Part shown: one piece after another, positions 1 through 64,000 of the stretch | Layout of the letters: every line of letters begins with the position of its first letter | Numbering within the stretch: position 1 is the stretch's first letter | Origin: Paracoccus sp. TOH | GTDB taxonomy: Bacteria > Pseudomonadota > Alphaproteobacteria > Rhodobacterales > Rhodobacteraceae | Assembly: GCF_030388245.1 (NCBI RefSeq) | Contig: NZ_CP098361.1 | Span: 1,177,001 to 1,241,000 of the forward strand | Reading direction: 5' to 3' | Length of the DNA: 64,000 bases | Notes under the pieces: generated by a model | The model's input: only the letters and a program-made list of their open reading frames with translations | What the model was told of the DNA's origin: nothing | Database searches by the model: none | Made by a program: the position numbers and the translations under genes

Positions 1-371
1 CGGCCGGCGGCGATGCTGGAGCGCAGTTCGGCGGCGGTGCGGCAGATGTCCAGCGTGCCGGTCCGCGCCATCGCCATCAGCTGCCCGGCCTGGGCCAGGG
101 CATGGGGCAGGGCCGCGGCGGCCGGCACTTCGGCCGGCAGCGGAAGCGCGAAGGGCGGGTTCTTCTTCAGCATCGCGGCCAGCGCATCGTCGGGGCCGGG
201 CGGCGAGGGCGTCCAGATGGCGAAGAAGCCGCCGGCGAAGCCGCCCAACCTCATGCGCGGCAGATCCAGATGACCGGTGCCGTCGCCCTCGAGCCAGAGC
301 CGGTCGCGCGCCGGCCCCGCGGCCACCATGCGCTGCAGAAAATCGTTGTGACCGTCAAAGACCGGAATCAT
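1..371 (-). CDS. Membrane dipeptidase, peptidase family M19 (3' part outside window)
   Basis: Zinc-dependent dipeptidase of the renal dipeptidase type, which cleaves dipeptides in the cytoplasm. The first 123 residues are present. They open with MIPVFDGHND, where His8 and Asp10 match the first zinc-binding HxD pair of M19 enzymes, and continue into a typical LPRMRLGGFAGGFFAIW strand segment. The ATG at 371 is preceded by a GGAAGG ribosome site, which fixes the start. The gene runs off the left edge, so the remaining metal ligands cannot be checked. The family call rests on the N-terminal motif only, but that motif is distinctive. It is transcribed away from the ABM-fold gene at 517. Confidence 0.8.
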   Translation of the reverse strand, partial: MIPVFDGHNDFLQRMVAAGPARDRLWLEGDGTGHLDLPRMRLGGFAGGFFAIWTPSPPGPDDALAAMLKKNPPFALPLPAEVPAAAALPHALAQAGQLMAMARTGTLDICRTAAELRSSIAAG

Positions 372-516
372 CGCGCCTTCCTTTCGCTCAGTGGCCGCAC
401 CATGCGCCCGATGCCGGGAAGCTGCAACCTCCTGACCGGCAAGCCGGAAAACCGCTGCCATTCCCGCCGTCCTGCGCTAAGCTGCAGCTGTCGCGAGGCA
501 AGAGGAGGCCCAGCCA

Positions 517-840
517 ATGACCCGGATCGCAAAGGAATTCGACGGCCAGACGGTGATCTGCACCTTCGAGGTGACACCCGGTTCGGCGCATGACGTGATC
601 GACGCGCTGAACGATGCCTACAAGCATGTGATCAGCCAACAGCCCGGCTATATCTCGGGGGCGATCCATCTGAACGATGCGCAGACCCGCATCGCCACCT
701 ATTCGCAATGGCGCGACCGGCGCGACTATCAGGCCATGCTGCGCAGCCCCGAGATGCGCGAGAGGAACCGCGCCATCGCCACCATGTGCCGGCATTTCGA
801 GCCGGTGATGTACGAGGTGATCGACACCTGGCAAGCCTGA
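517..840 (+). CDS. Antibiotic biosynthesis monooxygenase (ABM)-fold protein
   Basis: A 107-residue single-domain protein with the ferredoxin-like ABM pattern: a first strand VICTFEVTPG, a helix with DVIDALNDAYKHVISQQPG, then the strand GYISGAIHLND and the motif YSQWRDRRDYQAML. Family members act as small monooxygenases, haem degraders or ligand-binding dimers, so the substrate cannot be told. The start is supported by AGAGGAGG eight bases before the ATG. It stands alone between the divergent dipeptidase gene and parA; nothing nearby points to a pathway. Confidence 0.75.
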   Translation: MTRIAKEFDGQTVICTFEVTPGSAHDVIDALNDAYKHVISQQPGYISGAIHLNDAQTRIATYSQWRDRRDYQAMLRSPEMRERNRAIATMCRHFEPVMYEVIDTWQA

Positions 841-954
841 GGCGCCGGCCGATGCTGCGGCTGCGAAAAAGCCTCGCCTTGCGTGCGTTTCGCCCCTAGT
901 CTGGCGGAAAACGGCCCGCAACGCCGGGCGGGCCGAGGCCGGAACGGAGGGCTC

Positions 955-1590
955 ATGGCAGGACGCATCATCACGGTTGCCCAGCAGAAGGGCGGCTCGG
1001 GCAAGACCACCATCGCGGTGAATCTGGCGGTGGCGCTGCGCGGGCGGGGACATACCGTCGCGCTGCTGGACACCGATCCGCAGGGCAGCATGGGGCGCTG
1101 GTTCCTGGAACGGCTGGGCCGGCTGGGCGAGGACGAGGCGCTGGAGTTCTCGACCTCCTCGGCCTGGGGGGCCAGCTACGAATCCGACAAGCTGAAGAAG
1201 CGTTTCGATTACGTCATCATCGACACGCCACCCAAGATCGACAGCGACCTGCGCCCGGCGCTGCGGGTGGCCGATCTGGTGCTGGTGCCGGTGGCGACCA
1301 GCCATGTCGACCTGTGGGCGACCGAGGGGGTTCTGGACCTGGCCCGGCGCGAGAAATGCGACATGCTGATCGTGCTGAACCGCACCCGGCCGCATACCCG
1401 CCTGGCGGTGGAAGTGGCCGGGAAGGCCGAGGAACTGGGCGCCGAGGTGGCCGGCGCGCAGATCGCCAACCGCGTCGGCTATGCCGAGACGCTGGGCCAG
1501 GGGCTGGGCGCGGGCGACGGGTCGCGCCATGCCCAGGCCCGGGCCGAGGTCGAGGCGCTGACCGACGAGATCCTGTCTCGCCTGCCCTGA
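955..1590 (+). CDS. ParA-family ATPase (orphan)
   Basis: A 211-residue deviant Walker-A ATPase of the ParA/MinD/Soj group. The P-loop KGGSGKTT lies at residues 12-19, the A' motif DTDPQGS at about 39-45 and the Walker B strand YVIIDTPP at 86-93. Such proteins position plasmids, chromosomes or large complexes by a nucleotide-dependent gradient. No parB or parS-like partner lies beside it, and it is shorter than plasmid ParA proteins, so it is an orphan, possibly for cargo positioning. The start at 955 is chosen because GGAGGG precedes it and the ATPase fold begins there; an upstream in-frame ATG at 883 lacks a good ribosome site. Confidence 0.85.
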   Translation: MAGRIITVAQQKGGSGKTTIAVNLAVALRGRGHTVALLDTDPQGSMGRWFLERLGRLGEDEALEFSTSSAWGASYESDKLKKRFDYVIIDTPPKIDSDLRPALRVADLVLVPVATSHVDLWATEGVLDLARREKCDMLIVLNRTRPHTRLAVEVAGKAEELGAEVAGAQIANRVGYAETLGQGLGAGDGSRHAQARAEVEALTDEILSRLP

Positions 1591-1592
1591 GA

Positions 1593-1610
1593 TCGGCGGC
1601 GTTCCGCCGA
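1593..1610 (+). terminator. Hairpin after the parA-like gene
   Basis: TCGGCGG (1593-1599) pairs with CCGCCGA (1604-1610) across a four-base loop, just after the stop codon at 1590. No T-run follows, so it may be a weak terminator or an mRNA-stabilising stem. Confidence 0.4.
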
Positions 1611-1683
1611 GCCGCGCAAGGCAAGGAACCCGCCGATGCCCGGGGCGTTGTCGCCGAGTTGTCCGTATCGAGGAGACCGTCCC

Positions 1684-1974
1684 ATGAAGCCGATCCTGCC
1701 CGTCGTGATGCTCGCCCCGCTGCTGGCGGCGGCCTGCGTCCCGGAATCGACCGCCCCGGAACCCGCCGCGCCGCCCGCGATTGCCGATGACAGCTGTGGC
1801 GCCAGCCGCTACCTGCCGCTGATCGGCCAGACCGGCCCGACCATCAGCGTGCCGGCCAACACGCCCTATCGCAGCTACAAGACCGGCGACCCGGTGACCA
1901 TGGATTACAACCCGGCCCGGCTGAACTTCGAACATGACAAGACCGGCAAGCTGGTCCGGGTGAGCTGCGGCTGA
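1684..1974 (+). CDS. Peptidase inhibitor I78-like lipoprotein
   Basis: A 96-residue predicted lipoprotein. The N-terminus is a signal peptide ending in the lipobox LAAAC, with Cys18 as the lipidation site, followed by a Pro/Ala-rich linker. The C-terminal half has the I78 pattern CGASRYLPLIGQ ... NTPYRSYKTGDPVTMDYNPARLNF, ending in Cys-Gly, as in small elastase-inhibitor-like proteins of proteobacteria. The likely role is periplasmic protease inhibition. The start at 1684 is supported by GAGGAG upstream and by the signal peptide; an upstream in-frame ATG at 1636 would bury the signal. It is convergent with uvrB. Confidence 0.75.
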   Translation: MKPILPVVMLAPLLAAACVPESTAPEPAAPPAIADDSCGASRYLPLIGQTGPTISVPANTPYRSYKTGDPVTMDYNPARLNFEHDKTGKLVRVSCG

Positions 1975-1993
1975 CCCGGCGTCCGGCGCCGGG
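1975..1993. terminator. Hairpin between convergent I78 gene and uvrB
   Basis: CCCGGCG (1975-1981) and CGCCGGG (1987-1993) form a seven-pair GC stem directly at the stop codon of the lipoprotein gene, 50 bases from the uvrB stop. It could serve both strands. Confidence 0.4.
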
Positions 1994-2043
1994 GTCTGAC
2001 GGGTATTTGGGCAACGAAGCAGGGGCCGCCGCCGGCCCCGCGC

Positions 2044-4230
<2,187 letters not shown>

Positions 4231-4409
4231 GGTTTCACCTTTGTTCCTGCCTGGGTGAATCTGGCGCTTTCGCGCCGCGATGCAACCCCGGCCGAAGCAG
4301 ATCGGGCGACAATCCTGCATGTGCGGCAGGAAATCGCGGTCCGTGCATCTTGATCGGCCGCCCCGCATCGGGGATAAGGCGGGCAAGCAAGAACAGAGGG
4401 TTCCCGCCA

Positions 4410-4721
4410 ATGCGAGTCCGCATCTACAAGCCTGCCCGCAATGCGATGCAATCGGGCGTCGCGCGCACCAAGGAATGGGTGCTGGTCTTTCCCGCCGCCG
4501 ACGCGCGCGAGATCGACCCGCTGATGGGCTGGACCAGCAGCGACGACACCCAGGCCCAGGTGCGCCTGCGCTTCGAGACCCGCAAGCAGGCCGAGGATTA
4601 TGCCCGCGAAAAGGGGCTCGACTACGAGGTGATCGAGCCGCATGGCCGCGCCGCCAATATCCGCCCCCGCGGCTATGGCGAGAACTTCGCCTATGATCGC
4701 CGGGCACCCTGGACGCACTGA
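4410..4721 (+). CDS. ETC complex I subunit (NDUFS4-type)
   Basis: A 103-residue accessory subunit of NADH:ubiquinone oxidoreductase, homologous to mitochondrial NDUFS4 (18-kDa/AQDQ subunit). Recognisable are the start [16 protein letters not shown], the motif [25 protein letters not shown] and the C-terminal RPRGYGENF. It sits at the membrane-arm/peripheral-arm junction and is typical of alphaproteobacteria, the group closest to mitochondria. The start at 4410 matches the family start; the in-frame ATG at 4350 adds 20 atypical residues. Confidence 0.9.
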
Positions 4722-4760
4722 TCCGGCCGCGCCGCGAAAGCGGGCATTCGAGGAACAGAG

Positions 4761-4785
4761 AAGCCGGGGGCGGCGCCCTCGGCTT
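4761..4785 (+). terminator. Terminator-like stem after the NDUFS4-type gene
   Basis: AAGCCGGGGGC (4761-4771) pairs with GCCCTCGGCTT (4775-4785) with one wobble. The following bases CTTCGTTGT are only moderately T-rich. Confidence 0.5.
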
Positions 4786-4826
4786 CTTCGTTGTCCAAAT
4801 ACCGCGAATCGCGGCGCCGCCGCCGC

Positions 4827-6158
4827 TCAGACCGTGTCGAGATAAAGCTCGACGGTTTCCTCGTCCGACAGTTCGGCCATGTAACGCAGTTCCTGCCGCT
4901 TGGTCATGACGAAGTTCTCGATCAGATGCGTCGGGAGGATGCGTCTGATCTCGGGCGAGGCGGCGAAGGCGTCGATCGCGGCGCCCCAGCTTCCCGGAAG
5001 CTGCTCCAGCCCCTGCTCATAGGCATTGCCCTTGATCGGCGGCGGCGGTTCGGCCTTGTCCTCGATGCCGTTCAGCGCCGCGCCCAGCACCGCCGCGACC
5101 GTCAGGTAGGGATTCACGTCGCCGCCGGCCACCCGATGCTCGATCCGGCGCGCTTTCGGACCCGAGGAGGGGATGCGGATGGCCGAGGTGCGGTTCTCAT
5201 AGGCCCAGCCGATGCCGGTCGGCGCATGGGCGTTGGGCACCAGCCGGTCGTAGCTGTTCTCGTGCGGGGCGAACAGCAGCGTCGAGCCGGGCATGGCGGC
5301 AAGGCAGCCGGCAACAGCATGGCGCAACATCTCCGACCCCTCGTCGCCGCCATTGTCGAAGACATTGCGGCCCTGCCGGTCCAGAACCGAGAAATGCATG
5401 TGCATGCCCGAGCCGTTCCATTCCTCATAGGGCTTGGCCATGAACGAGCCGGCGAAGCCATATTGCCGCGCCAAGCCCTTGACCAGCAGCTTGAACAGCC
5501 AGGCATCGTCGGCGGCTTTCAGCGGGTCGGGCTGGTGCATCAGGTTGATCTCGAACTGGCCCGGCGCGGCTTCCGAGATCGCGGTATCGGCGGGAATGTC
5601 CATCGCCTCGCAGGCCTGGTAAAGCGCGGTAAAGAAGCGGTCGAAGGCGTCGAGGGCGCGTAGGCTCAGCGTTTCGGCCCCGGTGCGGCGCTTGCCCGAA
5701 CGCGGGCTGGGCGGGACGCGCAACTGGCCGCCGGAATCGTCGATCAGGAAGAACTCCAGCTCGGTCGCCACCACCGGGGTCAGGCCGGCGGCCTTGTAGC
5801 GGTCCACGACCCGGGCCAGTGCCTGGCGCGGATCGCCCTCATAGGGGCGGCCGTCCAGGTGGAACATCCAGATCGGCAAGAGACCGGTCGGCGCCTCGAG
5901 CCAGGGCATGGGCATGAAGCCGCGTTCGGTCGGCAGCAGCAGCCCGTCGGGGTCGCCGGCCTGGAAGACCAGCGGGCTGTCCTCGATATCCTCGCCCCAG
6001 ATGTCCATGTTCAACACCGAGAACGGGAATTTCGTGCCCTCGCTCAGCAGTTTGTCGGCAAAGCGCGCCGGGATGCGCTTGCCGCGCGCCACGCCGTTCA
6101 GGTCGGCGGCTGCGATGCGGATGGTCTTGACTTCCGGATGCTCGCGCAGCCAGTCCAT
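4827..6158 (-). CDS. Glutamine synthetase-family enzyme (gamma-glutamyl ligase type)
   Basis: A 443-residue member of the GS superfamily, closer to PuuA/gamma-glutamylamide synthetase enzymes than to GlnA because it lacks the GlnA adenylylation tail. Visible are the N-terminal beta-grasp [12 protein letters not shown], the catalytic strand ATELEFFL with its metal-binding glutamates, the central [13 protein letters not shown]/metal motif and [11 protein letters not shown] of the glutamate-binding site. It probably ligates glutamate to an amine imported by the transporter encoded just upstream. It is the last gene of a five-gene operon, only 3 bases after the permease stop. The amine is unknown. 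Confidence 0.85.
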
Positions 6159-6161
6159 GGA

Positions 6162-6989
6162 TCACCTGATGAGATTGGGCCGGTAGCGGATCTTCTTCGC
6201 CGCGCCGGGCAGATGGCGGTTCAACCGCCGATTGGCCACCCCGAACAGCGCGATCAGCCCCAGTGTCAGAAGGACGAAATAGGCAGCGACGATCGGATAG
6301 GCGACGAAGGGGTTGAAGGTCTTGTCGGCGAAATAGTTCGCGTAATAAAGCGCGTCACCGCGTTGCTGGAAGGCCGGGAAGCCGGAAAAGAACACCAGCG
6401 TCGTGGCATGGAACAGGAAAATCGCCTCGTTGGTATAGGCGGGCCAGGCGAGGCGCATCGCGGTCGGCCAGACGACGCGGCGATAGCGGGTCCAGCCGGC
6501 CATGCCATAGGCATCGGCGGCCTCCAGTTCCCCCTTGGGCAGGTTGCGCAGCGCGCCGTGGAAGATCTCGGCCGAATAGGCGGCGGTGTTCAGCACCAGC
6601 ACCAGCAGCGCCCCGGCCCAGGCCCGGGTCATCCAATGGGTCTGCACGGTGATGCCCAGCACCTCGATGCCGGCGCGGGGCAATTGCACCAGCATCTCAT
6701 AGGCCAGAAAGAACTGGATGAAGAGCGGGCTGCCACGGAACAGGAAAACGAACCATTCCGCCGGCTTGCGCAGCAACGGGTTGCGGCTGGCCTTGGCCAT
6801 CGCCAGCGCATTGGCCAGGAAGAAGCCGAAGAACACCGCCAGCGCGCCGAAATAGATGTTCCAGATCAGCCCGGAACCGATCAGCGTCATTTGCTCGCAC
6901 AGGCTGAAGCCGCTGCGCGGCAGCAGCCGTTCGCCCATGCCGATGGCGCGCAGCCCGTAGTCCTGAAGGGTCTGCAGGCACTGGTTCAT
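6162..6989 (-). CDS. Amino-acid ABC transporter permease (HisM/ArtM type)
   Basis: A 275-residue inner-membrane permease with five to six hydrophobic segments and the EAA loop ELEAADAYGMAGWTRYRRVVWPTAMR that docks the ATPase. FLFRGSPLFIQFFLAYEML is the usual first cytoplasmic/TM motif of the His/Glu/Gln/Arg permease family. The start at 6989 gives an ATGA overlap with the stop of the partner permease, so the two are translationally coupled; the frame is open further upstream but only as a shadow of that partner. It forms a heterodimer with the 6986-7864 product. Confidence 0.9.
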   Translation of the reverse strand: MNQCLQTLQDYGLRAIGMGERLLPRSGFSLCEQMTLIGSGLIWNIYFGALAVFFGFFLANALAMAKASRNPLLRKPAEWFVFLFRGSPLFIQFFLAYEMLVQLPRAGIEVLGITVQTHWMTRAWAGALLVLVLNTAAYSAEIFHGALRNLPKGELEAADAYGMAGWTRYRRVVWPTAMRLAWPAYTNEAIFLFHATTLVFFSGFPAFQQRGDALYYANYFADKTFNPFVAYPIVAAYFVLLTLGLIALFGVANRRLNRHLPGAAKKIRYRPNLIR

Positions 6990-7864
6990 GTGGCGGCCTT
7001 TCGCATCGCCTCGCCGGCGGCGGTGGCCTGCCCGGCCGAGAGCCGCGTCCTGAGCCGGTCGAAGATCCGCTCGGACCCCCAGGTCATCAGCAGATAGAAG
7101 ACCAGGACGGCCAGGAAATAGTAGATGCGCCAGTCGGGATGCGGATAGGCATAGGCGCTGGTCTTGGCCGATCCCAGCTCGCGCGCCCAATAGACGATGT
7201 CCTCGATGCCCAGCACGAACAGCAGCGGCGTGGCCTTGATCAGGATCATCCACAGATTGGCCAGGCCGGGCAGGGCATAGGTCCACATCTGCGGGATCAG
7301 GACGCGCCGGTTCACCTGGCGCGGGCTCATGCCGTAGGCCTCGGCGGTCTCGAGCTGGGCGCGCGGCACGGCAGCCATGGCGCCATGCAGCACGTTGGCG
7401 GCAAAGGCGCCGAAGACCACCGCGAAGGCGATCACCGCCAGGAAGATGCCATAGAGCTGATGCACCCATTCCGGCGAGGTCGAGAGCGGCAGTTTGGCGG
7501 CGGCGCAGACGATGAACTCATTGCCCTGCCGCACCGGCACCGACGGGTCGCAATAGACGCGCGAGCGCAGCCATTCGAAACCCTGGTCCAGCGCGATCGG
7601 CACGAACAGGAAGAAGATGATGTCCGGCACGCCGCGCACCATCGAGGTATAGACGCGTCCGAACCAGCGCAGCGGCCTCAGGCGCGACCGCGCGGCCATG
7701 GCGCCGCCAAAGCCGAACAGCAGTGCCACCGGCGCGGTGATCGCCAGAAGCGCCAGCACCGTGCCGAAGCTGGCATAGAACAGCATGTGGCTGCCGGTCG
7801 TCAGATAGCATGACAACCAGGCCAGGCCCTGCAGGGCAGAGGGATCGGTGCAAATGGGAAACAT
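6986..7864 (-). CDS. Amino-acid ABC transporter permease (HisQ/ArtQ type)
   Basis: A 292-residue permease with several membrane helices, the family motif FGRVYTSMVRGVPDIIFFLF and an EAA loop QLETAEAYGMSPRQVNRRVLIPQ. It carries a periplasmic insertion with two cysteines (YCDPSVP, FIVCAAAK) that is longer than in E. coli HisQ. It pairs with the downstream permease, with which it shares an ATGA overlap. A GC-rich stem lies between it and the binding-protein gene. Confidence 0.9.
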   Translation of the reverse strand: MFPICTDPSALQGLAWLSCYLTTGSHMLFYASFGTVLALLAITAPVALLFGFGGAMAARSRLRPLRWFGRVYTSMVRGVPDIIFFLFVPIALDQGFEWLRSRVYCDPSVPVRQGNEFIVCAAAKLPLSTSPEWVHQLYGIFLAVIAFAVVFGAFAANVLHGAMAAVPRAQLETAEAYGMSPRQVNRRVLIPQMWTYALPGLANLWMILIKATPLLFVLGIEDIVYWARELGSAKTSAYAYPHPDWRIYYFLAVLVFYLLMTWGSERIFDRLRTRLSAGQATAAGEAMRKAAT

Positions 7865-7880
7865 CGTGCCGCCGGTTTGG

Positions 7881-7904
7881 CCGCCGCGGCACCGGCCGCG
7901 GCGG
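7881..7904 (-). promoter_or_regulatory. Intercistronic stem-loop between binding protein and permease
   Basis: CCGCCGCGG (7881-7889) pairs perfectly with CCGCGGCGG (7896-7904), loop of six bases. Such stems typically follow the binding-protein cistron, slow 3' decay and partly terminate, so that more binding protein than permease is made. That role is inferred from position. Confidence 0.5.
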
Positions 7905-7915
7905 TGTCAGTCAGA

Positions 7916-8638
7916 TCATTCGTGCGTCTGCGCGTCCGCGCCGAAATACTTCCGGATCATTTCGTTCAGGCTGCCGTCCTGCTTCATGGAGTCGATCGCC
8001 GCATTCAGCTTGTCGCGCAGCGCGTTGTCGGACTGGCGCAGGCCGATGCCGATGCCCTCGTCCAACCGCACCTGCTTGCCCACGAAGATCAGGTCGTCGC
8101 TATCCTCGACGAAGGGGCGCATGACCTCGTGGTCGCCGAAGGCGGCGTCGGCCTCGCCATTGCGGACGGCGGCGAAGACCTGGTCGATATTGGGATATTC
8201 CAGCATCGTCGCCTTGGTGCCGGCGATATGCGAGGCCTGCACGGTCCCGGTCTGCACCGCGATGATGCCGCCTTCCAGGTCGGCGCCTTCATCCAGCGCC
8301 ACATAGGAGGAGGGCGCGGGCGGCAGGTAGTCCTGGGTGAAGGCGATGGCCTTCTTGCGCTCCTCGTTGATGCTCATCGCCGCCATGATCGCGTCGTAGT
8401 TCGACGAGACCAGGTTCGGGATGATGGAATCCCAGTCGTTCTTGACCCAGGTGCATTGCAACTCGGCGCGCTTGCACAACTCGTTGCCCAGATCGACCTC
8501 GAACCCGGCAAGCTGGCCCTGTTCGTTCACGAGGTTGTAGGGAGGATAGGCTCCCTCGGTCGCGATGCGCACGGTCTGTGCCATGCCCATGCCCGCGGTC
8601 AGGACGAGCGCCGCGGCGGCAACCATCAGTTTCTTCAT
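7916..8638 (-). CDS. Periplasmic amino-acid-binding protein (SBP family 3)
   Basis: A 240-residue secreted binding protein. The signal peptide MKKLMVAAAALVLTAGMGMA is followed by the mature start QTVRIATEGAYPPYN, the hallmark of family 3 polar amino-acid binders, then GFEVDLGNELCKRA, DAIMAAMSINEERKK and the lobe-closing region EADAAFGDH. Its ligand is probably an amino acid or polyamine; the GS-like gene in the same operon favours an amine that is gamma-glutamylated after import. The gene lies 25 bases after the ATPase gene. Confidence 0.9.
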   Translation of the reverse strand: MKKLMVAAAALVLTAGMGMAQTVRIATEGAYPPYNLVNEQGQLAGFEVDLGNELCKRAELQCTWVKNDWDSIIPNLVSSNYDAIMAAMSINEERKKAIAFTQDYLPPAPSSYVALDEGADLEGGIIAVQTGTVQASHIAGTKATMLEYPNIDQVFAAVRNGEADAAFGDHEVMRPFVEDSDDLIFVGKQVRLDEGIGIGLRQSDNALRDKLNAAIDSMKQDGSLNEMIRKYFGADAQTHE

Positions 8639-8663
8639 TTCATCCAGTCTCCTGTTGGTCTTG

Positions 8664-9473
8664 TCATTGGGCCATGGTTGCGCTCAGGAACTGGCGCAGC
8701 CGCTCGGAGCGCGGCGCCCCGAACAGCTGCGCCGGCGACCCCTCTTCCTCGATCCGGCCCTGATGGAGGAAAACCACGTGATCGCTGACATCGGCCGCCA
8801 GCCGCATGTCATGGGTGACGAGCAGCATGGTGCGATGCTCGGTTGCCAGGGTCTTGATGACCCGCACCACCTCCTGCTGCAATTCCGGGTCGAGCGCGCT
8901 GGTCGGTTCATCCAGCAGCAGCGCCTTGGGCTCCATGCAGAGCGCGCGGGCGATGGCGGCGCGCTGCTGCTGGCCGCCCGACAATTGCGCCGGCCAGGCC
9001 CCGGCCTTGTCGCCGATGCCGACCTTGGCCAGCAATTCGCGGGCCCGTGCCTCGACCTCGGCCGGATTGCGCTTCAGGACATGGACCGGCGCCTCCATGA
9101 CGTTCTGCAGGACGGTCATGTGCGACCACAGGTTGAACTGCTGGAACACCATCGACAGGTTGGTGCGCAGCCGCGTCACCTGGGCGCGGTCGGCGGGCAC
9201 CCGCGCCGGGCCGGTGCCGCGCCAGCGGACCGATTCGCCCTCGAACAGGATCTCGCCCTGCTGGCTGTCCTCGAGCAGGTTGCAGCAGCGCAGCAGCGTC
9301 GACTTGCCCGAGCCCGAGGAGCCGATCAGGCTGATGACATGGCCGCGCGGGGCGGTCAGGCTGACGCCCTTGAGAACCTGGAGCGGGCCATAGGCCTTGT
9401 GCAGGTCGCGGATCTCTATCACCGGCACCCGGGCCGCTTCGGCCGGTGCCGCGTTCTGTTCACTGTGGCTCAT
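8664..9473 (-). CDS. Amino-acid ABC transporter ATP-binding protein
   Basis: A 269-residue ABC ATPase and the first gene of the operon. Walker A is GSSGSGKST, the Q-loop region is MVFQQFNLWSHMTV, the signature is LSGGQQQR, and Walker B LLLDEPTSALD is followed by the H-loop VTHDM. This is the HisP/GlnQ/ArtP subfamily. The N-terminal 20 residues (Ala/Glu-rich) precede the fold. The promoter should lie in the 127 bases upstream, before the convergent TerB-like gene ends at 9601. Confidence 0.92.
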   Translation of the reverse strand: MSHSEQNAAPAEAARVPVIEIRDLHKAYGPLQVLKGVSLTAPRGHVISLIGSSGSGKSTLLRCCNLLEDSQQGEILFEGESVRWRGTGPARVPADRAQVTRLRTNLSMVFQQFNLWSHMTVLQNVMEAPVHVLKRNPAEVEARARELLAKVGIGDKAGAWPAQLSGGQQQRAAIARALCMEPKALLLDEPTSALDPELQQEVVRVIKTLATEHRTMLLVTHDMRLAADVSDHVVFLHQGRIEEEGSPAQLFGAPRSERLRQFLSATMAQ

Positions 9474-9600
9474 GCAGATATGAGGCGATATTTATCGGGC
9501 GATTGCAACGGTTTCCTTGCTGGCTTTCCAGTCAGGTTGTCACGCTGCGGGGGCGTGGATACGAGCGGCGGGCGCTTCGCCGCGGGCTGGGCGATTCCGG

Positions 9601-10062
9601 TCACGGATCGGTCAGCCCAAGGCCGTTCATCGCCCTTTGCCGAGCCAGCGCCGCATCGCGGTCGTTGATCCCCAGCAGGCCGGCGACCAGCCGCACCAGC
9701 GATTCCTCGTCCGCGTCGCGGCGGCCGTCGGCAAAGGCGACCTCCCACATGGCGGCGATGATGTCGTGCCGGTCGGCCAGCTCGATTCGGTCCTTGACCG
9801 TGCGGGTGAAGCGCACGGTGTCCGGTGCCTCGGCCTCGATCATTTCGGCCGCCACCCGCCGCTCGGTCGCTTCGGTGGCGCTCAGGCCGCGGCGGCGGGC
9901 CAGGATCTGGTCGATGCGCAGCTTCTCGGCCGGACCATAATGGTCGTCGGCACGGGCAAGGCGCACCAGAAGCGCGGCGATGGCCACCTCGGCATCCTGC
10001 CCGCTCAGGCGGGTCGGATCGGAGGTGTCAGTGAAAAGGCGGCTCAGCAGGTTGCGAAACAT
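9601..10062 (-). CDS. TerB-like (tellurite resistance TerB/DjlA domain) protein
   Basis: A 153-residue all-helical protein. The segment EVAIAALLVRLARADDHYGPAEKLRIDQIL and the later IIAAMWEVAFADGRRDADEESLVRLVAGLLGI are the two acidic, metal-binding-like repeats of the TerB/DjlA fold. The function of stand-alone alphaproteobacterial copies is unknown; despite the name, tellurite resistance should not be assumed, because no other ter gene is near. The start at 10062 (MFRNLLSRLF) matches relatives better than the longer form starting at 10140. Confidence 0.8.
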   Translation of the reverse strand: MFRNLLSRLFTDTSDPTRLSGQDAEVAIAALLVRLARADDHYGPAEKLRIDQILARRRGLSATEATERRVAAEMIEAEAPDTVRFTRTVKDRIELADRHDIIAAMWEVAFADGRRDADEESLVRLVAGLLGINDRDAALARQRAMNGLGLTDP

Positions 10063-10114
10063 GGGCCGGATATTAGGACAATTCGGGGCGGCAACAACAG
10101 GTTTCGGAAATGTG

Positions 10115-10411
10115 TCAGACAGATTCCCAGCCCTCGACAATGGCCAGGTCTGCGATCGAGCAGGGCTGGCGCAGCGCCAGCGCCGCCTGGTATTCGGGAC
10201 TGTGATAGCAGGCGCGGGCGGTTTCCAGGTCGGCGAATTCGATCACCACGGTGCGGGGCCGCATCCGGCCCTCGACCACCTCCAGCGCGCCGCCGCGCAC
10301 CAGGAAACGCGCGCCGTATTTCTGGAAGGCCGCGGCATTGGCCCGGCGATAGGCCTCGTAGGCGGCGGGGTCGTCGACCGTGACATGGCCGATCCAATAG
10401 GCTTTGGGCAA
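10115..10411 (-). CDS. DUF1330 protein with TTG start
   Basis: A 98-residue protein of the DUF1330 dimeric alpha/beta-barrel family. The family normally begins M-P-K-x-Y-W-I, and here the sequence LPKAYWIGHVTVDDPAAYEAYRRAN begins at a TTG codon at 10411, preceded by AAGGAG with six-base spacing. Upstream ATGs in frame (10477, 10447) lack ribosome sites and homology. The conserved core GGALEVVEGRMRPRTVVIEF and the C-terminal YHSPEYQAALALR are intact. The biochemical role of the family is unknown. Confidence 0.85.
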   Translation of the reverse strand: MPKAYWIGHVTVDDPAAYEAYRRANAAAFQKYGARFLVRGGALEVVEGRMRPRTVVIEFADLETARACYHSPEYQAALALRQPCSIADLAIVEGWESV

Positions 10412-10483
10412 GATGGGCTCCTTGCGGACGAGGTGCGCGCCGATCATGCCGCGCCGGCCGGCAGCCGCAAGCCCCATCCGGCC

Positions 10484-11392
10484 TCAGTAACGTTGCGGCA
10501 CGTAGAGTTCGGGCGGCAGCACCTCGCGCTCGTAATCCGGATTGAAGACCCGGTCGGGCAGGGTGATCTCCTCGTGCGGGACCGGGCCGTAGGGGATCTG
10601 CGTCAGCAGATGCGCCATGCAGTTCAACCGCGCCCGCTTCTTGTCGTTGCCGGGCACGATATACCAGGGCGCCTCGGCGATGTTGGTGCGCTCGAACATC
10701 TCTTCCTTGGCCTTGGTGTAATCCTCCCAGCGGATGCGGGATTGCAGGTCCATCGGCGACAGTTTCCACTGTTTCAGCGGGTCGTGGATGCGCATCAGGA
10801 AGCGCATCTGCTGCTCTTCGTCGGTGATCGAGAACCAGTATTTCACCAGCCGGATGCCGGACCGCACCAGCATCCGCTCGAATTCCGGCACGTCGTCGAA
10901 GAACTGCTGCACCTCCTCCTCGGTGGCGAAGCCCATCACCCGCTCGACCCCGGCACGGTTGTACCAGCTGCGGTCGAAAAGCACGATCTCGCCCCCGGCC
11001 GGCAGGTGCGGGACGTAACGCTGGAAGTACCATTGCGTCTTTTCGCGGTCCGAGGGCGCGGGCAGGGCGACGACCCGGGCGACGCGCGGGTTCAGCCGCT
11101 GGGTGATGCGCTTGATGGCGCCGCCCTTGCCGGCGCTGTCGCGGCCTTCGAAGATGACGACGACCTTTTCCTTGTTATGGGCCACCCAGTCCTGCAGCTT
11201 GATCAGCTCGGACTGCAGACGCAGCAATTCGCGGAAATAGTCGGCGCGCGGCATCTGGTCGGAATGGGTGTCGCGATAGATGCGGGCGATCTCCTGCGAC
11301 AGGACCGCGTCTTCCATCTCGATCTCGACATCCTCGTCGAGCGTGTCCTGAAGCTCGGCTTCCAGCCAGTCGTTGGGCGTCTGGTCCTGCAT
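10484..11392 (-). CDS. ppk2: Polyphosphate kinase 2 (PPK2)
   Basis: A 302-residue PPK2-family kinase, which transfers phosphate between polyphosphate and nucleotides. Walker A GRDSAGKGG, Walker B-like LFDRSWYNRAGVERVMGF and the lid RFLMRIHDPLKQWKLSP are all present, as in class I PPK2. The ATG at 11392 has AGGAG seven bases upstream; an in-frame ATG at 11413 lacks one. The acidic N-terminal 40 residues are usual in Rhodobacteraceae copies. It could supply GTP or ATP from storage polyphosphate. It is monocistronic. Confidence 0.92.
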   Translation of the reverse strand: MQDQTPNDWLEAELQDTLDEDVEIEMEDAVLSQEIARIYRDTHSDQMPRADYFRELLRLQSELIKLQDWVAHNKEKVVVIFEGRDSAGKGGAIKRITQRLNPRVARVVALPAPSDREKTQWYFQRYVPHLPAGGEIVLFDRSWYNRAGVERVMGFATEEEVQQFFDDVPEFERMLVRSGIRLVKYWFSITDEEQQMRFLMRIHDPLKQWKLSPMDLQSRIRWEDYTKAKEEMFERTNIAEAPWYIVPGNDKKRARLNCMAHLLTQIPYGPVPHEEITLPDRVFNPDYEREVLPPELYVPQRY

Positions 11393-11466
11393 GGGGATCT
11401 CCTGCTGTGTCATGCGCGATCTAGCCCCGCAATGTGACGATCCGGTGTCATCGCCGCGCATCGCGG

Positions 11467-11922
11467 CTAGAACAGTCCCGCGCAGTCGCGGATGATGCCG
11501 AAGGCGAATCCGCCGCCGCTGGCATCCGCCACCGTGCCGCACCAGCGTCCGTCGCTGGAAAACAGGCTCTTGCTGCCCCTGGGCCGATAGGCGACGCGCT
11601 TGCCGGTCACGGTGAACAGGTTCAGCGTCCCCGAGCCGTTCGGCGCGTAATAGCCCACCACCGAGCCGTCGGCGGTGAAGATCACCCGCTTTTCATTGGC
11701 GGGGTTGCGCGGCGAATTGGCATGGCTCGCGGCGCTGTTGGCCGAGTTCGCCGCCGAATTCGCCGCCGCATGCGGCGAGTTCGGCTGCCGCGAGGGCTGG
11801 TTCTGCGGCGCGCCGGGGCCAAGGTCGAAGGGCAGGCGCGTCTGGTCGATCAGGAACAGCGGCGCATCCGCAAACGCGGGTGCGGCAGCAAGCAACAGGG
11901 CGGATAGCAGGGCAAGACGCAT
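11467..11922 (-). CDS. Secreted protein with Asn-Ser-Ala repeat linker
   Basis: A 151-residue protein with a clear signal peptide (MRLALLSALLLAAAPAFA). Residues about 45-75 form a low-complexity stretch of Asn, Ser, Ala and Pro. The C-terminal half looks like a small beta domain with the segments VIFTADGSVVGYYA, VTGKRVAYRPRGSKSLFSSDGRWCGTV and a final Cys that could pair with the earlier one. No family was recognised. It is probably periplasmic. Confidence 0.65.
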   Translation of the reverse strand: MRLALLSALLLAAAPAFADAPLFLIDQTRLPFDLGPGAPQNQPSRQPNSPHAAANSAANSANSAASHANSPRNPANEKRVIFTADGSVVGYYAPNGSGTLNLFTVTGKRVAYRPRGSKSLFSSDGRWCGTVADASGGGFAFGIIRDCAGLF

Positions 11923-11969
11923 GTCGGGACCGTTTCTCTGGTCCCGGCATTATGGCGCGGCGCGGCGGT

Positions 11970-13613
<1,644 letters not shown>

Positions 13614-13728
13614 CGAGGCCCCCGTGAATAATCCAATAGAAGATCGCGGCCCGAATCTGGGCGGTTTCACGGGACTCGAGTCATATCCGATTTATCCCGT
13701 GGCCGCAACGGACCGCAAGTTGTTGTAA

Positions 13729-13747
13729 GGGGCGCCCGTCGCGCCCC
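13729..13747 (-). terminator. Terminator-like stem after secG
   Basis: GGGGCGC (13729-13735) pairs with GCGCCCC (13741-13747), five-base loop, 12 bases beyond the secG stop. A short mixed T tract follows on the minus strand, so it may attenuate transcription into pyrG. Confidence 0.5.
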
Positions 13748-13758
13748 AAGTTGTGGTG

Positions 13759-14331
13759 TCAGTTATTGGCGGGCGCTGCGGCCGGATCGGCCGGCGGCGC
13801 TGCGGCCGGGGTTTCGGCGGCCGGCGCCTCGGGTGCCGGGGCCAAGGGCGCGGCCGGGGTTTCCGCCGCCGGCGGCGTCACCGGCTGCGCTGCGGGCGCA
13901 TCGCCTTCGGTGGCGGCCGGCGCCTGCGAGGCCGGCGCGGGCGGCGCGACCGGTTGGCCGGCGCCCGGGACCACGGGCTGGCCGGCACCGGGCGGCGGCG
14001 CGTATTCGCCGATGCCCGGCAGCGAGGTGGCCGGGGCTTGCTGCGAGCCGCCGCCAAGGTCGAGCTGGTCGACGATCGAGCCGCTCGAAGCGTTGCGGGC
14101 CGCGATGACGGTGAGGGTCATCGAAGTGATGATGAAGCCGATGGCAAAGATCCAGGTCAGGCGCGACAGCGCATTCGCCGCCTGGCGGCCGGTCATGACC
14201 CCGCCGCCTCCGCCGCTGCCCATGCCAAGGCCGCCGCCTTCGGACCGCTGCAGCAGCACCACCCCGATCAGAAGCACGGCGAGGATCAGATGCACGGTAA
14301 GAACGACGTTTTCCACCACGGGGCCTTTCAT
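13759..14331 (-). CDS. secG: Preprotein translocase subunit SecG
   Basis: A 190-residue small subunit of the SecYEG channel. The first 80 residues contain the two membrane helices of SecG around the Gly-rich loop ([19 protein letters not shown]). The remaining 110 residues are a Pro/Ala/Gly-rich acidic tail that is common and variable in alphaproteobacteria and much longer than in E. coli SecG (110 aa in total). The gene is divergent from cobQ. Confidence 0.93.
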
Positions 14332-14385
14332 TCAGCGACGCGCCTATCTAGTCACCAAGGCACGGATTGGCAAGCGGGGGCGGGC

Positions 14386-15819
14386 ATGGGCGCGCTGATG
14401 ATCCAGGGGACCGGGTCGAATGTGGGAAAATCCCTGCTGGTGGCGGGGTTGTGCCGGGCCGCGCGGCGGCGAGGAATCACTGTCGCGCCCTTCAAGCCGC
14501 AGAATATGTCGAACAATGCCGCCGTGACCCCGGACGGGGGCGAGATCGGCCGGGCGCAGGCGCTGCAGGCGCGGGCGGCGGGTCTGGCGCCCTCGGTGCA
14601 CATGAACCCGGTTCTGCTGAAGCCCGAGACCGACCGGGCCGCGCAGGTGGTGGTGCAGGGCCGCGCCGTGACCCGGGCGGCGGCGGCGGATTACGGTGCG
14701 CTGAAGGCGCGGCTGATGGGCGCGGTGCAGGACAGCTTCGCCCGGCTGCGCGCCGCGCATGAACTGGTGCTGGTCGAGGGCGCGGGCAGCCCGGCCGAGG
14801 TCAACCTGCGCGCCCGCGACATCGCCAACATGGGCTTTGCCCGCGCGGCCGGCGTGCCGGTGGTGCTGGCCGGCGATATCGACCGCGGTGGCGTGATCGC
14901 GCAGATCGTCGGCACCCAGGCGGTGATCGACCCCGAGGATGCCGCGATGATCCGCGGCTTCCTGATCAACCGCTTCCGCGGCGATCCGGCGCTGTTCGAC
15001 GCCGGGCGCACCTTCATCGCCGGGCGCACCGGCTGGCCGGATCTGGGGCTGGTGCCCTGGTTCCCCGATGCCGCGCTGCTGCCGGCCGAGGATGCGGTGG
15101 ATCTGCGCCGCGTCTCGGGCACGGGCGGGCTGCACATCGCCTGCCCGATGCTGTCGCGGATCGCCAATTTCGACGATCTCGACCCGCTGGCGGCCGAGCC
15201 GGGGGTGCGGCTGACCATGGTGCCGCCCGGGCAGGCGCTGCCCGGCAACGCCGATCTGGTGATCCTGCCGGGCACCAAATCGACGCGCGGCGACCTGGCC
15301 TTCCTGCGCGAGCAGGGTTGGGACATCGACCTTTGCGCGCATATGCGGCGTGGCGGCCGGGTGCTGGGCATCTGCGGCGGCTATCAGATGCTGGGCCGCC
15401 GGGTCCACGACCCCGAGGGGCATGACGGCAGCCCCGGCAGCACCCCGGGCCTTGGCCTGCTGGATGTCGAGACCCGCATGTCCCCCGAGAAGCGGTTGAC
15501 GCGGATCGAAGGCACGGCGCTCGGCCAGCCGGTCGAGGGCTACGAGATCCACATGGGCCGCACCGAGGGCCCGGATTGCGCCCGCCCCTTCGCCCATATC
15601 CCCGAGCCGGACGGCGCCGTCAGCCCCGACGGCCGCGTCGCCGGCACCTATCTGCACGGGCTGTTTTCCGGCGATGCCTTCCGCGCCGCCTGGCTGGCCG
15701 GATTCGGTACCGCCTCGGCGCTGGATTACGGCGCCGGCGTCGAGGACGTGCTGGACCGGCTGGCCGCGCATCTGGAAGTGCATCTGGACATTGATGCGCT
15801 CTTCGCGCTGGCGCGCTAG
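14386..15819 (+). CDS. cobQ: Cobyric acid synthase
   Basis: A 477-residue enzyme that amidates four side chains of adenosyl-cobyrinate a,c-diamide during vitamin B12 synthesis. The N-terminal P-loop-like GTGSNVGKS (residues 7-15) is followed by [23 protein letters not shown] in the synthetase domain, and the C-terminal glutaminase nucleophile [10 protein letters not shown]. The start at 14386 matches the family; the frame is open for 211 codons upstream, but only as antisense of secG. No cobalamin riboswitch is seen in the 54-base gap to secG. Confidence 0.95.
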
Positions 15820-15843
15820 GGACTGGGGTTTCGCGTCGGCCTG

Positions 15844-16497
15844 CTAGAGAATCTCGGCCAGGATGCGCGCGGCCTCGGCCTGGCAAGGGATCAGGCGGGC
15901 GCGGTCCTCGCCGGGGAAAAAGCGCGCGCGGGTGGCGGTCGGCATCGGCGCCGGCTCGGCGATGACCACGCGCGGGCCCAGGGTCTCGTTCTCGGCCTGC
16001 CAGCTGCGGGCCAGGGCGATCTGCCCGGCCTTGGTGGCGCCGTAGCTGCCGAAGAATTTCTGCCCGGCGCGCCGGTCGTCGAAGAACAGCGCCGTGCCGT
16101 TGCGGGCGCGCAGCAGCGGCTCGATCAGCCCGATCAGCCCGCGCGTGGCGACCAGGTTCAGATCGACCGATTTCTGGAAATCCTTGCCATCGACATGCCC
16201 GGCCGGGGACAGCGGCGCGGCATGGATCGCGCAATGCGCCCAGAGGTCCAGCCCGCCCCAGCGGGACATGACGGTCTGCACCATCTGCACCATGGCCTCG
16301 GGCCGGCCGACATCCATCGGCGCCAGCGTCGCCGAGCCGCCGGCCTTGCGGATGCGGTCGTCGAGCTCCTCCAGCGCGCCGGTGGTGCGGGCGACGGCAA
16401 GGATGTGCCAGCCCCGCCCGGCGAGGGTTTCGGCCAAAGCGGCGCCAAGGCCGCGCGAGGCGCCGGTGATCAGCGCGATTTTGTCATGCTCGGTCAT
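15844..16497 (-). CDS. Short-chain dehydrogenase/reductase
   Basis: A 217-residue classical SDR with the NAD(P) motif TGASRGLG near the N-terminus and the catalytic Tyr and Lys in YGATK. A downstream acidic/Arg stretch (ATRARFFPGEDRARL) resembles the gap after strand six. Shorter than most SDRs, it ends soon after that strand. The start at 16497 (MTEHDK) avoids 23 atypical upstream residues. It is convergent with cobQ; substrate unknown. Confidence 0.88.
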   Translation of the reverse strand: MTEHDKIALITGASRGLGAALAETLAGRGWHILAVARTTGALEELDDRIRKAGGSATLAPMDVGRPEAMVQMVQTVMSRWGGLDLWAHCAIHAAPLSPAGHVDGKDFQKSVDLNLVATRGLIGLIEPLLRARNGTALFFDDRRAGQKFFGSYGATKAGQIALARSWQAENETLGPRVVIAEPAPMPTATRARFFPGEDRARLIPCQAEAARILAEIL

Positions 16498-16578
16498 GGC
16501 GCCGATTTCGCATCGGCCGCCGCCGCGCGCAAGCCCCTTGCCGGTGCAGTGGCGCGGCTGCGTCACATTGCCTGGCCG

Positions 16579-16977
16579 TCAACCGGGCTGTTGCAGTCGG
16601 GCCAGCGCGCTTTGGCACATGCCCAGCCCCAGCCATTGGCAGCCGCTGCAGATCCGGTTCAGGTCCTCGGGCGCCAGCCGCGCGGTGGCGCGGGCCTGCG
16701 CCTCGGCCCAGCTCATGCGCTGGCCCGGGCGGATGCCGAGCGCCGCGGCATGGCGCTTGTCCAGCCGCGAGATGCGCTCGTCCGAGGCGCAGCCGATGCC
16801 GCGCCGCGACGGACAGGGGCCGCAGATCGAATCGGCCATGACCGTGAAGACCACCGGCGTCTGCGGATCGGCGCGCAGCCGGTCATGCACGATGGCGTTC
16901 ATGTTCTCGGTGAAGTCCGGCGAATAGCCGCGCCCCTGCCAGCCGATCGAGCAAAGCACATGGTGCGGGCGCAGCAG
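16579..16977 (-). CDS. DUF1284 cysteine-rich protein (start uncertain)
   Basis: Family DUF1284 proteins start M-x-x-R-L-R-P-H-H-x-L-C and carry several Cys pairs, perhaps binding a metal or cluster. Here LLRPHHVLCSIGW, then CGPC, a Cys before ASDERIS, and CSGCQWLGLGMC are all visible, so the domain begins upstream of the first ATG (16902). No ATG, GTG or TTG lies between the gltA terminator stem and LLRPHH, only CTG codons at 16977 and 16974. I place the start there. A conventional reading from 16902 would cut off the conserved HHxxC and leave 107 residues. Confidence 0.65.
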   Translation of the reverse strand: MLRPHHVLCSIGWQGRGYSPDFTENMNAIVHDRLRADPQTPVVFTVMADSICGPCPSRRGIGCASDERISRLDKRHAAALGIRPGQRMSWAEAQARATARLAPEDLNRICSGCQWLGLGMCQSALARLQQPG

Positions 16978-16980
16978 AAC

Positions 16981-17000
16981 GGCCCCGGAACTGTTCCGGG
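16981..17000 (-). terminator. Terminator hairpin of gltA
   Basis: On the minus strand, GGCCCCGGAA and its exact complement are separated by only three to four bases, 25 bases after the gltA stop. The stem ends right where the DUF1284 reading frame becomes conserved. Confidence 0.6.
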
Positions 17001-17027
17001 GCCGGTCTTGGTTCTGGTCGGAAGCGC

Positions 17028-18320
17028 TCAGCGGGCGTCCAGCGGCTTGTAGTCGCGTCGCGGCGAGCCGACGTAAAGCTGGCGCGGGCGGCCGATCTTG
17101 TTCTGCGGATCGGCGATCATCTCCTTCCACTGCGAGATCCAGCCGACGGTGCGCGACAGCGCGAAGATCGGCGTGAACATCGAGGTCGGGAAGCCCATCG
17201 CCTCGAGGATGATCCCCGAGTAGAAATCGACGTTCGGATAGAGCTTCTTCGAGACGAAATACTCGTCCTCCAGCGCGATCCGTTCCAGCTCCTTGGCGAC
17301 CTGCAGCGTCGGGTTGTTGTGAACGCCCAAGAGGTCCAGCACCTCGTCGGCCGATTCCTTCATCACCTTGGCGCGCGGGTCGAAGTTCTTGTAGACCCGG
17401 TGGCCGAAGCCCATCAGCCGGAACGGATCGTTCTTGTCCTTGGCGCGGGCGATGAACTCGGGGATGCGCTCGACCGAGCCGATCTCGCGCAGCATTTCCA
17501 GGCAGGCCTGGTTGGCGCCGCCATGCGCCGGACCCCAGAGGCAGGCAATGCCGGCCGCGATGCAGGCGAAGGGATTCGCGCCCGAGGAGCCGGCCAGCCG
17601 CACGGTCGAGGTCGAGGCGTTCTGCTCGTGATCGGCATGAAGCGTGAAGATGCGGTCCATGGCCCGCGACAGCGCCGGGTCGACATGATAGGGTTCGGCG
17701 GGGACCGAGAAGCACATGTGCAGGAAATTACTGGCATAATCCAGCTCGTTCCGCGGATAGACGAAGGGCTGGCCCAGCGAATACTTATAGGCCATGGCGG
17801 CGATGGTCGGCACCTTGGCGATCAGCCGGATCGAGGCGATCTCGCGCTGCACCGGGTCGTTGATGTCGATCGAGTCGTGATAAAAGGCCGACATCGCCCC
17901 GACCACGCCGACCATGGTCGCCATCGGATGGCTGTCGCGGCGGAAGCCGCGGAAGAAATAGTGCATCTGTTCATGCACCATGGTGTGGCGGGTGATCCGG
18001 GTCTCGAAATCCGCCAGTTGGTCCTTGTTCGGCAGCTCGCCGTAAAGCAGCAGGTAGCAGACTTCCAGGTAATGCGACTGATCGGCCAGCTGCTCGATCG
18101 GGTAGCCGCGATACCACAGCTCGCCCTTGTCACCGTCGATATAGGTGATGGTCGAGTCGCAGGACGCGGTCGAAGTGAAGCCGGGGTCGTAGGTGAAGAC
18201 GTCCGCCTGGGCGTAGAGCTTGCGGATGTCGAGGACATCCGGGCCTGCCGTCGGGTTCAGGATCGGAAGCTCAAGCTCCTTGCCTTCGACCAGCAGCTTT
18301 GCGGATTTGCTTTCTGCCAT
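17028..18320 (-). CDS. gltA: Citrate synthase
   Basis: A 430-residue type II (large, NADH-regulated-type) citrate synthase, the entry step of the TCA cycle. Present are the N-terminal beta-sandwich with [35 protein letters not shown], the active-site segments [22 protein letters not shown] and [15 protein letters not shown], and the C-terminal QLYVG motif. Length and start ([13 protein letters not shown]) match the family. It is flanked by gltX, 51 bases upstream in the same direction. Confidence 0.97.
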
Positions 18321-18371
18321 TCACTGTTCCTTTCACCTGTCTCCGGCCGGGCCGGGGGATGGGCGCGGGTC

Positions 18372-19778
18372 TCAGCCCGCCTGATCCTGCAGCCGGGCCA
18401 GCGTCTCGTCGCGGCCAAGTGCCAACATCATGTCGAACACGCTGGGGGTCGAACTGCGGCCGGCCAGAGCTGCGCGCAGCGGCGCCGCAACCTTGCCCAG
18501 TCCCAGCCCGTGCGACTCGCCAATCGCTTTGGCGGCCGCCTCGAGTTCGTCGCGCTCCCAGCTAGCATTCTGCACTGCGGCAGTCAATTCATTCAGTATA
18601 CCACGGGATACAGAATCCAGCGCCGTCGCGGCCTTGTCCTCGACCGCGACGGGCCGGGAGACCAGCGCGAAATGCGCCTGTTCCAGCAGCGCCGGCAGGG
18701 TCTTGGCCTTTGCCTTCAGCGCCGCAAGGGCCGGACGCAGCCAGCCGATTTGCCGGTCTGTCAGCGGCGCGGCGCCGGTGGCGGCGCGGAAAGCCGCGAT
18801 CTCCTCCAGCAGTTCGGCATCGTTCATCCGCGCGATATGCCAGCCGCTGACATGTTCCAGCTTCTTGAAGTCCAGCCGGGCCGGGGCCTTGCCGATCCCC
18901 GGCAGGTCGAACCAGGCCCGGGCCTGGTCGTCGTCGAAAAGCTCGTCGTCGCCATGGCTCCAGCCCAGCCGGGCCAGGTAATTGCGCATGGCCGCGGCCG
19001 GGTAGCCCATCGCCGCATATTCGTGCAGGCCAACCGCGCCGTGGCGCTTGGACAGCTTCTTGCCGTCGGTGCCGTGGATCAGCGGGATATGGGCAAAGAC
19101 CGGGATCTCCCAGCCCATGGCCTGGTAGATCTGGATCTGCCGCGCGGCATTGGTCAGGTGGTCGTCGCCGCGGATCACATGAGTCACACCCATGTCGTGA
19201 TCGTCCACCACCACCGCATGCATATAGGTCGGCGTCCCGTCCGAGCGCAGCAGCACCATGTCGTCCAGTTGTTCGTTACCGAAGGTCACGTCGCCCTGCA
19301 CCGCGTCATGCACCACCGTCTCGCCGTCGCGCGGCGCCTTCAGCCGGATCGCATAGGGCGCGTCGGGCAGGCTTGCCGGATCGGCGTCGCGCCAGGGCGA
19401 CAGGAACAGGGTCGAACGGCCTTCGGCCTTGGCCCGTTCGCGAAACGCCTCGATCTCCTCGGCGGTCGAGAAGCATTTGTAGGCCGTGCCGTTCTCCAGC
19501 ATGGCGCGGGCGACCTCGGCGTGACGCTCGCGCCCGGCGAACTGGCTGACCGGCTCGCCATCCCAGTCGAGGCCGAGCCAGCGCAGGCCCTGCAGAATCG
19601 CCTCGGTCGCCTCGGGGGTCGAGCGGGCGCGGTCGGTATCCTCGATGCGCAGCAGGAACTTTCCGTCCCGGCCGCGGGCATAGAGCCAGTTGAACAGTGC
19701 CGTCCGCGCCCCGCCGATATGCAGATAGCCGGTGGGCGAGGGGGCGAAGCGGGTCACGACGGGGCGGGAATCAGTCAT
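18372..19778 (-). CDS. gltX: Glutamate--tRNA ligase
   Basis: A 468-residue class I aminoacyl-tRNA synthetase. The HIGH motif appears as [11 protein letters not shown] near the N-terminus and the KMSKS motif as [10 protein letters not shown], with the C-terminal anticodon-binding helices ending in LARLQDQAG. The start at 19778 ([15 protein letters not shown]) matches the family; an in-frame ATG at 19811 would add 11 residues, and neither has a strong ribosome site. It is divergent from the comEC-type gene and upstream of gltA. Confidence 0.96.
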
Positions 19779-19899
19779 CGAGGGTCCGGTCAGTCCAGAA
19801 AACAGGGGCATTGGCTGTGCCGTTAACCGTTTCGAAAGGGACGGCATGCCAATCTTGGCGCCAGAGATACGCAAGTGACGTGACAAGGACAAGTTGCGG

Positions 19900-22089
19900 A
19901 TGGATTCGGCAAGCCCCGCCATGGCCCGGACAGGCCTGCAGCCGGCACGCCGGCCGCGTGCATCGGCCGTGCCGCACCCAGTGCCGGTGCGGGTGTCGGT
20001 GACGATCCGGGCCGGGTTTCTGCCCTGGGTGCCGTTCTGGCTGTCGCTCGGCATCGGCGGCTGGTTCCTGCTGCGGGATGAGCCGGGGCCGGGATTCTAC
20101 GCCTTGCTGGCGCTGGCCGCCGGCATGTGCCTGCTGGTGCCGCCGCTGGTCCTGGGCCTGGCGCGGCGCGATCGCTGCGCCTGGATCTGGGCCGACCGCT
20201 GCCGATTGTCGGCCATGGCGCTGTTTCTGGTGCTGTTCGGCGCCGGCCTGGCCGGGTTGCGCGCGCATCTAGTGGCGGCACCGGTGCTGGAATTCCGTTA
20301 TTACGGCCCGGTCGAGGGGCGGGTGATCGGCATCGACCGCTCCGCCGGCGACCGGATGAGACTGCTGCTCGACCGGGTGGTGCTTGACGACGTGCCGCCG
20401 GGCCGGACGCCCGCGCGGGTCAGGATCTCGCTGATGAGCCCGCAGCATCTGCCCGTGCCCGGCCAGCGCATCATGCTGACCGCCCATCTGAGCCCGCCCT
20501 CCGGCCCCTCCGAGCCGGGCGGCTTCGATTTCCGCCGCCTGGCCTGGTTCGAAAGGCTCGGGGCGGTGGGCCATAGCCGGACCCCGATCATGACCGTGGC
20601 CCGGCCGGCGAATGACGGTGCGCTGGCCCTGCATCGCCTGCGCATGGCGCTGGCCGAGACCATGCGCGAACGCATCGGCGGCCAGGCCGGGGCGGTCTCG
20701 GCGGCGCTGGTGACCGGCGACCGCTCGGGTATCTCGGAACAGACGAACCAGATCATGCGCGCCTCGAACCTTTATCACATCGTCTCGATCTCGGGCCTGC
20801 ACATGAGCATGCTGGCCGGCTTCGTCTATGCGGCGCTGCGTCTCGCCGGAACCGCGGCGCAGGGGCTGGTCGGACCGCTCGCCATGCCGGTGCACAAGCT
20901 GGCGGCGGCCGGGGCGCTGGCGGTCTCGGCGCTCTACCTATGGCTGTCGGGCGGCGGCGTCGCCACCGAGCGCGCCTTCATCATGGTGGCGGTGATGCTG
21001 CTGGCCATCATCGTCGACCGGCGCGCGGTCTCGCTGCGCACCGTGGCCGTTGCCGGGACGCTGGTGCTGCTGCTCGGCCCCGAAGCCCTGACCGAGCCCG
21101 GCTTCCAGATGAGCTTCGCCGCCACCGTGGCGCTGATCCTGGTGCAGGAGCCCTGGCTGAAGCTGGCGCCCCGCCTTCCCTGGTGGGTCCGGCCCGTGGT
21201 GGTGCTGCTGCTCTCCTCGGTCGTGGCCAGCCTTGCCACCTCGCCGATCGCGGCGGTGCATTTCGGCCGCATGACGCAATACGGGCTGCTGGCCAATCTT
21301 CTGGTGGTGCCGGTGGTCGGGACGCTGGTCATGCCCGGCGCCGTCATCGCGGCGGTCCTGGCGCCGCTGGGCCTGGCGCAGCCCGCGCTTTGGGTGATGG
21401 GGCTCGGGACGCAATGGATGCTGCTGGTCGCCGGCTGGATCGCCGATCTTCAAGGTGCCGTGATACTGCTTCCCGCCGCGCCGGCCGCCGTGCTGCCGCT
21501 GCTCGGGATCGGCGCGGTGCTGCTGTTTCTGGGGCCGCTGGGCGAAACCGCAAGGCGGGGGGCGCTGCTTGTCCGGCGCGGCGCCGGCGCGACCCTGCTT
21601 GCCGCTGCGGCGCTGCTCTGGCTGACGGCCGAGCGGCCCGCTGTCCTGATCTCGCCCGATGGCGAGGCGGTTGCGGCCATGACCCCCGCCGGCCGCGTCC
21701 CTTCCAAGCCCAGGGGCGGCAGCTATGCCGTCGCCAACTGGCTGGAGGCCGACGGTGATCCGGCGGACCAGACAATGGCGGCCTCGCGAACGCTCTGGCG
21801 GGGCGAATATTCAGATCGACAGGCGGAACTGAACTTTGGCGGAACCGGGCTGCGCATACGCCATCTGACCGGCAAAGCGGCCAAAGACGTCGAGACGATC
21901 GACTGTCCCCCGGACCTGATCCTGGTCGCTGCCACCGAATTGCGCCGAGAGGGTCTGCGGCAAAGGGATTGCACGATCATCGACATGGCGCAGCTGCGGG
22001 CGCGGGGGGCGATATCCATCAGCCTCAACCGCGATCACTGGGAAATCACCCCGGCCGATGACCAGGGGCATGGCCGAATTTGGCAGTAA
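19900..22089 (+). CDS. ComEC/Rec2-family membrane protein
   Basis: A 729-residue polytopic protein. A DUF4131-type N-terminus with several membrane helices precedes the Competence domain, marked by [20 protein letters not shown] and a run of six or more helices. The usual C-terminal metallo-beta-lactamase domain of Bacillus-type ComEC is absent and is replaced by a soluble region of about 180 residues, as in other alphaproteobacteria. Homologues form the DNA uptake pore. ATG at 19900 or TTG at 19894 could start it (AAGGACAAG lies before both). Confidence 0.85.
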
Positions 22090-22109
22090 GATCGACAGGA
22101 TGGTTTGAC

Positions 22110-22682
22110 ATGCATGGTCTGGTGAACAGGTCCGTCGAGGCCTTTACGCGCGCCACTTACGGCGACGACCTGTGGACGCGGGTTCTGCTTAGAACCAAGG
22201 CCGATCCGAACATCTTCCTGACCTGGAACGAAACCCCGAACCGGGTGACATATTCTTTGGTCATTGCGGCGGCCATGCTGGTGGGAAAGTCCAGGAACGA
22301 ATATCTCGAGGATATCGGCTCATGGCTGACCCGGCAGGAGCAGATCAGGCGCCTGCTTCGTTTCAGCGGCGAGAGCTATGGCGATTTTCTTGAATCCCTC
22401 CAGGATCTTCCGAACCGCATCAGGCTGGTCATACCCGAGCTGCTCATACCCGACCTTCGCGTGGCGATCGACCATGCGGACTGTTACCGGATATCGGCCA
22501 GCGACCATCAGCCGGGATTTCTGTCCATCATCGCCGGGGTGCTGAGGGGCATGGCCGACGATTATGGCGCCCTTGCAATCATTCTTGCATCGAATGCCGG
22601 GATCGCCGCGCGGGTCGCCCAGTCGGAATATTCGATGAAGAGACATTTCAGTCTCTATCGCCGTCGCGAGGCATTCCGATGA
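22110..22682 (+). CDS. H-NOX (HNOB)-fold protein lacking the haem ligand
   Basis: A 190-residue protein of the haem-nitric-oxide/oxygen-binding family. It starts MHGLVNRSVEAFTRATYGDDLW, as H-NOX proteins do, and keeps the late helix FLSIIAGVLRGMADDYG. Aligning FLESLQDLPNRIRLVIPELLIP with the usual FLxNLDNLHxRVxLSFPxLxPP puts Pro101 where the proximal haem His stands. The haem-propionate motif Y-x-S-x-R reads R-I-S-A-S. Haem binding therefore seems lost. It is followed, with a four-base overlap (22679-22682), by a GGDEF protein, so it probably tunes c-di-GMP synthesis through another signal. Confidence 0.8.
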   Translation: MHGLVNRSVEAFTRATYGDDLWTRVLLRTKADPNIFLTWNETPNRVTYSLVIAAAMLVGKSRNEYLEDIGSWLTRQEQIRRLLRFSGESYGDFLESLQDLPNRIRLVIPELLIPDLRVAIDHADCYRISASDHQPGFLSIIAGVLRGMADDYGALAIILASNAGIAARVAQSEYSMKRHFSLYRRREAFR

Positions 22683-23611
22683 ATATCAGCCTGGCATGCC
22701 TGGATGAGCTTATGCCGATGCATCTGGTGCTGGGACCGGATGGCAGGATCTTGTCCACAGGCAGAACGCTCTCCAAACTGCTGAACGGGAAAGACAAGTT
22801 GCCGGAAGCATTCCGGGGGGATGTCGAAAGGATCCTGCTGGAGCGGAGCGGCCGGAACCTCCGCCCGGTCAGTCTGCAATCCCATCCGGGAATCAGCCTG
22901 GTCGCGCATTGCGCAAGATCCGGGGATACTCTGATCCTGAATTTCGGCTTCGGGGCCTCACTCGAGAACGCCGCGCGCAGCTTCGACCTGACCAATTCCG
23001 ACTTTCCGCCCACGGACCTGGCCATGGAGTGCTTCTTCCTTCAGGAAGCGAACCGGGCCATTTCGGACGAGCTGCACAGGGTGAACCAGATCCTCAAGGA
23101 AGCCCGCGACGCCGCCGAGCGCCTTTCGGTCACCGACCCCCTGACGGGCGCCCTGAACAAACGGGCCTTTGACCTGGAGCTGGCGGCCGCGATGGAGAAC
23201 GCGCAGCGCGCGCCGTTCTCGTTGATGAGTCTGGATCTGGATTCGTTCAAGCTCATCAACGACACTTTTGGTCATATCGCCGGCGATTCGGTTCTGGTGG
23301 CCGCGGCGAATGCCCTGCGATCCCAGATCAGGGACGAGGACAAGATGTGCCGGGTCGGAGGCGACGAGTTCCTTATCGTCATCAGAAACTGCGCGGACAG
23401 GTCGACCCTGCTGAAAATGGCCAAGAGAATCCTGTCGGCAATCGATGAAATCCGGCCGCTCGGCTTTCCCGCGAACCTGTCCGCAAGCCTGGGCATTTCC
23501 ACGTCCGAACAGTGCAGAACCGTTCATGACCTGCTATCGGGAGCGGATGTTGCTCTTTATCGTTCAAAGCGGGCGGGCGGCGGCAGGGCCACCATTTTCG
23601 ACGCTTCATGA
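22679..23611 (+). CDS. Diguanylate cyclase (GGDEF) partner of the H-NOX-fold protein
   Basis: A 310-residue protein that should make c-di-GMP. The N-terminal 120 residues form a PAS/HNOBA-like sensor region, followed by a coiled-coil helix (FLQEANRAISDELHRVNQIL) and a GGDEF domain from about residue 145. The active-site motif is an intact GGDEF, and RxxD (RDED) lies five residues before it, so the product-inhibition I-site is kept. Its ATG overlaps the end of the H-NOX gene, so the two are coupled. No EAL domain is present. Confidence 0.92.
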   Translation: MNISLACLDELMPMHLVLGPDGRILSTGRTLSKLLNGKDKLPEAFRGDVERILLERSGRNLRPVSLQSHPGISLVAHCARSGDTLILNFGFGASLENAARSFDLTNSDFPPTDLAMECFFLQEANRAISDELHRVNQILKEARDAAERLSVTDPLTGALNKRAFDLELAAAMENAQRAPFSLMSLDLDSFKLINDTFGHIAGDSVLVAAANALRSQIRDEDKMCRVGGDEFLIVIRNCADRSTLLKMAKRILSAIDEIRPLGFPANLSASLGISTSEQCRTVHDLLSGADVALYRSKRAGGGRATIFDAS

Positions 23612-23690
23612 CAGAGCGGCATTCTGACGCGCATGCGCGCGATCCGGCCGGGAATGTCTCCGGCGACGTGACCGGCCCCCGGCCCTCCTC

Positions 23691-24029
23691 TCAATCGCCG
23701 TCGTTCGGGACCTCGTCGTCATCGCCGAAACGGGCGTCGTCGTCATATTCGTCCTCGCCCTCGCCGACATATTTCGAGGACAGGGTGATCGAGTGATTGT
23801 CGTGGATCGGGTCCATGACGATGTCCGAGGGGATCTCGCCCGCCAACCATTCGCGGATCTCGTCCTTGGTCTCGTCGATCCCCTGCCCGGTGACTTCGGC
23901 GATATAGGCGATGAAGGCGCGCTGGTCGCCGTCGATCTCGTCCAGCTCGTTTTCATCGGCCGCAGGCCATTTCTCGACGATGGCCTCGAAGAAGGCGGGC
24001 CAATTGTCGCGGACGTGCACCCATTTCAT
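23691..24029 (-). CDS. CsbD-like small acidic protein
   Basis: A 112-residue protein. The segment NWPAFFEAIVEKWPAADENELDEIDGDQRAFIAYIAEVTG followed by DEIREWLAGE matches the spacing of CsbD stress proteins (W...kWg.lteddl..i.G.rd.l...i...yG...). The last 40 residues are extremely acidic (Glu/Asp runs) and unlike CsbD. The start at 24029 overlaps the stop of the lipoprotein gene upstream (TGATG), so the two are coupled. A stress-related role is inferred from the family only. Confidence 0.6.
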   Translation of the reverse strand: MKWVHVRDNWPAFFEAIVEKWPAADENELDEIDGDQRAFIAYIAEVTGQGIDETKDEIREWLAGEIPSDIVMDPIHDNHSITLSSKYVGEGEDEYDDDARFGDDDEVPNDGD

Positions 24030-24163
24030 CAGTAGCCTCCTCCGCCAATGCCGCCCTGCTCCATGCGCGATGCACCGGTGATATCCTCGCCCACGCCGGC
24101 CACGGTATTGCACGCGGCAAGCGCCAGGACGGTCAGGACGGCTGCGATCCGACTGAATTTCAT
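24029..24163 (-). CDS. Entericidin-like small lipoprotein
   Basis: A 44-residue protein, easily missed because of its size. It begins MKFSRIAAVLTVLALAAC, a lipoprotein signal with LAAC lipobox, and continues NTVAGVGEDI, the entericidin EcnA/EcnB hallmark. AGGAGG lies eight bases before its ATG. The ATG overlaps the stop of the peptide-binding protein gene (ATGA), and its own stop overlaps the next start. It is probably an envelope lipoprotein; whether it acts as a toxin or antidote here is unknown. Confidence 0.8.
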   Translation of the reverse strand: MKFSRIAAVLTVLALAACNTVAGVGEDITGASRMEQGGIGGGGY

Positions 24164-26016
24164 TCTCTTTCCTCCTGCCACCAGGTTTCTGGCATGAAGC
24201 CGGGCCAGTCACCGTAAAGCGGCGTGTTTTCAGGATAATCCAGGTCGGCGCGATGGGCCAAGCGGGAAATCCGTGAATAGCTGACCGGGATGACATAGCG
24301 TCCGGCGGTTAAGATCCGGTCAAGCGCCCTGACCGCGGCGACATAATCCTCATGCGTGCGGGCCCGGCCCATCTCGGCGATCATCGCCTCGGCGGCGGGG
24401 CTGTCCATGCCCATCCAGTTCTTGCTGCCCGGCTTGGCCACGCCCTCGCGGCCCCAATAGAGCCGCTGCTCGTTCCCGGGCGAGAGCGACAGGCCGCGCT
24501 CGTACCAGGTCATGTCGAACTGGTAGTTGTTGGTGCGTTCCACATATTGCGCCGCATCAAGCAGCGTCACCTTGGGGCGGATGCCCAGATTGCGCAGCGA
24601 TTGCACGAAGATATCGACGATCTGCCGGGTCTCGGCGCTGGTGCGCATGGCGCTGCCGGACTGATTCAGCAGGATCTCGAAGCTGAAGGGGCGGCCTTGG
24701 GTGTCGCGCAGTTCGCCCTTCTGCACGGTCCAGCCCGCCTGGCCGAGCAGGTCCAGCGCGGCGCGGATGCCCTTGCGGTCGATGGCCCGCTCGCCGCCCT
24801 CGGGCAGGGCATAACCTTCGATGGTGCCGGGCGGCAGCCGGTCCGCGAAGGGGGCAAGCAGTTCCGCCTCGCGCCCCGTGGCGGGGCCGGGCTGCATCGC
24901 CAGTTCGGAATTGGCGAAATAGCTGGTGATGCGCGGATCCTTGCCGCCGGTCAGCGTCATGTTGATGAAGCGCTGGTTGAAGGCTTCGATCATCGCCTGC
25001 CGCACCCGCCAGTCGGCGAAGCGCGGGTTGCGGGTGTTCATCACCAGCCCCATGATTCCCGAAGGACGGCCATGCGGGATCTCGGCCTTGACCACCTTGC
25101 CCTCGCGGATGGCGGGAAAGTCGAAGTTGCGCTCCCACCGTGCTGCGACCAGCTCGCGCCAGACGTCGATCTCGCCGGCCTTGAAGGCCTCGAACATGGC
25201 CGAGGCATCGCCGAAATAATCGTAGCGGATCACGTCGAAATTGTGCAGGCCTTGGCTGACCGCCAGGTCGCGGCCCCAATAGTCGGGATTGCGGCGGAAG
25301 GTGATGGCGCGGCCGGGATCGACCTTGTCGATGACATAGGGCCCCGAGCCGATCGGGGCCATCAGGCTGGACTGGCTGAAATCGCGCCCCTGCCATTGCG
25401 CCTTCTTCAGGATCGGCCGCATGCCCATCAGCATGGCCAGCTCGCGGTCCGGGGTGTTGAAGGTGAAGCGGACCGAGCGCGGGCCGGTCTGCTCCATCGT
25501 CTCGACCTTGGACCAGACGGCGGTGTAGCGCGGATGCCCCTTGGTCCCGAGCACCTCATAGGACCACATCACGTCCTCGATGGTTACCGGCGAGCCGTCC
25601 GAAAATCGGGCCTCGGGGCGCAGGGTGAACTCGACCCAGCCGCGCTCGGCATCGGTCTCGACGCTTTCGGCCAGCAGGCCGTAAAGCGTGAAGGGTTCGT
25701 CGATCGAGCGCATCATCAGCGACTCGGTCAGCAGACCCGGCTGGGTGAAGATCGGCCAGACCGGGTTGCCCATCAGGATCCAGGGGTTGAGCGAATCGAA
25801 GCTGCCGGTCTCGGCCAGCCGAATCGTGCCGCCCTTGGGGGCCTGGGGATTGGTATAGGGCAGATGGCTGAAGCCGGGCGGCAGCGCAGGTTCTCCATAC
25901 ATTGCAATGGCATGCATGGGTTCGGCAAGGCTTGCCAGCGGCATGGATGCAACACACGCGCACAGCGCGATTCGCCGCCAGATCGCGGATTCGTTAGCAA
26001 ATTTGAAGAATCGCAT
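24160..26016 (-). CDS. Oligopeptide-type ABC binding protein (SBP family 5, YejA-like)
   Basis: A 618-residue secreted binding protein. After a signal peptide ending near ASLAEP, the mature part has YTNPQAPKGGTIRLAETGSFDSLNPW and RFSDGSPVTIEDVMWSYE, typical of the YejA/microcin C branch of family 5. Length agrees. No permease or ATPase gene follows; instead it is translationally coupled to an entericidin-like lipoprotein and a CsbD-like gene, so it must work with transporter parts encoded elsewhere. The start at 26016 (MRFFKFANES) gives a proper signal peptide. Confidence 0.88.
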   Translation of the reverse strand: MRFFKFANESAIWRRIALCACVASMPLASLAEPMHAIAMYGEPALPPGFSHLPYTNPQAPKGGTIRLAETGSFDSLNPWILMGNPVWPIFTQPGLLTESLMMRSIDEPFTLYGLLAESVETDAERGWVEFTLRPEARFSDGSPVTIEDVMWSYEVLGTKGHPRYTAVWSKVETMEQTGPRSVRFTFNTPDRELAMLMGMRPILKKAQWQGRDFSQSSLMAPIGSGPYVIDKVDPGRAITFRRNPDYWGRDLAVSQGLHNFDVIRYDYFGDASAMFEAFKAGEIDVWRELVAARWERNFDFPAIREGKVVKAEIPHGRPSGIMGLVMNTRNPRFADWRVRQAMIEAFNQRFINMTLTGGKDPRITSYFANSELAMQPGPATGREAELLAPFADRLPPGTIEGYALPEGGERAIDRKGIRAALDLLGQAGWTVQKGELRDTQGRPFSFEILLNQSGSAMRTSAETRQIVDIFVQSLRNLGIRPKVTLLDAAQYVERTNNYQFDMTWYERGLSLSPGNEQRLYWGREGVAKPGSKNWMGMDSPAAEAMIAEMGRARTHEDYVAAVRALDRILTAGRYVIPVSYSRISRLAHRADLDYPENTPLYGDWPGFMPETWWQEERE

Positions 26017-26098
26017 GCTCGATTGCCCTGATTTCCGGGTCGTTGGTTCTGCCCGCGCCCAGATTAACCATCCGTTCACCGCGAGGCAAACTTACGCC

Positions 26099-26127
26099 TT
26101 GGACTCATGGGGGGAAAAGCGTATAGA
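26099..26127 (+). promoter_or_regulatory. Sigma-70-type promoter for the putative sRNA
   Basis: TTGGAC (26099-26104) and TATAGA (26122-26127) are separated by exactly 17 bases. The pair sits about 75 bases before a strong intrinsic terminator with no good gene between them. Confidence 0.6.
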
Positions 26128-26133
26128 TAAGGC

Positions 26134-26207
26134 ACTGCTCGATAGGTTTCTTGCCTGTATGAAACCTGCCTCATGACTTGCGCCCGCCTTGTGCGGGCGC
26201 TTTTTTC
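26134..26207 (+). ncRNA. Putative small RNA ending in an intrinsic terminator
   Basis: The predicted transcript starts about seven bases after the -10 box. It forms a 5' stem AGGTTTC (26144-26150) with GAAACCT (26161-26167) closing a ten-base loop. A short single-stranded linker leads into a terminator stem, GCGCCCGC (26180-26187) with GCGGGCGC (26193-26200), followed by six T's. A short reading frame crosses the area but has no ribosome site. No family was recognised. The rest of the 26017-26399 gap holds the divergent upstream regions of the binding protein and bdhA. Confidence 0.6.
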
Positions 26208-26399
26208 TTGGGGTTTTCCGCTTTCCGCCGGCTGCGGCGTCCTCGCGTCTGCCCCGGGAATCGATCACGCAAAAATGTGAACGGAACGTATCACTTCCGC
26301 CGATCCCGGCCACCTCGCGCGTCCCGGCGGCCGGCTTGTGCAGGCCCGGCTTTTTCCCCATGCTGCGACTGCAACAGCAACGCGGGCGTGGAGACGGCG

Positions 26400-27182
26400 A
26401 TGTTCGAGAAATTCCTCAGCGGCAAGACGGCGGTGGTGACCGGCTCCAATTCGGGGATCGGGCTTGGCATCGCCCATGAGCTGGCGCGGGCGGGCGCGGA
26501 TATCGTGCTGAACAGCTTCACCGATGCGGCCGAGGATCACGCGCTGGCCGACAGCCTGGCCGCCGCGCATGGCGTCGCCGTGCGCTATATCCAGGCCGAC
26601 ATGTCCAAGGGCGCCGATTGCCGCGCCCTGATCGAGAAGGCCGGCGTCTGCGACATCCTGGTGAACAATGCCGGTATCCAGCATGTCGCGCCGATCCCGG
26701 ATTTCCCGGCCGAGAAATGGGACGCGATCATCGCCATCAACCTGAGTTCGGCCTTTCACACCACGGCGGCGGCGCTGCCGATCATGCGCCAGGCCGGCTG
26801 GGGCAGGGTGATCAACATCGCCTCGGCGCATGGGCTGACGGCCAGCGAATACAAATCGGCCTATGTCGCGGCCAAGCACGGCATCGTCGGCCTGACCAAG
26901 GTGACGGCGCTGGAGACCGCGAAGGAGCCGATCACCTGCAACGCCATCTGCCCCGGTTACGTGCTGACCCCGATCGTGGAGAAGCAGATCCCCGACCAGA
27001 TGAAGACCCATAACATGAGCCGCGACGAGGTGATCGCCAAGGTCATGCTCCAGCGCCAGCCCTCCGGGCAGTTCGCCACGGTCGAGCAGATGGGCGGCAC
27101 GGCGGTCTTTCTGTGCTCGCCGGCGGCGGAGCAGATCACCGGGACGACCATCTCGGTGGATGGGGGCTGGACGGCGTTGTAA
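26400..27182 (+). CDS. bdhA: 3-hydroxybutyrate dehydrogenase
   Basis: A 260-residue SDR. The NAD-binding TGSNSGIGLG is followed by NNAGIQHVAPIPDFPAEKWDAI and the catalytic YVAAK, and the subfamily C-terminal region CNAICPGYVLTPIVEKQIPDQ is characteristic of D-beta-hydroxybutyrate dehydrogenases. It converts 3-hydroxybutyrate to acetoacetate in polyhydroxybutyrate turnover. The start at 26400 matches the family; the reading frame is open upstream without homology. It is the last clearly chromosomal gene before the accessory region. Confidence 0.93.
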   Translation: MFEKFLSGKTAVVTGSNSGIGLGIAHELARAGADIVLNSFTDAAEDHALADSLAAAHGVAVRYIQADMSKGADCRALIEKAGVCDILVNNAGIQHVAPIPDFPAEKWDAIIAINLSSAFHTTAAALPIMRQAGWGRVINIASAHGLTASEYKSAYVAAKHGIVGLTKVTALETAKEPITCNAICPGYVLTPIVEKQIPDQMKTHNMSRDEVIAKVMLQRQPSGQFATVEQMGGTAVFLCSPAAEQITGTTISVDGGWTAL

Positions 27183-27210
27183 GGGGCGCGCGGGATCTGC
27201 CGAGGCGCGA

Positions 27211-27232
27211 GGCTGGCGGATGTGCGCCAGCC
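27211..27232 (+). terminator. Hairpin downstream of bdhA
   Basis: GGCTGGCG (27211-27218) pairs with CGCCAGCC (27225-27232), loop six bases, 28 bases beyond the stop. No T-run. Confidence 0.4.
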
Positions 27233-27458
27233 AGCAGCGGATCTGGCTTGCAGGACTGCCCCGAGGACAAGGATCAAGCCGCATTTCCGTATACACGCCT
27301 GACCCATTCATCGCCATCTGGCTATGAGATGATCAATAACCAATGAGGCATGGGTTGAATTGCCAAGCCAGCAAGATGCGCTTTTGCGGCAGGACACTTT
27401 CCGCGCGGCTGTGCCGAGAGGGGGAGCGGATGGTGGGAGCCCTTAAGGCGGCGCTGGG

Positions 27459-27602
27459 GTGTCGCGACCTGTCGTCTCGAAGCAGCTGGGCGTGCTGAAG
27501 CAGGCCGGGTTGGTGCGGGACCGGCATGATGGCCGCGACACCCATTACAGCGCCGAGCAAAGGAAACGGGCGCTATTGGGAAAGCTGTTTCGACCATCTT
27601 GA
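27459..27602 (+). pseudogene. ArsR-family regulator remnant
   Basis: Forty-seven codons read as VSRPVVSKQLGVLKQAGLV followed by RDRHDGRDTHYS and a stop at 27600-27602. This is the recognition helix and wing of an ArsR winged-helix repressor. The N-terminal half cannot be found in any frame upstream and no start codon fits. It is followed by an SRPBCC remnant, the usual neighbour of such regulators, so a former arsR-AHSA1 pair has decayed here. Confidence 0.7.
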
Positions 27603-27609
27603 AGACCCA

Positions 27610-27892
27610 TTGAACAAGATGAATCAGTGAGTTGGAGCACGATCATTAGACTGGTTCAACGCTGGCTGACTCAGCCGCATCGCGTCACCCATGGCCCGCT
27701 AAGACAGATTTCTGCGCCGCAGCCGGATTTCGTTTCACTGTGCAGAGCAATCCGCAACCGGACCGAACTTTCATTTTGACTGCGAGGTCATCGCCGTCGA
27801 ACCGGGCAAGATGCTCGCATATGTCTGGAACGCAGATGACGATGAGTCGGGCAAAAGACCAAGGGGCACCGTGACCTGGCGGCTTGCCGCCT
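27610..27892 (+). pseudogene. SRPBCC/AHSA1-domain protein remnant
   Basis: In shifting frames the DNA encodes RFTVQSNPQPD and then, from 27769, FHFDCEVIAVEPGKMLAYVW followed by RGTVTWRLA, which is the central sheet of an AHSA1-like SRPBCC protein. At least one frameshift separates the two parts, and the C-terminus is replaced in frame by an ardA fragment beginning near 27886. Non-functional. Confidence 0.65.
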
Positions 27893-27995
27893 GCAACAAC
27901 GGCTATCTGCATGGGGCTTGGATCGACGCGGATCAGGACGCCTGACGAGATCAGGGACGAGATTGCGGCCAGCCATGATTTCGAGCCTGAGGGGC
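27886..27995 (+). pseudogene. ardA fragment (duplicate of 31405-31510)
   Basis: The DNA reads NNGYLHGAWIDADQDA, then after a one-base shift DEIRDEIAA, which is the N-terminal part of an ArdA antirestriction protein. Over about 48 bases it is nearly identical to the intact ardA at 31363 (two differences between 27894 and 27941). It is fused in frame to the SRPBCC remnant and ends in a stop. Confidence 0.7.
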
Positions 27996-28107
27996 AAATT
28001 TGCAGGTAAAGCCCTTTGCAGCCGCCTGCCGCCGTCAGCACATGACCCTTCCGGCCATCATGCTTCGCGCGTATCGCCGCCAGATCGTTCAGACCGTCCT
28101 TTGCCAT
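27975..28107 (-). pseudogene. Tyrosine integrase N-terminal remnant (DUF4102-like)
   Basis: On the minus strand, MAKDGLNDLAAIRAKHDGRK leads to GCKGLYLQICPSGSKSWL, the arm-binding domain pattern of P4-type integrases (GLYLxVxPSGSKxW). Translation then runs into antisense of the ardA fragment, and no catalytic domain follows. It is probably the stump of an older island integrated nearby. Confidence 0.6.
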
Positions 28108-28745
28108 GCCGAAATTCTCGGCCCACCACAAATTTAGCCATTGCCCGCCACGCATGACAACGGACGTTAACTGCGCATTCATTTAGTTGGTTAAATTATA
28201 TGATTAATTTTAACAGATCTTCGCGCAAGGCGCCGCTGTTCTGGCGGAAGCGGTGAGCGTTCATGCCCGCACCCCCACTGGCTCGCTGGTCCAGTCCACC
28301 GACCCGAGCCGCGCGGCGACGGCCGCAGCCGACTGGCCGGGATAGACCGCGCGGCCCCGGCCGGTGCGGTCGCAGATCACCACCGCGACGGGCAGTTCCC
28401 CGCGGCGGTTCGGGCGTTCTTGAAGCGGCTGGATTGGGTCACGTTTTGGGGCACAAAACGGGGCACCATCTTCCACTAAGTGGCTGTTTTTCCTGATATT
28501 ACTGGGCAAAGTGGCGGGCCGAAGCCGAAGAAACAGAGAACTACACCTACGCTATACCCCTCCCAAGTTGAGGAATGTGCTGCTGTCAAACCGAGTGGCA
28601 GCGGGTAGCCTGTGCGCACAAGACGCAAAAGCAGACGGCGGGCACCCCCATACAGGAGTGAGGGGGCATCCAGTGACGAGCGCGCGCCAATGAGGTCTTG
28701 ATCTGCTACAGTTTTTTGGAAATATGGTGCCAAGGGGAGCACCAA
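28108..28745. other. Non-coding left end of the element
   Basis: No convincing gene is seen. The stretch 28190-28220 is AT-rich. The att copy lies at 28242-28255. An 82-codon minus-strand frame (28261-28509) resembles no family I know and may be a remnant. A GC stem with CCCCC and GGGGG partners lies near 28643-28668, upstream of the TIR gene. Confidence 0.4.
28242..28255 (+). repeat. attL: copy of the tRNA-Ser 3' end
   Basis: TGGCGGAAGCGGTG is identical to 60596-60609, which encodes the CCA end and acceptor stem of tRNA-Ser on the opposite strand. It marks the left border of the element. See the attR entry for supporting logic from the integrase reading frame. Confidence 0.75.
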
Positions 28746-29909
28746 ATGCCAGCGTATGCATACCAAATAATAGTAATGGGCGGTAAAGACGATAGGCTGC
28801 TTATACTGAAAAAGTCACTAGAAGATCGTTCCAACGAACTTGGAATCGATCCCGAAAAGATTGTCTATCTGGATAGCGATGACGCCTACAATCGAAAGCT
28901 TCCCGCTCTTGGGATATATTTCGGCAACTCCCCGAGGGTTGTTCCTGCTGCAATTTCCCGTCTTATTCAAGATTCCATTGTTATAATTCCCGTAGTAAGC
29001 CATATAACTATGGTTTCTCAGGAAATACCGAACGAACTAAGTCACATAAATGCTATTCAATGCTCTCGTTCAGGCGACAATATTGCCCGGCTTACGTCGC
29101 TGGTTTTTGAGACATTCCGGCTACTGAGGAAGGAGCGAGGAATTTTCATAAGCTATCGTCGCAAGGGGTCACAGCCGCTTGCGAACAAGCTTTATGATGA
29201 GCTTGATAAACGTGGCTTCGACGTTTTCATAGATACACGCTCAGTTCCCCCCGCCGCTGACTTTCAAGCAGAGCTTTGGCACAGAATGTCAGATGTCGAT
29301 ACAATCGTTCTGATTGACACGCCGGGATTTAGGGAGGGGCGCTGGACGAAGGCGGAACTCGCGCAAGCTAACTTGCTAGGAATACAAACTCTGCATCTTC
29401 TATGGCCGGGTCAAAAGGAAGAGTCGAAGTATGCATTTAGCCACTTCGTAAAACTCCAACCATCAGATTTTAAAGGACCATCACCCGGACGAGGAGCAAC
29501 TATAACGCAGGAGGCGATAAATGCCATCTGCACAATGGCCGAGGAACTAAGGGCGCAGGCGATGGCTCTCCGGCACGCTCATTTAGTGGACAACTTCTGC
29601 GATGCCGCTCGGGATCTCGCATTCACCCCATCGGTTCAGCCTGAGCGTTGGATTTCCGTCGCACTTCCCAAGGGCAAATCTCTGGCTGTAGTTCCAGCAG
29701 TCGGGCGCCCTACTTCAGACCGAATAAACACAATCTTTGACTCAATCTCGGCACATAAAGCAACAGATGCTCCGATCTGGGCGATATATGATAGTCGCGG
29801 CCTGCATGAAAATTGGATCAGGCACCTGAATTGGCTAGATGGCCATCTACCAATTCGGACGCTTTCAGTTGCCCACGTCCCTGACGCGCTGAAGGAGTTC
29901 TCGAAATGA
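28746..29909 (+). CDS. TIR-domain protein, probable NADase of a Thoeris-like system
   Basis: A 387-residue protein in three parts. Residues 1-130 are an unrecognised alpha/beta region (VMGGKDDRLLILKKSLEDRS ... SIVIIPVVSHITM). Residues 131-225 form a TIR domain starting RGIFISYRRKGSQPLANKLY, with FDVFIDTRSVPP and the catalytic motif WTKAEL, where Glu204 takes the NADase glutamate position. Residues 255-387 are a second unrecognised region with IWAIYDSRGLHENWIRHLNW. The start at 28746 has AGGGGAG upstream. It is coupled (ATGA) to a SLOG gene and faces a DUF1863 TIR gene. Base composition is clearly less GC-rich than its surroundings, a sign of separate acquisition. Likely role: NAD+ depletion or signal production on phage infection. 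Confidence 0.8.
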   Translation: MPAYAYQIIVMGGKDDRLLILKKSLEDRSNELGIDPEKIVYLDSDDAYNRKLPALGIYFGNSPRVVPAAISRLIQDSIVIIPVVSHITMVSQEIPNELSHINAIQCSRSGDNIARLTSLVFETFRLLRKERGIFISYRRKGSQPLANKLYDELDKRGFDVFIDTRSVPPAADFQAELWHRMSDVDTIVLIDTPGFREGRWTKAELAQANLLGIQTLHLLWPGQKEESKYAFSHFVKLQPSDFKGPSPGRGATITQEAINAICTMAEELRAQAMALRHAHLVDNFCDAARDLAFTPSVQPERWISVALPKGKSLAVVPAVGRPTSDRINTIFDSISAHKATDAPIWAIYDSRGLHENWIRHLNWLDGHLPIRTLSVAHVPDALKEFSK

Positions 29910-30484
29910 TAGAAGTGTTCCTTTCGGCCAGCGTCCCCCTTCCCGAGCGAAATAGAATCTATTTTGAAACCGCAGACGTATTCCTGATACGCGAATCCAT
30001 ACGCGCCCTTGTCGAGGTCGTTCTACCGAAGGGACGTATTACATTCGGCGGCCATCCAGCCATTACACCACTTATGTCGCTCTATGCTCGAAATGCCAAA
30101 CTGGGCAATAAGCATATCACGATATACCAGAGCGATTTCTTTCGAGGAGAGATGCCTCGTGAGAATGATGATTTTGCTGACATTCGCTACACTGCGAAAG
30201 TAGCAGGCGGCGTTACCGAGAATTTGGCGCTGATGCGCTCAGAAATGCTGAAAAGTCGAAAGTTCGATGCAGCAGTTTTAATCGGTGGAATGGAAGGCAT
30301 CAGGGATGAAGCGTCCATGTTTAAGGAACTCCATCCCCAAGCCAAGGTCTTACCCTTACCTGCAACAGGTGCAGCGGCGCGCATCGAATTTCTTGAGGGT
30401 GACTATCCAAAATTTTTGGAGAACGAGATTTCTTTCGCCAGCCTCTTTCGGCGCACCTTGCTTCCTAACCCCTTAGCCGAATAG
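29906..30484 (+). CDS. SLOG-domain protein, probable nucleotide-signal sensor
   Basis: A 192-residue protein that looks like one Rossmannoid SLOG domain. The first strand is EVFLSASVP; the glycine-rich loop RITFGGHPAITPLM (GGHP at residues 48-51) and the second loop AAVLIGGMEGIRDEASMF (GGMEG at 127-131) resemble the LSDAT/SLOG group. In Thoeris ThsA a SLOG domain binds the cyclic ADP-ribose signal made by ThsB. Here it is a free protein translated with the TIR protein, so it may be the detached sensor. No transmembrane or effector part is present. The last 20 bases overlap the convergent ThsB-like gene. Confidence 0.72.
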   Translation: MIEVFLSASVPLPERNRIYFETADVFLIRESIRALVEVVLPKGRITFGGHPAITPLMSLYARNAKLGNKHITIYQSDFFRGEMPRENDDFADIRYTAKVAGGVTENLALMRSEMLKSRKFDAAVLIGGMEGIRDEASMFKELHPQAKVLPLPATGAAARIEFLEGDYPKFLENEISFASLFRRTLLPNPLAE

Positions 30485-30956
30485 CCTCTTCGATCCATCC
30501 TTCAATGTTGTTCGATATAGAGGCATAGACAGCCTTACTATCTGCTCCGGCAGGATCATAGACCTTAGCGTAATTTGACATAGGCGTTTTTTGGGTGCCG
30601 ACGGTCCAGTTGGCGAATGGGTTGGCTCCCTTGTTGGTTGAATTTCCATTTTTATCCAATAGCTTATGAATGTTGATCCCTAGAATCGCCTTCTTTTGAG
30701 ACCATGCGTATTCTATTTCGTAGTCAACCCACTTTCGGCCCGCTGTGTGTGCTCCAATCAGGACGACAAGGGTGCTTCTTCCTGCCATATTGCCGTTGAT
30801 CCATTTCTTTACGGCATCGTCGCCCTTGGCCTTTATCTGCTCGAACTCATTACCAGATACAATCGGCTGCCCCTCTACCGAGCCGATGTTTTTGACTGTA
30901 GCAACACGCCAATTGTCTTCTGCATAGTGAAAGCTATAGAAGCACTTCCTAGTCAT
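30465..30956 (-). CDS. ThsB-like TIR protein (DUF1863, MTH538-type)
   Basis: A 163-residue protein of the DUF1863 TIR-like family, the same family as ThsB of Thoeris anti-phage systems. It opens RKCFYSFHYAEDNWRVATVK, continues with VSGNEFEQIKAKGDDAVKKW, STLVVLIGAHTAGRKWVDYE (Glu80 in the catalytic position) and KKAILGINIHKLLDKNGN. ThsB enzymes sense infection and convert NAD+ to a cyclic ADP-ribose signal. The gene is convergent with the TIR-SLOG pair and overlaps the SLOG 3' end by 20 bases. It has its own promoter region in the 400-base gap to ardA. Confidence 0.85.
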   Translation of the reverse strand: MTRKCFYSFHYAEDNWRVATVKNIGSVEGQPIVSGNEFEQIKAKGDDAVKKWINGNMAGRSTLVVLIGAHTAGRKWVDYEIEYAWSQKKAILGINIHKLLDKNGNSTNKGANPFANWTVGTQKTPMSNYAKVYDPAGADSKAVYASISNNIEGWIEEAIRLRG

Positions 30957-31362
30957 GTATCGTCCCCCTCATCATGTTTATCTTTCTTGCCCGACGATGT
31001 GCGTTCGTCTGGCGATGGAAGTTCTATTTCTACCGCCTGCCGTTGTCAGGTCAATATGGTGAACGACGCCCCTCCGTCTCCCAATAACGCAATGTGGAAG
31101 CGCGTTCGCCTTCGGGCCGGTGCGGCTCCCGCCGAGTCGTCTTCAACAGGTTTGCTAAGGGCGTTGCCCTCGCGCCAGCAAGGTAAGTGGAACCGTCAGG
31201 GGCGGTATCCCCAGCCTTCCGCGCCCCAGGGGGCTTGTGCAGGCCGGGTGATCCCCCTCCACCCCGGCCGCCCTTGCTCGTTGCTACCCCAGTCTCGGCG
31301 ACGGCCAGAAGGTCAGGCGCGGCGTTCCGCTTCGCTGACCTTCAGACCCGAGGAACAGAGAC
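30957..31362 (+). other. Long structured leader upstream of ardA
   Basis: About 400 bases without a gene separate the ThsB-like start from ardA. Hairpins are plentiful. The one nearest ardA pairs GAAGGTCAG (31308-31316) with CTGACCTTC (31335-31343) and ends 20 bases before the ATG, covering the region ahead of the ribosome site GAGGAACAGAG. AGGGC and GCCCT near 31156 form another. ardA genes of mobile elements are often expressed early from single-stranded promoters; whether that applies here is a guess. Confidence 0.45.
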
Positions 31363-31893
31363 ATGACCAGCGCAACCGACATCAATCCCCGCATCTATGT
31401 TGCCTGCCTTGCAGCCTATAACAACGGCTATCTGCATGGTGCCTGGATCGACGCGGATCAGGACGCCGACGACATCAGGAACAAGGTTTCCGCGATGCTT
31501 GCGCGCTCGCCGATCAAGGGCGCGGAGGAATACGCCATCCATGATTATGAGGGTTTCGAGGGCATCACCGTCCACGAGTATGCCGGCATCGACAAGGTTG
31601 CCCGCATGGCCGCGTTCATCGCGGAGCATGGCGCGCTAGGCGCTGGTCTGCTGGACCATTGCGACGATGACATGGATCAGGCCGAAGCCGCCTTGCAGGA
31701 TTGCTATCACGGCCAGTTCGCCAGCCTCGCCGACTTCATGGAGGAAGTGACCACCGAAAGCGGCGTCACCATCCCCGAGGCGCTGCGCTACTATATTGAT
31801 TGGGAAGCAATGGCCCGCGATGCTGAAATGGGCGGCGAGTTCTTCACGGTCGAAACCGCACATGACGAGGTGCATGTGTTTTCCAGCCGGTGA
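31363..31893 (+). CDS. ardA: Antirestriction protein ArdA
   Basis: A 176-residue, very acidic DNA-mimic protein that blocks type I restriction enzymes when the element enters a new host. It begins with the family signature PRIYVACLAAYNNGYLHGAW followed by IDADQD, and contains EEYAIHDYEGFEG and DCYHGQFASLADFMEEV. Length and acidity fit. A fragment of a second copy sits at 27886. It lies just inside the defence module, in the leading part of the element. Confidence 0.95.
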   Translation: MTSATDINPRIYVACLAAYNNGYLHGAWIDADQDADDIRNKVSAMLARSPIKGAEEYAIHDYEGFEGITVHEYAGIDKVARMAAFIAEHGALGAGLLDHCDDDMDQAEAALQDCYHGQFASLADFMEEVTTESGVTIPEALRYYIDWEAMARDAEMGGEFFTVETAHDEVHVFSSR

Positions 31894-32094
31894 AAGCCCG
31901 ATCACCTTGCCCGCATATTGCGGGCAAGGTATCTCGCAGAATCGCAGCAATAGTGTTAACAAGAAAATAACCAATAATGATCGGCTGCGCCGCTCAAGGT
32001 TTCTGTATTTAGCGGCTCCTATTACTTCATGAAATCTTTGACCATCTCCAGTCCGGGCGTTGTTCTGCGCGCCCCGGCTTTGGGAGGTGACGCC

Positions 32095-32881
32095 ATGCTT
32101 TTAAGCATCGACTGGCGCTCGCCGGCGGCATACCGACACGCGAAGCACATTCCTGCCGCCGGTTTCGCCTGGGAATATCTGCGCCGGAATGACGAGTATC
32201 GTCATGACTTCCAGACCATCGCACTGACCGGACAACCGGGCAGCCCCGAACTTGAAGCGTTCGCGCATCGTTGGGGTTTGCGATTTCCCATGCGATCCCG
32301 ATGCGCCGCATGACCGGCCGCCGCCAATCTGGAGTCCGAGCCTTCAACCGCAAGCAGTGATGCTGTCGCCCGTCGAACATAGAGACGGTGACACGGAACC
32401 GATAGTTGCGCTTGCGCATCTTGCCGGCCTCGACCTGCGCCGCGCCACCGATGGCTGGCACGGCATTTGGCAGGCCGATGGCATCGCGCATCAATTCTGG
32501 TTGCCCGAGGCGGTGCCGGACGCCGCAGCGTTCTACGCCGTCACGCTACCGATGGACTCCTTTCTGGAGCTTCGCACCCACGCCGCCCGGCGCTTCTGGC
32601 GATCATTGAACGGTCGTCCGCCCGGTCCCGATTTCCGGGCGATCCCGGCCCAGCTTCGGCAATGGCATATCCTGTCCCTGCGCGCGCTCGATGCCCGCTT
32701 GCGCGGGGAAAGCTATCGCACCATCGCGGAAGTCCTGCTCGGCTTTCGCGGCACCAAGGAGGATTTCGAGAACGACCCGCGCAAGAACAAGGCCCGCCGC
32801 TTGGTCGCGCATGGCGTCAGGATGATGCGCGGCGGCTATCGCCTGTTGCTCCAATACCCGATCAAACCCGGCAAGCATTGA
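32095..32881 (+). pseudogene. DUF6499-DUF2285 protein, frameshifted
   Basis: The first frame (32095-32313) encodes MLLSIDWRSPAAYRHAKHIP and ends the DUF6499 domain at RWGLRFP. The second frame resumes at CDPDAPHDRPPPIWSP (32291) and carries the DUF2285 domain up to GGYRLLLQYPIKPGKH. In ICEs of this kind the two form one protein. One extra base (or two missing) at 32287-32291 breaks it. GGGAGG precedes the ATG. DUF2285 proteins are probable regulators of element genes. Whether this is real decay, a sequencing error or recoding cannot be told. Confidence 0.7.
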
Positions 32882-32899
32882 TCCCGCGCGGGAACCGCC

Positions 32900-33187
32900 T
32901 CATGCCTTGTTCGCCGCCGCCTGTTCCAGAATCTTCCGATAGCCCTCACGCGAAAGCCATTGCGCGCGTTCAAGGTGGCTTTGCCAACAACGATAGGTGC
33001 GCAGTTCCTCGGCCGCAGGATCGCGGTGCAGCACGATCCGCGCGACTTCCTTCCAGTCCGCGCCATCGGCCTTTGCGTCGAGCAGACGCCAATAGGTGAC
33101 GTGGTGCTGTTCATCGTAAGGTGTAATGTCGTTTCCCGTGGGCGCTTCGTCGTCCACATCGGGATCGAGTTCGACGGGAACCCGCAT
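32900..33187 (-). CDS. DUF2285-like small protein
   Basis: A 95-residue protein with DEQHHVTYWRLLDAKADGAD and a C-terminal helix TYRCWQSHLERAQWLSREGYRKIL that resembles the end of DUF2285 domains. Such small genes sit next to the DUF6499/DUF2285 gene in many alphaproteobacterial ICEs. The start at 33187 is preferred over 33193 because AAGGGG lies seven bases ahead. It is convergent with the frameshifted gene, 18 bases apart. Confidence 0.6.
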   Translation of the reverse strand: MRVPVELDPDVDDEAPTGNDITPYDEQHHVTYWRLLDAKADGADWKEVARIVLHRDPAAEELRTYRCWQSHLERAQWLSREGYRKILEQAAANKA

Positions 33188-33267
33188 AGCCATTCCCCTT
33201 GATCCTGGAGGGCCTTGCTTGCGGTGCGCCCCCGCAAATGGCCCCTCTGACCCTGGTGATCGGGGAG

Positions 33268-33403
33268 TTAGTAACCGTGACTAGACGGCCCCATGACCTT
33301 TAGGCGAGAAGCCCTGGACATACGCCATAGGCTCCCCGACCATAAGGTTCGAGGATAGTGGTGCCGTCACGGCCGGCACCAACCGCTAGTCAGGGGTTAC
33401 TAA
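33268..33403. ncRNA. Putative structured RNA or DNA element
   Basis: A 136-base block closed by a long imperfect stem: TTAGTAACCGTGACTAG (33268-33284) against CTAGTCAGGGGTTACTAA (33386-33403). Inside, GGTGCCG and CGGCACC form a hairpin, and a nested pair ACCTT/AAGGT encloses GGCG/CGCC, giving a multibranch fold. No protein frame fits. It lies between the DUF2285-like start and the AlpA-like operon. It could be an RNA regulator, an origin structure or a recombination site. No known family was recognised. Confidence 0.5.
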
Positions 33404-33532
33404 GCCCCAGAGCAGCGCGTCTGCTCCGTCCGCAGTCTTAGCCGAGCTGCGCCCGAATGTCTTTGTCTATTCGTCCCGGCTGGCAGCCCGGCGCTGAAAT
33501 CCCTCGCATATTTGCCGCGCAACGCCCCCGGT

Positions 33533-33602
33533 CAGGGGGTGCCGCCAGCGCATAGGCGCAAATGCGGCACGCTACGCGCCGCCGGTCCCTCTCCATGGTT
33601 CG
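33533..33602 (+). promoter_or_regulatory. Shared leader, copy A (upstream of the alpA-like gene)
   Basis: About 83 percent identical over 70 bases to 57803-57871. Both copies contain GTGCCGC and GCGGCAC as an inverted repeat (33539-33545 and 33564-33570), end in CTCCATGGTTCG, and stand about 55 bases before a GGAGG ribosome site and ATG. It is probably a common operator or RNA leader for two operons of the element. Confidence 0.6.
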
Positions 33603-33656
33603 CCACAGTCCGCTGTCGCCCCCGACAGCCGAATCCTGATGAACCGGAGGTGATCC

Positions 33657-33926
33657 ATGTCCAACCCGCTCGCGGACCTTCCGCCGCGCATGTTGCGCAC
33701 CAAGGAAGCCGCGCGCTTCCTCGGCATTTCCATCCGAACCCTTGAGAAGCATCGCACCTACGGAACCGGCCCGACCTATCGCAAGATCGGCGGGCGCGTC
33801 CTCTACGCGGTCGAGGACTTGCAAGCCTGGACCGCGATAGGTGCGCGCAAGTCCACCAGCGACAAGACCGCCGGCACCGTCTTTCCCGCCCGTCCGCTCA
33901 CGCCCGAAGAACGGGGCAGCCGCTAG
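33657..33926 (+). CDS. AlpA/excisionase-like HTH protein
   Basis: An 89-residue DNA-binding protein of the MerR-like helix-turn-helix 17 group: MLRTKEAARFLGISIRTLEKHR is the winged helix-turn-helix, followed by the wing (TYRKIGGRVLYAVEDLQAW). Members act as excisionases or regulators of mobile elements. GGAGGTGATCC lies directly before the ATG. Its stop is adjacent to the repA start, so the two are in one operon headed by the shared leader. Confidence 0.8.
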   Translation: MSNPLADLPPRMLRTKEAARFLGISIRTLEKHRTYGTGPTYRKIGGRVLYAVEDLQAWTAIGARKSTSDKTAGTVFPARPLTPEERGSR

Positions 33927-35003
33927 ATGCTGCGCGAGGACGATCACGACCCCCCGCAGTCGTCCGAGGTTAGCGAGCGCAGCCGCCTCGACCCCTTCGT
34001 GGTCGCAACGGGCGACGCGCCGCCGCGCGATCAGCGCGACTTGATGGAACGGCCGTTTTTTTCGCTGGCGAAAACCCCGCGCACCAAGCCGATTCTCTAC
34101 AAGGCCGCCGATATAGAGGTGCAGGTGTTCGGGATGCCCGAACACGGCATGGCGACCATATGGGACGCCGATGTTCTGATATGGGCCGCCTCGCAGATTG
34201 TCGCGGCCGAGAACAACGGCCTCACCACGTCGCGCTTCTTTCGCTTCACGCCCTATCATCTGTTGCGCGCCATCGGACGGCCGACCGGCAACCGGCAATA
34301 TCTATTGCTCAAGGCCGCGCTCGCACGGCTGCAATCCACTGTCATCGCCACCACGATCCGCAACGGCCCGCATTGGCGCCGCCGGCAATTTTCATGGATC
34401 AACGAATGGGAGGAATTGACGACGCGCGCCGGCCGCGTCGAGGGCATGGAATTCGTCCTGCCCGAATGGTTCTATAACAGCGTCATAGGCCGCTCGCTGG
34501 TCCTGACCATCGACCCGGACTATTTCCGGCTGACTGGCGGCATCGAGCGTTGGCTTTACCGCGTCGCCCGCAAACACGCCGGCCACCAGCGCCATGGCTG
34601 GATTTTCGAGGTCGCGCACCTTCATCAGAAGTCCGGCAGCATCGCGCGGCCGTCCGACTTCGCGCTCGACCTGCGCCGGATCGCGGCCCGCCAACCGCTT
34701 CCCGGCTACCTGCTCCAGATCGAGCGGGAGGATGGCCGCGAGCTGCTGCGCATCCGCCCCGAAAACTTATCAACAGGCACTGTTGATAACCCTGTTAAAG
34801 CCATCGGCACATCAGGCGCACGGGGTATCGGCACATCAGGCGCAGCACTATCGGCACATCAGGCGCATGAACCCCAGCTAACGCTTTGGCCTGAAACGCG
34901 GAATCCGACCGCTAACTTATCTAACAGAGAATCTAACTCTTTTTCTTTGACGCGCGCACACGCGAGGCGTGGTGCCGGTTCCGCCGGGAGCGGCTGGCCA
35001 TGA
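33927..35003 (+). CDS. RepA-type replication initiator
   Basis: A 358-residue initiator of the plasmid RepA family. The conserved core includes MERPFFSLAKTPRTKPILYK, IEVQVFGMPEHGMATIWDAD, FFRFTPYHLLRAIGRPTGNRQY and the winged-helix part VLTIDPDYFRLTGGIERWLYR. Such genes occur in ICEs of this class and may give autonomous replication of the excised circle. Unusually, the 3' end holds DnaA-like boxes and three iterons within the coding sequence. The C-terminal 80 residues are low-complexity and encode those DNA sites. The stop overlaps the methyltransferase start. Confidence 0.85.
   Translation: MLREDDHDPPQSSEVSERSRLDPFVVATGDAPPRDQRDLMERPFFSLAKTPRTKPILYKAADIEVQVFGMPEHGMATIWDADVLIWAASQIVAAENNGLTTSRFFRFTPYHLLRAIGRPTGNRQYLLLKAALARLQSTVIATTIRNGPHWRRRQFSWINEWEELTTRAGRVEGMEFVLPEWFYNSVIGRSLVLTIDPDYFRLTGGIERWLYRVARKHAGHQRHGWIFEVAHLHQKSGSIARPSDFALDLRRIAARQPLPGYLLQIEREDGRELLRIRPENLSTGTVDNPVKAIGTSGARGIGTSGAALSAHQAHEPQLTLWPETRNPTANLSNRESNSFSLTRAHARRGAGSAGSGWP
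34767..34952 (+). other. Candidate oriV: inverted DnaA-like boxes, three iterons, AT-rich tract
   Basis: TTATCAACA (34767-34775) and its inverse TGTTGATAA (34781-34789) flank five bases. Three exact 18-bp repeats ATCGGCACATCAGGCGCA follow at 34803, 34827 and 34850. Their spacing is 24 and then 23 bases, so the third is out of frame with the first two. The selection must therefore be on DNA, not protein. An AT-rich tract (about 34911-34950) follows, as in iteron origins. Confidence 0.7.
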
Positions 35004-36448
35004 TGCGCGCGCTCGACCTGTTCAGCGCCGCAGCCGGAGGCTGGTCGCTCGGCCTGCATCGCGCCGGCTTCGTCACCATCGCCGCCTGCGAAATCGTCGA
35101 ATGGCGGCGCATCCTTTACGCAGAGAACAACCCTCATGTCAGACTCTACGAGGACGTGCGCGGACTCACGGCAGCTCGCCTTGTTTCCGACCTTGGAATC
35201 CTGCCCGACATCATCGTCGGCAGCCCGCCGTGCCAGGACATCAGCAGCGCCAACACCAAAGGGCGAGGCATCGACGGGGAACGGTCGGGCCTCTATCTCG
35301 AAGCCGTCCGGCTGGTCGGAGATTGCCGCCCTCGCTGGTTCGCTTTTGAGAACAGCCCTAATCTCAGAACTCGCGGCGCTGACCGGCTGCTCGATGAACT
35401 GGAAACGCTCGGCTACGCCGTCGAGCCGTGCGTGGTGGGTGCTGACAGCGTTGGCGCCAACCATGTCCGCAAGCGGTCATGGCTCATCGGCTACGACCCC
35501 GGCCAGCTTGCCGACACCCGTATCGCAATCCCAGCAGGGTGGCATCCGTCTGGAGGGTGGTTCTGGTGCGCGCAGGGCGATGAAGGAATCGGGCCTCTAC
35601 GACCTGTTCCGCAGTCAGACCTTGGCGACGCCGAGGAAATCGGATGCGGATCGCGGTGGCAGGGGCGACGTGTTGAGCCAGTTGCAGGGCCATGCCAGCC
35701 GCCATGCGGGGATGATGGGAACGCCGACAGCGAACGCAGCGCCGCGGGGGAGCGTCCTGCGCAAGCTCAAGGGCCGGATGACATCGGATCAGGACGATTT
35801 CGAACGGACGCCGACCATGAGCGAGGTGCTGCATTTCGACAGGCCGGACATGCCCCATGGCATGATGCCGACGCCGGTAAAGCCGAACGGCGGCCGCAGG
35901 TTGAGCGCGCAGGAGATAGAGACGGGACGCCGGGCGAACGGGGCGAAGGCGCAGATCGACACGCCGAACCTGTTGCGCCACGCGGCGGAAACCCTGCCGA
36001 CACCGACGAAGCGCGACAGCCGCATGGACGGCTGGAGTCCGGCCTACGAGCGGCGGAAGTCGCCGACGATGGACGCGATGATGAGCAGGGCAATGATGGC
36101 CTCGACGCCGACAGCAACGAGGAACCAACTGGCCCCATCATCCATCCAGAAATGGGCGGGCGCGCGGGCGCTGGCGGTGATGTTGCGGAACCATGGGCTG
36201 ACTGGAACGGCGGCCTTGCCCATCACCTACGGCTGGATGATGGGCTTTCCGCCTGGGTGGCTGACACGCGCATTGCGCTCGGTAGTCGCAAAGGGACTTC
36301 TGCTGCCAGCTTGATCGTCGAAGCCTTCGGCGACGCTGTTCTTCCGCAAATCCCCGAAGCCATCGGCCGCGCCATCCTGCGCACCGAAGCCGCGCTCGAC
36401 GCCGTGCTGGTGCGCTCCACCCCCGACATTCCCGGAGACGAACAATGA
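35000..36448 (+). CDS. C5 cytosine DNA methyltransferase
   Basis: A 482-residue enzyme that methylates cytosine C5 in a specific DNA site. Motif I is LDLFSAAAGGWSLGLHRAG, motif IV carries the nucleophile Cys78 in GSPPCQDIS, motif VI has Glu117 in ENSP, motif VIII is VRKRSWLIG, and motif X is AFGDAVLPQIPEAIG near the end. Residues 170-390 form a long, Asp/Glu/Arg-rich low-complexity insert in place of the target-recognition domain. No restriction partner is seen, so it is probably a solitary, protective methylase. The ATG overlaps the repA stop. A second long frame overlaps the insert. Confidence 0.92.
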   Translation: MMRALDLFSAAAGGWSLGLHRAGFVTIAACEIVEWRRILYAENNPHVRLYEDVRGLTAARLVSDLGILPDIIVGSPPCQDISSANTKGRGIDGERSGLYLEAVRLVGDCRPRWFAFENSPNLRTRGADRLLDELETLGYAVEPCVVGADSVGANHVRKRSWLIGYDPGQLADTRIAIPAGWHPSGGWFWCAQGDEGIGPLRPVPQSDLGDAEEIGCGSRWQGRRVEPVAGPCQPPCGDDGNADSERSAAGERPAQAQGPDDIGSGRFRTDADHERGAAFRQAGHAPWHDADAGKAERRPQVERAGDRDGTPGERGEGADRHAEPVAPRGGNPADTDEARQPHGRLESGLRAAEVADDGRDDEQGNDGLDADSNEEPTGPIIHPEMGGRAGAGGDVAEPWADWNGGLAHHLRLDDGLSAWVADTRIALGSRKGTSAASLIVEAFGDAVLPQIPEAIGRAILRTEAALDAVLVRSTPDIPGDEQ

Positions 36449-36963
36449 CCCGCCGCGCCCATCGCAGCGCGCACGGCCGTCCGCTGCCGGACGGACCCGC
36501 GCCCTTCACCACCCTGGTCGAACTGACCTTCGAGAAACGCAAGATCGAGCATTGGATCAGGTTCGGCCGCAAGACCTACGAACAGATCATCGACCGCCGC
36601 CGCAGCGTCGTCGGCTTCGCGCCGGAGAGTGTCTTCGCCTTCGTCCGATGGGCGAGCGGCGAGCATGGCACGGTCGTTTCGCGCATCGACATTGTGCGAG
36701 CCATCGGGCGCGGCGAGCCGTTCCAGACGTTGCCCTTCGTGCGGCCCGGCGGCGAAATCCTGTTGCGGCTCGACGGCTGGCCGAAGGTGCAGCGCGCCCT
36801 TGCCGTGATCAACGCCGTGGAATCGCTCGGCCTCGACCCCGCCGACATATCGCCGGACTACTGGCGTCACGCGCACAATCGCCTGACCGCCAATCTGGAG
36901 CCGAGCGCCTACACGCCCGAACGTCATGCGGCATGGATCGGACGCCGGAGGATCGACCCATGA
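36445..36963 (+). CDS. DUF2840 protein
   Basis: A 172-residue protein of unknown function found in the transfer region of alphaproteobacterial ICEs. Core segments are TTLVELTFEKRKIEHWIRFG, VVGFAPESVFAFVRWASGEHG and the C-terminal EPSAYTPERHAAWIGRRRI. It is coupled by ATGA overlaps to the methyltransferase upstream and the TraF peptidase downstream, so it probably belongs to the transfer programme. No enzymatic motif was seen. Confidence 0.75.
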   Translation: MTRRAHRSAHGRPLPDGPAPFTTLVELTFEKRKIEHWIRFGRKTYEQIIDRRRSVVGFAPESVFAFVRWASGEHGTVVSRIDIVRAIGRGEPFQTLPFVRPGGEILLRLDGWPKVQRALAVINAVESLGLDPADISPDYWRHAHNRLTANLEPSAYTPERHAAWIGRRRIDP

Positions 36964-37529
36964 CGCGCCGCCGCTATCTCGCGGTCACGGCGCTGGCCGC
37001 AATCGGCATTGCCGCCGCAAGCGCCGTCGAGACGCCGACGAAACTCATCTGGAACGCCACCGCCAGCGCGCCGGTCGGCTTCTACACGGTCGAGCCAGCC
37101 GATGCGCTCGACGTGCCGGAGCTGGTCGCAGTCCAGCCACCCGAACCGCTCGCCGCCTTCATGGTCGGGCGCGGCTATGTTGGGCGCGGCGTTCCGCTGT
37201 TGAAGCGCGTCCTCGGCTTGCCGGGGCAGCGGGTTTGCCGCACCGGCCGCACGATCACGGTTGACGGGATCGAGATGGGCGACGCGCTCGACCGCGACCG
37301 GATCGGGCGGGAACTGCCCATCTGGCAGGGCTGCCGCGTCATCGCCCCCGGCGAAATCTTCCTCATGAATTGGGATGTCCGCGACAGCCTGGACGGCCGG
37401 TATTTCGGACCCATCCCCACAAGCTCGGTCATCGGTCGGGCGGTCCCGCTCTGGACCGATGAGGAAGGCGTCGGCCGCTACGAGTGGCGCGCGCCGACCA
37501 CTGATTTCCCCCAACCAGAAGGAGACTAA
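36960..37529 (+). CDS. traF: Conjugative signal peptidase TraF (S26)
   Basis: A 189-residue S26C-type peptidase which processes and, in IncP plasmids, cyclises the TrbC pilin. The N-terminal helix anchors it in the membrane. The catalytic serine is in TASAPVGFY (Ser37) and the lysine in PLLKRVLGLPG (Lys82). The C-terminal DSLDGRYFGPIPTSSVIGRA is typical of the family. It starts with an ATGA overlap. Its substrate is probably the pilin at 49200. Confidence 0.88.
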   Translation: MTRRRYLAVTALAAIGIAAASAVETPTKLIWNATASAPVGFYTVEPADALDVPELVAVQPPEPLAAFMVGRGYVGRGVPLLKRVLGLPGQRVCRTGRTITVDGIEMGDALDRDRIGRELPIWQGCRVIAPGEIFLMNWDVRDSLDGRYFGPIPTSSVIGRAVPLWTDEEGVGRYEWRAPTTDFPQPEGD

Positions 37530-37531
37530 CC

Positions 37532-37864
37532 ATGCCCGCCAATATCTTTGAACCCACCGCCAACGGCTACGCCGGCCGCGTCCGACTGTTCGGCATCGAC
37601 GAGGCAATCGTTCTTGTCGCCATCGAGCCGGGCGACGGCGAGAACACGCCCGCCTATCGCATCCAGCTCGACGACGAGGACGGCCCCGAGATCGGCGGGG
37701 CGTGGAAACGTGTCGGCGAACGCGCCGGGGATTACATCGCCCTGGAGATCGACAGCCCGCTTTTTCCCGCGCTGTTTCGTCCGGCGCTGTTCCAGGCCGA
37801 CGACAAGGGGCGCACCTTCCGGCTCGCATGGAAGCGGCCACGGGCGCGCGAGGATCGGGGCTGA
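37532..37864 (+). CDS. DUF736 protein
   Basis: A 110-residue small beta-rich protein, part of the conserved gene set of alphaproteobacterial conjugative elements. It has the family pattern GYAGRVRLFGIDEAIVLVAI followed by AYRIQLDDEDGPEIGGAWKR and YIALEIDSPLFPALFRPALF. It is expressed with traF (two-base gap, AGGAG ahead). Function unknown. Confidence 0.8.
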   Translation: MPANIFEPTANGYAGRVRLFGIDEAIVLVAIEPGDGENTPAYRIQLDDEDGPEIGGAWKRVGERAGDYIALEIDSPLFPALFRPALFQADDKGRTFRLAWKRPRAREDRG

Positions 37865-37867
37865 TCG

Positions 37868-38770
37868 GTGCGTGTTCCCGTCATCCCTTTGTTCGCGGGA
37901 AATCCGTCTCATCCCTTCGTCCCGCTCGGGCGCAGGACGGCCGGCGCGCGCAGCGAAGGTCAGGGGCGGCCCCCGGCCGGCGCTTGCGCCTTGCCCTTGA
38001 CCGCAGCGAGGACGCTGGCAGGCTGGAGCCATTGCGGAGACAGGGCGGCATGGCGTTTTGCCGTCCTGTTGCTCGCCGTGGCGCTTTCCGTCTGCGCCGG
38101 ATCGAGCGTCGCGGTCGCGCAATCCGCGCCGGTCGAGCGCCCGGCAGCCGCCCATCCCTATGCGGCCCACATAGCCGAGGCGTCGCAACGGTTCGGCATC
38201 CCGGAGCATTGGATTGTCGCCGTGTTGCGCGCCGAAAGCGCGGGCGACGTGCGCGCGGTTTCGTCGGCCGGGGCGATGGGATTGATGCAGGTGATGCCCG
38301 ACACCTGGGCGGGCCTGCGCGTCCGCCATGGCCTTGGGCGCGATCCCTACGACCCGCGCGACAACATCATGGCAGGCACGGCTTACCTGCGCGAGATGTT
38401 CGACCGCTACGGCAATGTCGGCGCGATGCTCGCGGCCTACAATGCCGGTCCCGGCCGCTACGACGAACACCGCGCGACGGGCCGACCGCTTCCCGCCGAG
38501 ACACGCGCCTATGTCGCCGCGCTCGCCCCGATCCTTGGCGGCGCGGCTCCATCGGATGCGCCGTCCCTGCAACCGGCACCGCCGCCCGATTGGCGCGAAG
38601 CCCCGTTGTTCGTCATGCGCCCGGACGGCAGCCGGGCGACCGTCACGCCGCTGACCGGGGCGCAATCAGGTGACGGCCGCGCTGCCGTTCCGGCGCGCGA
38701 TCCCGTCGCTACGCAGCCGCAGGACGGCAGTATTTTCGTGGCGACCGCGAGCGACGGAGGAACGCCATGA
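37868..38770 (+). CDS. VirB1/TrbN-like lytic transglycosylase (start uncertain)
   Basis: A 300-residue periplasmic muramidase that opens the cell wall for the T4SS. The SLT core is HIAEASQRFGIPEHWIVAVL followed by RAESAGD (catalytic Glu) and AMGLMQVMPDTWAGLR, then NIMAGTAYLREMFDRYGN and MLAAYNAGPGRY. A signal-like helix (FAVLLLAVALSVCAGSSVAVA) sits at residues about 64-84. The first 60 residues are Arg/Gly-rich and unlikely to be translated, yet no better ATG is in frame; GTG at 37868 is the best available start. Confidence 0.8.
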   Translation: MRVPVIPLFAGNPSHPFVPLGRRTAGARSEGQGRPPAGACALPLTAARTLAGWSHCGDRAAWRFAVLLLAVALSVCAGSSVAVAQSAPVERPAAAHPYAAHIAEASQRFGIPEHWIVAVLRAESAGDVRAVSSAGAMGLMQVMPDTWAGLRVRHGLGRDPYDPRDNIMAGTAYLREMFDRYGNVGAMLAAYNAGPGRYDEHRATGRPLPAETRAYVAALAPILGGAAPSDAPSLQPAPPPDWREAPLFVMRPDGSRATVTPLTGAQSGDGRAAVPARDPVATQPQDGSIFVATASDGGTP

Positions 38771-39083
38771 TGGCGGCGTTCCCGCGCTCGGCGGCGCAGG
38801 CTTCGTCATCCAGTCGGGCGGGTTTGCGTCCGGCTGGATTCGGGGTCGGAAAGGCAGAAAGGGCCGAAAGAAAGGAGGGCAAGATTAAAGAAGACGGCAC
38901 CATGTCGGGCCGCTTCCTGAAATTGTTGTTGTCTGCACACTGGTTAGGGGAGCCGCGAGCGGCACCACGATTTTTGACCCCGCGTGCCGCGATTTCGCGC
39001 AAAGCCTTGGCTTTGCAGGGTTTCGAGCGGCACCATAGGCGCAGATCGGCAGTTTTTCGGCGGTTTGGGCTGGAGTCGCGCCC
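38771..39083 (+). other. Candidate oriT region before the relaxase
   Basis: Three hundred bases without a convincing gene. GCAAAGCC-TT-GGCTTTGC (38999-39016) is a perfect inverted repeat, flanked by a direct repeat CGAGCGGCACCA (38956-38967 and 39024-39035). Location directly upstream of a MOB relaxase fits an oriT. A 106-codon frame from 38767 crosses it but has no conserved look. Confidence 0.5.
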
Positions 39084-41138
39084 TTGAGCGCCGACGACGA
39101 AAACCACTTCCGCCCGAAGCCCGGCCGCATCCGATCCGTCACGCCGAAGGCTGGCAAGACCAAGAGCTTTTTCACGCAGGTCAAGAAGATCACCCGGCAG
39201 CATCAGGCGGCAGCCGCCCGCGATCCTTCCATGCCGTCATCCGCCCGCCCGTCATCGCCGGGCCGTTCCCGTGCCGTGGTCGCCAGCGGCAAGGGCGTGA
39301 AGCGCGGCCGGGGCGCGAGCTTCGTGCGCGCCCGCAATATCTCCGGCCATTGGCATCATCGCCAGCCCGGCAGCCGCCGCGTCATCGTCAAGCAGCGCAG
39401 CGTGAGGGCCGCATGGAAGGGCGGCCGTGCCCGCGCACATCTGCGCTATGTCCAGCGTGACGGAACCTCGCGCGACGGCGAGCGCGGCCGGCTCTATTCG
39501 GCGACCGAGGATCGCGCCGATGGCGACGCCTTCCTTGATCGCGGCAAGGACGACCGCCACCAATTTCGCTTCATCGTCTCGCCCGAGGACAACGCGGAGC
39601 TGTCGGACCTGACCGCCTACACCCGCGATTTCATGAAACAGGTGGAAGCCGACCTCGGCACGAAACTCGATTGGGTCGCCGTCAACCACTACAACACCGG
39701 CCACCCGCATGTGCATATCATCGTCAACGGCCGCGACGATATGGGCGGGGATCTAGTCATCAACGGCGACTATCTTTCCGCTGGCCTGCGCGAGCGCGCC
39801 AGCGAGCTTGCCAGTCTGGAACTCGGCCCCGTGACCGAGATCGAGCAGGCCCGCAAACTATCGGCCGAAATCGACCGGGACCGTTTCACCCGGATCGACG
39901 AGGCGATGGCCGGGGAGGCCGATGATCGTTTCCTCGACCTGCGCCATGAGCCGGTCGCACCGCGTCGCCAGTTCGAGCGAACATTGCGCCTGCGTCGCTT
40001 GAGCAAGCTCGAAAAGATGGGGCTGGCGACCGAACACGCGCCCGGCGTTTGGGAGTTGAGCAAGGACATGGAACCGGCCCTGCGCGAGCTAGGCGAGCGT
40101 GGCGACATTATCCGCACCATGCAGAAGGCGCTCGGCCCGCAGGGCGGCGAGCGCGATCCCATGAGCTTCCAAATCCATGACGGTGCGCCCGAGACGCCTA
40201 TCGTCGGTCGCGTCGTGGACAAGCATCTGTCCGACGAGCTTGGGGAGAACCTGACCGTTGTGGTGGACGGGATCGACGGCCGCACCCATCACATCGCCGG
40301 CATCGCGCCCGAGCGGCTGGAGGATGCCCGCATCGGCAGCGTCGTCCAGATCGGCCCGGCCGAGGTGACGGCCCGACCATCCGACCGCAGTATTGTGGCC
40401 ATCGCCGAGAGCGGCATCTATCGTCCGAGCCGTCATCTGGAGCAGGCGAAGTTCGAGGGCCGCGTTCCGGGCGGCGATTATGAGGGCTATCTCGATGCCC
40501 ATGTCCGCCGGCTGGAGGCGTTGCGCCGCGCCGGCATCGTCGAGCGGATCGACGCCGATCAATGGCGCATTCCCGAAGATTGCGAGAGCCGCGCCGCCGC
40601 CTACGACGCTGGCCGCGACCGGCAGGCCAGCGTTCGCGTCCTGTCGCCCGTCAATCTGGACCGGCAGATAGGTTCGGACGGCGCAACCTGGCTGGACCGG
40701 CGATTGGTTCACGACGAGACGGCCGACCTTGCGCCAACCGGCTTTGGGCAACAGGTCCGCGAAGCCATGGACCAGCGCCGCGAACATCACATCGAGCAGG
40801 GCGACGCCACCCAAGCGCGCGACGGTCGCATCTTCTACCGCAGCAACCTTCTCGCCACGCTGCGCGAGCGGGAAGTTGCCGGCGCCGGCGCGGAGATGGC
40901 CGAGGGCAAGGCGCTATCGTTCCGCGCCGCCAAGGATGGCGAGAGCATCAGCGGCAAGTTCACCGGGACTGTCCAGCTAACGAGCGGCAAGTTCGCCATC
41001 GTGGAAAAGAGCCACGAGTTCACCCTTGTCCCGTGGCGGCCAGTCATCGACCGTCAGCTCGGCCGCGAAGTTATGGGCGTCGTGCAGGGCGGTTCGGTAT
41101 CGTGGCAACTCGGGCGATCACGCGGTTTGTCGATCTGA
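39084..41138 (+). CDS. Relaxase (VirD2-like, DUF3363 family)
   Basis: A 684-residue nickase that cuts oriT and pilots the strand through the channel. The HUH metal-binding motif reads NHYNTGHPHVHIIVNG (His207, 209, 211); the N-terminus has RHQFRFIVSPEDNAEL before it. The C-terminal two-thirds is the DUF3363 part, ending in SHEFTLVPWRPVIDRQLGRE. The TTG at 39084 is chosen because the family starts close to this point (MSADDENHFRPKPGRIR). The gene is complete and not coupled to its neighbours. Confidence 0.9.
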   Translation: MSADDENHFRPKPGRIRSVTPKAGKTKSFFTQVKKITRQHQAAAARDPSMPSSARPSSPGRSRAVVASGKGVKRGRGASFVRARNISGHWHHRQPGSRRVIVKQRSVRAAWKGGRARAHLRYVQRDGTSRDGERGRLYSATEDRADGDAFLDRGKDDRHQFRFIVSPEDNAELSDLTAYTRDFMKQVEADLGTKLDWVAVNHYNTGHPHVHIIVNGRDDMGGDLVINGDYLSAGLRERASELASLELGPVTEIEQARKLSAEIDRDRFTRIDEAMAGEADDRFLDLRHEPVAPRRQFERTLRLRRLSKLEKMGLATEHAPGVWELSKDMEPALRELGERGDIIRTMQKALGPQGGERDPMSFQIHDGAPETPIVGRVVDKHLSDELGENLTVVVDGIDGRTHHIAGIAPERLEDARIGSVVQIGPAEVTARPSDRSIVAIAESGIYRPSRHLEQAKFEGRVPGGDYEGYLDAHVRRLEALRRAGIVERIDADQWRIPEDCESRAAAYDAGRDRQASVRVLSPVNLDRQIGSDGATWLDRRLVHDETADLAPTGFGQQVREAMDQRREHHIEQGDATQARDGRIFYRSNLLATLREREVAGAGAEMAEGKALSFRAAKDGESISGKFTGTVQLTSGKFAIVEKSHEFTLVPWRPVIDRQLGREVMGVVQGGSVSWQLGRSRGLSI

Positions 41139-41163
41139 TGGAAACGGGCATGGTTCCCGGCCG

Positions 41164-42042
41164 CTACACGGAGACGAGGCTGATTTGCTTGTTGCTGTTC
41201 CTGCGATGCTCACTGAACGCGGCCGTGATCGCGCGCAATGTTTCGCGCGTCTTGGGGTCGGTCAGAGATGAGTGCAGAACGATGGACAGTGACGGAATTG
41301 GCGGCAGGTCGAGCATCTGACTGACCTCGATCATGTCGGGAGTCGCCAACCGACAGGGGAACGCAGCGACCGCAAGACCGGCGGACAATGCCGCAGTCAC
41401 CGCCGAGGTGCCGCCAACGAATACTTCGTTCCACTGGATTGCAGCCGCATCCAGCAAGCGCGTCGCCACTTCCCGAACCGTGCAGCACGAAGGATGACTT
41501 GCGATCCGCAATGGCTCGCCGGCGTGATGCTCGAAATCCGATGACGCAAACCAGCCGAAATGCTCGGGGCCAAGCACTTCCCCGTCCCGCCGGTCGTCGT
41601 CGCTTCGCACGATCACAGCATCCAGCGTTCCGTCCTCATAGGCATCCAGAAGGGCGCGCGAATTATCAACCAGGACCTCGACCGTCAGGCAGGGATCGAG
41701 CGATTTGAGCTTTGCAAGCAAGGTCGGAACTTCCGGCCCCATGATGTGCGCGGCGATCCCCAGCCGGAAGCGGCGCCTTTCCCCCGCGAGCGCCGCAAGC
41801 GCACGTTCATGGGCTGCAAGGAACTCCCGTGCGGGCGGCAGGAAGGTTTCGCCCTGCGCAGATAGACGCACCTGCCTTGGAGTGCGTTCGATCAGCTTTT
41901 TGCCGAGGCGATCTTCGAGCCGCTTCAACTTCACGCTGACCGCACCCTGCGTCGAGCCAATGGCCTCGGCGGCGCGGGTGAAGCTCTGAAGGTCGGCGAT
42001 CATCACGAAGGCCCGGACGGCATCAACCTCAAGCACACTCAT
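41164..42042 (-). CDS. LysR-family regulator (cargo)
   Basis: A 292-residue LTTR. The winged HTH occupies residues 1-65 (AFVMIADLQSFTRAAEAIGS, TQGAVSVKLKRLEDRLGKKL). A co-inducer domain follows with LGIAAHIMGPEVPTLLAKLK. It is divergent from the MFS gene; the 173-base gap holds the control region, so it probably regulates that exporter. It marks the start of the cargo block inserted between relaxase and traG. Confidence 0.9.
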   Translation of the reverse strand: MSVLEVDAVRAFVMIADLQSFTRAAEAIGSTQGAVSVKLKRLEDRLGKKLIERTPRQVRLSAQGETFLPPAREFLAAHERALAALAGERRRFRLGIAAHIMGPEVPTLLAKLKSLDPCLTVEVLVDNSRALLDAYEDGTLDAVIVRSDDDRRDGEVLGPEHFGWFASSDFEHHAGEPLRIASHPSCCTVREVATRLLDAAAIQWNEVFVGGTSAVTAALSAGLAVAAFPCRLATPDMIEVSQMLDLPPIPSLSIVLHSSLTDPKTRETLRAITAAFSEHRRNSNKQISLVSV

Positions 42043-42215
42043 CTATCTATCCATTTTTGTTGTCACTGAAATGGCCTGTCATACGATTGTCAAATGAGCA
42101 TATTGGCGGCATTTCTGCAAGCCAACCGTATCGTCGCGCGCAGGGTGAGCCGAGTAACGCATATCGCCGTAGGTGATGAGCCGCCTTGTGCTGCGAGCAA
42201 CAGCAAGGCCAAGAT

Positions 42216-43739
42216 ATGAATCCTGCACCATCATCCAAGAACAGCTTTGCGCTTGTCGCCGTATGTCTTTCGGCGCTCATGCTCGGGCTGGAAATAACCA
42301 GTATCCCGTCGATCCTGCCGGCGCTGGAAAGCGTCCTCCCGGCCGATTTCCGGCAACTGCAATGGATCATGAACGCCTACACCATCGCCATGTGCGCGGT
42401 GTTGATGGCAATGGGCGCCTTGGGGGATCGGTTCGGCCGCAAGCGCATCTTCATGTCGGGCGTCGTGGTCTTCGGGATCGCGTCCCTTATCTGCGGGCTG
42501 GCGACCAGCGCGCCGCTTCTGATCGCGGCGCGCTTTCTACAGGGACTCAGCGCCGCCGCCATGCTCGCCTGTCAGGTCGCGGTCCTGTCGCACCAGTTCA
42601 GGGATGGCGCGGAGCGCGGCAAGGCGTTCGGCTGGTGGGGCATCATCTTCGGGATCGGCCTTGGCTTCGGCCCGATAGTTGGTGGCGGGATTATCACGCT
42701 GGCAAGCTGGGAATGGGTGTTCCTGATCCACGTCGCAATCGCGGCAGCCACGGTGCTGTTTGCTCAAAAGGGCGTCGAGGAATCTTCCGATCCCCAAGCC
42801 ACCCGGATCGACCTCGCCGGCATGGTCACGCTGTCGATTGCGGTGTTCGGAATCGTTTATCTGATTACGCAGGGACAGGAATTGGGACTGGCGAGTCCGG
42901 CGGCGCTGGCGATCCTCGCAGTCAGCATCGCCAGTTTCGTGCTGTTCGTCGTCGTCGAGAATCGCACTGCACGACCGATGTTCGACTTCACCGCCTTCCG
43001 CATTCGCAGGTTTTCGGGCGCGTTGCTCGGCTCCAGCGGCATGAATTTCAGCTTTTGGCCCTTCGTGATCTATCTGCCGATCTATCTGCAAGCAGTGCTG
43101 GGCTATGACGCCATCGCGGCGGGCCTGACCGTGCTCGCCTATACCGTGCCGACGATCCTGGTCCCGCCGCTTGCGGAACGGTTGCTTCTGAGCCGTGGTC
43201 CTGGCTTGGTCATTCCCCTTGGCCTCTTCACCATCGGCGCGGGCTTCGGCCTTCTCCATATCGTCGCGTCAAGCGAACATGCGAACTGGATGACGCTGCT
43301 CCCCGGCTGCATCCTCGCGGGGATCGGCCTCGGCCTCACAAACACGCCCGTCACCAACACGGCGACCGCCGCCGTGCCGCCCGAACGGGCCGGCATGGCG
43401 TCCGGCATGGATATGAGCGCGCGGTTCATTTCGCTGGCGGTCAATATCGCGATCATGGGCCTTATCCTCTTGAGCGGCGTCTATGCCTATCTCGCTCAAG
43501 GCCTCCCGCAACCCCCGGCCGAAGCCACGCTCCGGGCGCTGGCAGATGCCGTGTCAGCGGGCAATCTCGCTGCCGCCGAAAGCCACGGGTTCCCCATCAC
43601 CGCCGCGCGCGCTGCGCTGGCGCAGGGCATCGGCTGGGTCACGCTCTACGGCGCAGTCTCGGCATGGACCCTCGCGCTGATGAGCTTCCTTGTCTTCGGA
43701 GGGAAGAAGTCGATGCGGGCGGAAGCCTTACCGCGCTGA
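42216..43739 (+). CDS. MFS drug-type exporter (DHA2, 14 TM)
   Basis: A 507-residue inner-membrane proton antiporter of the EmrB/QacA branch. About 14 hydrophobic segments; motif A reads GALGDRFGRKRIFM and motif B region LIAARFLQGLSAAAMLA, and the antiporter motif C is in GIGLGFGPIVGGGI. The substrate is unknown, probably a hydrophobic toxic compound or the product of the adjacent reductase. The start at 42216 lacks a strong ribosome site but fits the family; the frame runs a few codons upstream. It is divergent from the LysR gene at 41164. Confidence 0.9.
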   Translation: MNPAPSSKNSFALVAVCLSALMLGLEITSIPSILPALESVLPADFRQLQWIMNAYTIAMCAVLMAMGALGDRFGRKRIFMSGVVVFGIASLICGLATSAPLLIAARFLQGLSAAAMLACQVAVLSHQFRDGAERGKAFGWWGIIFGIGLGFGPIVGGGIITLASWEWVFLIHVAIAAATVLFAQKGVEESSDPQATRIDLAGMVTLSIAVFGIVYLITQGQELGLASPAALAILAVSIASFVLFVVVENRTARPMFDFTAFRIRRFSGALLGSSGMNFSFWPFVIYLPIYLQAVLGYDAIAAGLTVLAYTVPTILVPPLAERLLLSRGPGLVIPLGLFTIGAGFGLLHIVASSEHANWMTLLPGCILAGIGLGLTNTPVTNTATAAVPPERAGMASGMDMSARFISLAVNIAIMGLILLSGVYAYLAQGLPQPPAEATLRALADAVSAGNLAAAESHGFPITAARAALAQGIGWVTLYGAVSAWTLALMSFLVFGGKKSMRAEALPR

Positions 43740-43775
43740 ACTCATATAAACGCCAGAAGCGCGGAAGGAACACAG

Positions 43776-44450
43776 ATGAAAATCGGGATTATTGGCGCGG
43801 GGCGAATGGCGCAGGCAGTTGGATTGCTGGCAACGAGGGCCGGTCATCAGATCATGTTGAGCAATTCCAGAGGACCGGAAACGATCCGGCACATCGGCCA
43901 GCAGATCGGTTGTGAGGTCGGGACCGTGGATGACGTTGCCGCGTTCGGTGAAATGATCGTCGCGGCCATCCATCTGCAAATGTCGCCGGCCATTCCGGCG
44001 ACGCCACTGGCAGGAAAGATAGTGCTGAACCCGCAGAACTACTTTCCACATTTCGGGCCGGTGCCGGAGCTGGACAGCGGCGAGCTTACGACCGCCGAGG
44101 TACTGGCAAGGCTCCTTCCGGGTTCCAAGGTGGTGAAAGCCCTCAACTCCATTCTGGTGGAGGACGTAGTTCCTGATGCTCGCCCGACCGGCGCGAAGGA
44201 TCGGCGCGCGCTTCCTATGGCCGGAGACGATGCCGACGCAAAAGCGGCCGTCGCCACATTCCTCGATCAGATCGGCTACGATTCAGTCGATGCGGGAGGC
44301 TTGGCCGATGGATGGCGCTTCGAGCGCCGCAGAGCGGTCTATTGTATTCCGCTGGACAGGATCATGCTTGAGGAACGGTTGGCGGCAACCACCCGCGACA
44401 GCTTCGTGCCAGATGGCAACTGGCGATTCGATCACGGCATCCGCGCCTAG
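43776..44450 (+). CDS. NADPH-dependent F420 reductase-like oxidoreductase
   Basis: A 224-residue Rossmann protein with MKIGIIGAGRMAQAVGLLAT (GxGxxA NADP loop) and ILSNSRGPETI-type specificity region, similar to the FNO/NADP oxidoreductase domain. F420 itself is absent from most Proteobacteria, so the real partner is probably another hydride acceptor. AAGGAACACAG lies before the ATG. It is downstream of the MFS gene (36 bases) and may modify a compound that the exporter removes. Confidence 0.8.
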   Translation: MKIGIIGAGRMAQAVGLLATRAGHQIMLSNSRGPETIRHIGQQIGCEVGTVDDVAAFGEMIVAAIHLQMSPAIPATPLAGKIVLNPQNYFPHFGPVPELDSGELTTAEVLARLLPGSKVVKALNSILVEDVVPDARPTGAKDRRALPMAGDDADAKAAVATFLDQIGYDSVDAGGLADGWRFERRRAVYCIPLDRIMLEERLAATTRDSFVPDGNWRFDHGIRA

Positions 44451-44468
44451 TGGAGCGGAGGGTGAGCG

Positions 44469-45470
44469 ATGCGGCGGCGGCAACCAGTATCCATGATTGA
44501 TCGTCAATCTGGTATGCTGACCTCTCTAGGGTCGCGCATCCCTATGACATCGCTGATCCAGACGCTTGCCGTCGCCGAATATCTGAACTTCCGCCACGCC
44601 GCTAATGCGCTCGGCGTGGCGCAATCCAGCGTCAGCGCCCGCGTGAAGACGCTGGAAGAAGACCTCGGCATCCTCCTGTTCGAGCGCCATGCGCGCGGCG
44701 TCCGGTTGACCGAAGCCGGACGCCAATTCATCGAGCGGATAGCGGCAGGCATCGACCAACTCGACCATGCGGTGAAGACCGCAGGCATGGCCGCATCAGG
44801 GGAATGTGGTCGCCTGCGCATCGGCGTCCATGCCCTGATCCCGTGCAGCTTCCTTGCAGACCTGCTTGCCGGATACCGGGAAGACCATCCCGGCATCGAC
44901 ATCGAGATTACCGAAGGCACGGCCCGCGATACCGTCACACAGCTTCGCGCCGACCGTTTGGACGTGGTGTTCGTAGCAGGAAGCCCCGAACTGCCCGACT
45001 GCCATTCCCGGCGTATATGGGCCGAACCACTGGTCGCGGCGCTACCGGATCGGCACCGGCTGGCCGACCAGCTTGCCGTCACCTGGGCCGACCTCGCAGG
45101 GGAGACGTTCCTTGTCCGATCCGGCGGCACCGGCCCGCAGGCTTACGACCATATCGTTCTGCGCCTTGCCGGACGCTGGCCCACATCCTCGATACAACGC
45201 TTCGATGTTGAGCGCAGCACCTTGCTATCCATGGTCGGACAGGGGTTCGGCATCACCATCGCCGGGGCGGCCACGACGCTGCTTCCAACGTCCGGTGTGG
45301 TCTTCCTGCCATTCGCCGACGAGCCGGAGCCGGTTCCGTTCTCGGCCGTCTGGTCGCCCTACAATCGCAGCGCCGCGCTTCATAACTTGCTCACGCTTGC
45401 AAGCGACATGGGGCGGCCGGGTTCGGGCGGACTGATTTCCCCAGCGATTCGCCCCGGCCACTCCGCATAG
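44469..45470 (+). CDS. LysR-family regulator (second, cargo)
   Basis: A 333-residue LTTR. The HTH core is TLAVAEYLNFRHAANALGVA and SSVSARVKTLEEDLGILLFE. A PBP2-type ligand domain follows (GRLRIGVHALIPCSFLADLL). The start at 44469 has GGAGGGTGAGCG in front; it adds 25 residues before the HTH, and an ATG at 44544 would give a standard length of 308. It is the last gene of the cargo block. It is only distantly like the LTTR at 41164, so the two are not a simple duplication. Confidence 0.88.
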   Translation: MRRRQPVSMIDRQSGMLTSLGSRIPMTSLIQTLAVAEYLNFRHAANALGVAQSSVSARVKTLEEDLGILLFERHARGVRLTEAGRQFIERIAAGIDQLDHAVKTAGMAASGECGRLRIGVHALIPCSFLADLLAGYREDHPGIDIEITEGTARDTVTQLRADRLDVVFVAGSPELPDCHSRRIWAEPLVAALPDRHRLADQLAVTWADLAGETFLVRSGGTGPQAYDHIVLRLAGRWPTSSIQRFDVERSTLLSMVGQGFGITIAGAATTLLPTSGVVFLPFADEPEPVPFSAVWSPYNRSAALHNLLTLASDMGRPGSGGLISPAIRPGHSA

Positions 45471-45617
45471 ACGCCAGCGCAGGCGGCCGCGCTGCCACGA
45501 CCGTCCTATTTACCGCCGCCCGTATCCGGCAGCCCTCCCGCATCCTCGCTCCTATTGCCTGCCCGGTTTTTGCTTACTCTCTGATCGGCTCCGTCCCTTT
45601 TGCAGACTGGAGCCTGG

Positions 45618-47603
45618 ATGCGTGGTGGCCGAATCTTATGGGGCCAGATCGCGGTGGTTTTCACCATCGTTCTGGTGATGACCTGGGCGGCGACGCAATG
45701 GGTTGCCTTCCGCCTCGGCTTCCAGCCCCAGCTCGGCAATCCATGGTTCGAGCTGGCGGGCCTGCCGATCTACTATCCCCCGGCTTTCTTCTGGTGGTGG
45801 TTTTCGTTCGACGCCTACGCGCCGGCGATCTTCGTGGAGGGCGGCATCATCGCCGTGTCGGGCGGCTTCCTCGCCATCGCCGCCGCCATCCTCATGTCGA
45901 TCATCCGGGCGCGGGAGGCGCGCAACGTCGCCACCTATGGTTCGGCGCGATGGGCCGAGGACAAGGAAATCCGCGCCGCCGGATTGCTCGGTCCCGATGG
46001 CGTCGTGCTTGGCCGGCATCCCCAGGACTATCTGCGCCATGACGGCCCCGAGCATGTCCTATGTTTCGCCCCGACGCGTAGCGGCAAGGGCGTCGGGCTA
46101 GTGGTGCCGACTCTGCTGACATGGCCGGGAAGCTGCATTGTCCATGACATCAAAGGGGAGAACTGGACCCTCACGGCGGGCTTCCGGGCGAAGCACGGCC
46201 GCGTCCTGCTGTTCGATCCGACCAACGCCAGATCGTCCGCCTACAACCCATTGCTTGAAGTTCGGCAAGGCGAGTGGGAGGTCAGGGATGTTCAAAATAT
46301 CGCGGATATTCTGGTCGATCCCGAAGGCAGCCTCGACAAGCGCAACCATTGGGAAAAGACCAGCCACAGCCTGCTTGTGGGCGCGATCCTGCATGTCCTC
46401 TACGCGGAGAAAGACAAGACGCTCGCAGGCGTCGCCAATTTCCTGTCCGATCCCCGCCGCCCGGTCGAGGCGACCTTGCGCGCGATGATGGAGACGCCGC
46501 ACCTGGGCGAAGCCGGCGTTCACCCCGTCATCGCGTCCTCGGCGCGCGAACTGCTGAACAAGTCCGAGAACGAACGGTCGGGCGTTCTCAGCACGGCAAT
46601 GTCCTATCTGGGGTTATACCGCGATCCCGTGGTGGCGCGGGTGACGGCCCGCTGCGACTGGCGCATTGCCGATCTGGTCGGAAACCGCCAGCCCGTCAGC
46701 CTCTACCTTGTCGTGCCGCCGTCCGACATCAACCGCACCAAGCCCCTCATAAGGTTGATCCTCAACCAGATCGGCAGGCGGTTGACCGAGGACTTGAACA
46801 CGTCCGGCAAGCGCCATCGCCTGCTATTGATGCTGGACGAGTTTCCCGCGCTCGGCAGGCTGGATTTCTTTGAATCCGCGCTCGCCTTCATGGCTGGCTA
46901 CGGAATGAAGTCGTTTCTCATCGCCCAATCGCTCAACCAGATTGAGCGCGCCTATGGGCCGAACAACGCGATCCTCGATAATTGTCATGTCCGCATCGCC
47001 TTCGCCACGAACGACGAGAGGACCGCAAAGAGGATCAGCGAAGCCCTCGGCACCGCAACCGAGATGCGCGATTCCACCAACTACGCCGGGCATAGGCTGG
47101 CCCCGTGGTTGGGGCATCTCATGGTTTCGCGGCAGGAGACGGCGCGACCGCTGCTCACGCCGGGCGAGGTGATGCAGCTTCCGCCATCCGAGGAAATCGT
47201 CATGGTCGCCGGAACGCCGCCGATCCGGGCCATCAAGGCGCGCTATTTCGAGGATGCGCGGTTCATGGAACGCATCCTGACCCCACCCGATCCAGCGGTC
47301 GGTTCCGCCACGAATCCGTCATCGGATGATTGGTCGAGCCGCGTGGTCGCGGCGGCGAGCCATCCCGTAACGGACGCCACCGACAGGACCGAAGGCGATC
47401 CGGCCAATGCGGGCATCCGCCGCGAGCCGGAATTGCCCGAGCATGAGGAAATCGTCGCACCGCCGCCGTCGCCCGCGCAGGAGTTCGACATCCTGGACGA
47501 CGAGCCGGACGTGGACGCGGCCAAGGCCCGCGCCATGCGCCAGCGCATGAGGATGGTCGCGCGGCAGGTCGCCATGAACCCCGATGATGGAATCGAGCTT
47601 TGA
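45618..47603 (+). CDS. traG: Type IV coupling protein TraG (VirD4)
   Basis: A 661-residue ATPase that docks the relaxosome to the T4SS. Three hydrophobic N-terminal segments anchor it. Walker A is FAPTRSGKGVGLVVPTLL, Walker B LLMLDEFPALGRL, and FLIAQSLNQI is the arginine/sensor region. GGAG five bases before the ATG at 45618 favours that start. The C-terminal 100 residues are Pro/Glu-rich and disordered. It overlaps the CopG-like gene region by few bases. Confidence 0.93.
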   Translation: MRGGRILWGQIAVVFTIVLVMTWAATQWVAFRLGFQPQLGNPWFELAGLPIYYPPAFFWWWFSFDAYAPAIFVEGGIIAVSGGFLAIAAAILMSIIRAREARNVATYGSARWAEDKEIRAAGLLGPDGVVLGRHPQDYLRHDGPEHVLCFAPTRSGKGVGLVVPTLLTWPGSCIVHDIKGENWTLTAGFRAKHGRVLLFDPTNARSSAYNPLLEVRQGEWEVRDVQNIADILVDPEGSLDKRNHWEKTSHSLLVGAILHVLYAEKDKTLAGVANFLSDPRRPVEATLRAMMETPHLGEAGVHPVIASSARELLNKSENERSGVLSTAMSYLGLYRDPVVARVTARCDWRIADLVGNRQPVSLYLVVPPSDINRTKPLIRLILNQIGRRLTEDLNTSGKRHRLLLMLDEFPALGRLDFFESALAFMAGYGMKSFLIAQSLNQIERAYGPNNAILDNCHVRIAFATNDERTAKRISEALGTATEMRDSTNYAGHRLAPWLGHLMVSRQETARPLLTPGEVMQLPPSEEIVMVAGTPPIRAIKARYFEDARFMERILTPPDPAVGSATNPSSDDWSSRVVAAASHPVTDATDRTEGDPANAGIRREPELPEHEEIVAPPPSPAQEFDILDDEPDVDAAKARAMRQRMRMVARQVAMNPDDGIEL

Positions 47604-47613
47604 GGACACGCCC

Positions 47614-48075
47614 ATGACCACACGAACCCGCCTGAATCTCTATTTCGACCCCGCGCTTATACCGCAGATCGAGACGCTGGCGCTGCGTCGCAAGGTGTCG
47701 AAATCCGCCATCGTCGAAGCGGCGGTCATGTCCTACCTGTCCGGCGATGCCACCGACCAGCTCGAAGCCGCCATGTCGCGCCGCCTGGACAAGCTCGGCC
47801 GCCAGATCGACGCGCTCGACCTGGACCTTGCAGCCCTCGGCGAGACGGTTTCGCTGTTCATCCTGTTCTGGCTGACCTTCACGCCGCCGCTTTCGGGGAG
47901 CGCGCAATCCGCCGCCCGCGCGAAAGGTGCGGAACGGTTCGAGGGCTTCATGCAGACCCTCGGCAAGCGCCTCGCCACCGGAGACAGGTTTCTCAAGGAG
48001 CTGTCGTGCGACATCGACTCACCCCGCGAAAACCACTCCACGGATGAGCCGGAGGCTAACGGCGATCCGGCTTGA
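47614..48075 (+). CDS. CopG/RHH-like conjugal protein
   Basis: A 153-residue protein with an N-terminal ribbon-helix-helix: TTRTRLNLYFDPALIPQIET and LALRRKVSKSAIVEAAVMSY. The rest is a helix and one hydrophobic segment (TVSLFILFWLTFTPPL), then an acidic tail. It lies between traG and trbB in this ICE class and may regulate the trb operon while sitting at the membrane. The start at 47614 has GAGGA seven bases ahead; an in-frame ATG at 47584 overlaps traG. Confidence 0.78.
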   Translation: MTTRTRLNLYFDPALIPQIETLALRRKVSKSAIVEAAVMSYLSGDATDQLEAAMSRRLDKLGRQIDALDLDLAALGETVSLFILFWLTFTPPLSGSAQSAARAKGAERFEGFMQTLGKRLATGDRFLKELSCDIDSPRENHSTDEPEANGDPA

Positions 48076-48145
48076 GTATTCAGGCCCATCCTGTTTGCCG
48101 CCGGTCGCCGCCGATGCCCGCCTGCACTTAGATACTTGTTGAAGC

Positions 48146-48160
48146 GGCCGGATTTCGGCC
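48146..48160 (+). terminator. Short hairpin before trbB
   Basis: GGCCG (48146-48150) pairs with CGGCC (48156-48160) over a five-base loop, followed by TCTCTTAAT. Possible weak terminator between the CopG-like gene and trbB. Confidence 0.35.
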
Positions 48161-48222
48161 TCTCTTAATCGACCCCGATCCGGGGATTGCCTGTCGCGTC
48201 CCCACCGAAAGCCGGGGCCGAC

Positions 48223-49203
48223 ATGACCACCAACCATCACAGACAGGAGGCGATGCAGCGCGGCGCGCGCATGTTGCGCACCGCGCTCGGGCCGGCAATC
48301 GCGCGCCTGCTCGAAGACTCCACCGTGGTCGAGGTGATGCTGAATCCCGATGGCCGGCTTTGGGTGGATCGGCTGTCCGAGGGGCTGGCCGACACGGGCG
48401 AGCGCCTGTCCGCCGCCGATGGCGAACGCATCGTGCGGCTGGTCGCCCATCATGTCGGCGCGGAGGTTCACGCCCGCAGTCCGCGCGTTTCGGCCGAGCT
48501 TCCCGAAACCGGCGAGCGGTTCGAGGGGCTACTTCCGCCCGTGGTCGTCGCGCCGGCCTTCGCCATCCGCAAGCCCGCCGTCGCGGTGTTCAGCCTCGAC
48601 GACTATGTGGCGGCGGGCATCATGACCACCGACCAGGCGGATACGCTGCGCGCCGCCGTCCAGTCCCGCGCCAACATCCTTGTCGCGGGCGGCACGTCCA
48701 CCGGCAAGACGACGCTCACCAACGCGCTGCTCGCCGAGGTGGCGAAGACGCAGGATCGCGTCGTCATCATCGAGGACACGCGCGAACTGCAATGCGCCGC
48801 GCCCAATCTGGTGGCGATGCGAACCAAGGATGGCGTCGCCAGCCTGTCGGACCTTGTGCGGTCGTCGCTTCGCCTGCGCCCCGACCGCATCCCCATCGGC
48901 GAGGTGCGCGGCCCCGAAGCCCTCGACCTGCTCAAAGCTTGGGGAACCGGCCATCCGGGCGGCATCGGCACCATCCATGCCGGTTCCGGCATCGGCGCGC
49001 TGCGCCGCCTTGAACAGCTCATTCAAGAGGCTGTCGTCACGGTCCCGCGCGCCCTGATCGCGGAAACCATCGACCTTGTTGCCGTCCTTGCCGGGCGCGG
49101 TTCCGCGCGCCGGCTCGCCGAACTGGCCCGTGTCGAAGGGCTGGGGCCGGACGGCGATTACCGCATCACCCAAGCCAACCCCAACACAGGAGAATCTTCA
49201 TGA
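48223..49203 (+). CDS. trbB: TrbB, T4SS ATPase (VirB11-like)
   Basis: A 326-residue hexameric secretion ATPase on the cytoplasmic face of the channel. The Walker [10 protein letters not shown], the Asp box region [20 protein letters not shown], and the Walker B and His box ([35 protein letters not shown]) are all complete. The start at 48223 is the family start. Its 3' end overlaps trbC by four bases. Confidence 0.95.
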
Positions 49204-49532
49204 TCCGCACGATTTCGCGCGGCTATCGCTTCGCCGCGACCGCCGCATCCACCCTTGCCATCAGCCTCATGCTCGCCCCGGCCGCCCATGCGTCGGGATC
49301 GTCGATGCCGTGGGAGCAACCGCTTCAGCAAATCCTTCAGTCCATCGAGGGGCCGGTCGCCAAGATCGTCGCCGTCATCATCATCATCGCCACCGGCCTG
49401 ACGCTGGCCTTCGGCGATACCAGCGGCGGCTTCCGTCGCCTGATCCAGATCGTGTTCGGCCTCAGCATCGCCTTCGCGGCGTCGAGCTTCTTCCTGTCGT
49501 TCTTCTCGTTCGGCGGCGGGGCGCTCGTTTGA
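49200..49532 (+). CDS. trbC: TrbC, pilin precursor (VirB2-like)
   Basis: A 110-residue pilin. The long signal peptide ends after PAAHA; the mature part has two hydrophobic helices (IVAVIIIIATGLTLAFG and LIQIVFGLSIAFAASSFFL). It is the probable substrate of the TraF peptidase encoded at 36960. It is coupled at both ends: it starts in the trbB stop and ends in the trbD start. Confidence 0.92.
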   Translation: MIRTISRGYRFAATAASTLAISLMLAPAAHASGSSMPWEQPLQQILQSIEGPVAKIVAVIIIIATGLTLAFGDTSGGFRRLIQIVFGLSIAFAASSFFLSFFSFGGGALV

Positions 49533-49813
49533 TGGCGGGCGGCCTCGAACAACTCGACGCGGTGCCGGGCTTCACGGTTCCGGTCCATCGGGCGCTGACC
49601 GAGCATATCCTGCTCGGCGGCGCACCGCGCGCCATCGCCATCATGAACGGAACGCTTGCCGGGGCCGTGGGCCTCGGCCTGCGCCTCTGGCTGGTCGGCA
49701 TCGCCATTTGGGCCATCGGCCATTTCGTGGCCGTGTGGGCGGCGAAGCGCGATCCCCAATTCGTCGAGGTCGGGAGGCGGCATCTGCGCATCCCCGGCCA
49801 TCTGGCGGTGTGA
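49532..49813 (+). CDS. trbD: TrbD (VirB3-like)
   Basis: A 93-residue inner-membrane protein with two hydrophobic helices (GTLAGAVGLGLRLWLVGIAI and a neighbouring stretch) after the characteristic PGFTVPVHRALTEHILLGGA. It positions TrbE in the complex. The TGATG overlap with trbC sets the start; the same frame runs open far upstream within trbB, but there it is not protein-like. Confidence 0.92.
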   Translation: MAGGLEQLDAVPGFTVPVHRALTEHILLGGAPRAIAIMNGTLAGAVGLGLRLWLVGIAIWAIGHFVAVWAAKRDPQFVEVGRRHLRIPGHLAV

Positions 49814-49823
49814 GGGCGCGGCC

Positions 49824-52316
49824 ATGATGAACCTTGCCGAATACCGCCGCACCGCCACCCGGCTCGCCGATTATCTGCCATGGGCCGCATTGGTCGGCTC
49901 CGGCGTCGTCTTGAACAAGGACGGGAGTTTTCAGAGGACGGCGAAGTTTCGCGGTCCCGATCTGGATTCCGCCGTCGCCGCCGAGCTGGTCGCCGTCGCC
50001 GGCCGCATCAACAACGCCGTGCGCCGCCTCGGATCGGGCTGGAGCATCTTCGTCGAGGAGCAGCGCAGCGAAGCCGCGACCTATCCCGACAGCATCTTTC
50101 CCGATCCCGCGTCGGCGCTGGTCGATGCAGAGCGCAAAGCCGGTTTCGAGGAAGCGGGCGCGCATTTCGTGTCCGGCTATTTCCTCACCTTCCTTTGGCT
50201 GCCCCCCGCCGAGGAAGCCGCACGGGCGGAAAGCTGGCTCTATGAGGGCCGCGAGCAATCCGGGGTAAACCCGCACGAATTGCTGCGCAGCTTCGTGGAC
50301 CGCACCGACCGCGTTCTGGCGCTGCTCGACGGCTTCATGCCCGAGTGCCGTTGGATGGATGACGGCGCGACGCTGACCTATCTCCATTCGACGGTTTCCA
50401 CGAACCGGCATCGCGTCCGCGTTCCCGAAGTGCCGATGTATCTGGACGCGTTGCTGGCCGACCAGCCGTTGACCGGCGGGCTGGAGCCTCGGCTTGGCAC
50501 CGCGCATCTGCGCGTCCTGACCATCGTGGGATTCCCCACCGCGACGACGCCGGGCCTCCTGGACGAGATGAACCGGCTGGCCTTCCCCTACAGGTGGAAC
50601 ACCCGCGCGATCCTGCTCGACAAGACCAACGCCACGCGGCTGCTGACCCGTATCCGCCGCCAGTGGTTTGCCAAGCGGAAGTCCGTCGCCGCGATTCTAA
50701 AAGAGGTGATGACCAACGAGGCGTCCGCCCTGGTGGACACCGACGCGGCCAACAAGGCGCTCGACGCCGACATGGCCTTGCAGGAACTCGGCGCGGATGT
50801 GGCGGGCATGGCCTATGTCACCGCCACGGTGACGGTATGGGACGACGATCCCCGCTTGGCCGATGAGAAGCTGCGGCTGGTCGAGAAGATCGTTCAGGGC
50901 CGCGACTTCACCGCCATGCCCGAGACGGTCAACACGGTTGACGCATGGCTCGGCAGCCTGCCGGGACACGCCTACGCCAACGTGCGGCAGCCGCCCATCA
51001 GCACATTGAATCTCGCCCATATGGTGCCGTTGAGCGCCGTTTGGGCGGGGCCGGAACGGGACGAGCATGTCGGCGACGCTCCATTGCTATACGCCAGGAC
51101 CGAAGGCTCCACCCCGTTCCGGCTAAGTCTCCATGTCGGCGACGTAGGCCACACCCTTGTCGTCGGCCCCACAGGGGCAGGCAAGAGCGTGTTGCTCGCC
51201 CTCATGGCGCTCCAGTTCCGCCGCTACGCCAGAAGCCAGGTGTTCGCGTTCGACTTCGGCGGCAGCATCCGCGCCGCCGCGCTCGCCATGGGCGGCGACT
51301 GGCACGACCTCGGCGGCGGGCTGACCGAAGGTTCGGACACTTCCGTATCGCTCCAGCCGCTCGCCCGCATCCACGACACCTATGAACGCGCCTGGGCCGC
51401 CGACTGGATTGCCGCCATTCTTGGCCGTGAAGGCATCACGATCACGCCGGAGGTGAAGGAACACATCTGGACGGCGTTGACTTCGCTTGCCTCGGCGCCG
51501 GCCGGAGAACGCACGATCACCGGCCTCGCGGTCCTGCTGCAAAGCAACGACCTCAAACAGGCCCTTCGGCCTTATTGCGTCGGCGGCGCCTATGGCCGGT
51601 TGCTCGACGCGGAGACGGAACATCTTGGCGCGGCGGACGTGCAAGCCTTCGAGATCGAGGGGCTTGTCGGGACCGGCGCAGCCCCGGCGGTGCTGGCCTA
51701 TCTCTTTCATCGCATCGGCGACCGGCTCGACGGGCGGCCGACGCTGCTCATCATCGACGAGGGTTGGCTTGCACTGGACGATGAGGGGTTCGCCGGCCAG
51801 CTCCGCGAATGGCTGAAAACGCTGCGCAAGAAGAACGCCAGCGTCATATTCGCCACGCAAAGCCTGTCCGACATTGACGGCAGCAACATCGCGCCCGCCA
51901 TCATCGAGAGCTGCCCGACGCGGCTCCTGCTGCCGAACGAGCGCGCCATCGAGCCGCAGATCACGGCCATCTATCGCCGCTTCGGCCTCAATGACAGGCA
52001 GATCGAAATCCTCGCAAGGGCCACGCCCAAGCGGGATTATTACTGCCAGTCACGGCGCGGCAACCGGCTGTTCGAGCTTGGCCTGTCCGAAGTCGGCCTC
52101 GCGCTCTGCGCCGCATCTTCCAAATCCGACCAGACGGAAATTGCGCGCATCCATGCCGAGCACGGCCGCGCCGGTTTCCTCGCCGCATGGCTGCGCGAGC
52201 GCGGCGTCGAGTGGGCGGCCGACCTGATCCCGAACCTCACCAATCTTGCCGACCGGCCGGAATCCGCCGCGCCGGCCCGGCTCGATACCCACCCCACACA
52301 GGAGATTCTTCCATGA
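49824..52316 (+). CDS. trbE: TrbE, T4SS ATPase (VirB4-like)
   Basis: A 830-residue motor ATPase. It begins MMNLAEYRRTATRLADYLPW with the VirB4 N-domain; Walker A is VVGPTGAGKSVLLALMALQF, Walker B TLLIIDEGWLALD, followed by FATQSLSDIDGS. Length is typical. GGCGCGGCC precedes the ATG (weak), but the start fits the family. The stop overlaps the trbJ start. Confidence 0.95.
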   Translation: MMNLAEYRRTATRLADYLPWAALVGSGVVLNKDGSFQRTAKFRGPDLDSAVAAELVAVAGRINNAVRRLGSGWSIFVEEQRSEAATYPDSIFPDPASALVDAERKAGFEEAGAHFVSGYFLTFLWLPPAEEAARAESWLYEGREQSGVNPHELLRSFVDRTDRVLALLDGFMPECRWMDDGATLTYLHSTVSTNRHRVRVPEVPMYLDALLADQPLTGGLEPRLGTAHLRVLTIVGFPTATTPGLLDEMNRLAFPYRWNTRAILLDKTNATRLLTRIRRQWFAKRKSVAAILKEVMTNEASALVDTDAANKALDADMALQELGADVAGMAYVTATVTVWDDDPRLADEKLRLVEKIVQGRDFTAMPETVNTVDAWLGSLPGHAYANVRQPPISTLNLAHMVPLSAVWAGPERDEHVGDAPLLYARTEGSTPFRLSLHVGDVGHTLVVGPTGAGKSVLLALMALQFRRYARSQVFAFDFGGSIRAAALAMGGDWHDLGGGLTEGSDTSVSLQPLARIHDTYERAWAADWIAAILGREGITITPEVKEHIWTALTSLASAPAGERTITGLAVLLQSNDLKQALRPYCVGGAYGRLLDAETEHLGAADVQAFEIEGLVGTGAAPAVLAYLFHRIGDRLDGRPTLLIIDEGWLALDDEGFAGQLREWLKTLRKKNASVIFATQSLSDIDGSNIAPAIIESCPTRLLLPNERAIEPQITAIYRRFGLNDRQIEILARATPKRDYYCQSRRGNRLFELGLSEVGLALCAASSKSDQTEIARIHAEHGRAGFLAAWLRERGVEWAADLIPNLTNLADRPESAAPARLDTHPTQEILP

Positions 52317-53092
52317 CCTATCCCAAGATCGTCGGAGCATCGGCCTTCGCGCTGGCGCTCGCCGTGCCCGTCGCGCTTTCGCCCATGCTGGCAAGCCCGG
52401 CCCATGCCCAGCTCTTTGGCTTCGGCCGCATCGTCTATGACCCGTCCAACTACGCGCAGAACGTGCTCACGGCAGCGCGCACCCTTGAGCAGATCAATAA
52501 CCAGATCACCAGCCTCCAGAACGAGGCGCAGATGCTCATCAATCAGGCCCGTAATCTGGCGAGCCTGCCGTATTCGTCGCTCCAGCAGCTCCAGCAGAAC
52601 GTCCAGCGCACGCAGCAGCTTTTGGGGCAGGCGCAGAACATCGCCTTCGAGGTCGGACAGATCGACCAAGCGTTCCAGAGCCAATACGGCAATGTCTCGC
52701 TTTCGGCGACCGACGCCCAACTGGTCGCCGACGCGCGCAGCCGCTGGGAAAATACGGTTGGCGGTTTGCAGGACGCCATGCGCGTGCAGGCTGGCGTCGT
52801 CGGCAACATCGACAGCAACCGCGCCGAGATGGCCGCGCTGGTCGGCCAGAGTCAGGGCGCGACCGGGGCACTGCAAGCCACGCAGGCGGGCAACCAGCTC
52901 CTTGCCCTCCAGTCGCAGCAGCTTTCCGACCTGATCGCGCTCATCTCGGCGAACGGGCGGGCCGACGCGCTGACCGAGGCCGAGCGCGCCACCGCCGCCG
53001 AACAGGGCCGCGAGCAGCGCCGCCGCTTCCTCACGCCCGGTAGCGGATACCAGCCCGGCAACGCGCAAATGTTCAACAACGGCAACAACTGA
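52313..53092 (+). CDS. trbJ: TrbJ (VirB5-like)
   Basis: A 259-residue secreted protein with a signal peptide ending at SPAHA and a mature region that is a long Gln-rich helix and coiled coil (LEQINNQITSLQNEAQMLIN, SLQQLQQNVQRTQQLLGQ). It is thought to sit at the pilus tip. GGAG precedes the ATG, which overlaps the trbE stop. Confidence 0.92.
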   Translation: MTYPKIVGASAFALALAVPVALSPMLASPAHAQLFGFGRIVYDPSNYAQNVLTAARTLEQINNQITSLQNEAQMLINQARNLASLPYSSLQQLQQNVQRTQQLLGQAQNIAFEVGQIDQAFQSQYGNVSLSATDAQLVADARSRWENTVGGLQDAMRVQAGVVGNIDSNRAEMAALVGQSQGATGALQATQAGNQLLALQSQQLSDLIALISANGRADALTEAERATAAEQGREQRRRFLTPGSGYQPGNAQMFNNGNN

Positions 53093-53106
53093 CCGGGAGG
53101 CTCGCC

Positions 53107-53373
53107 ATGGACGGCAAGATGCTGGCCCGGCTCGGGGCCGTCGTGTTCGTTGCGATTGCCTTGACAGTGACCGCAATCGACATGGCGCGGAAGGATGAAC
53201 CTTCCGCGCCACCCCCTGCGCCGGCCTTCCAGCCCCCGGCCGACCCGTTGCGCGAAACCCTGCGCCGTTGCCAGCAGCTCGGCGAGGCGGCGGCGAGTGA
53301 CACCGACTGCCTCGATGCATGGGCAGAATCCCGTGACCGTTTCCTCGGCCGTGACCGCAGCGAGGCGCGCTGA
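53107..53373 (+). CDS. TrbK-alt, putative entry exclusion protein
   Basis: An 88-residue protein with one N-terminal membrane helix (LARLGAVVFVAIALTVTAID), a Pro-rich linker and a short C-terminal helix with two cysteines (RRCQQLGEAAASDTDCLDAW), as in TrbK-alt proteins. It would keep donors from re-receiving the element. GGGAGG lies ahead of its ATG. It sits between trbJ and trbL, the usual place. Confidence 0.82.
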   Translation: MDGKMLARLGAVVFVAIALTVTAIDMARKDEPSAPPPAPAFQPPADPLRETLRRCQQLGEAAASDTDCLDAWAESRDRFLGRDRSEAR

Positions 53374-53375
53374 CC

Positions 53376-54751
53376 ATGGGCAATACGGGCGTTATCGACA
53401 ATTTCCTCGGGGTTTTCACCTCCTACATCGACAGCGGGTTCGGCCTGCTCGGCGGCGAGGTGGCCTTCATCGCCACCACCCTGATTGTTATCGACGTGAC
53501 GCTCGCCGCGCTGTTTTGGGCGTGGGGCGCGGATGACGACATCATCGCCCGGCTGGTGAAGAAGACCCTGTTCGTTGGGGTGTTCGCCTACATCATCTCC
53601 AACTGGAACAACCTCGCCCGCCTCGTCTTCGAGAGTTTCGCCGGTCTCGGCCTGATGGCGTCGGGCACCGGCTTTTCTGCCGAAGACCTGATGCGGCCCG
53701 GCCGCGTGGCACAGACCGGCCTCGACGCCGGCCGTCCGCTGCTCGATTCCATTTCCGACCTGATGGGCTGGATCGCCTTCTTCGAGAACTTCATTCAGAT
53801 CGCGTGCCTGCTGTTCGCATGGGCGCTGGTGGTGCTGGCCTTCTTCATACTCGCCATCCAGCTTTTCGTGACCCTGATCGAGTTCAAGCTGACCACGCTT
53901 GCCGGCTTCGTGCTGATCCCCTTCGGCCTGTTCGGCAAGACCGCGTTCATGGCCGAGAAGGTCTTGGGCAACGTGGTGTCCTCCGGCATCAAGGTCTTGG
54001 TGCTCGCCGTCATCATCGGCATCGGCAGCACCTTGTTTGCGCAATTCACGGCCGGTTTCGGCGGGGCGCGACCCCGACCATCGACGACGCCATGGCGATT
54101 GTGCTCGCCGCGCTGTCGCTGCTCGGCCTCGGCATCTTCGGCCCCGGCATCGCTAACGGCATCGTCTCTGGCGGCCCGCAGCTTGGCGCAGGCGCAGCCG
54201 TGGGAACCGGCCTCGCTGCCGGCGGCATGGTGCTTGCGGGCGGCGCGGCGGCCGGTGGCGGGGCCATGCTTGCCGCGAAGGGCGGCGCTGCTGCCCTGTC
54301 CGGTGGAGCCGCGGCCGTTCGCGGCGGCGCGACGGCCGCGGGAGCGGCGGCCGCTGCCTATAGCGTCGGTGCGCTCGGCCAGTCCGGCGCGGCGGGCGTC
54401 GCTTCCGGCCTTGGCAGCGTGGCGCGAGCCGCAGGATCGGCAGCTATCTCGCCCCTCAAACGCGCCGTAGCGCGCGCTTCCGAATCCGTCAAATCCAGCT
54501 TCTCCGAAGGCGCGAAGGCCGGATTCGGCGTGACGGGCGGCGGCTCCACCATGGGGACGGTTGGCGGCGCGAGCGCCGATGCAGCCGCCGCAGCATCCGG
54601 CCCGGCCGGCAGCCCCCCGGCCTGGGCGCAGCGGATGCGGCGTTCGCAGGCCGTGAACCACGGCACGACCATGGCCGCACATGCTGTCCGCTCCGGCGAC
54701 GGCCACGGCGGCGGTTCCTCCATCAACCTTTCCGAAAGCGACCGCACATGA
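53376..54751 (+). pseudogene. trbL: trbL (VirB6-like), frameshifted
   Basis: The polytopic channel protein TrbL begins at 53376 (MGNTGVIDNFLGVFTSYIDS) with several membrane helices up to IGIGSTLFAQFTAGFGG. Then a net +2 or -1 shift at 54062-54076 throws the frame off. The correct continuation PTIDDAMAIVLAALSLLGLG through the Gly/Ala-rich tail and SINLSESDRT is in the next frame and ends at 54751, overlapping trbF. As read, the first frame stops at 54470 after about 133 wrong residues. Decay, sequencing error in G and C runs, or recoding are all possible. Confidence 0.85.
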
Positions 54752-55437
54752 GCATCTTCAAACGACCATCGACCCACTACGGCAAGACGCCGGAACCCGA
54801 GACGCCCTATCAGAAGGCCGCGCAAGTGTGGGACGAGCGTATCGGCTCGGCCCGCGTTCAGGCGAAGAACTGGCGCTATATGGCCTTCGGCTCGCTGATC
54901 CTGTCGGCCGGATTCGCATCCGCGCTCGTGTGGCAATCGGCGCGCGGGAACGTGGTGCCGTGGGTGGTGCAGGTCGATAATCTCGGCCAGGCGCAGACCG
55001 TCGCGCCTGCGAGTGCCGATTATCGCCCGACCGATCCGCAGATCGCGTTCCACCTTGGCCGCTTCATCGAGCAGGTCCGCGCGATCCCGGCCGACGCCAT
55101 TATTGTCCGGCAGAACTGGCTTCGCGCCTATGAGTGGACGACCGACCGGGGGGCGGCGGCGTTGAATGACTACGCAAGGACGAATGATCCCTTTGCCAAG
55201 GTCGGCCGGCAACAGATCGCCGTCGAGGTGTCGAGCGTCATCCGGGCGTCCCCCAACTCGTTCCGCGTGGCCTGGACGGAGAGGCACTTCGAGAACGGCC
55301 AGCTTTCCACGACCGAGCGATGGACTGCCATCCTGACCATCGCCATCCAGCCGCCGCGCGACGCCGAACGGCTGCGCGCGAACCCGCTCGGCATCTACGT
55401 CAATGCAATCAACTGGTCGCGGGAGATGGGCCAATGA
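54748..55437 (+). CDS. trbF: TrbF (VirB8-like)
   Basis: A 229-residue bitopic protein. After an N-terminal cytoplasmic part (RPSTHYGKTPEPETPYQKAA) a single helix (YMAFGSLILSAGFASALVW) leads to the periplasmic VirB8 fold, with FRVAWTERHFENG late in it. The TrbF start overlaps the trbL stop. It links channel parts at the inner membrane. Confidence 0.94.
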   Translation: MSIFKRPSTHYGKTPEPETPYQKAAQVWDERIGSARVQAKNWRYMAFGSLILSAGFASALVWQSARGNVVPWVVQVDNLGQAQTVAPASADYRPTDPQIAFHLGRFIEQVRAIPADAIIVRQNWLRAYEWTTDRGAAALNDYARTNDPFAKVGRQQIAVEVSSVIRASPNSFRVAWTERHFENGQLSTTERWTAILTIAIQPPRDAERLRANPLGIYVNAINWSREMGQ

Positions 55438-56432
55438 GGACGATCATCCTTCGCCCCGCAGTCGCCGCCGCCCTGCTTTCGGCTACCATGCTGGCAGGCT
55501 GCACCACCAACCGGACGCCGCAATTCAGCTACGACACCAGCGTTCCGCCGCTGCCCACCGTGCAGGCCGCCGCGACCGACAACGCGCCCCGGCCGCTCCA
55601 TACGCCCCCGGCCTGGACCGTGGCGCATGGCGGGCAAGCCGCCGCCACGCCGGCAGGCCGTGTCGAGAACGCCAATGCCGCCGCCCGCGTCGAGCCGCGC
55701 CGGGAAGGCTACTACAACGCCATACAGGTTTTCCCATGGAGCGAAGGCGCGCTCTATCAGGTCTATGCCGCAGTCGGGCAGATCACGACGATCGCGCTGG
55801 AGCCGGGCGAGAGCCTGACAGGCGCGGGGCCGATTGCGGCCGGCGATACCGCCCGCTGGATCATCGGCGACACCGAGAGCGGCAGCGGTGCAAATCGCCG
55901 TGTCCATATCCTCGTGAAGCCGACGCGGCCGGACATTTCCACCAACCTTGTCGTCACCACCGACCGGCGCACCTACATGCTCGAGCTGCGCGCGCGGGAA
56001 TCGCTCTACATGCCGGCCGTGGCATGGGCCTATCCAGCAACGCCGGGCCAGCGCCAGACCGTTCCGGCCGCGCCGATCATCCCGGCCGAGGCGGCGCGGA
56101 ACTATCGCTATGGCTTGCAGGTGCAGGGCGACAGCCCGCCATGGCGGCCGGTTTCCGTGTTCGACGATGGACGGCGCGTCTATGTCGTCTTCCCGGCCGG
56201 GATCGTGCAGGGCGAGATGCCGCCGATCTTCGTGCTTGGCACGAACGGCGAGCCACAGATCGTCAATTCCCGCATCCACCAGAACGTCCTGATCGTGGAC
56301 AGGTTGTTCGGCGCGGCCGAGCTGCGCCTTGGCAGCGGCAACCGCCAGCAGGTCGTCAGGATCGTCCGCACCAACCCAACGCAGGCCGCTGACGCGCAGC
56401 CCGCCAGCGCGACCGGAGGCTCCCCGTCATGA
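55434..56432 (+). CDS. trbG: TrbG (VirB9-like lipoprotein)
   Basis: A 332-residue outer-membrane-complex component. The signal ends in LAGC, so it should be a lipoprotein (Cys21-23). The central region (GALYQVYAAVGQITTIALEP, RRVHILVKPTRPDISTNLVV) is the VirB9 N-domain; FDDGRRVYVVFPAG and NSRIHQNVLIVDRLFGAAEL form the C-domain. The start at 55434 overlaps the trbF stop. Confidence 0.94.
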   Translation: MRTIILRPAVAAALLSATMLAGCTTNRTPQFSYDTSVPPLPTVQAAATDNAPRPLHTPPAWTVAHGGQAAATPAGRVENANAAARVEPRREGYYNAIQVFPWSEGALYQVYAAVGQITTIALEPGESLTGAGPIAAGDTARWIIGDTESGSGANRRVHILVKPTRPDISTNLVVTTDRRTYMLELRARESLYMPAVAWAYPATPGQRQTVPAAPIIPAEAARNYRYGLQVQGDSPPWRPVSVFDDGRRVYVVFPAGIVQGEMPPIFVLGTNGEPQIVNSRIHQNVLIVDRLFGAAELRLGSGNRQQVVRIVRTNPTQAADAQPASATGGSPS

Positions 56433-57565
56433 CCGACAACACCATCACCGAAACCGCCGCGCCCATGCGCCTGCGCGCCGAGCCGCCCCGCGTCACCCGC
56501 CTGTCCCGCAAGATGCTGGCGGGCGTCGGCGCGGTTGCGTTGCTCGGCATCGGCGGCGCACTCATCTATGCGCTCCAGACCCGCGACGGAGGGCCGGACG
56601 GCAGCGAACTCTACTCGACCAACAACCGGCAAACCGCCGATGGGCTGGCGGGCCTGCCGAGTGACTATAGCGGCCCGGTCCTGGGACCGGCCTTGCCGGG
56701 TGACCTCGGCCGTCCGATCCTCGATGCGCAGAATAGAGGGCAGCCGGTCGCGCCACCCGTCATGACGACACCCGCCGTCGATCCCGACGAACAGCGCCGT
56801 CTCGGTGAGGAAGAAGCCGCGCGCTTGAGCAATGTGTTTTTCCAGTCCGGCCCGCGCACGGGAGCGCAAGCAGGGACGGCCATGCCCGGCCTTGCCGGTC
56901 TTGGCCTCGGCGGTCAGCCCGCGACGCAGGACCGGCACGCGGCGTTCCTCAACGGGCCGGTGGACCGGCAGACCGTCGCGCCGGATCGTGTCGCGCCGCC
57001 GGCATCGCCCTACATCCTTCAGACCGGGGCCGTGATCCCGGCCGCTTTGATAACGGGCATCCGTTCAGACCTTCCCGGCCAGATCACCGCGCAGGTTACG
57101 GAGAACGTATATGACAGCCCGACCGGCTCGCTGCTTCTGATCCCGCAGGGAACGCGCATCATCGGCCAGTATGATGACGGCGTGACCTTCGGCCAGCGCC
57201 GCGTGTTGCTGGTGTGGAATCGCCTGATCCTGCCCGGCGGCCGTTCCATCGTTCTGGAGCGCCTGCCGGGCGCGGATGCCAGCGGCTATGCGGGCCTTGA
57301 GGATGGTGTCGATTACCATTGGTGGGATCTGATGAAAGCGGCTGGCCTCTCCACGCTGCTCGCGGTCGGCACGGAGCTGGCGACCAGCGACGAGGACCGG
57401 CTGATCCGGGCCATCCGCGACGGGGCGCAGGATACCGTCAACCAGGCGGGCCAGCAGATCGTCCAGCGCCAGTTGCAGGTCGCGCCGACGCTGACCATCC
57501 GGCCGGGCTTCCCGGTCAGGATCATCGTCACCCGCGACCTTGTATTCGAGCAGGCAGGAGGCTGA
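56429..57565 (+). CDS. trbI: TrbI (VirB10-like)
   Basis: A 378-residue protein spanning both membranes. A cytoplasmic start and one helix (MLAGVGAVALLGIGGALIYAL) precede a Pro/Gly-rich periplasmic linker and a C-terminal VirB10 beta-barrel with YILQTGAVIPAALITGIRSD, LIPQGTRIIGQYDDGVTFGQ and the closing NQAGQQIVQRQLQVAPTLTI. It overlaps trbG. It is the last gene of the channel set. Confidence 0.95.
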   Translation: MTDNTITETAAPMRLRAEPPRVTRLSRKMLAGVGAVALLGIGGALIYALQTRDGGPDGSELYSTNNRQTADGLAGLPSDYSGPVLGPALPGDLGRPILDAQNRGQPVAPPVMTTPAVDPDEQRRLGEEEAARLSNVFFQSGPRTGAQAGTAMPGLAGLGLGGQPATQDRHAAFLNGPVDRQTVAPDRVAPPASPYILQTGAVIPAALITGIRSDLPGQITAQVTENVYDSPTGSLLLIPQGTRIIGQYDDGVTFGQRRVLLVWNRLILPGGRSIVLERLPGADASGYAGLEDGVDYHWWDLMKAAGLSTLLAVGTELATSDEDRLIRAIRDGAQDTVNQAGQQIVQRQLQVAPTLTIRPGFPVRIIVTRDLVFEQAGG

Positions 57566-57567
57566 CC

Positions 57568-57789
57568 ATGACTAAGCTGAAACTCGGCCCGCTGCCCGAC
57601 GACAAGCCCGTGAAGATCACCGTAGAGCTACCCGCGCCGCTCCACCGCGATCTGGCCGCCTACGCCGAGGTGCTGGCTCGCGAGACGGGCCAGCCCGCCG
57701 CTGATCCCGTCAGGCTCATTGTGCCGATGCTGGAGCGGTTCATCGCCACGGATCGCGGCTTCACCAAAGCACGGCGAACCGCAAGCTAG
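57568..57789 (+). CDS. DUF2274 protein
   Basis: A 73-residue protein matching DUF2274: KLGPLPDDKPVKITVELPAP followed by LHRDLAAYAEVLARETGQ. It regularly ends the trb operon of such elements. The fold may be a ribbon-helix-helix DNA-binding unit, judged from the strand followed by two helices. Starts two bases after the trbI stop with AGGAGG upstream. Confidence 0.82.
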   Translation: MTKLKLGPLPDDKPVKITVELPAPLHRDLAAYAEVLARETGQPAADPVRLIVPMLERFIATDRGFTKARRTAS

Positions 57790-57802
57790 GACTGCCCGGC
57801 GG

Positions 57803-57871
57803 CAGGGGTGCCGCCAGCGCATCAACACAAATGCGGCACGCTACAGGCCGCCGACTGCCCTCCATGGTTCG
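57803..57871 (+). promoter_or_regulatory. Shared leader, copy B (upstream of the integrase operon)
   Basis: Second copy of the 70-base block seen at 33533-33602, with the inverted repeat GTGCCGC (57808-57814) and GCGGCAC (57833-57839) and the end CTCCATGGTTCG. The next ATG (57926) begins a coupled operon that runs to the serine recombinase. Confidence 0.6.
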
Positions 57872-57925
57872 ACTAATTCCGGGGCCTTCATCGCCCCGGA
57901 ATCCACCAGAACCAAGGAGGATTCC

Positions 57926-58246
57926 ATGTGCGCAGAGCTCCGCCGCGCCCGCAAAGGGCGACCACGACAGCCGGTTCCCGAGACACTTCCCGACGATCTT
58001 TTCGACTATACCGACGAACCCACGCCGGACGGCCGGGAGCGCCGAAGGTCGCCGCTTCGCATCGTCGATGTGGAATCGCTGCCCGTCTTCGACGACTGGC
58101 CGGAGAAGGTTCCGATCACCGAGGCCGAACTTGAAATCTTCGAGCGGTATTTCGGCGATGTTCTCGATCGGCTGTTCGGCCCGATCGACGATCCCGGCGA
58201 TCAGGGCTTGCCGTTGTTATCAACAGATGGTAACAATAAGCCATGA
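57926..58246 (+). CDS. Unknown acidic protein, first gene of the integrase operon
   Basis: A 106-residue protein, not recognised. It has a basic start (AELRRARKGRPRQPVPETLP), then a strongly acidic C-terminal half (LPVFDDWPEKVPITEAELEI, YFGDVLDRLFGPIDDPGD). AAGGAGG lies before the ATG. Its stop overlaps the tumE start (ATGA), so it is translated with the toxin-antitoxin pair and the recombinase. It could be a regulator or recombination accessory protein; this is inferred from place only. Confidence 0.6.
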   Translation: MCAELRRARKGRPRQPVPETLPDDLFDYTDEPTPDGRERRRSPLRIVDVESLPVFDDWPEKVPITEAELEIFERYFGDVLDRLFGPIDDPGDQGLPLLSTDGNNKP

Positions 58247-58596
58247 GCGAGGATCGTGATCCGAGCCTCGACACGCTTCTGGACCTCGACGGACAGGTGC
58301 TTGTTGTCGATCCCGAGGGCGGCCATTGGGTGAAGTTCGTCGTCACCCGCGTTCCGGCATCGCCGGAGAAGCCGCACGGCCTCGATTATTCGCTCACGCT
58401 TCACGGGCCTTCGGGCGAACGGCTGGTCGGCTTCGACAACGCCCACCCGGTCGGCCGAGGCAGGAGGGGCGAGCCGATGGACCATCGGCACCGCCTCCAG
58501 ACCGTGAAGCCCTACGCCTGGGAGGATGCGGCCACGCTGCTGGCCGACTTCTGGCAGGCGGTTGACGCGGTGTTGAAAGAGCGAGGCGTGATATGA
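58243..58596 (+). CDS. TumE-like toxin (DUF6516)
   Basis: A 117-residue protein of the TumE family: GLDYSLTLHGPSGERLVGFD followed by NAH, DHRHRLQTVKPYAWEDAA and the C-terminal TLLADFWQAVDAVLKE match the H/D-rich toxin pattern. Partner TumA follows directly (ATGA overlap). The target of TumE is not known to me. Toxin first, antitoxin second is the order seen in tad-ata-like pairs. Probably it stabilises the element. Confidence 0.75.
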   Translation: MSEDRDPSLDTLLDLDGQVLVVDPEGGHWVKFVVTRVPASPEKPHGLDYSLTLHGPSGERLVGFDNAHPVGRGRRGEPMDHRHRLQTVKPYAWEDAATLLADFWQAVDAVLKERGVI

Positions 58597-58982
58597 CCAC
58601 ATTGAAAGTCGGGATTGCCGACTACGACGAAATGAAGGCCCGCACGATGCGGGTTGCCAGGGGCGAGGAAAAGCCCGCACCCGACGATCCGAAGGTGTGG
58701 TTCACGTCCACGGAATCCTTCGCGCAAATCCTCTCCAGCGGGAACCGCGAGCTGCTGCGTGTCATCCATGAGCAGTCGCCCGGCTCGCTGGAGGAACTAT
58801 CGCGGATCACGGGCCGGACCAAGCCGAGCCTGTCCCGGACCCTCAAGACGATGGCGGGTTACGGCCTTGTCCGCATGGAACCCGGCGAGGGCCGGAAGCT
58901 CATGCCGAAGGTCTTGCACGACCGCGTGGCGCTGGAGCTGCCGCTGATCGAGCGTCAGGCCGCGAAGGGAGGTGCGCTATGA
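58593..58982 (+). CDS. TumA-like antitoxin with HTH
   Basis: A 129-residue protein with a MarR-like winged helix. The region KVWFTSTESFAQILSSGNRE followed by LLRVI is the TumA/HTH-associated lead, and LEELSRITGRTKPSLSRTLK with GLVRMEPGEGRKLMPK is the winged helix. It should neutralise the TumE-like toxin and repress the operon. It overlaps tumE upstream and the recombinase downstream (ATGA at both). Confidence 0.78.
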   Translation: MTTLKVGIADYDEMKARTMRVARGEEKPAPDDPKVWFTSTESFAQILSSGNRELLRVIHEQSPGSLEELSRITGRTKPSLSRTLKTMAGYGLVRMEPGEGRKLMPKVLHDRVALELPLIERQAAKGGAL

Positions 58983-60658
58983 ATATGCAAAGTCCTCATG
59001 TCGCGCTGCGCGCCGCGCTCTATCTGCGCGTCTCGACGGCCCGGCAGGCCGAGCATGACGTGTCGATCCCCGACCAGAAGCGCCAGGGCGAAGCCTATTG
59101 CGAGACGCGCGGCTACCAGCTTGTCGAAACCTTCGTGGAGCCGGGCAACAGCGCCACGAACGACCGCCGCCCCGAGTTCCAGCGGATGATAGAGGCTGCG
59201 ACCGCCAAGCCGGCATCGTTCGATGTCGTCGTGGTTCACAGCTTTTCGCGCTTCTTCCGCGACGAATTTGAAATGGAGTTCTATTACCGCAAGCTGGCGA
59301 AGAACGGCGTGAAGCTGGTTTCGATCACGCAGGAGCTTGGCGACGATCCGATCCACGACATGATGAGGCGGATCATGTCGCTGTTCGACGAATACCAGTC
59401 GAAGGAGAACGCCAAGCACGTCCTGCGCGCCTTGAAGGAAAACGCCCGGCAAGGCTTCTGGAACGGCTCGCTGCCGCCCATCGGCTACCGCGTCGTCGAT
59501 GCCGAGCAGCGCGGCGCGAAGATGAAGAAGAAGCTGGAGATTGACCCGCTCCATGCCGACACCGTGCGGCTGATCTTCCGCCTCGCATCGGAAGGCGATG
59601 GCACGTCCGGCCCCATGGGCGTCAAGAACATCGTCAACCACCTGAACAAGCACCGCATGTTCACACGCAACGGCGGGCGTTGGGGCATCGGCCAGCTTCA
59701 CTGTGTCCTGACCCGGCGCACCTATATCGGTGAGCATCGCTTCAATCGCCGTTCCAAGAAGGGCGAGGTGAAGCCCGAGGAAGAAGTCGTCACCGTCGCG
59801 GTGCCGCCGCTGATCGACCTTGAGATATTCGAGGCCGTTCAGCACCGCTTGCAGGTCAACAATCCCAAGGTGACGCCGCCCCGCGTCGTCAGCGGCCCGA
59901 ACCTGCTGACCGGCATTTGCCATTGCGGCAATTGCGGCGGGGCCATGACGCTGCGCACCGGCAAGAACGGCCGCTATCGCTATTATGCCTGCTCGATCCG
60001 GGCGCGGCAGGGCGAAACCGGCTGCAAGGGCCGGGCGATCCCCATGGACAAGCTCGACCGCATCGTGGTCAGCCATATCGAGGAAAGGCTACTCGACCCC
60101 GAGCGGATCGAAGACATTCTCGCCTCGCTTCTGGATCGCCGTCAGGAGGGCGTCGAGCGGCGCAGCCAGCACATCGCCGAGTTGAACCAGCGCGCGGCCG
60201 AAGCCGACAACCGCCTCAAGCGCCTCTACGACGCCATAGAAGCCGGTTCACTCGACCCGGCCGAGTCCTCGCTTGGCGAGCGCATCGCGGGCCTCACGGC
60301 GCTTCGGGATCAGGCACGGGCCGACGCCGCGCGGATCGAAGCCATGCTCGCCAGCTCCACCCACCAGCGCCTCACAGGGGCAGCCGTGCGGGAACTGGCG
60401 AGCGAAGCGCGCACCCGGCTCCGGCTCGATAAGGGCGGCTATCGGCGGGATCACGTCCGGGCCTTCGCCCAGCGTGTCGAGGTCGCGGACGATGCGATCT
60501 ATCTCAAAGGGAACAAAAACGTCCTGTTGCGGACGCTGGTAGCCACCAAGGGAGGGAAAACGGCGGGAATCGGCGTTCCCGGTTTTATACCGAAGTGGCG
60601 GAAGCGGTGGGATTCGAACCCACGGTGCGGTTCCCCGCACGCTAGTTTTCAAGACTAG
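58979..60658 (+). CDS. Large serine recombinase (integrase of the element)
   Basis: A 559-residue recombinase. The catalytic domain has ALYLRVSTARQAEHDVSIPD with nucleophile Ser19, and VVVHSFSRFFRDEFEMEFYY. A recombinase domain and zinc ribbon follow (CHCGNCGGAM, later YYACSIRARQGETGCKG), then a coiled coil (RRSQHIAELNQRAAEADNRL). The last residues (WDSNPRCGSPHASFQD) are encoded by the tRNA-Ser gene read backwards. In the excised circle the frame would read TGA just after WRKR, so this tail exists only in the integrated form. It is coupled to tumA. Confidence 0.92.
   Translation: MNMQSPHVALRAALYLRVSTARQAEHDVSIPDQKRQGEAYCETRGYQLVETFVEPGNSATNDRRPEFQRMIEAATAKPASFDVVVVHSFSRFFRDEFEMEFYYRKLAKNGVKLVSITQELGDDPIHDMMRRIMSLFDEYQSKENAKHVLRALKENARQGFWNGSLPPIGYRVVDAEQRGAKMKKKLEIDPLHADTVRLIFRLASEGDGTSGPMGVKNIVNHLNKHRMFTRNGGRWGIGQLHCVLTRRTYIGEHRFNRRSKKGEVKPEEEVVTVAVPPLIDLEIFEAVQHRLQVNNPKVTPPRVVSGPNLLTGICHCGNCGGAMTLRTGKNGRYRYYACSIRARQGETGCKGRAIPMDKLDRIVVSHIEERLLDPERIEDILASLLDRRQEGVERRSQHIAELNQRAAEADNRLKRLYDAIEAGSLDPAESSLGERIAGLTALRDQARADAARIEAMLASSTHQRLTGAAVRELASEARTRLRLDKGGYRRDHVRAFAQRVEVADDAIYLKGNKNVLLRTLVATKGGKTAGIGVPGFIPKWRKRWDSNPRCGSPHASFQD
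60596..60609 (+). repeat. attR: 3' end of tRNA-Ser
   Basis: TGGCGGAAGCGGTG, identical to 28242-28255. It lies within the tRNA-Ser gene (opposite strand) and within the recombinase frame. Joining this core to 28256 gives tgg-cgg-aag-cgg-tga, a stop codon for the recombinase; joining 28241 to the core restores the chromosome with an intact tRNA. Confidence 0.78.
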
Positions 60659-60685
60659 AGCCTTAAACCACTCGGCCACGCTTCC
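60596..60685 (-). tRNA. tRNA-Ser (anticodon UGA)
   Basis: A 90-base tRNA on the minus strand. Acceptor GGAAGCG pairs with CGCTTCC, followed by G and an encoded CCA. The anticodon stem CTAGT/ACTAG holds the loop CTTGAAA with anticodon UGA. A long variable arm (CGTGCGGGGAACCGCACC) identifies a serine tRNA, and GGTTCGAATCC is the T arm. It is intact despite serving as the element's integration site. Confidence 0.97.
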
Positions 60686-60884
60686 GTTCCACCGCAAGGC
60701 TCACCGCACCGGACAGACATTCCGGCTCGGCCAGCTTACGACGGCTTTCCCGAAACGAAACGACCTGCCCGTCTGTCCCGGTGAAAAGCTTGATCGAGAT
60801 AAGCGCATGGCCCAGCCAGAGCAAGGCGGAATTCCGCGGCATTCGACATGCCCTGCCACCGGCGCACTCGCCAAAAGCCGTCGC

Positions 60885-62207
60885 TTACACCGGAATCCCC
60901 GGCAAGCGCAGCACCGCCCGCAACCCGCCCAGATCGGAGCGCTCCAGTGCCAGCCCGCCGCCATGCAGCGCCGCCAAGTCGGCGACGATGGCAAGGCCGA
61001 GGCCGGCGCCGGGCGGGCCGGCCTCGTCCAGGCGGGCGCCGCGGGTCAGAGCAAGCGCATGATCCTCGGCCGACATCCCGGGGCCGTCATCCTCGATCAG
61101 CAGGCGCAGACTTTCGCCCTCGGCCCGTGCGGACAGGCGAATGCGACTGCCGGCCCATTTCACGGCGTTCTCGACCAGGTTGCCCAGCATCTCCTCGAGA
61201 TCCTGTCGCTCGCCGGCGAAGGCGGCCGCGGGGGGGATGGCCAGATCGACCGCCAGCCCCGCGTCCAGGATCGGGCCGCGCAGCACCAGCAGGATGTCGT
61301 CGACCACCGGGGCAAGCGGGGTGCGCTGGCCCAGCAGCCGCGGTGCGGCCGAACTGCGGGCGCGGCGCAGATGCCAGCCGATCTGGCGGTCCATGCGGGC
61401 GATCAGCGCATGGCCGGGATGTTCGGCGGGCAGGGCATTGTCCAGCGCCGCCAGCGGCGTCTTCAGCGAATGCGCCAGGTTTCCGACATGCTCGCGCGAG
61501 CGGGCCAGCACGGCGCGGTTCTGTTCCAGCAGCGCGTTGATCTCGGCCGCGACGGGGCGCAGCTCGGCCACGGCGGGCAGGGGCAGCGTCTCGGTCCGGC
61601 CTGCGCGGATCGCCCGGATGTCCCGGCCCAGCCGGTCCAGGCTGCGCAGCCCGGCCGCGACCTGCAGCACGCTGGCCAGCGCCAGCGCCAGCCCCAGCAC
61701 CGCAAGCGAGACGGCCAGCGGCCGGCGCAGGCGGGACAGGCTCGCCTCGATCTCGGCCCGCGGCGCGGTCACCGTCACCGCCAGCGCCGAGCCGTTGTCG
61801 GGCAGGGTGAAGCGATGATGGGTCACGCGCAGCGCCTCGCCCTCGGGTCCGATGCCGCGACCGCCCTGCACCTCCGCATCGGGCGGCTTCAGCACATTGT
61901 CGAACAGCGAGGGCGATTTTTCCATCGCCGTGCCGTCCTGGCTCAGCTGCCAGAACCAGCCCGAAAGCGGCCGGTCGAAGCGCGGATCGGCGGGAACAGG
62001 ACCGGCGATCAACCGCCCGCCGGCGTCGATCGAGGCGCCGGCGATCAGGGCCTCGGCCACGGCCTCGGTCTCGGCATCGAAGCGGCCGGTGACGAAATCC
62101 TCGAGGATGGCGGCGAGCGCCAGGTAGCCGGCCAGCAGCGCCACCCCGGTCAGCGCCGCCCCGAGCCCGATCAGCCGTGCGCGGATGGAATCGCGGGGCA
62201 GGATCAA
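60885..62207 (-). CDS. Sensor histidine kinase
   Basis: A 440-residue membrane kinase. Two N-terminal helices (LGAALTGVALLAGYLALAAI and LAVSLAVLGLALALASVLQV) flank a periplasmic sensor of about 120 residues. HAMP follows, then the phosphorylated His in VGNLAHSLKTPLAALDNA, the N box NLVENAVKWAG and the G boxes DDGPGM and GAGLGLAIVADLAALHGG. It resembles PhoQ/QseC-type sensors. It overlaps the response regulator by four bases. Signal unknown, possibly a cation or peptide, given the PepSY gene. Confidence 0.92.
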   Translation of the reverse strand: MILPRDSIRARLIGLGAALTGVALLAGYLALAAILEDFVTGRFDAETEAVAEALIAGASIDAGGRLIAGPVPADPRFDRPLSGWFWQLSQDGTAMEKSPSLFDNVLKPPDAEVQGGRGIGPEGEALRVTHHRFTLPDNGSALAVTVTAPRAEIEASLSRLRRPLAVSLAVLGLALALASVLQVAAGLRSLDRLGRDIRAIRAGRTETLPLPAVAELRPVAAEINALLEQNRAVLARSREHVGNLAHSLKTPLAALDNALPAEHPGHALIARMDRQIGWHLRRARSSAAPRLLGQRTPLAPVVDDILLVLRGPILDAGLAVDLAIPPAAAFAGERQDLEEMLGNLVENAVKWAGSRIRLSARAEGESLRLLIEDDGPGMSAEDHALALTRGARLDEAGPPGAGLGLAIVADLAALHGGGLALERSDLGGLRAVLRLPGIPV

Positions 62208-62866
62208 GCGGCGGTCCTCAACACATAGCCCTCGCCGCGCCGGGTTTCGATCAGGCCCTCGCCGATCTTCCTGCGCAGGCGGCCGATCACCACCTCGATG
62301 GACTTGAAGTCGCGGTCGGCGGCGGAATCATAAAGATGGTCGGACAGTTCGCTGCGGCTGACCACGCGGTTCTGGTGGTGGATCAGATAGGACAGGATGC
62401 GCGTCTCGAACCCCGTCAGCTTCAGCGCCATGCCGTTGCGGGTGATGACGCCAAGCTGGGTGTCGAGCCGCAGCGGCCCGGCCTTGATCACCGCCTGGGC
62501 ATGGCCGGCGGCGCGGCGCACCAGGGTCTGGGCGCGGATCACCACCTCCTCCAGCCGGAAGGGCTTTACCGCGTAATCGTCGGCGCCGGCGCGGAAGCCC
62601 GCCACCTTGTCGGTCCAGTCGCCGCGCGCGGTCAGGATCAGCACCGGCATGGTCACGCCGCCCTCGCGCCAGCGGGTCAGCACCTCGAGCCCCGGAATGC
62701 CCGGCAGGCCCAGGTCAAGCACGGCAAGGTCATAGGTCTCGGTCGCACCGAGGAACTCGCCCTGCGTGCCGTCCACGGCCAGGTCGCAGGCAAAGCCGCC
62801 GTCGCGCATGGCCTGGGCGAGTTGGGCGGACAGCGTGGGATCGTCCTCGACGATCAGGCATTTCAT
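62204..62866 (-). CDS. OmpR-family response regulator
   Basis: A 220-residue regulator. The receiver has the acidic pocket EDD (residues 7-9), phospho-acceptor Asp51 in LAVLDLGLPG, and Lys in AVKPF. The winged HTH ends KIGEGLIETRRGEGYVLRTA. It sits between the PepSY gene and the kinase with ATGA overlaps on both sides, so the three form one operon. Confidence 0.95.
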   Translation of the reverse strand: MKCLIVEDDPTLSAQLAQAMRDGGFACDLAVDGTQGEFLGATETYDLAVLDLGLPGIPGLEVLTRWREGGVTMPVLILTARGDWTDKVAGFRAGADDYAVKPFRLEEVVIRAQTLVRRAAGHAQAVIKAGPLRLDTQLGVITRNGMALKLTGFETRILSYLIHHQNRVVSRSELSDHLYDSAADRDFKSIEVVIGRLRRKIGEGLIETRRGEGYVLRTAA

Positions 62867-63261
62867 GGCTCGGGCCCTTTCCGGCGGGCTTCGGTCAGCC
62901 CGGCACCCGCCACCTCCAGGAAATCGCCGCTATGCGCGTCCAGCCGGACCACCAGCACGTCGCGCGCCGGCGTCAGCAGCCGCAGCTGATGCACCAGCAC
63001 CACGCCGCGGTCGCGTTCCTGCGGCGTGGGCGGGACCAGGCGGGCGGCGATCAGCCGGCCCCGGAACCGCTCCTGCACGATCTGGGCGGCGCGTTTCAGC
63101 GGCAGGATGCGGTCGTCCTGCCGGCCGAGCGCCTCGAATTCCGGCTCCCATTCCTCGGCCCGGGGACCGTCGCGGTCGTGGCCGCGATCCTCGGCCCGGG
63201 CGGGCGAGGTCAGGGCCAGGACAGCCAGCAGAAGCAGGGCGGGGATGCGCGGGCGGATCAT
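62863..63261 (-). CDS. PepSY-domain secreted protein
   Basis: A 132-residue periplasmic protein. The signal peptide is MIRPRIPALLLLAVLALTSPARA; the mature part has a charged start (EDRGHDRDGPRAEEW) and one PepSY domain (ILPLKRAAQIVQERFRGRLI ... VRLDAHSGDFLEVAG). PepSY proteins next to two-component systems may modulate the sensor. The start at 63261 fits the signal peptide; an in-frame ATG at 63288 does not. It is the first gene of the operon and divergent from 63388. Confidence 0.85.
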   Translation of the reverse strand: MIRPRIPALLLLAVLALTSPARAEDRGHDRDGPRAEEWEPEFEALGRQDDRILPLKRAAQIVQERFRGRLIAARLVPPTPQERDRGVVLVHQLRLLTPARDVLVVRLDAHSGDFLEVAGAGLTEARRKGPEP

Positions 63262-63387
63262 GGTCCCTATGTAATCGCGCAATTCCAAACGAAAGCCAAA
63301 CGGGCCGTTGATCTTTGGTTGGTCGGCCGGAGGCTATTGATCGATTCGCATTGGGGGCCCTGTGGCCCCGATAGGAAGGAACCAGAA

Positions 63388-64000
63388 ATGAGCAGAACAT
63401 TCCCGACCTCGATCGCGCTTTCGGCCCTGCTGGCGGTGCTGGCCGCACCGGCCATGGCGCAGGACACCGCGCCCGCCCCGCAACCCCCGGCCGCCGCCGA
63501 AACGCAGGCCGGAACGCAGGCCGAGGCGCCGTTGCCCAAGGCGCTGCAGGATGCCGGCCTGACCGATGTCACCCGCAAGCGCGGCCCGCATGGCGGCACC
63601 CGGATCGAAGCCAAGCTGCCCGACGGCAGCCGGATCGGCGTCATGCTGGACGACAAGGGCCAGTTGCGCGGCCTGCGGGCCAAGGGCGAGGCGGCGCTGC
63701 CGCGGGCGCTGGTCGAGCAACTGGTGCCGCAGGCGGTGCGCGACAGCGCCGTCTATGCCGAGCTGGGCACGCTGAAGGCGGTGTTCTCGGGCCAGCGCGG
63801 CGTGATGCTGGCCGGGCAGGACGGCGATAGGAACAAGGTACGCGCCGCCTTCGCCGAGGACGGGACGTTGCTGCGCTTCGGCCGCGGCGATGACGACCGG
63901 CCGGGTTTCCGCGACCGGGATGCGCGCCACGACCGGAAGGGCGACCACCACCGCCGCCATCACCGCGACGACGACCGCGGCTGGCATCGCGAAGGCCGGG
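63388..64000 (+). CDS. Secreted protein, PepSY-like, His/Asp/Arg-rich tail (3' end outside window)
   Basis: The first 204 residues are present. Signal peptide MSRTFPTSIALSALLAVLAA with cleavage after PAMA, a Pro/Ala linker, a region like a PepSY half (GGTRIEAKLPDGSRIGVMLD, DKGQLRGLRAKGEAAL), then a very charged stretch of Asp, Arg and His (about residues 170-204), which may bind metal. GGAAGGAACCAG precedes the ATG. The gene is divergent from the PepSY-regulator operon across 126 bases and may be its target. Confidence 0.7.
   Translation, partial: MSRTFPTSIALSALLAVLAAPAMAQDTAPAPQPPAAAETQAGTQAEAPLPKALQDAGLTDVTRKRGPHGGTRIEAKLPDGSRIGVMLDDKGQLRGLRAKGEAALPRALVEQLVPQAVRDSAVYAELGTLKAVFSGQRGVMLAGQDGDRNKVRAAFAEDGTLLRFGRGDDDRPGFRDRDARHDRKGDHHRRHHRDDDRGWHREGR

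What the first reader, a model, noticed from the sequence alone, without database searches (positions are those of the whole stretch)
28746..30956. Split Thoeris-like defence module: TIR protein, free SLOG protein and convergent ThsB-like TIR
Three adjacent genes combine a TIR NADase-type protein (catalytic Glu204), a stand-alone SLOG protein coupled to it by ATGA, and a DUF1863 TIR of the ThsB family (Glu80) facing them. In Thoeris as described by Doron and co-workers, ThsB makes a cyclic ADP-ribose signal that a SLOG-SIR2 protein (type I) or a macro-domain membrane protein (type II) senses. Here the SIR2 effector is missing: a TIR protein seems to take its place, and the SLOG sensor is a separate polypeptide. 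The DNA is clearly less GC-rich than the rest of the element. My hypothesis: the ThsB-like enzyme signals, SLOG receives and activates the TIR effector. I cannot tell whether this layout has been described elsewhere.
Basis: partly seen in the sequence, partly recalled or inferred. Interest (0 to 1): 0.88.

Follow-up and report, generated by a model that had tools for sequence, protein, structure and literature searches.

The report
Type III Thoeris anti-phage gene cluster
Three neighbouring bacterial genes match an anti-phage defence system that databases already name type III Thoeris; it is a real but not new find, and how its parts signal to each other is still open.

The parts
28746..29909 (+). 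thcB4: 387-aa TIR protein in three parts (1-125 alpha/beta, TIR from about 130 with Glu204, long helix 255-290, C-terminal alpha/beta 294-386)
29906..30484 (+). thcA: 192-aa free SLOG protein, ATGA overlap with thcB4
30465..30956 (-). ThsB-family TIR (163 aa, Glu80), convergent with thcA, 20-bp overlap of the 3' ends
   Evidence: Pfam ThsB_TIR 8.4e-27; PADLOC PDLC00433 ThsB 3.6e-66, also PDC-M50B 1e-58; no NCBIfam match; PDB 8wcf 1.2e-35 and ThsB1 9b7d 6.9e-16; Glu80 kept in 49 of 49
28242..28255 (+). probable left attachment repeat (14 bp), copy of the end of tRNA-Ser
   Evidence: exact direct repeat with 60596-60609; only 26001-29000 was compared with 60201-60900
60596..60685 (-). tRNA-Ser(tga); its end (60596-60609) is the probable right attachment repeat
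   Evidence: ARAGORN; repeat
58979..60658 (+). large serine recombinase at the right end of the element
   Evidence: Pfam Resolvase, Recombinase, Zn_ribbon_recom

Best explanation
This is a type III Thoeris anti-phage system carried by a probable conjugative element. Gene 3, a ThsB-type TIR enzyme, is activated by a phage component and converts NAD+ into a small signal, probably a cyclic ADP-ribose isomer. ThcA binds the signal in its SLOG pocket and switches on its partner ThcB4, whose TIR domain then destroys NAD+ and stops the infected cell. ThcA plus ThcB4 would thus do the work of the one-chain SIR2-SLOG effector ThsA of type I, with a TIR in place of SIR2. Shown: the families, the predicted folds, the nearly fixed ThcB4-ThcA pair, conserved catalytic glutamates, and that the gene-3 family lies beside ThsA in other genomes. 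Inferred: phage sensing by gene 3, the nature of the signal, ThcA-ThcB4 binding, and that ThcB4 is the executor. Identity as type III Thoeris I hold at about 0.97; the confidence given is for the whole mechanism.
Against: No activity was measured. The name ThcB4 suggests that its authors count gene 1 as a ThsB-like TIR. ThcA itself could be the effector. The profile alignment of ThcA with a ThsA is weak (E 0.082), and I did not establish that a counterpart of Lys388 exists. In the even phylum sample only 3 of 8 ThcA loci (this one, L141, L142) have an extra TIR; in the five others (L136-L140, divergent pairs, L137 a 6-kb contig, the ThcA of L140 under the family cut-off) my profiles found at most a 15-bit, 75-aa hit, so the pair may work without an input TIR. 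The gene-3 family itself is near only 36 of 80 pairs. The N- and C-terminal parts of ThcB4 could not be assigned.
Confidence: 0.48

Rival explanations
1. Both TIR proteins make signals and ThcA is the effector, as the names ThcA and ThcB4 imply: ThcA, once it binds the signal, attacks a nucleotide or oligomerises to harm the cell.
Against: ThcA is a bare SLOG domain without a second domain. Its GG..G...E spacing is one residue longer than the LOG motif GGxGTxxE (motif recalled). An effector that needs one particular TIR next to it in nearly all loci is less expected than one that shares many TIRs.
Confidence: 0.3
2. ThcA is a brake: it holds ThcB4 inactive and lets go when gene 3 or the phage changes the level of a nucleotide.
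For: Nearly fixed, ATGA-overlapping pair that evolves together; mutations in the SLOG pocket of ThsA raised its NADase activity without a signal in plant cells (PMC10022894, passages).
Against: No test here separates a brake from an activator; in the passages read, ThsA SLOG domains act chiefly as signal-dependent activators.
Confidence: 0.12
3. Gene 3 is unrelated cargo or a stranded ThsB that only happens to lie beside a working ThcA-ThcB4 pair.
For: The gene-3 family is near only 36 of 80 pairs and follows their history loosely; it lies beside ThsA elsewhere; five divergent pairs have no clear extra TIR.
Against: Some extra TIR is near 77 of the 80 closest pairs; co-occurrence of 3 genomes against 0.18 expected; a convergent gene-3-type TIR abuts ThcA in L003, L029, L035, L054 and L057 as well; no ThsA-type SLOG found in this genome.
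Confidence: 0.1

Closest known systems
Thoeris type III (NCBIfam ThcA NF058525, ThcB4 NF058526)
   Same: Both core proteins far over the curated cut-offs, adjacent in the order seen in related loci, with an extra TIR gene beside them.
   Different: Only one extra TIR here, convergent; other loci carry up to five (L091), often in one direction. The primary description was not readable here, so gene 3 could not be matched to a named ThcB.
Thoeris type I (ThsA SIR2-SLOG plus ThsB)
   Same: Gene 3 is a ThsB-family TIR; ThcA has the fold of the ThsA SLOG domain.
   Different: No SIR2-SLOG protein found; SLOG is a separate chain and a TIR stands where SIR2 would be.
Thoeris type II (TM-macro ThsA plus ThsB)
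   Same: TIR enzymes feed a separate nucleotide receptor.
   Different: The receptor here is SLOG, not a macro domain.
SLOG-patatin and SIR2-STALD proteins inside some related loci (L020, L056)
   Same: SLOG domains in loci with several TIRs.
   Different: There SLOG is fused to a phospholipase or SIR2 domain; in ThcA it is free.

Membership tests
Thoeris type III | ThcA protein over the NCBIfam cut-off | tested here: met
   210.3 bits, cut-off 110
Thoeris type III | ThcB4 protein over the NCBIfam cut-off, next to ThcA | tested here: met
   398.2 bits, cut-off 220; ATGA overlap
Thoeris type III | further TIR (ThcB) gene in the locus (my inference from the number 4 in ThcB4 and from related loci, not a stated definition) | tested here: met
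   gene 3; extra TIR in 77 of the 80 closest genome loci but in 3 of 8 loci of the phylum sample
Thoeris type III | protection against phage | not testable with these tools
   no experiment possible
Thoeris type I | ThsA with SIR2 and STALD SLOG domains | tested here: not met
   no STALD in this genome (assembly 98.86% complete), while the same search finds it in 4 of 10 genomes
Thoeris type I | ThsB-family TIR with catalytic Glu | tested here: met
   Pfam ThsB_TIR, PADLOC ThsB, Glu80
Thoeris type II | ThsA with macro domain | tested here: inconclusive
   no PF20016 match in this genome, but no control genome rang either

The most novel reading that the evidence does not exclude
ThcA-ThcB4 is a portable receiver-executor pair in a TIR-to-SLOG-to-TIR relay: an upstream TIR enzyme writes an NAD-derived message, a free SLOG subunit reads it, and a second TIR executes by destroying NAD+. 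The trigger is replaceable: ThsB-type TIRs in most close relatives, perhaps a NACHT protein in the divergent locus L140, where a 1082-aa NACHT protein starts inside the end of thcA and no extra TIR was found.
Probability: 0.3. Interest if true: 0.6.

Novelty: new member of a known kind. Interest (0 to 1): 0.34.

Why it matters
The locus is a compact three-gene version of type III Thoeris, a type whose mechanism I did not find described in the papers held here. With one input TIR, one free SLOG and one candidate TIR executor it is a convenient case for finding out which TIR signals and which kills. The comparison also shows one ThsB family beside two different receivers, SIR2-SLOG ThsA and ThcA-ThcB4, which hints at a shared signal and makes swap tests direct.

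Tried and rejected
An undescribed layout: rejected by NCBIfam.

The primary paper for type III Thoeris: not found. Searches (20 of 97 papers listed; 40 of 81 listed; 10 of 5,284 listed); only PMC12390725 was found to name the type (listing and passages). The paper it cites (10.1016/j.chom.2025.06.010) is not held. PMC10889362 does not contain the word Thoeris. In PMC13232231 the terms type III and type II turned up only in its reference list. Whether the type III of PMC12390725 is the same as NCBI's is not known to me.

Fold of the N- and C-terminal parts of ThcB4: the fold search was filled by the TIR part; profile comparison of slices was uninformative even for TIR against gene 3, so nothing is concluded.

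Viral contigs: a scan with the window protein alone found no relative; with the alignment it found 4.

Relatedness in the distance correlations was not removed, so their absolute size is not evidence by itself; the contrast between the pair and gene 3 is.

Empty attachment site: the left flank has one short match in one of 40 other genomes of the genus, and long matches of the right flank begin past the tRNA; an empty site was not shown.

Promoter and terminator scan: no more than chance.

Full report
Observation. Gene 1 (28746-29909 +, 387 aa) has a TIR domain matched at residues 133-209 by Pfam; gene 2 (29906-30484 +, 192 aa) is a whole SLOG cluster3 domain; gene 3 (30465-30956 -, 163 aa) is a ThsB_TIR protein. 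The ATG of gene 2 overlaps the stop of gene 1 as ATGA, and the ends of genes 2 and 3 overlap by 20 bp. GC is 48.8% against 65.5% for 31300-58900.

Identity. NCBIfam release 20.0 names gene 1 Thoeris type III ThcB4 (398.2 bits, cut-off 220) and gene 2 Thoeris type III ThcA (210.3 bits, cut-off 110); gene 3 matches no NCBIfam model at E up to 1. PADLOC calls genes 1 and 3 ThsB; gene 3 also matches its candidate family PDC-M50B. A plasmid locus of Enterobacter cloacae (L027) has four TIR genes, plus a 78-aa fragment, before ThcA; the fourth is ThcB4, which may explain the number (my guess). There the gene-3 relative is the second TIR, and a patatin gene lies between the second and third; its homologue in L020 has a SLOG domain. 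In print I found one mention of Thoeris type III and of a phage gene, TadIII, against it (PMC12390725, passage).

Conservation. P0001 and P0002 find the same 29 plasmid records of 72,556, and the coordinates in the two lists are adjacent in all 29. A scan of genome contigs with a ThcA alignment found 298 relatives; the best 80 were kept, so this set leans to the window's kind. In these, ThcB4 lies directly upstream of ThcA in 78 by script. The misses are L102, where the contig begins inside ThcB4 but the pair is there on reading, and L071, where ThcA is shortened and no ThcB4 was found. A further TIR is near 68 by my profiles, and 9 of the 12 misses have a ThsB-type TIR of a family of 219-252 aa (three members checked, all ThsB in PADLOC or Pfam, one of them slightly under the Pfam cut-off but far over in PADLOC). 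That makes 77 of 80; the remaining three are L051, L071 and L102. The gene-3 family at 150 bits or more is within 5 kb in 36 of 80 genome, 10 of 18 plasmid and 2 of 4 viral loci. A convergent gene-3-type TIR starting within 2.5 kb downstream occurs in 4 of 80 and 3 of 18; a fifth, L037, lies further off. The closest relative, on Roseovarius mucosus plasmid pSMR3-1, has all three genes in the same layout at 76, 73 and 69% identity.

A result against a simple reading. In an even sample of 397 genomes of the phylum, 8 have a ThcA match and 7 are over the cut-off. With longer stretches fetched, only 3 of these 8 loci (the window, L141, L142) have an extra TIR; in L136-L140, the divergent ones, my profiles found at most a 15-bit, 75-aa hit. 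L137 is a 6-kb contig, and my profiles could miss distant TIRs. So the extra TIR is a feature of the closer kin, not of every ThcA-ThcB4 pair.

Fixed core, exchangeable input. Over 49 loci with all three proteins (window included), pairwise distances of ThcA and ThcB4 correlate at 0.908, ThcA with gene 3 at 0.436, ThcB4 with gene 3 at 0.44; none of 2000 permutations reached any of them. Among pairs with ThcB4 distance over 0.65 the correlation of ThcB4 with gene 3 is -0.06, that of ThcA with ThcB4 0.27. Shared ancestry of the loci was not removed. In the 397 genomes the gene-3 family (E up to 1e-10) is in 10 and ThcA over cut-off in 7; both occur in 3, each time at one locus, where 0.18 would be expected; without the window's own genome it is 2, with 0.14 expected. 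Of the other seven gene-3 genomes, four have a SIR2-STALD ThsA immediately beside it (in one of them, G366, the gene-3 match is weak, 66 bits). None of the three ThcA genomes has STALD, this one included. The only TIR_2 match in this genome is gene 1, and the only match to gene 3 at E up to 1e-10 is gene 3 itself.

How it most likely works. In type I and II systems ThsB proteins are described as sensing infection and making the signal, and one ThsA with a nucleotide receptor executes (PMC11204291 and PMC12578639, abstracts and passages). Here the exchangeable partner is the gene-3 TIR, and the fixed partner is ThcA with ThcB4. The simplest reading is that ThcA-ThcB4 is the counterpart of ThsA, split in two, with a TIR in place of SIR2. 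Phage sensing, the signal, binding between the two, and NAD+ loss are inferred. The rival that ThcA is the effector and ThcB4 a signal maker is encouraged by the names and by the divergent pairs without an extra TIR, and stays open. In one of those, L140, whose ThcA is below the family cut-off (38 bits), a 1082-aa protein with a NACHT domain starts inside the end of thcA: perhaps another trigger.

Setting. A 14-bp exact repeat of the end of tRNA-Ser (60596-60609) recurs at 28242-28255. Between them lie a large serine recombinase next to the tRNA, a relaxase, VirD4-type and VirB4-type genes, TrbI and ArdA. I read 28242-60609 as an integrative conjugative element of about 32 kb, with the defence module as left-end cargo. 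An empty site was not shown.

Verdict. Real, correctly seen, a new member of a named system.

Noticed in passing
28242-60609: Probable integrative conjugative element in tRNA-Ser(tga): 14-bp direct repeat at both ends, large serine recombinase 58979-60658, relaxase 39084-41138, coupling protein 45600-47603, VirB4-like 49656-52316, TrbI 56429-57565, ArdA 31363-31893.
   Followed up: partly
27883-27964 and 31408-31488: Imperfect repeat of about 82 bp (88%); the second copy lies in the ardA gene, so the left flank may hold a remnant of a related element.
   Followed up: no
41164-45470: LysR regulator, MFS transporter, F420-type NADP oxidoreductase and a second LysR-like protein (by eye) sit between the relaxase and coupling-protein genes, a probable second cargo.
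   Followed up: partly
L020:3436-5052: Patatin phospholipase with an N-terminal SLOG domain (LD_cluster2) inside a type III Thoeris locus; its homologue in L027 is called CBASS lipase by NCBIfam; the cluster is in 6 loci. It may be a further TIR-fed effector.
   Followed up: partly
L056:4048-5487, L015:10918-12366, L037:11108-12562, L068:3508-4947: One cluster of SIR2-type genes in six loci with ThcA-ThcB4; the one checked (L056) is a SIR2-STALD ThsA, so type I and type III effectors can share a locus.
   Followed up: partly
L108:8827-11719; also L105, L022, L015, L014, L005: Recurring neighbours of type III Thoeris: a ThsB-type TIR, an Nmad2-type protein, a MazG_C pyrophosphohydrolase-like protein and a uracil-DNA glycosylase (annotation; clusters; single members checked). 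Possibly a separate defence cassette.
   Followed up: partly
L140:4747-7995: 1082-aa protein with ParA-like, NACHT and FGE-sulfatase domains, starting inside the end of a divergent thcA in a locus without a clear extra TIR.
   Followed up: partly
L028:5211-6743, L016:4352-5755, L030:5212-6678, L089:136-903: Cluster of HET-type proteins next to ThcA-ThcB4 in four loci (Pfam HET checked for L028 only; L016 so annotated).
   Followed up: no
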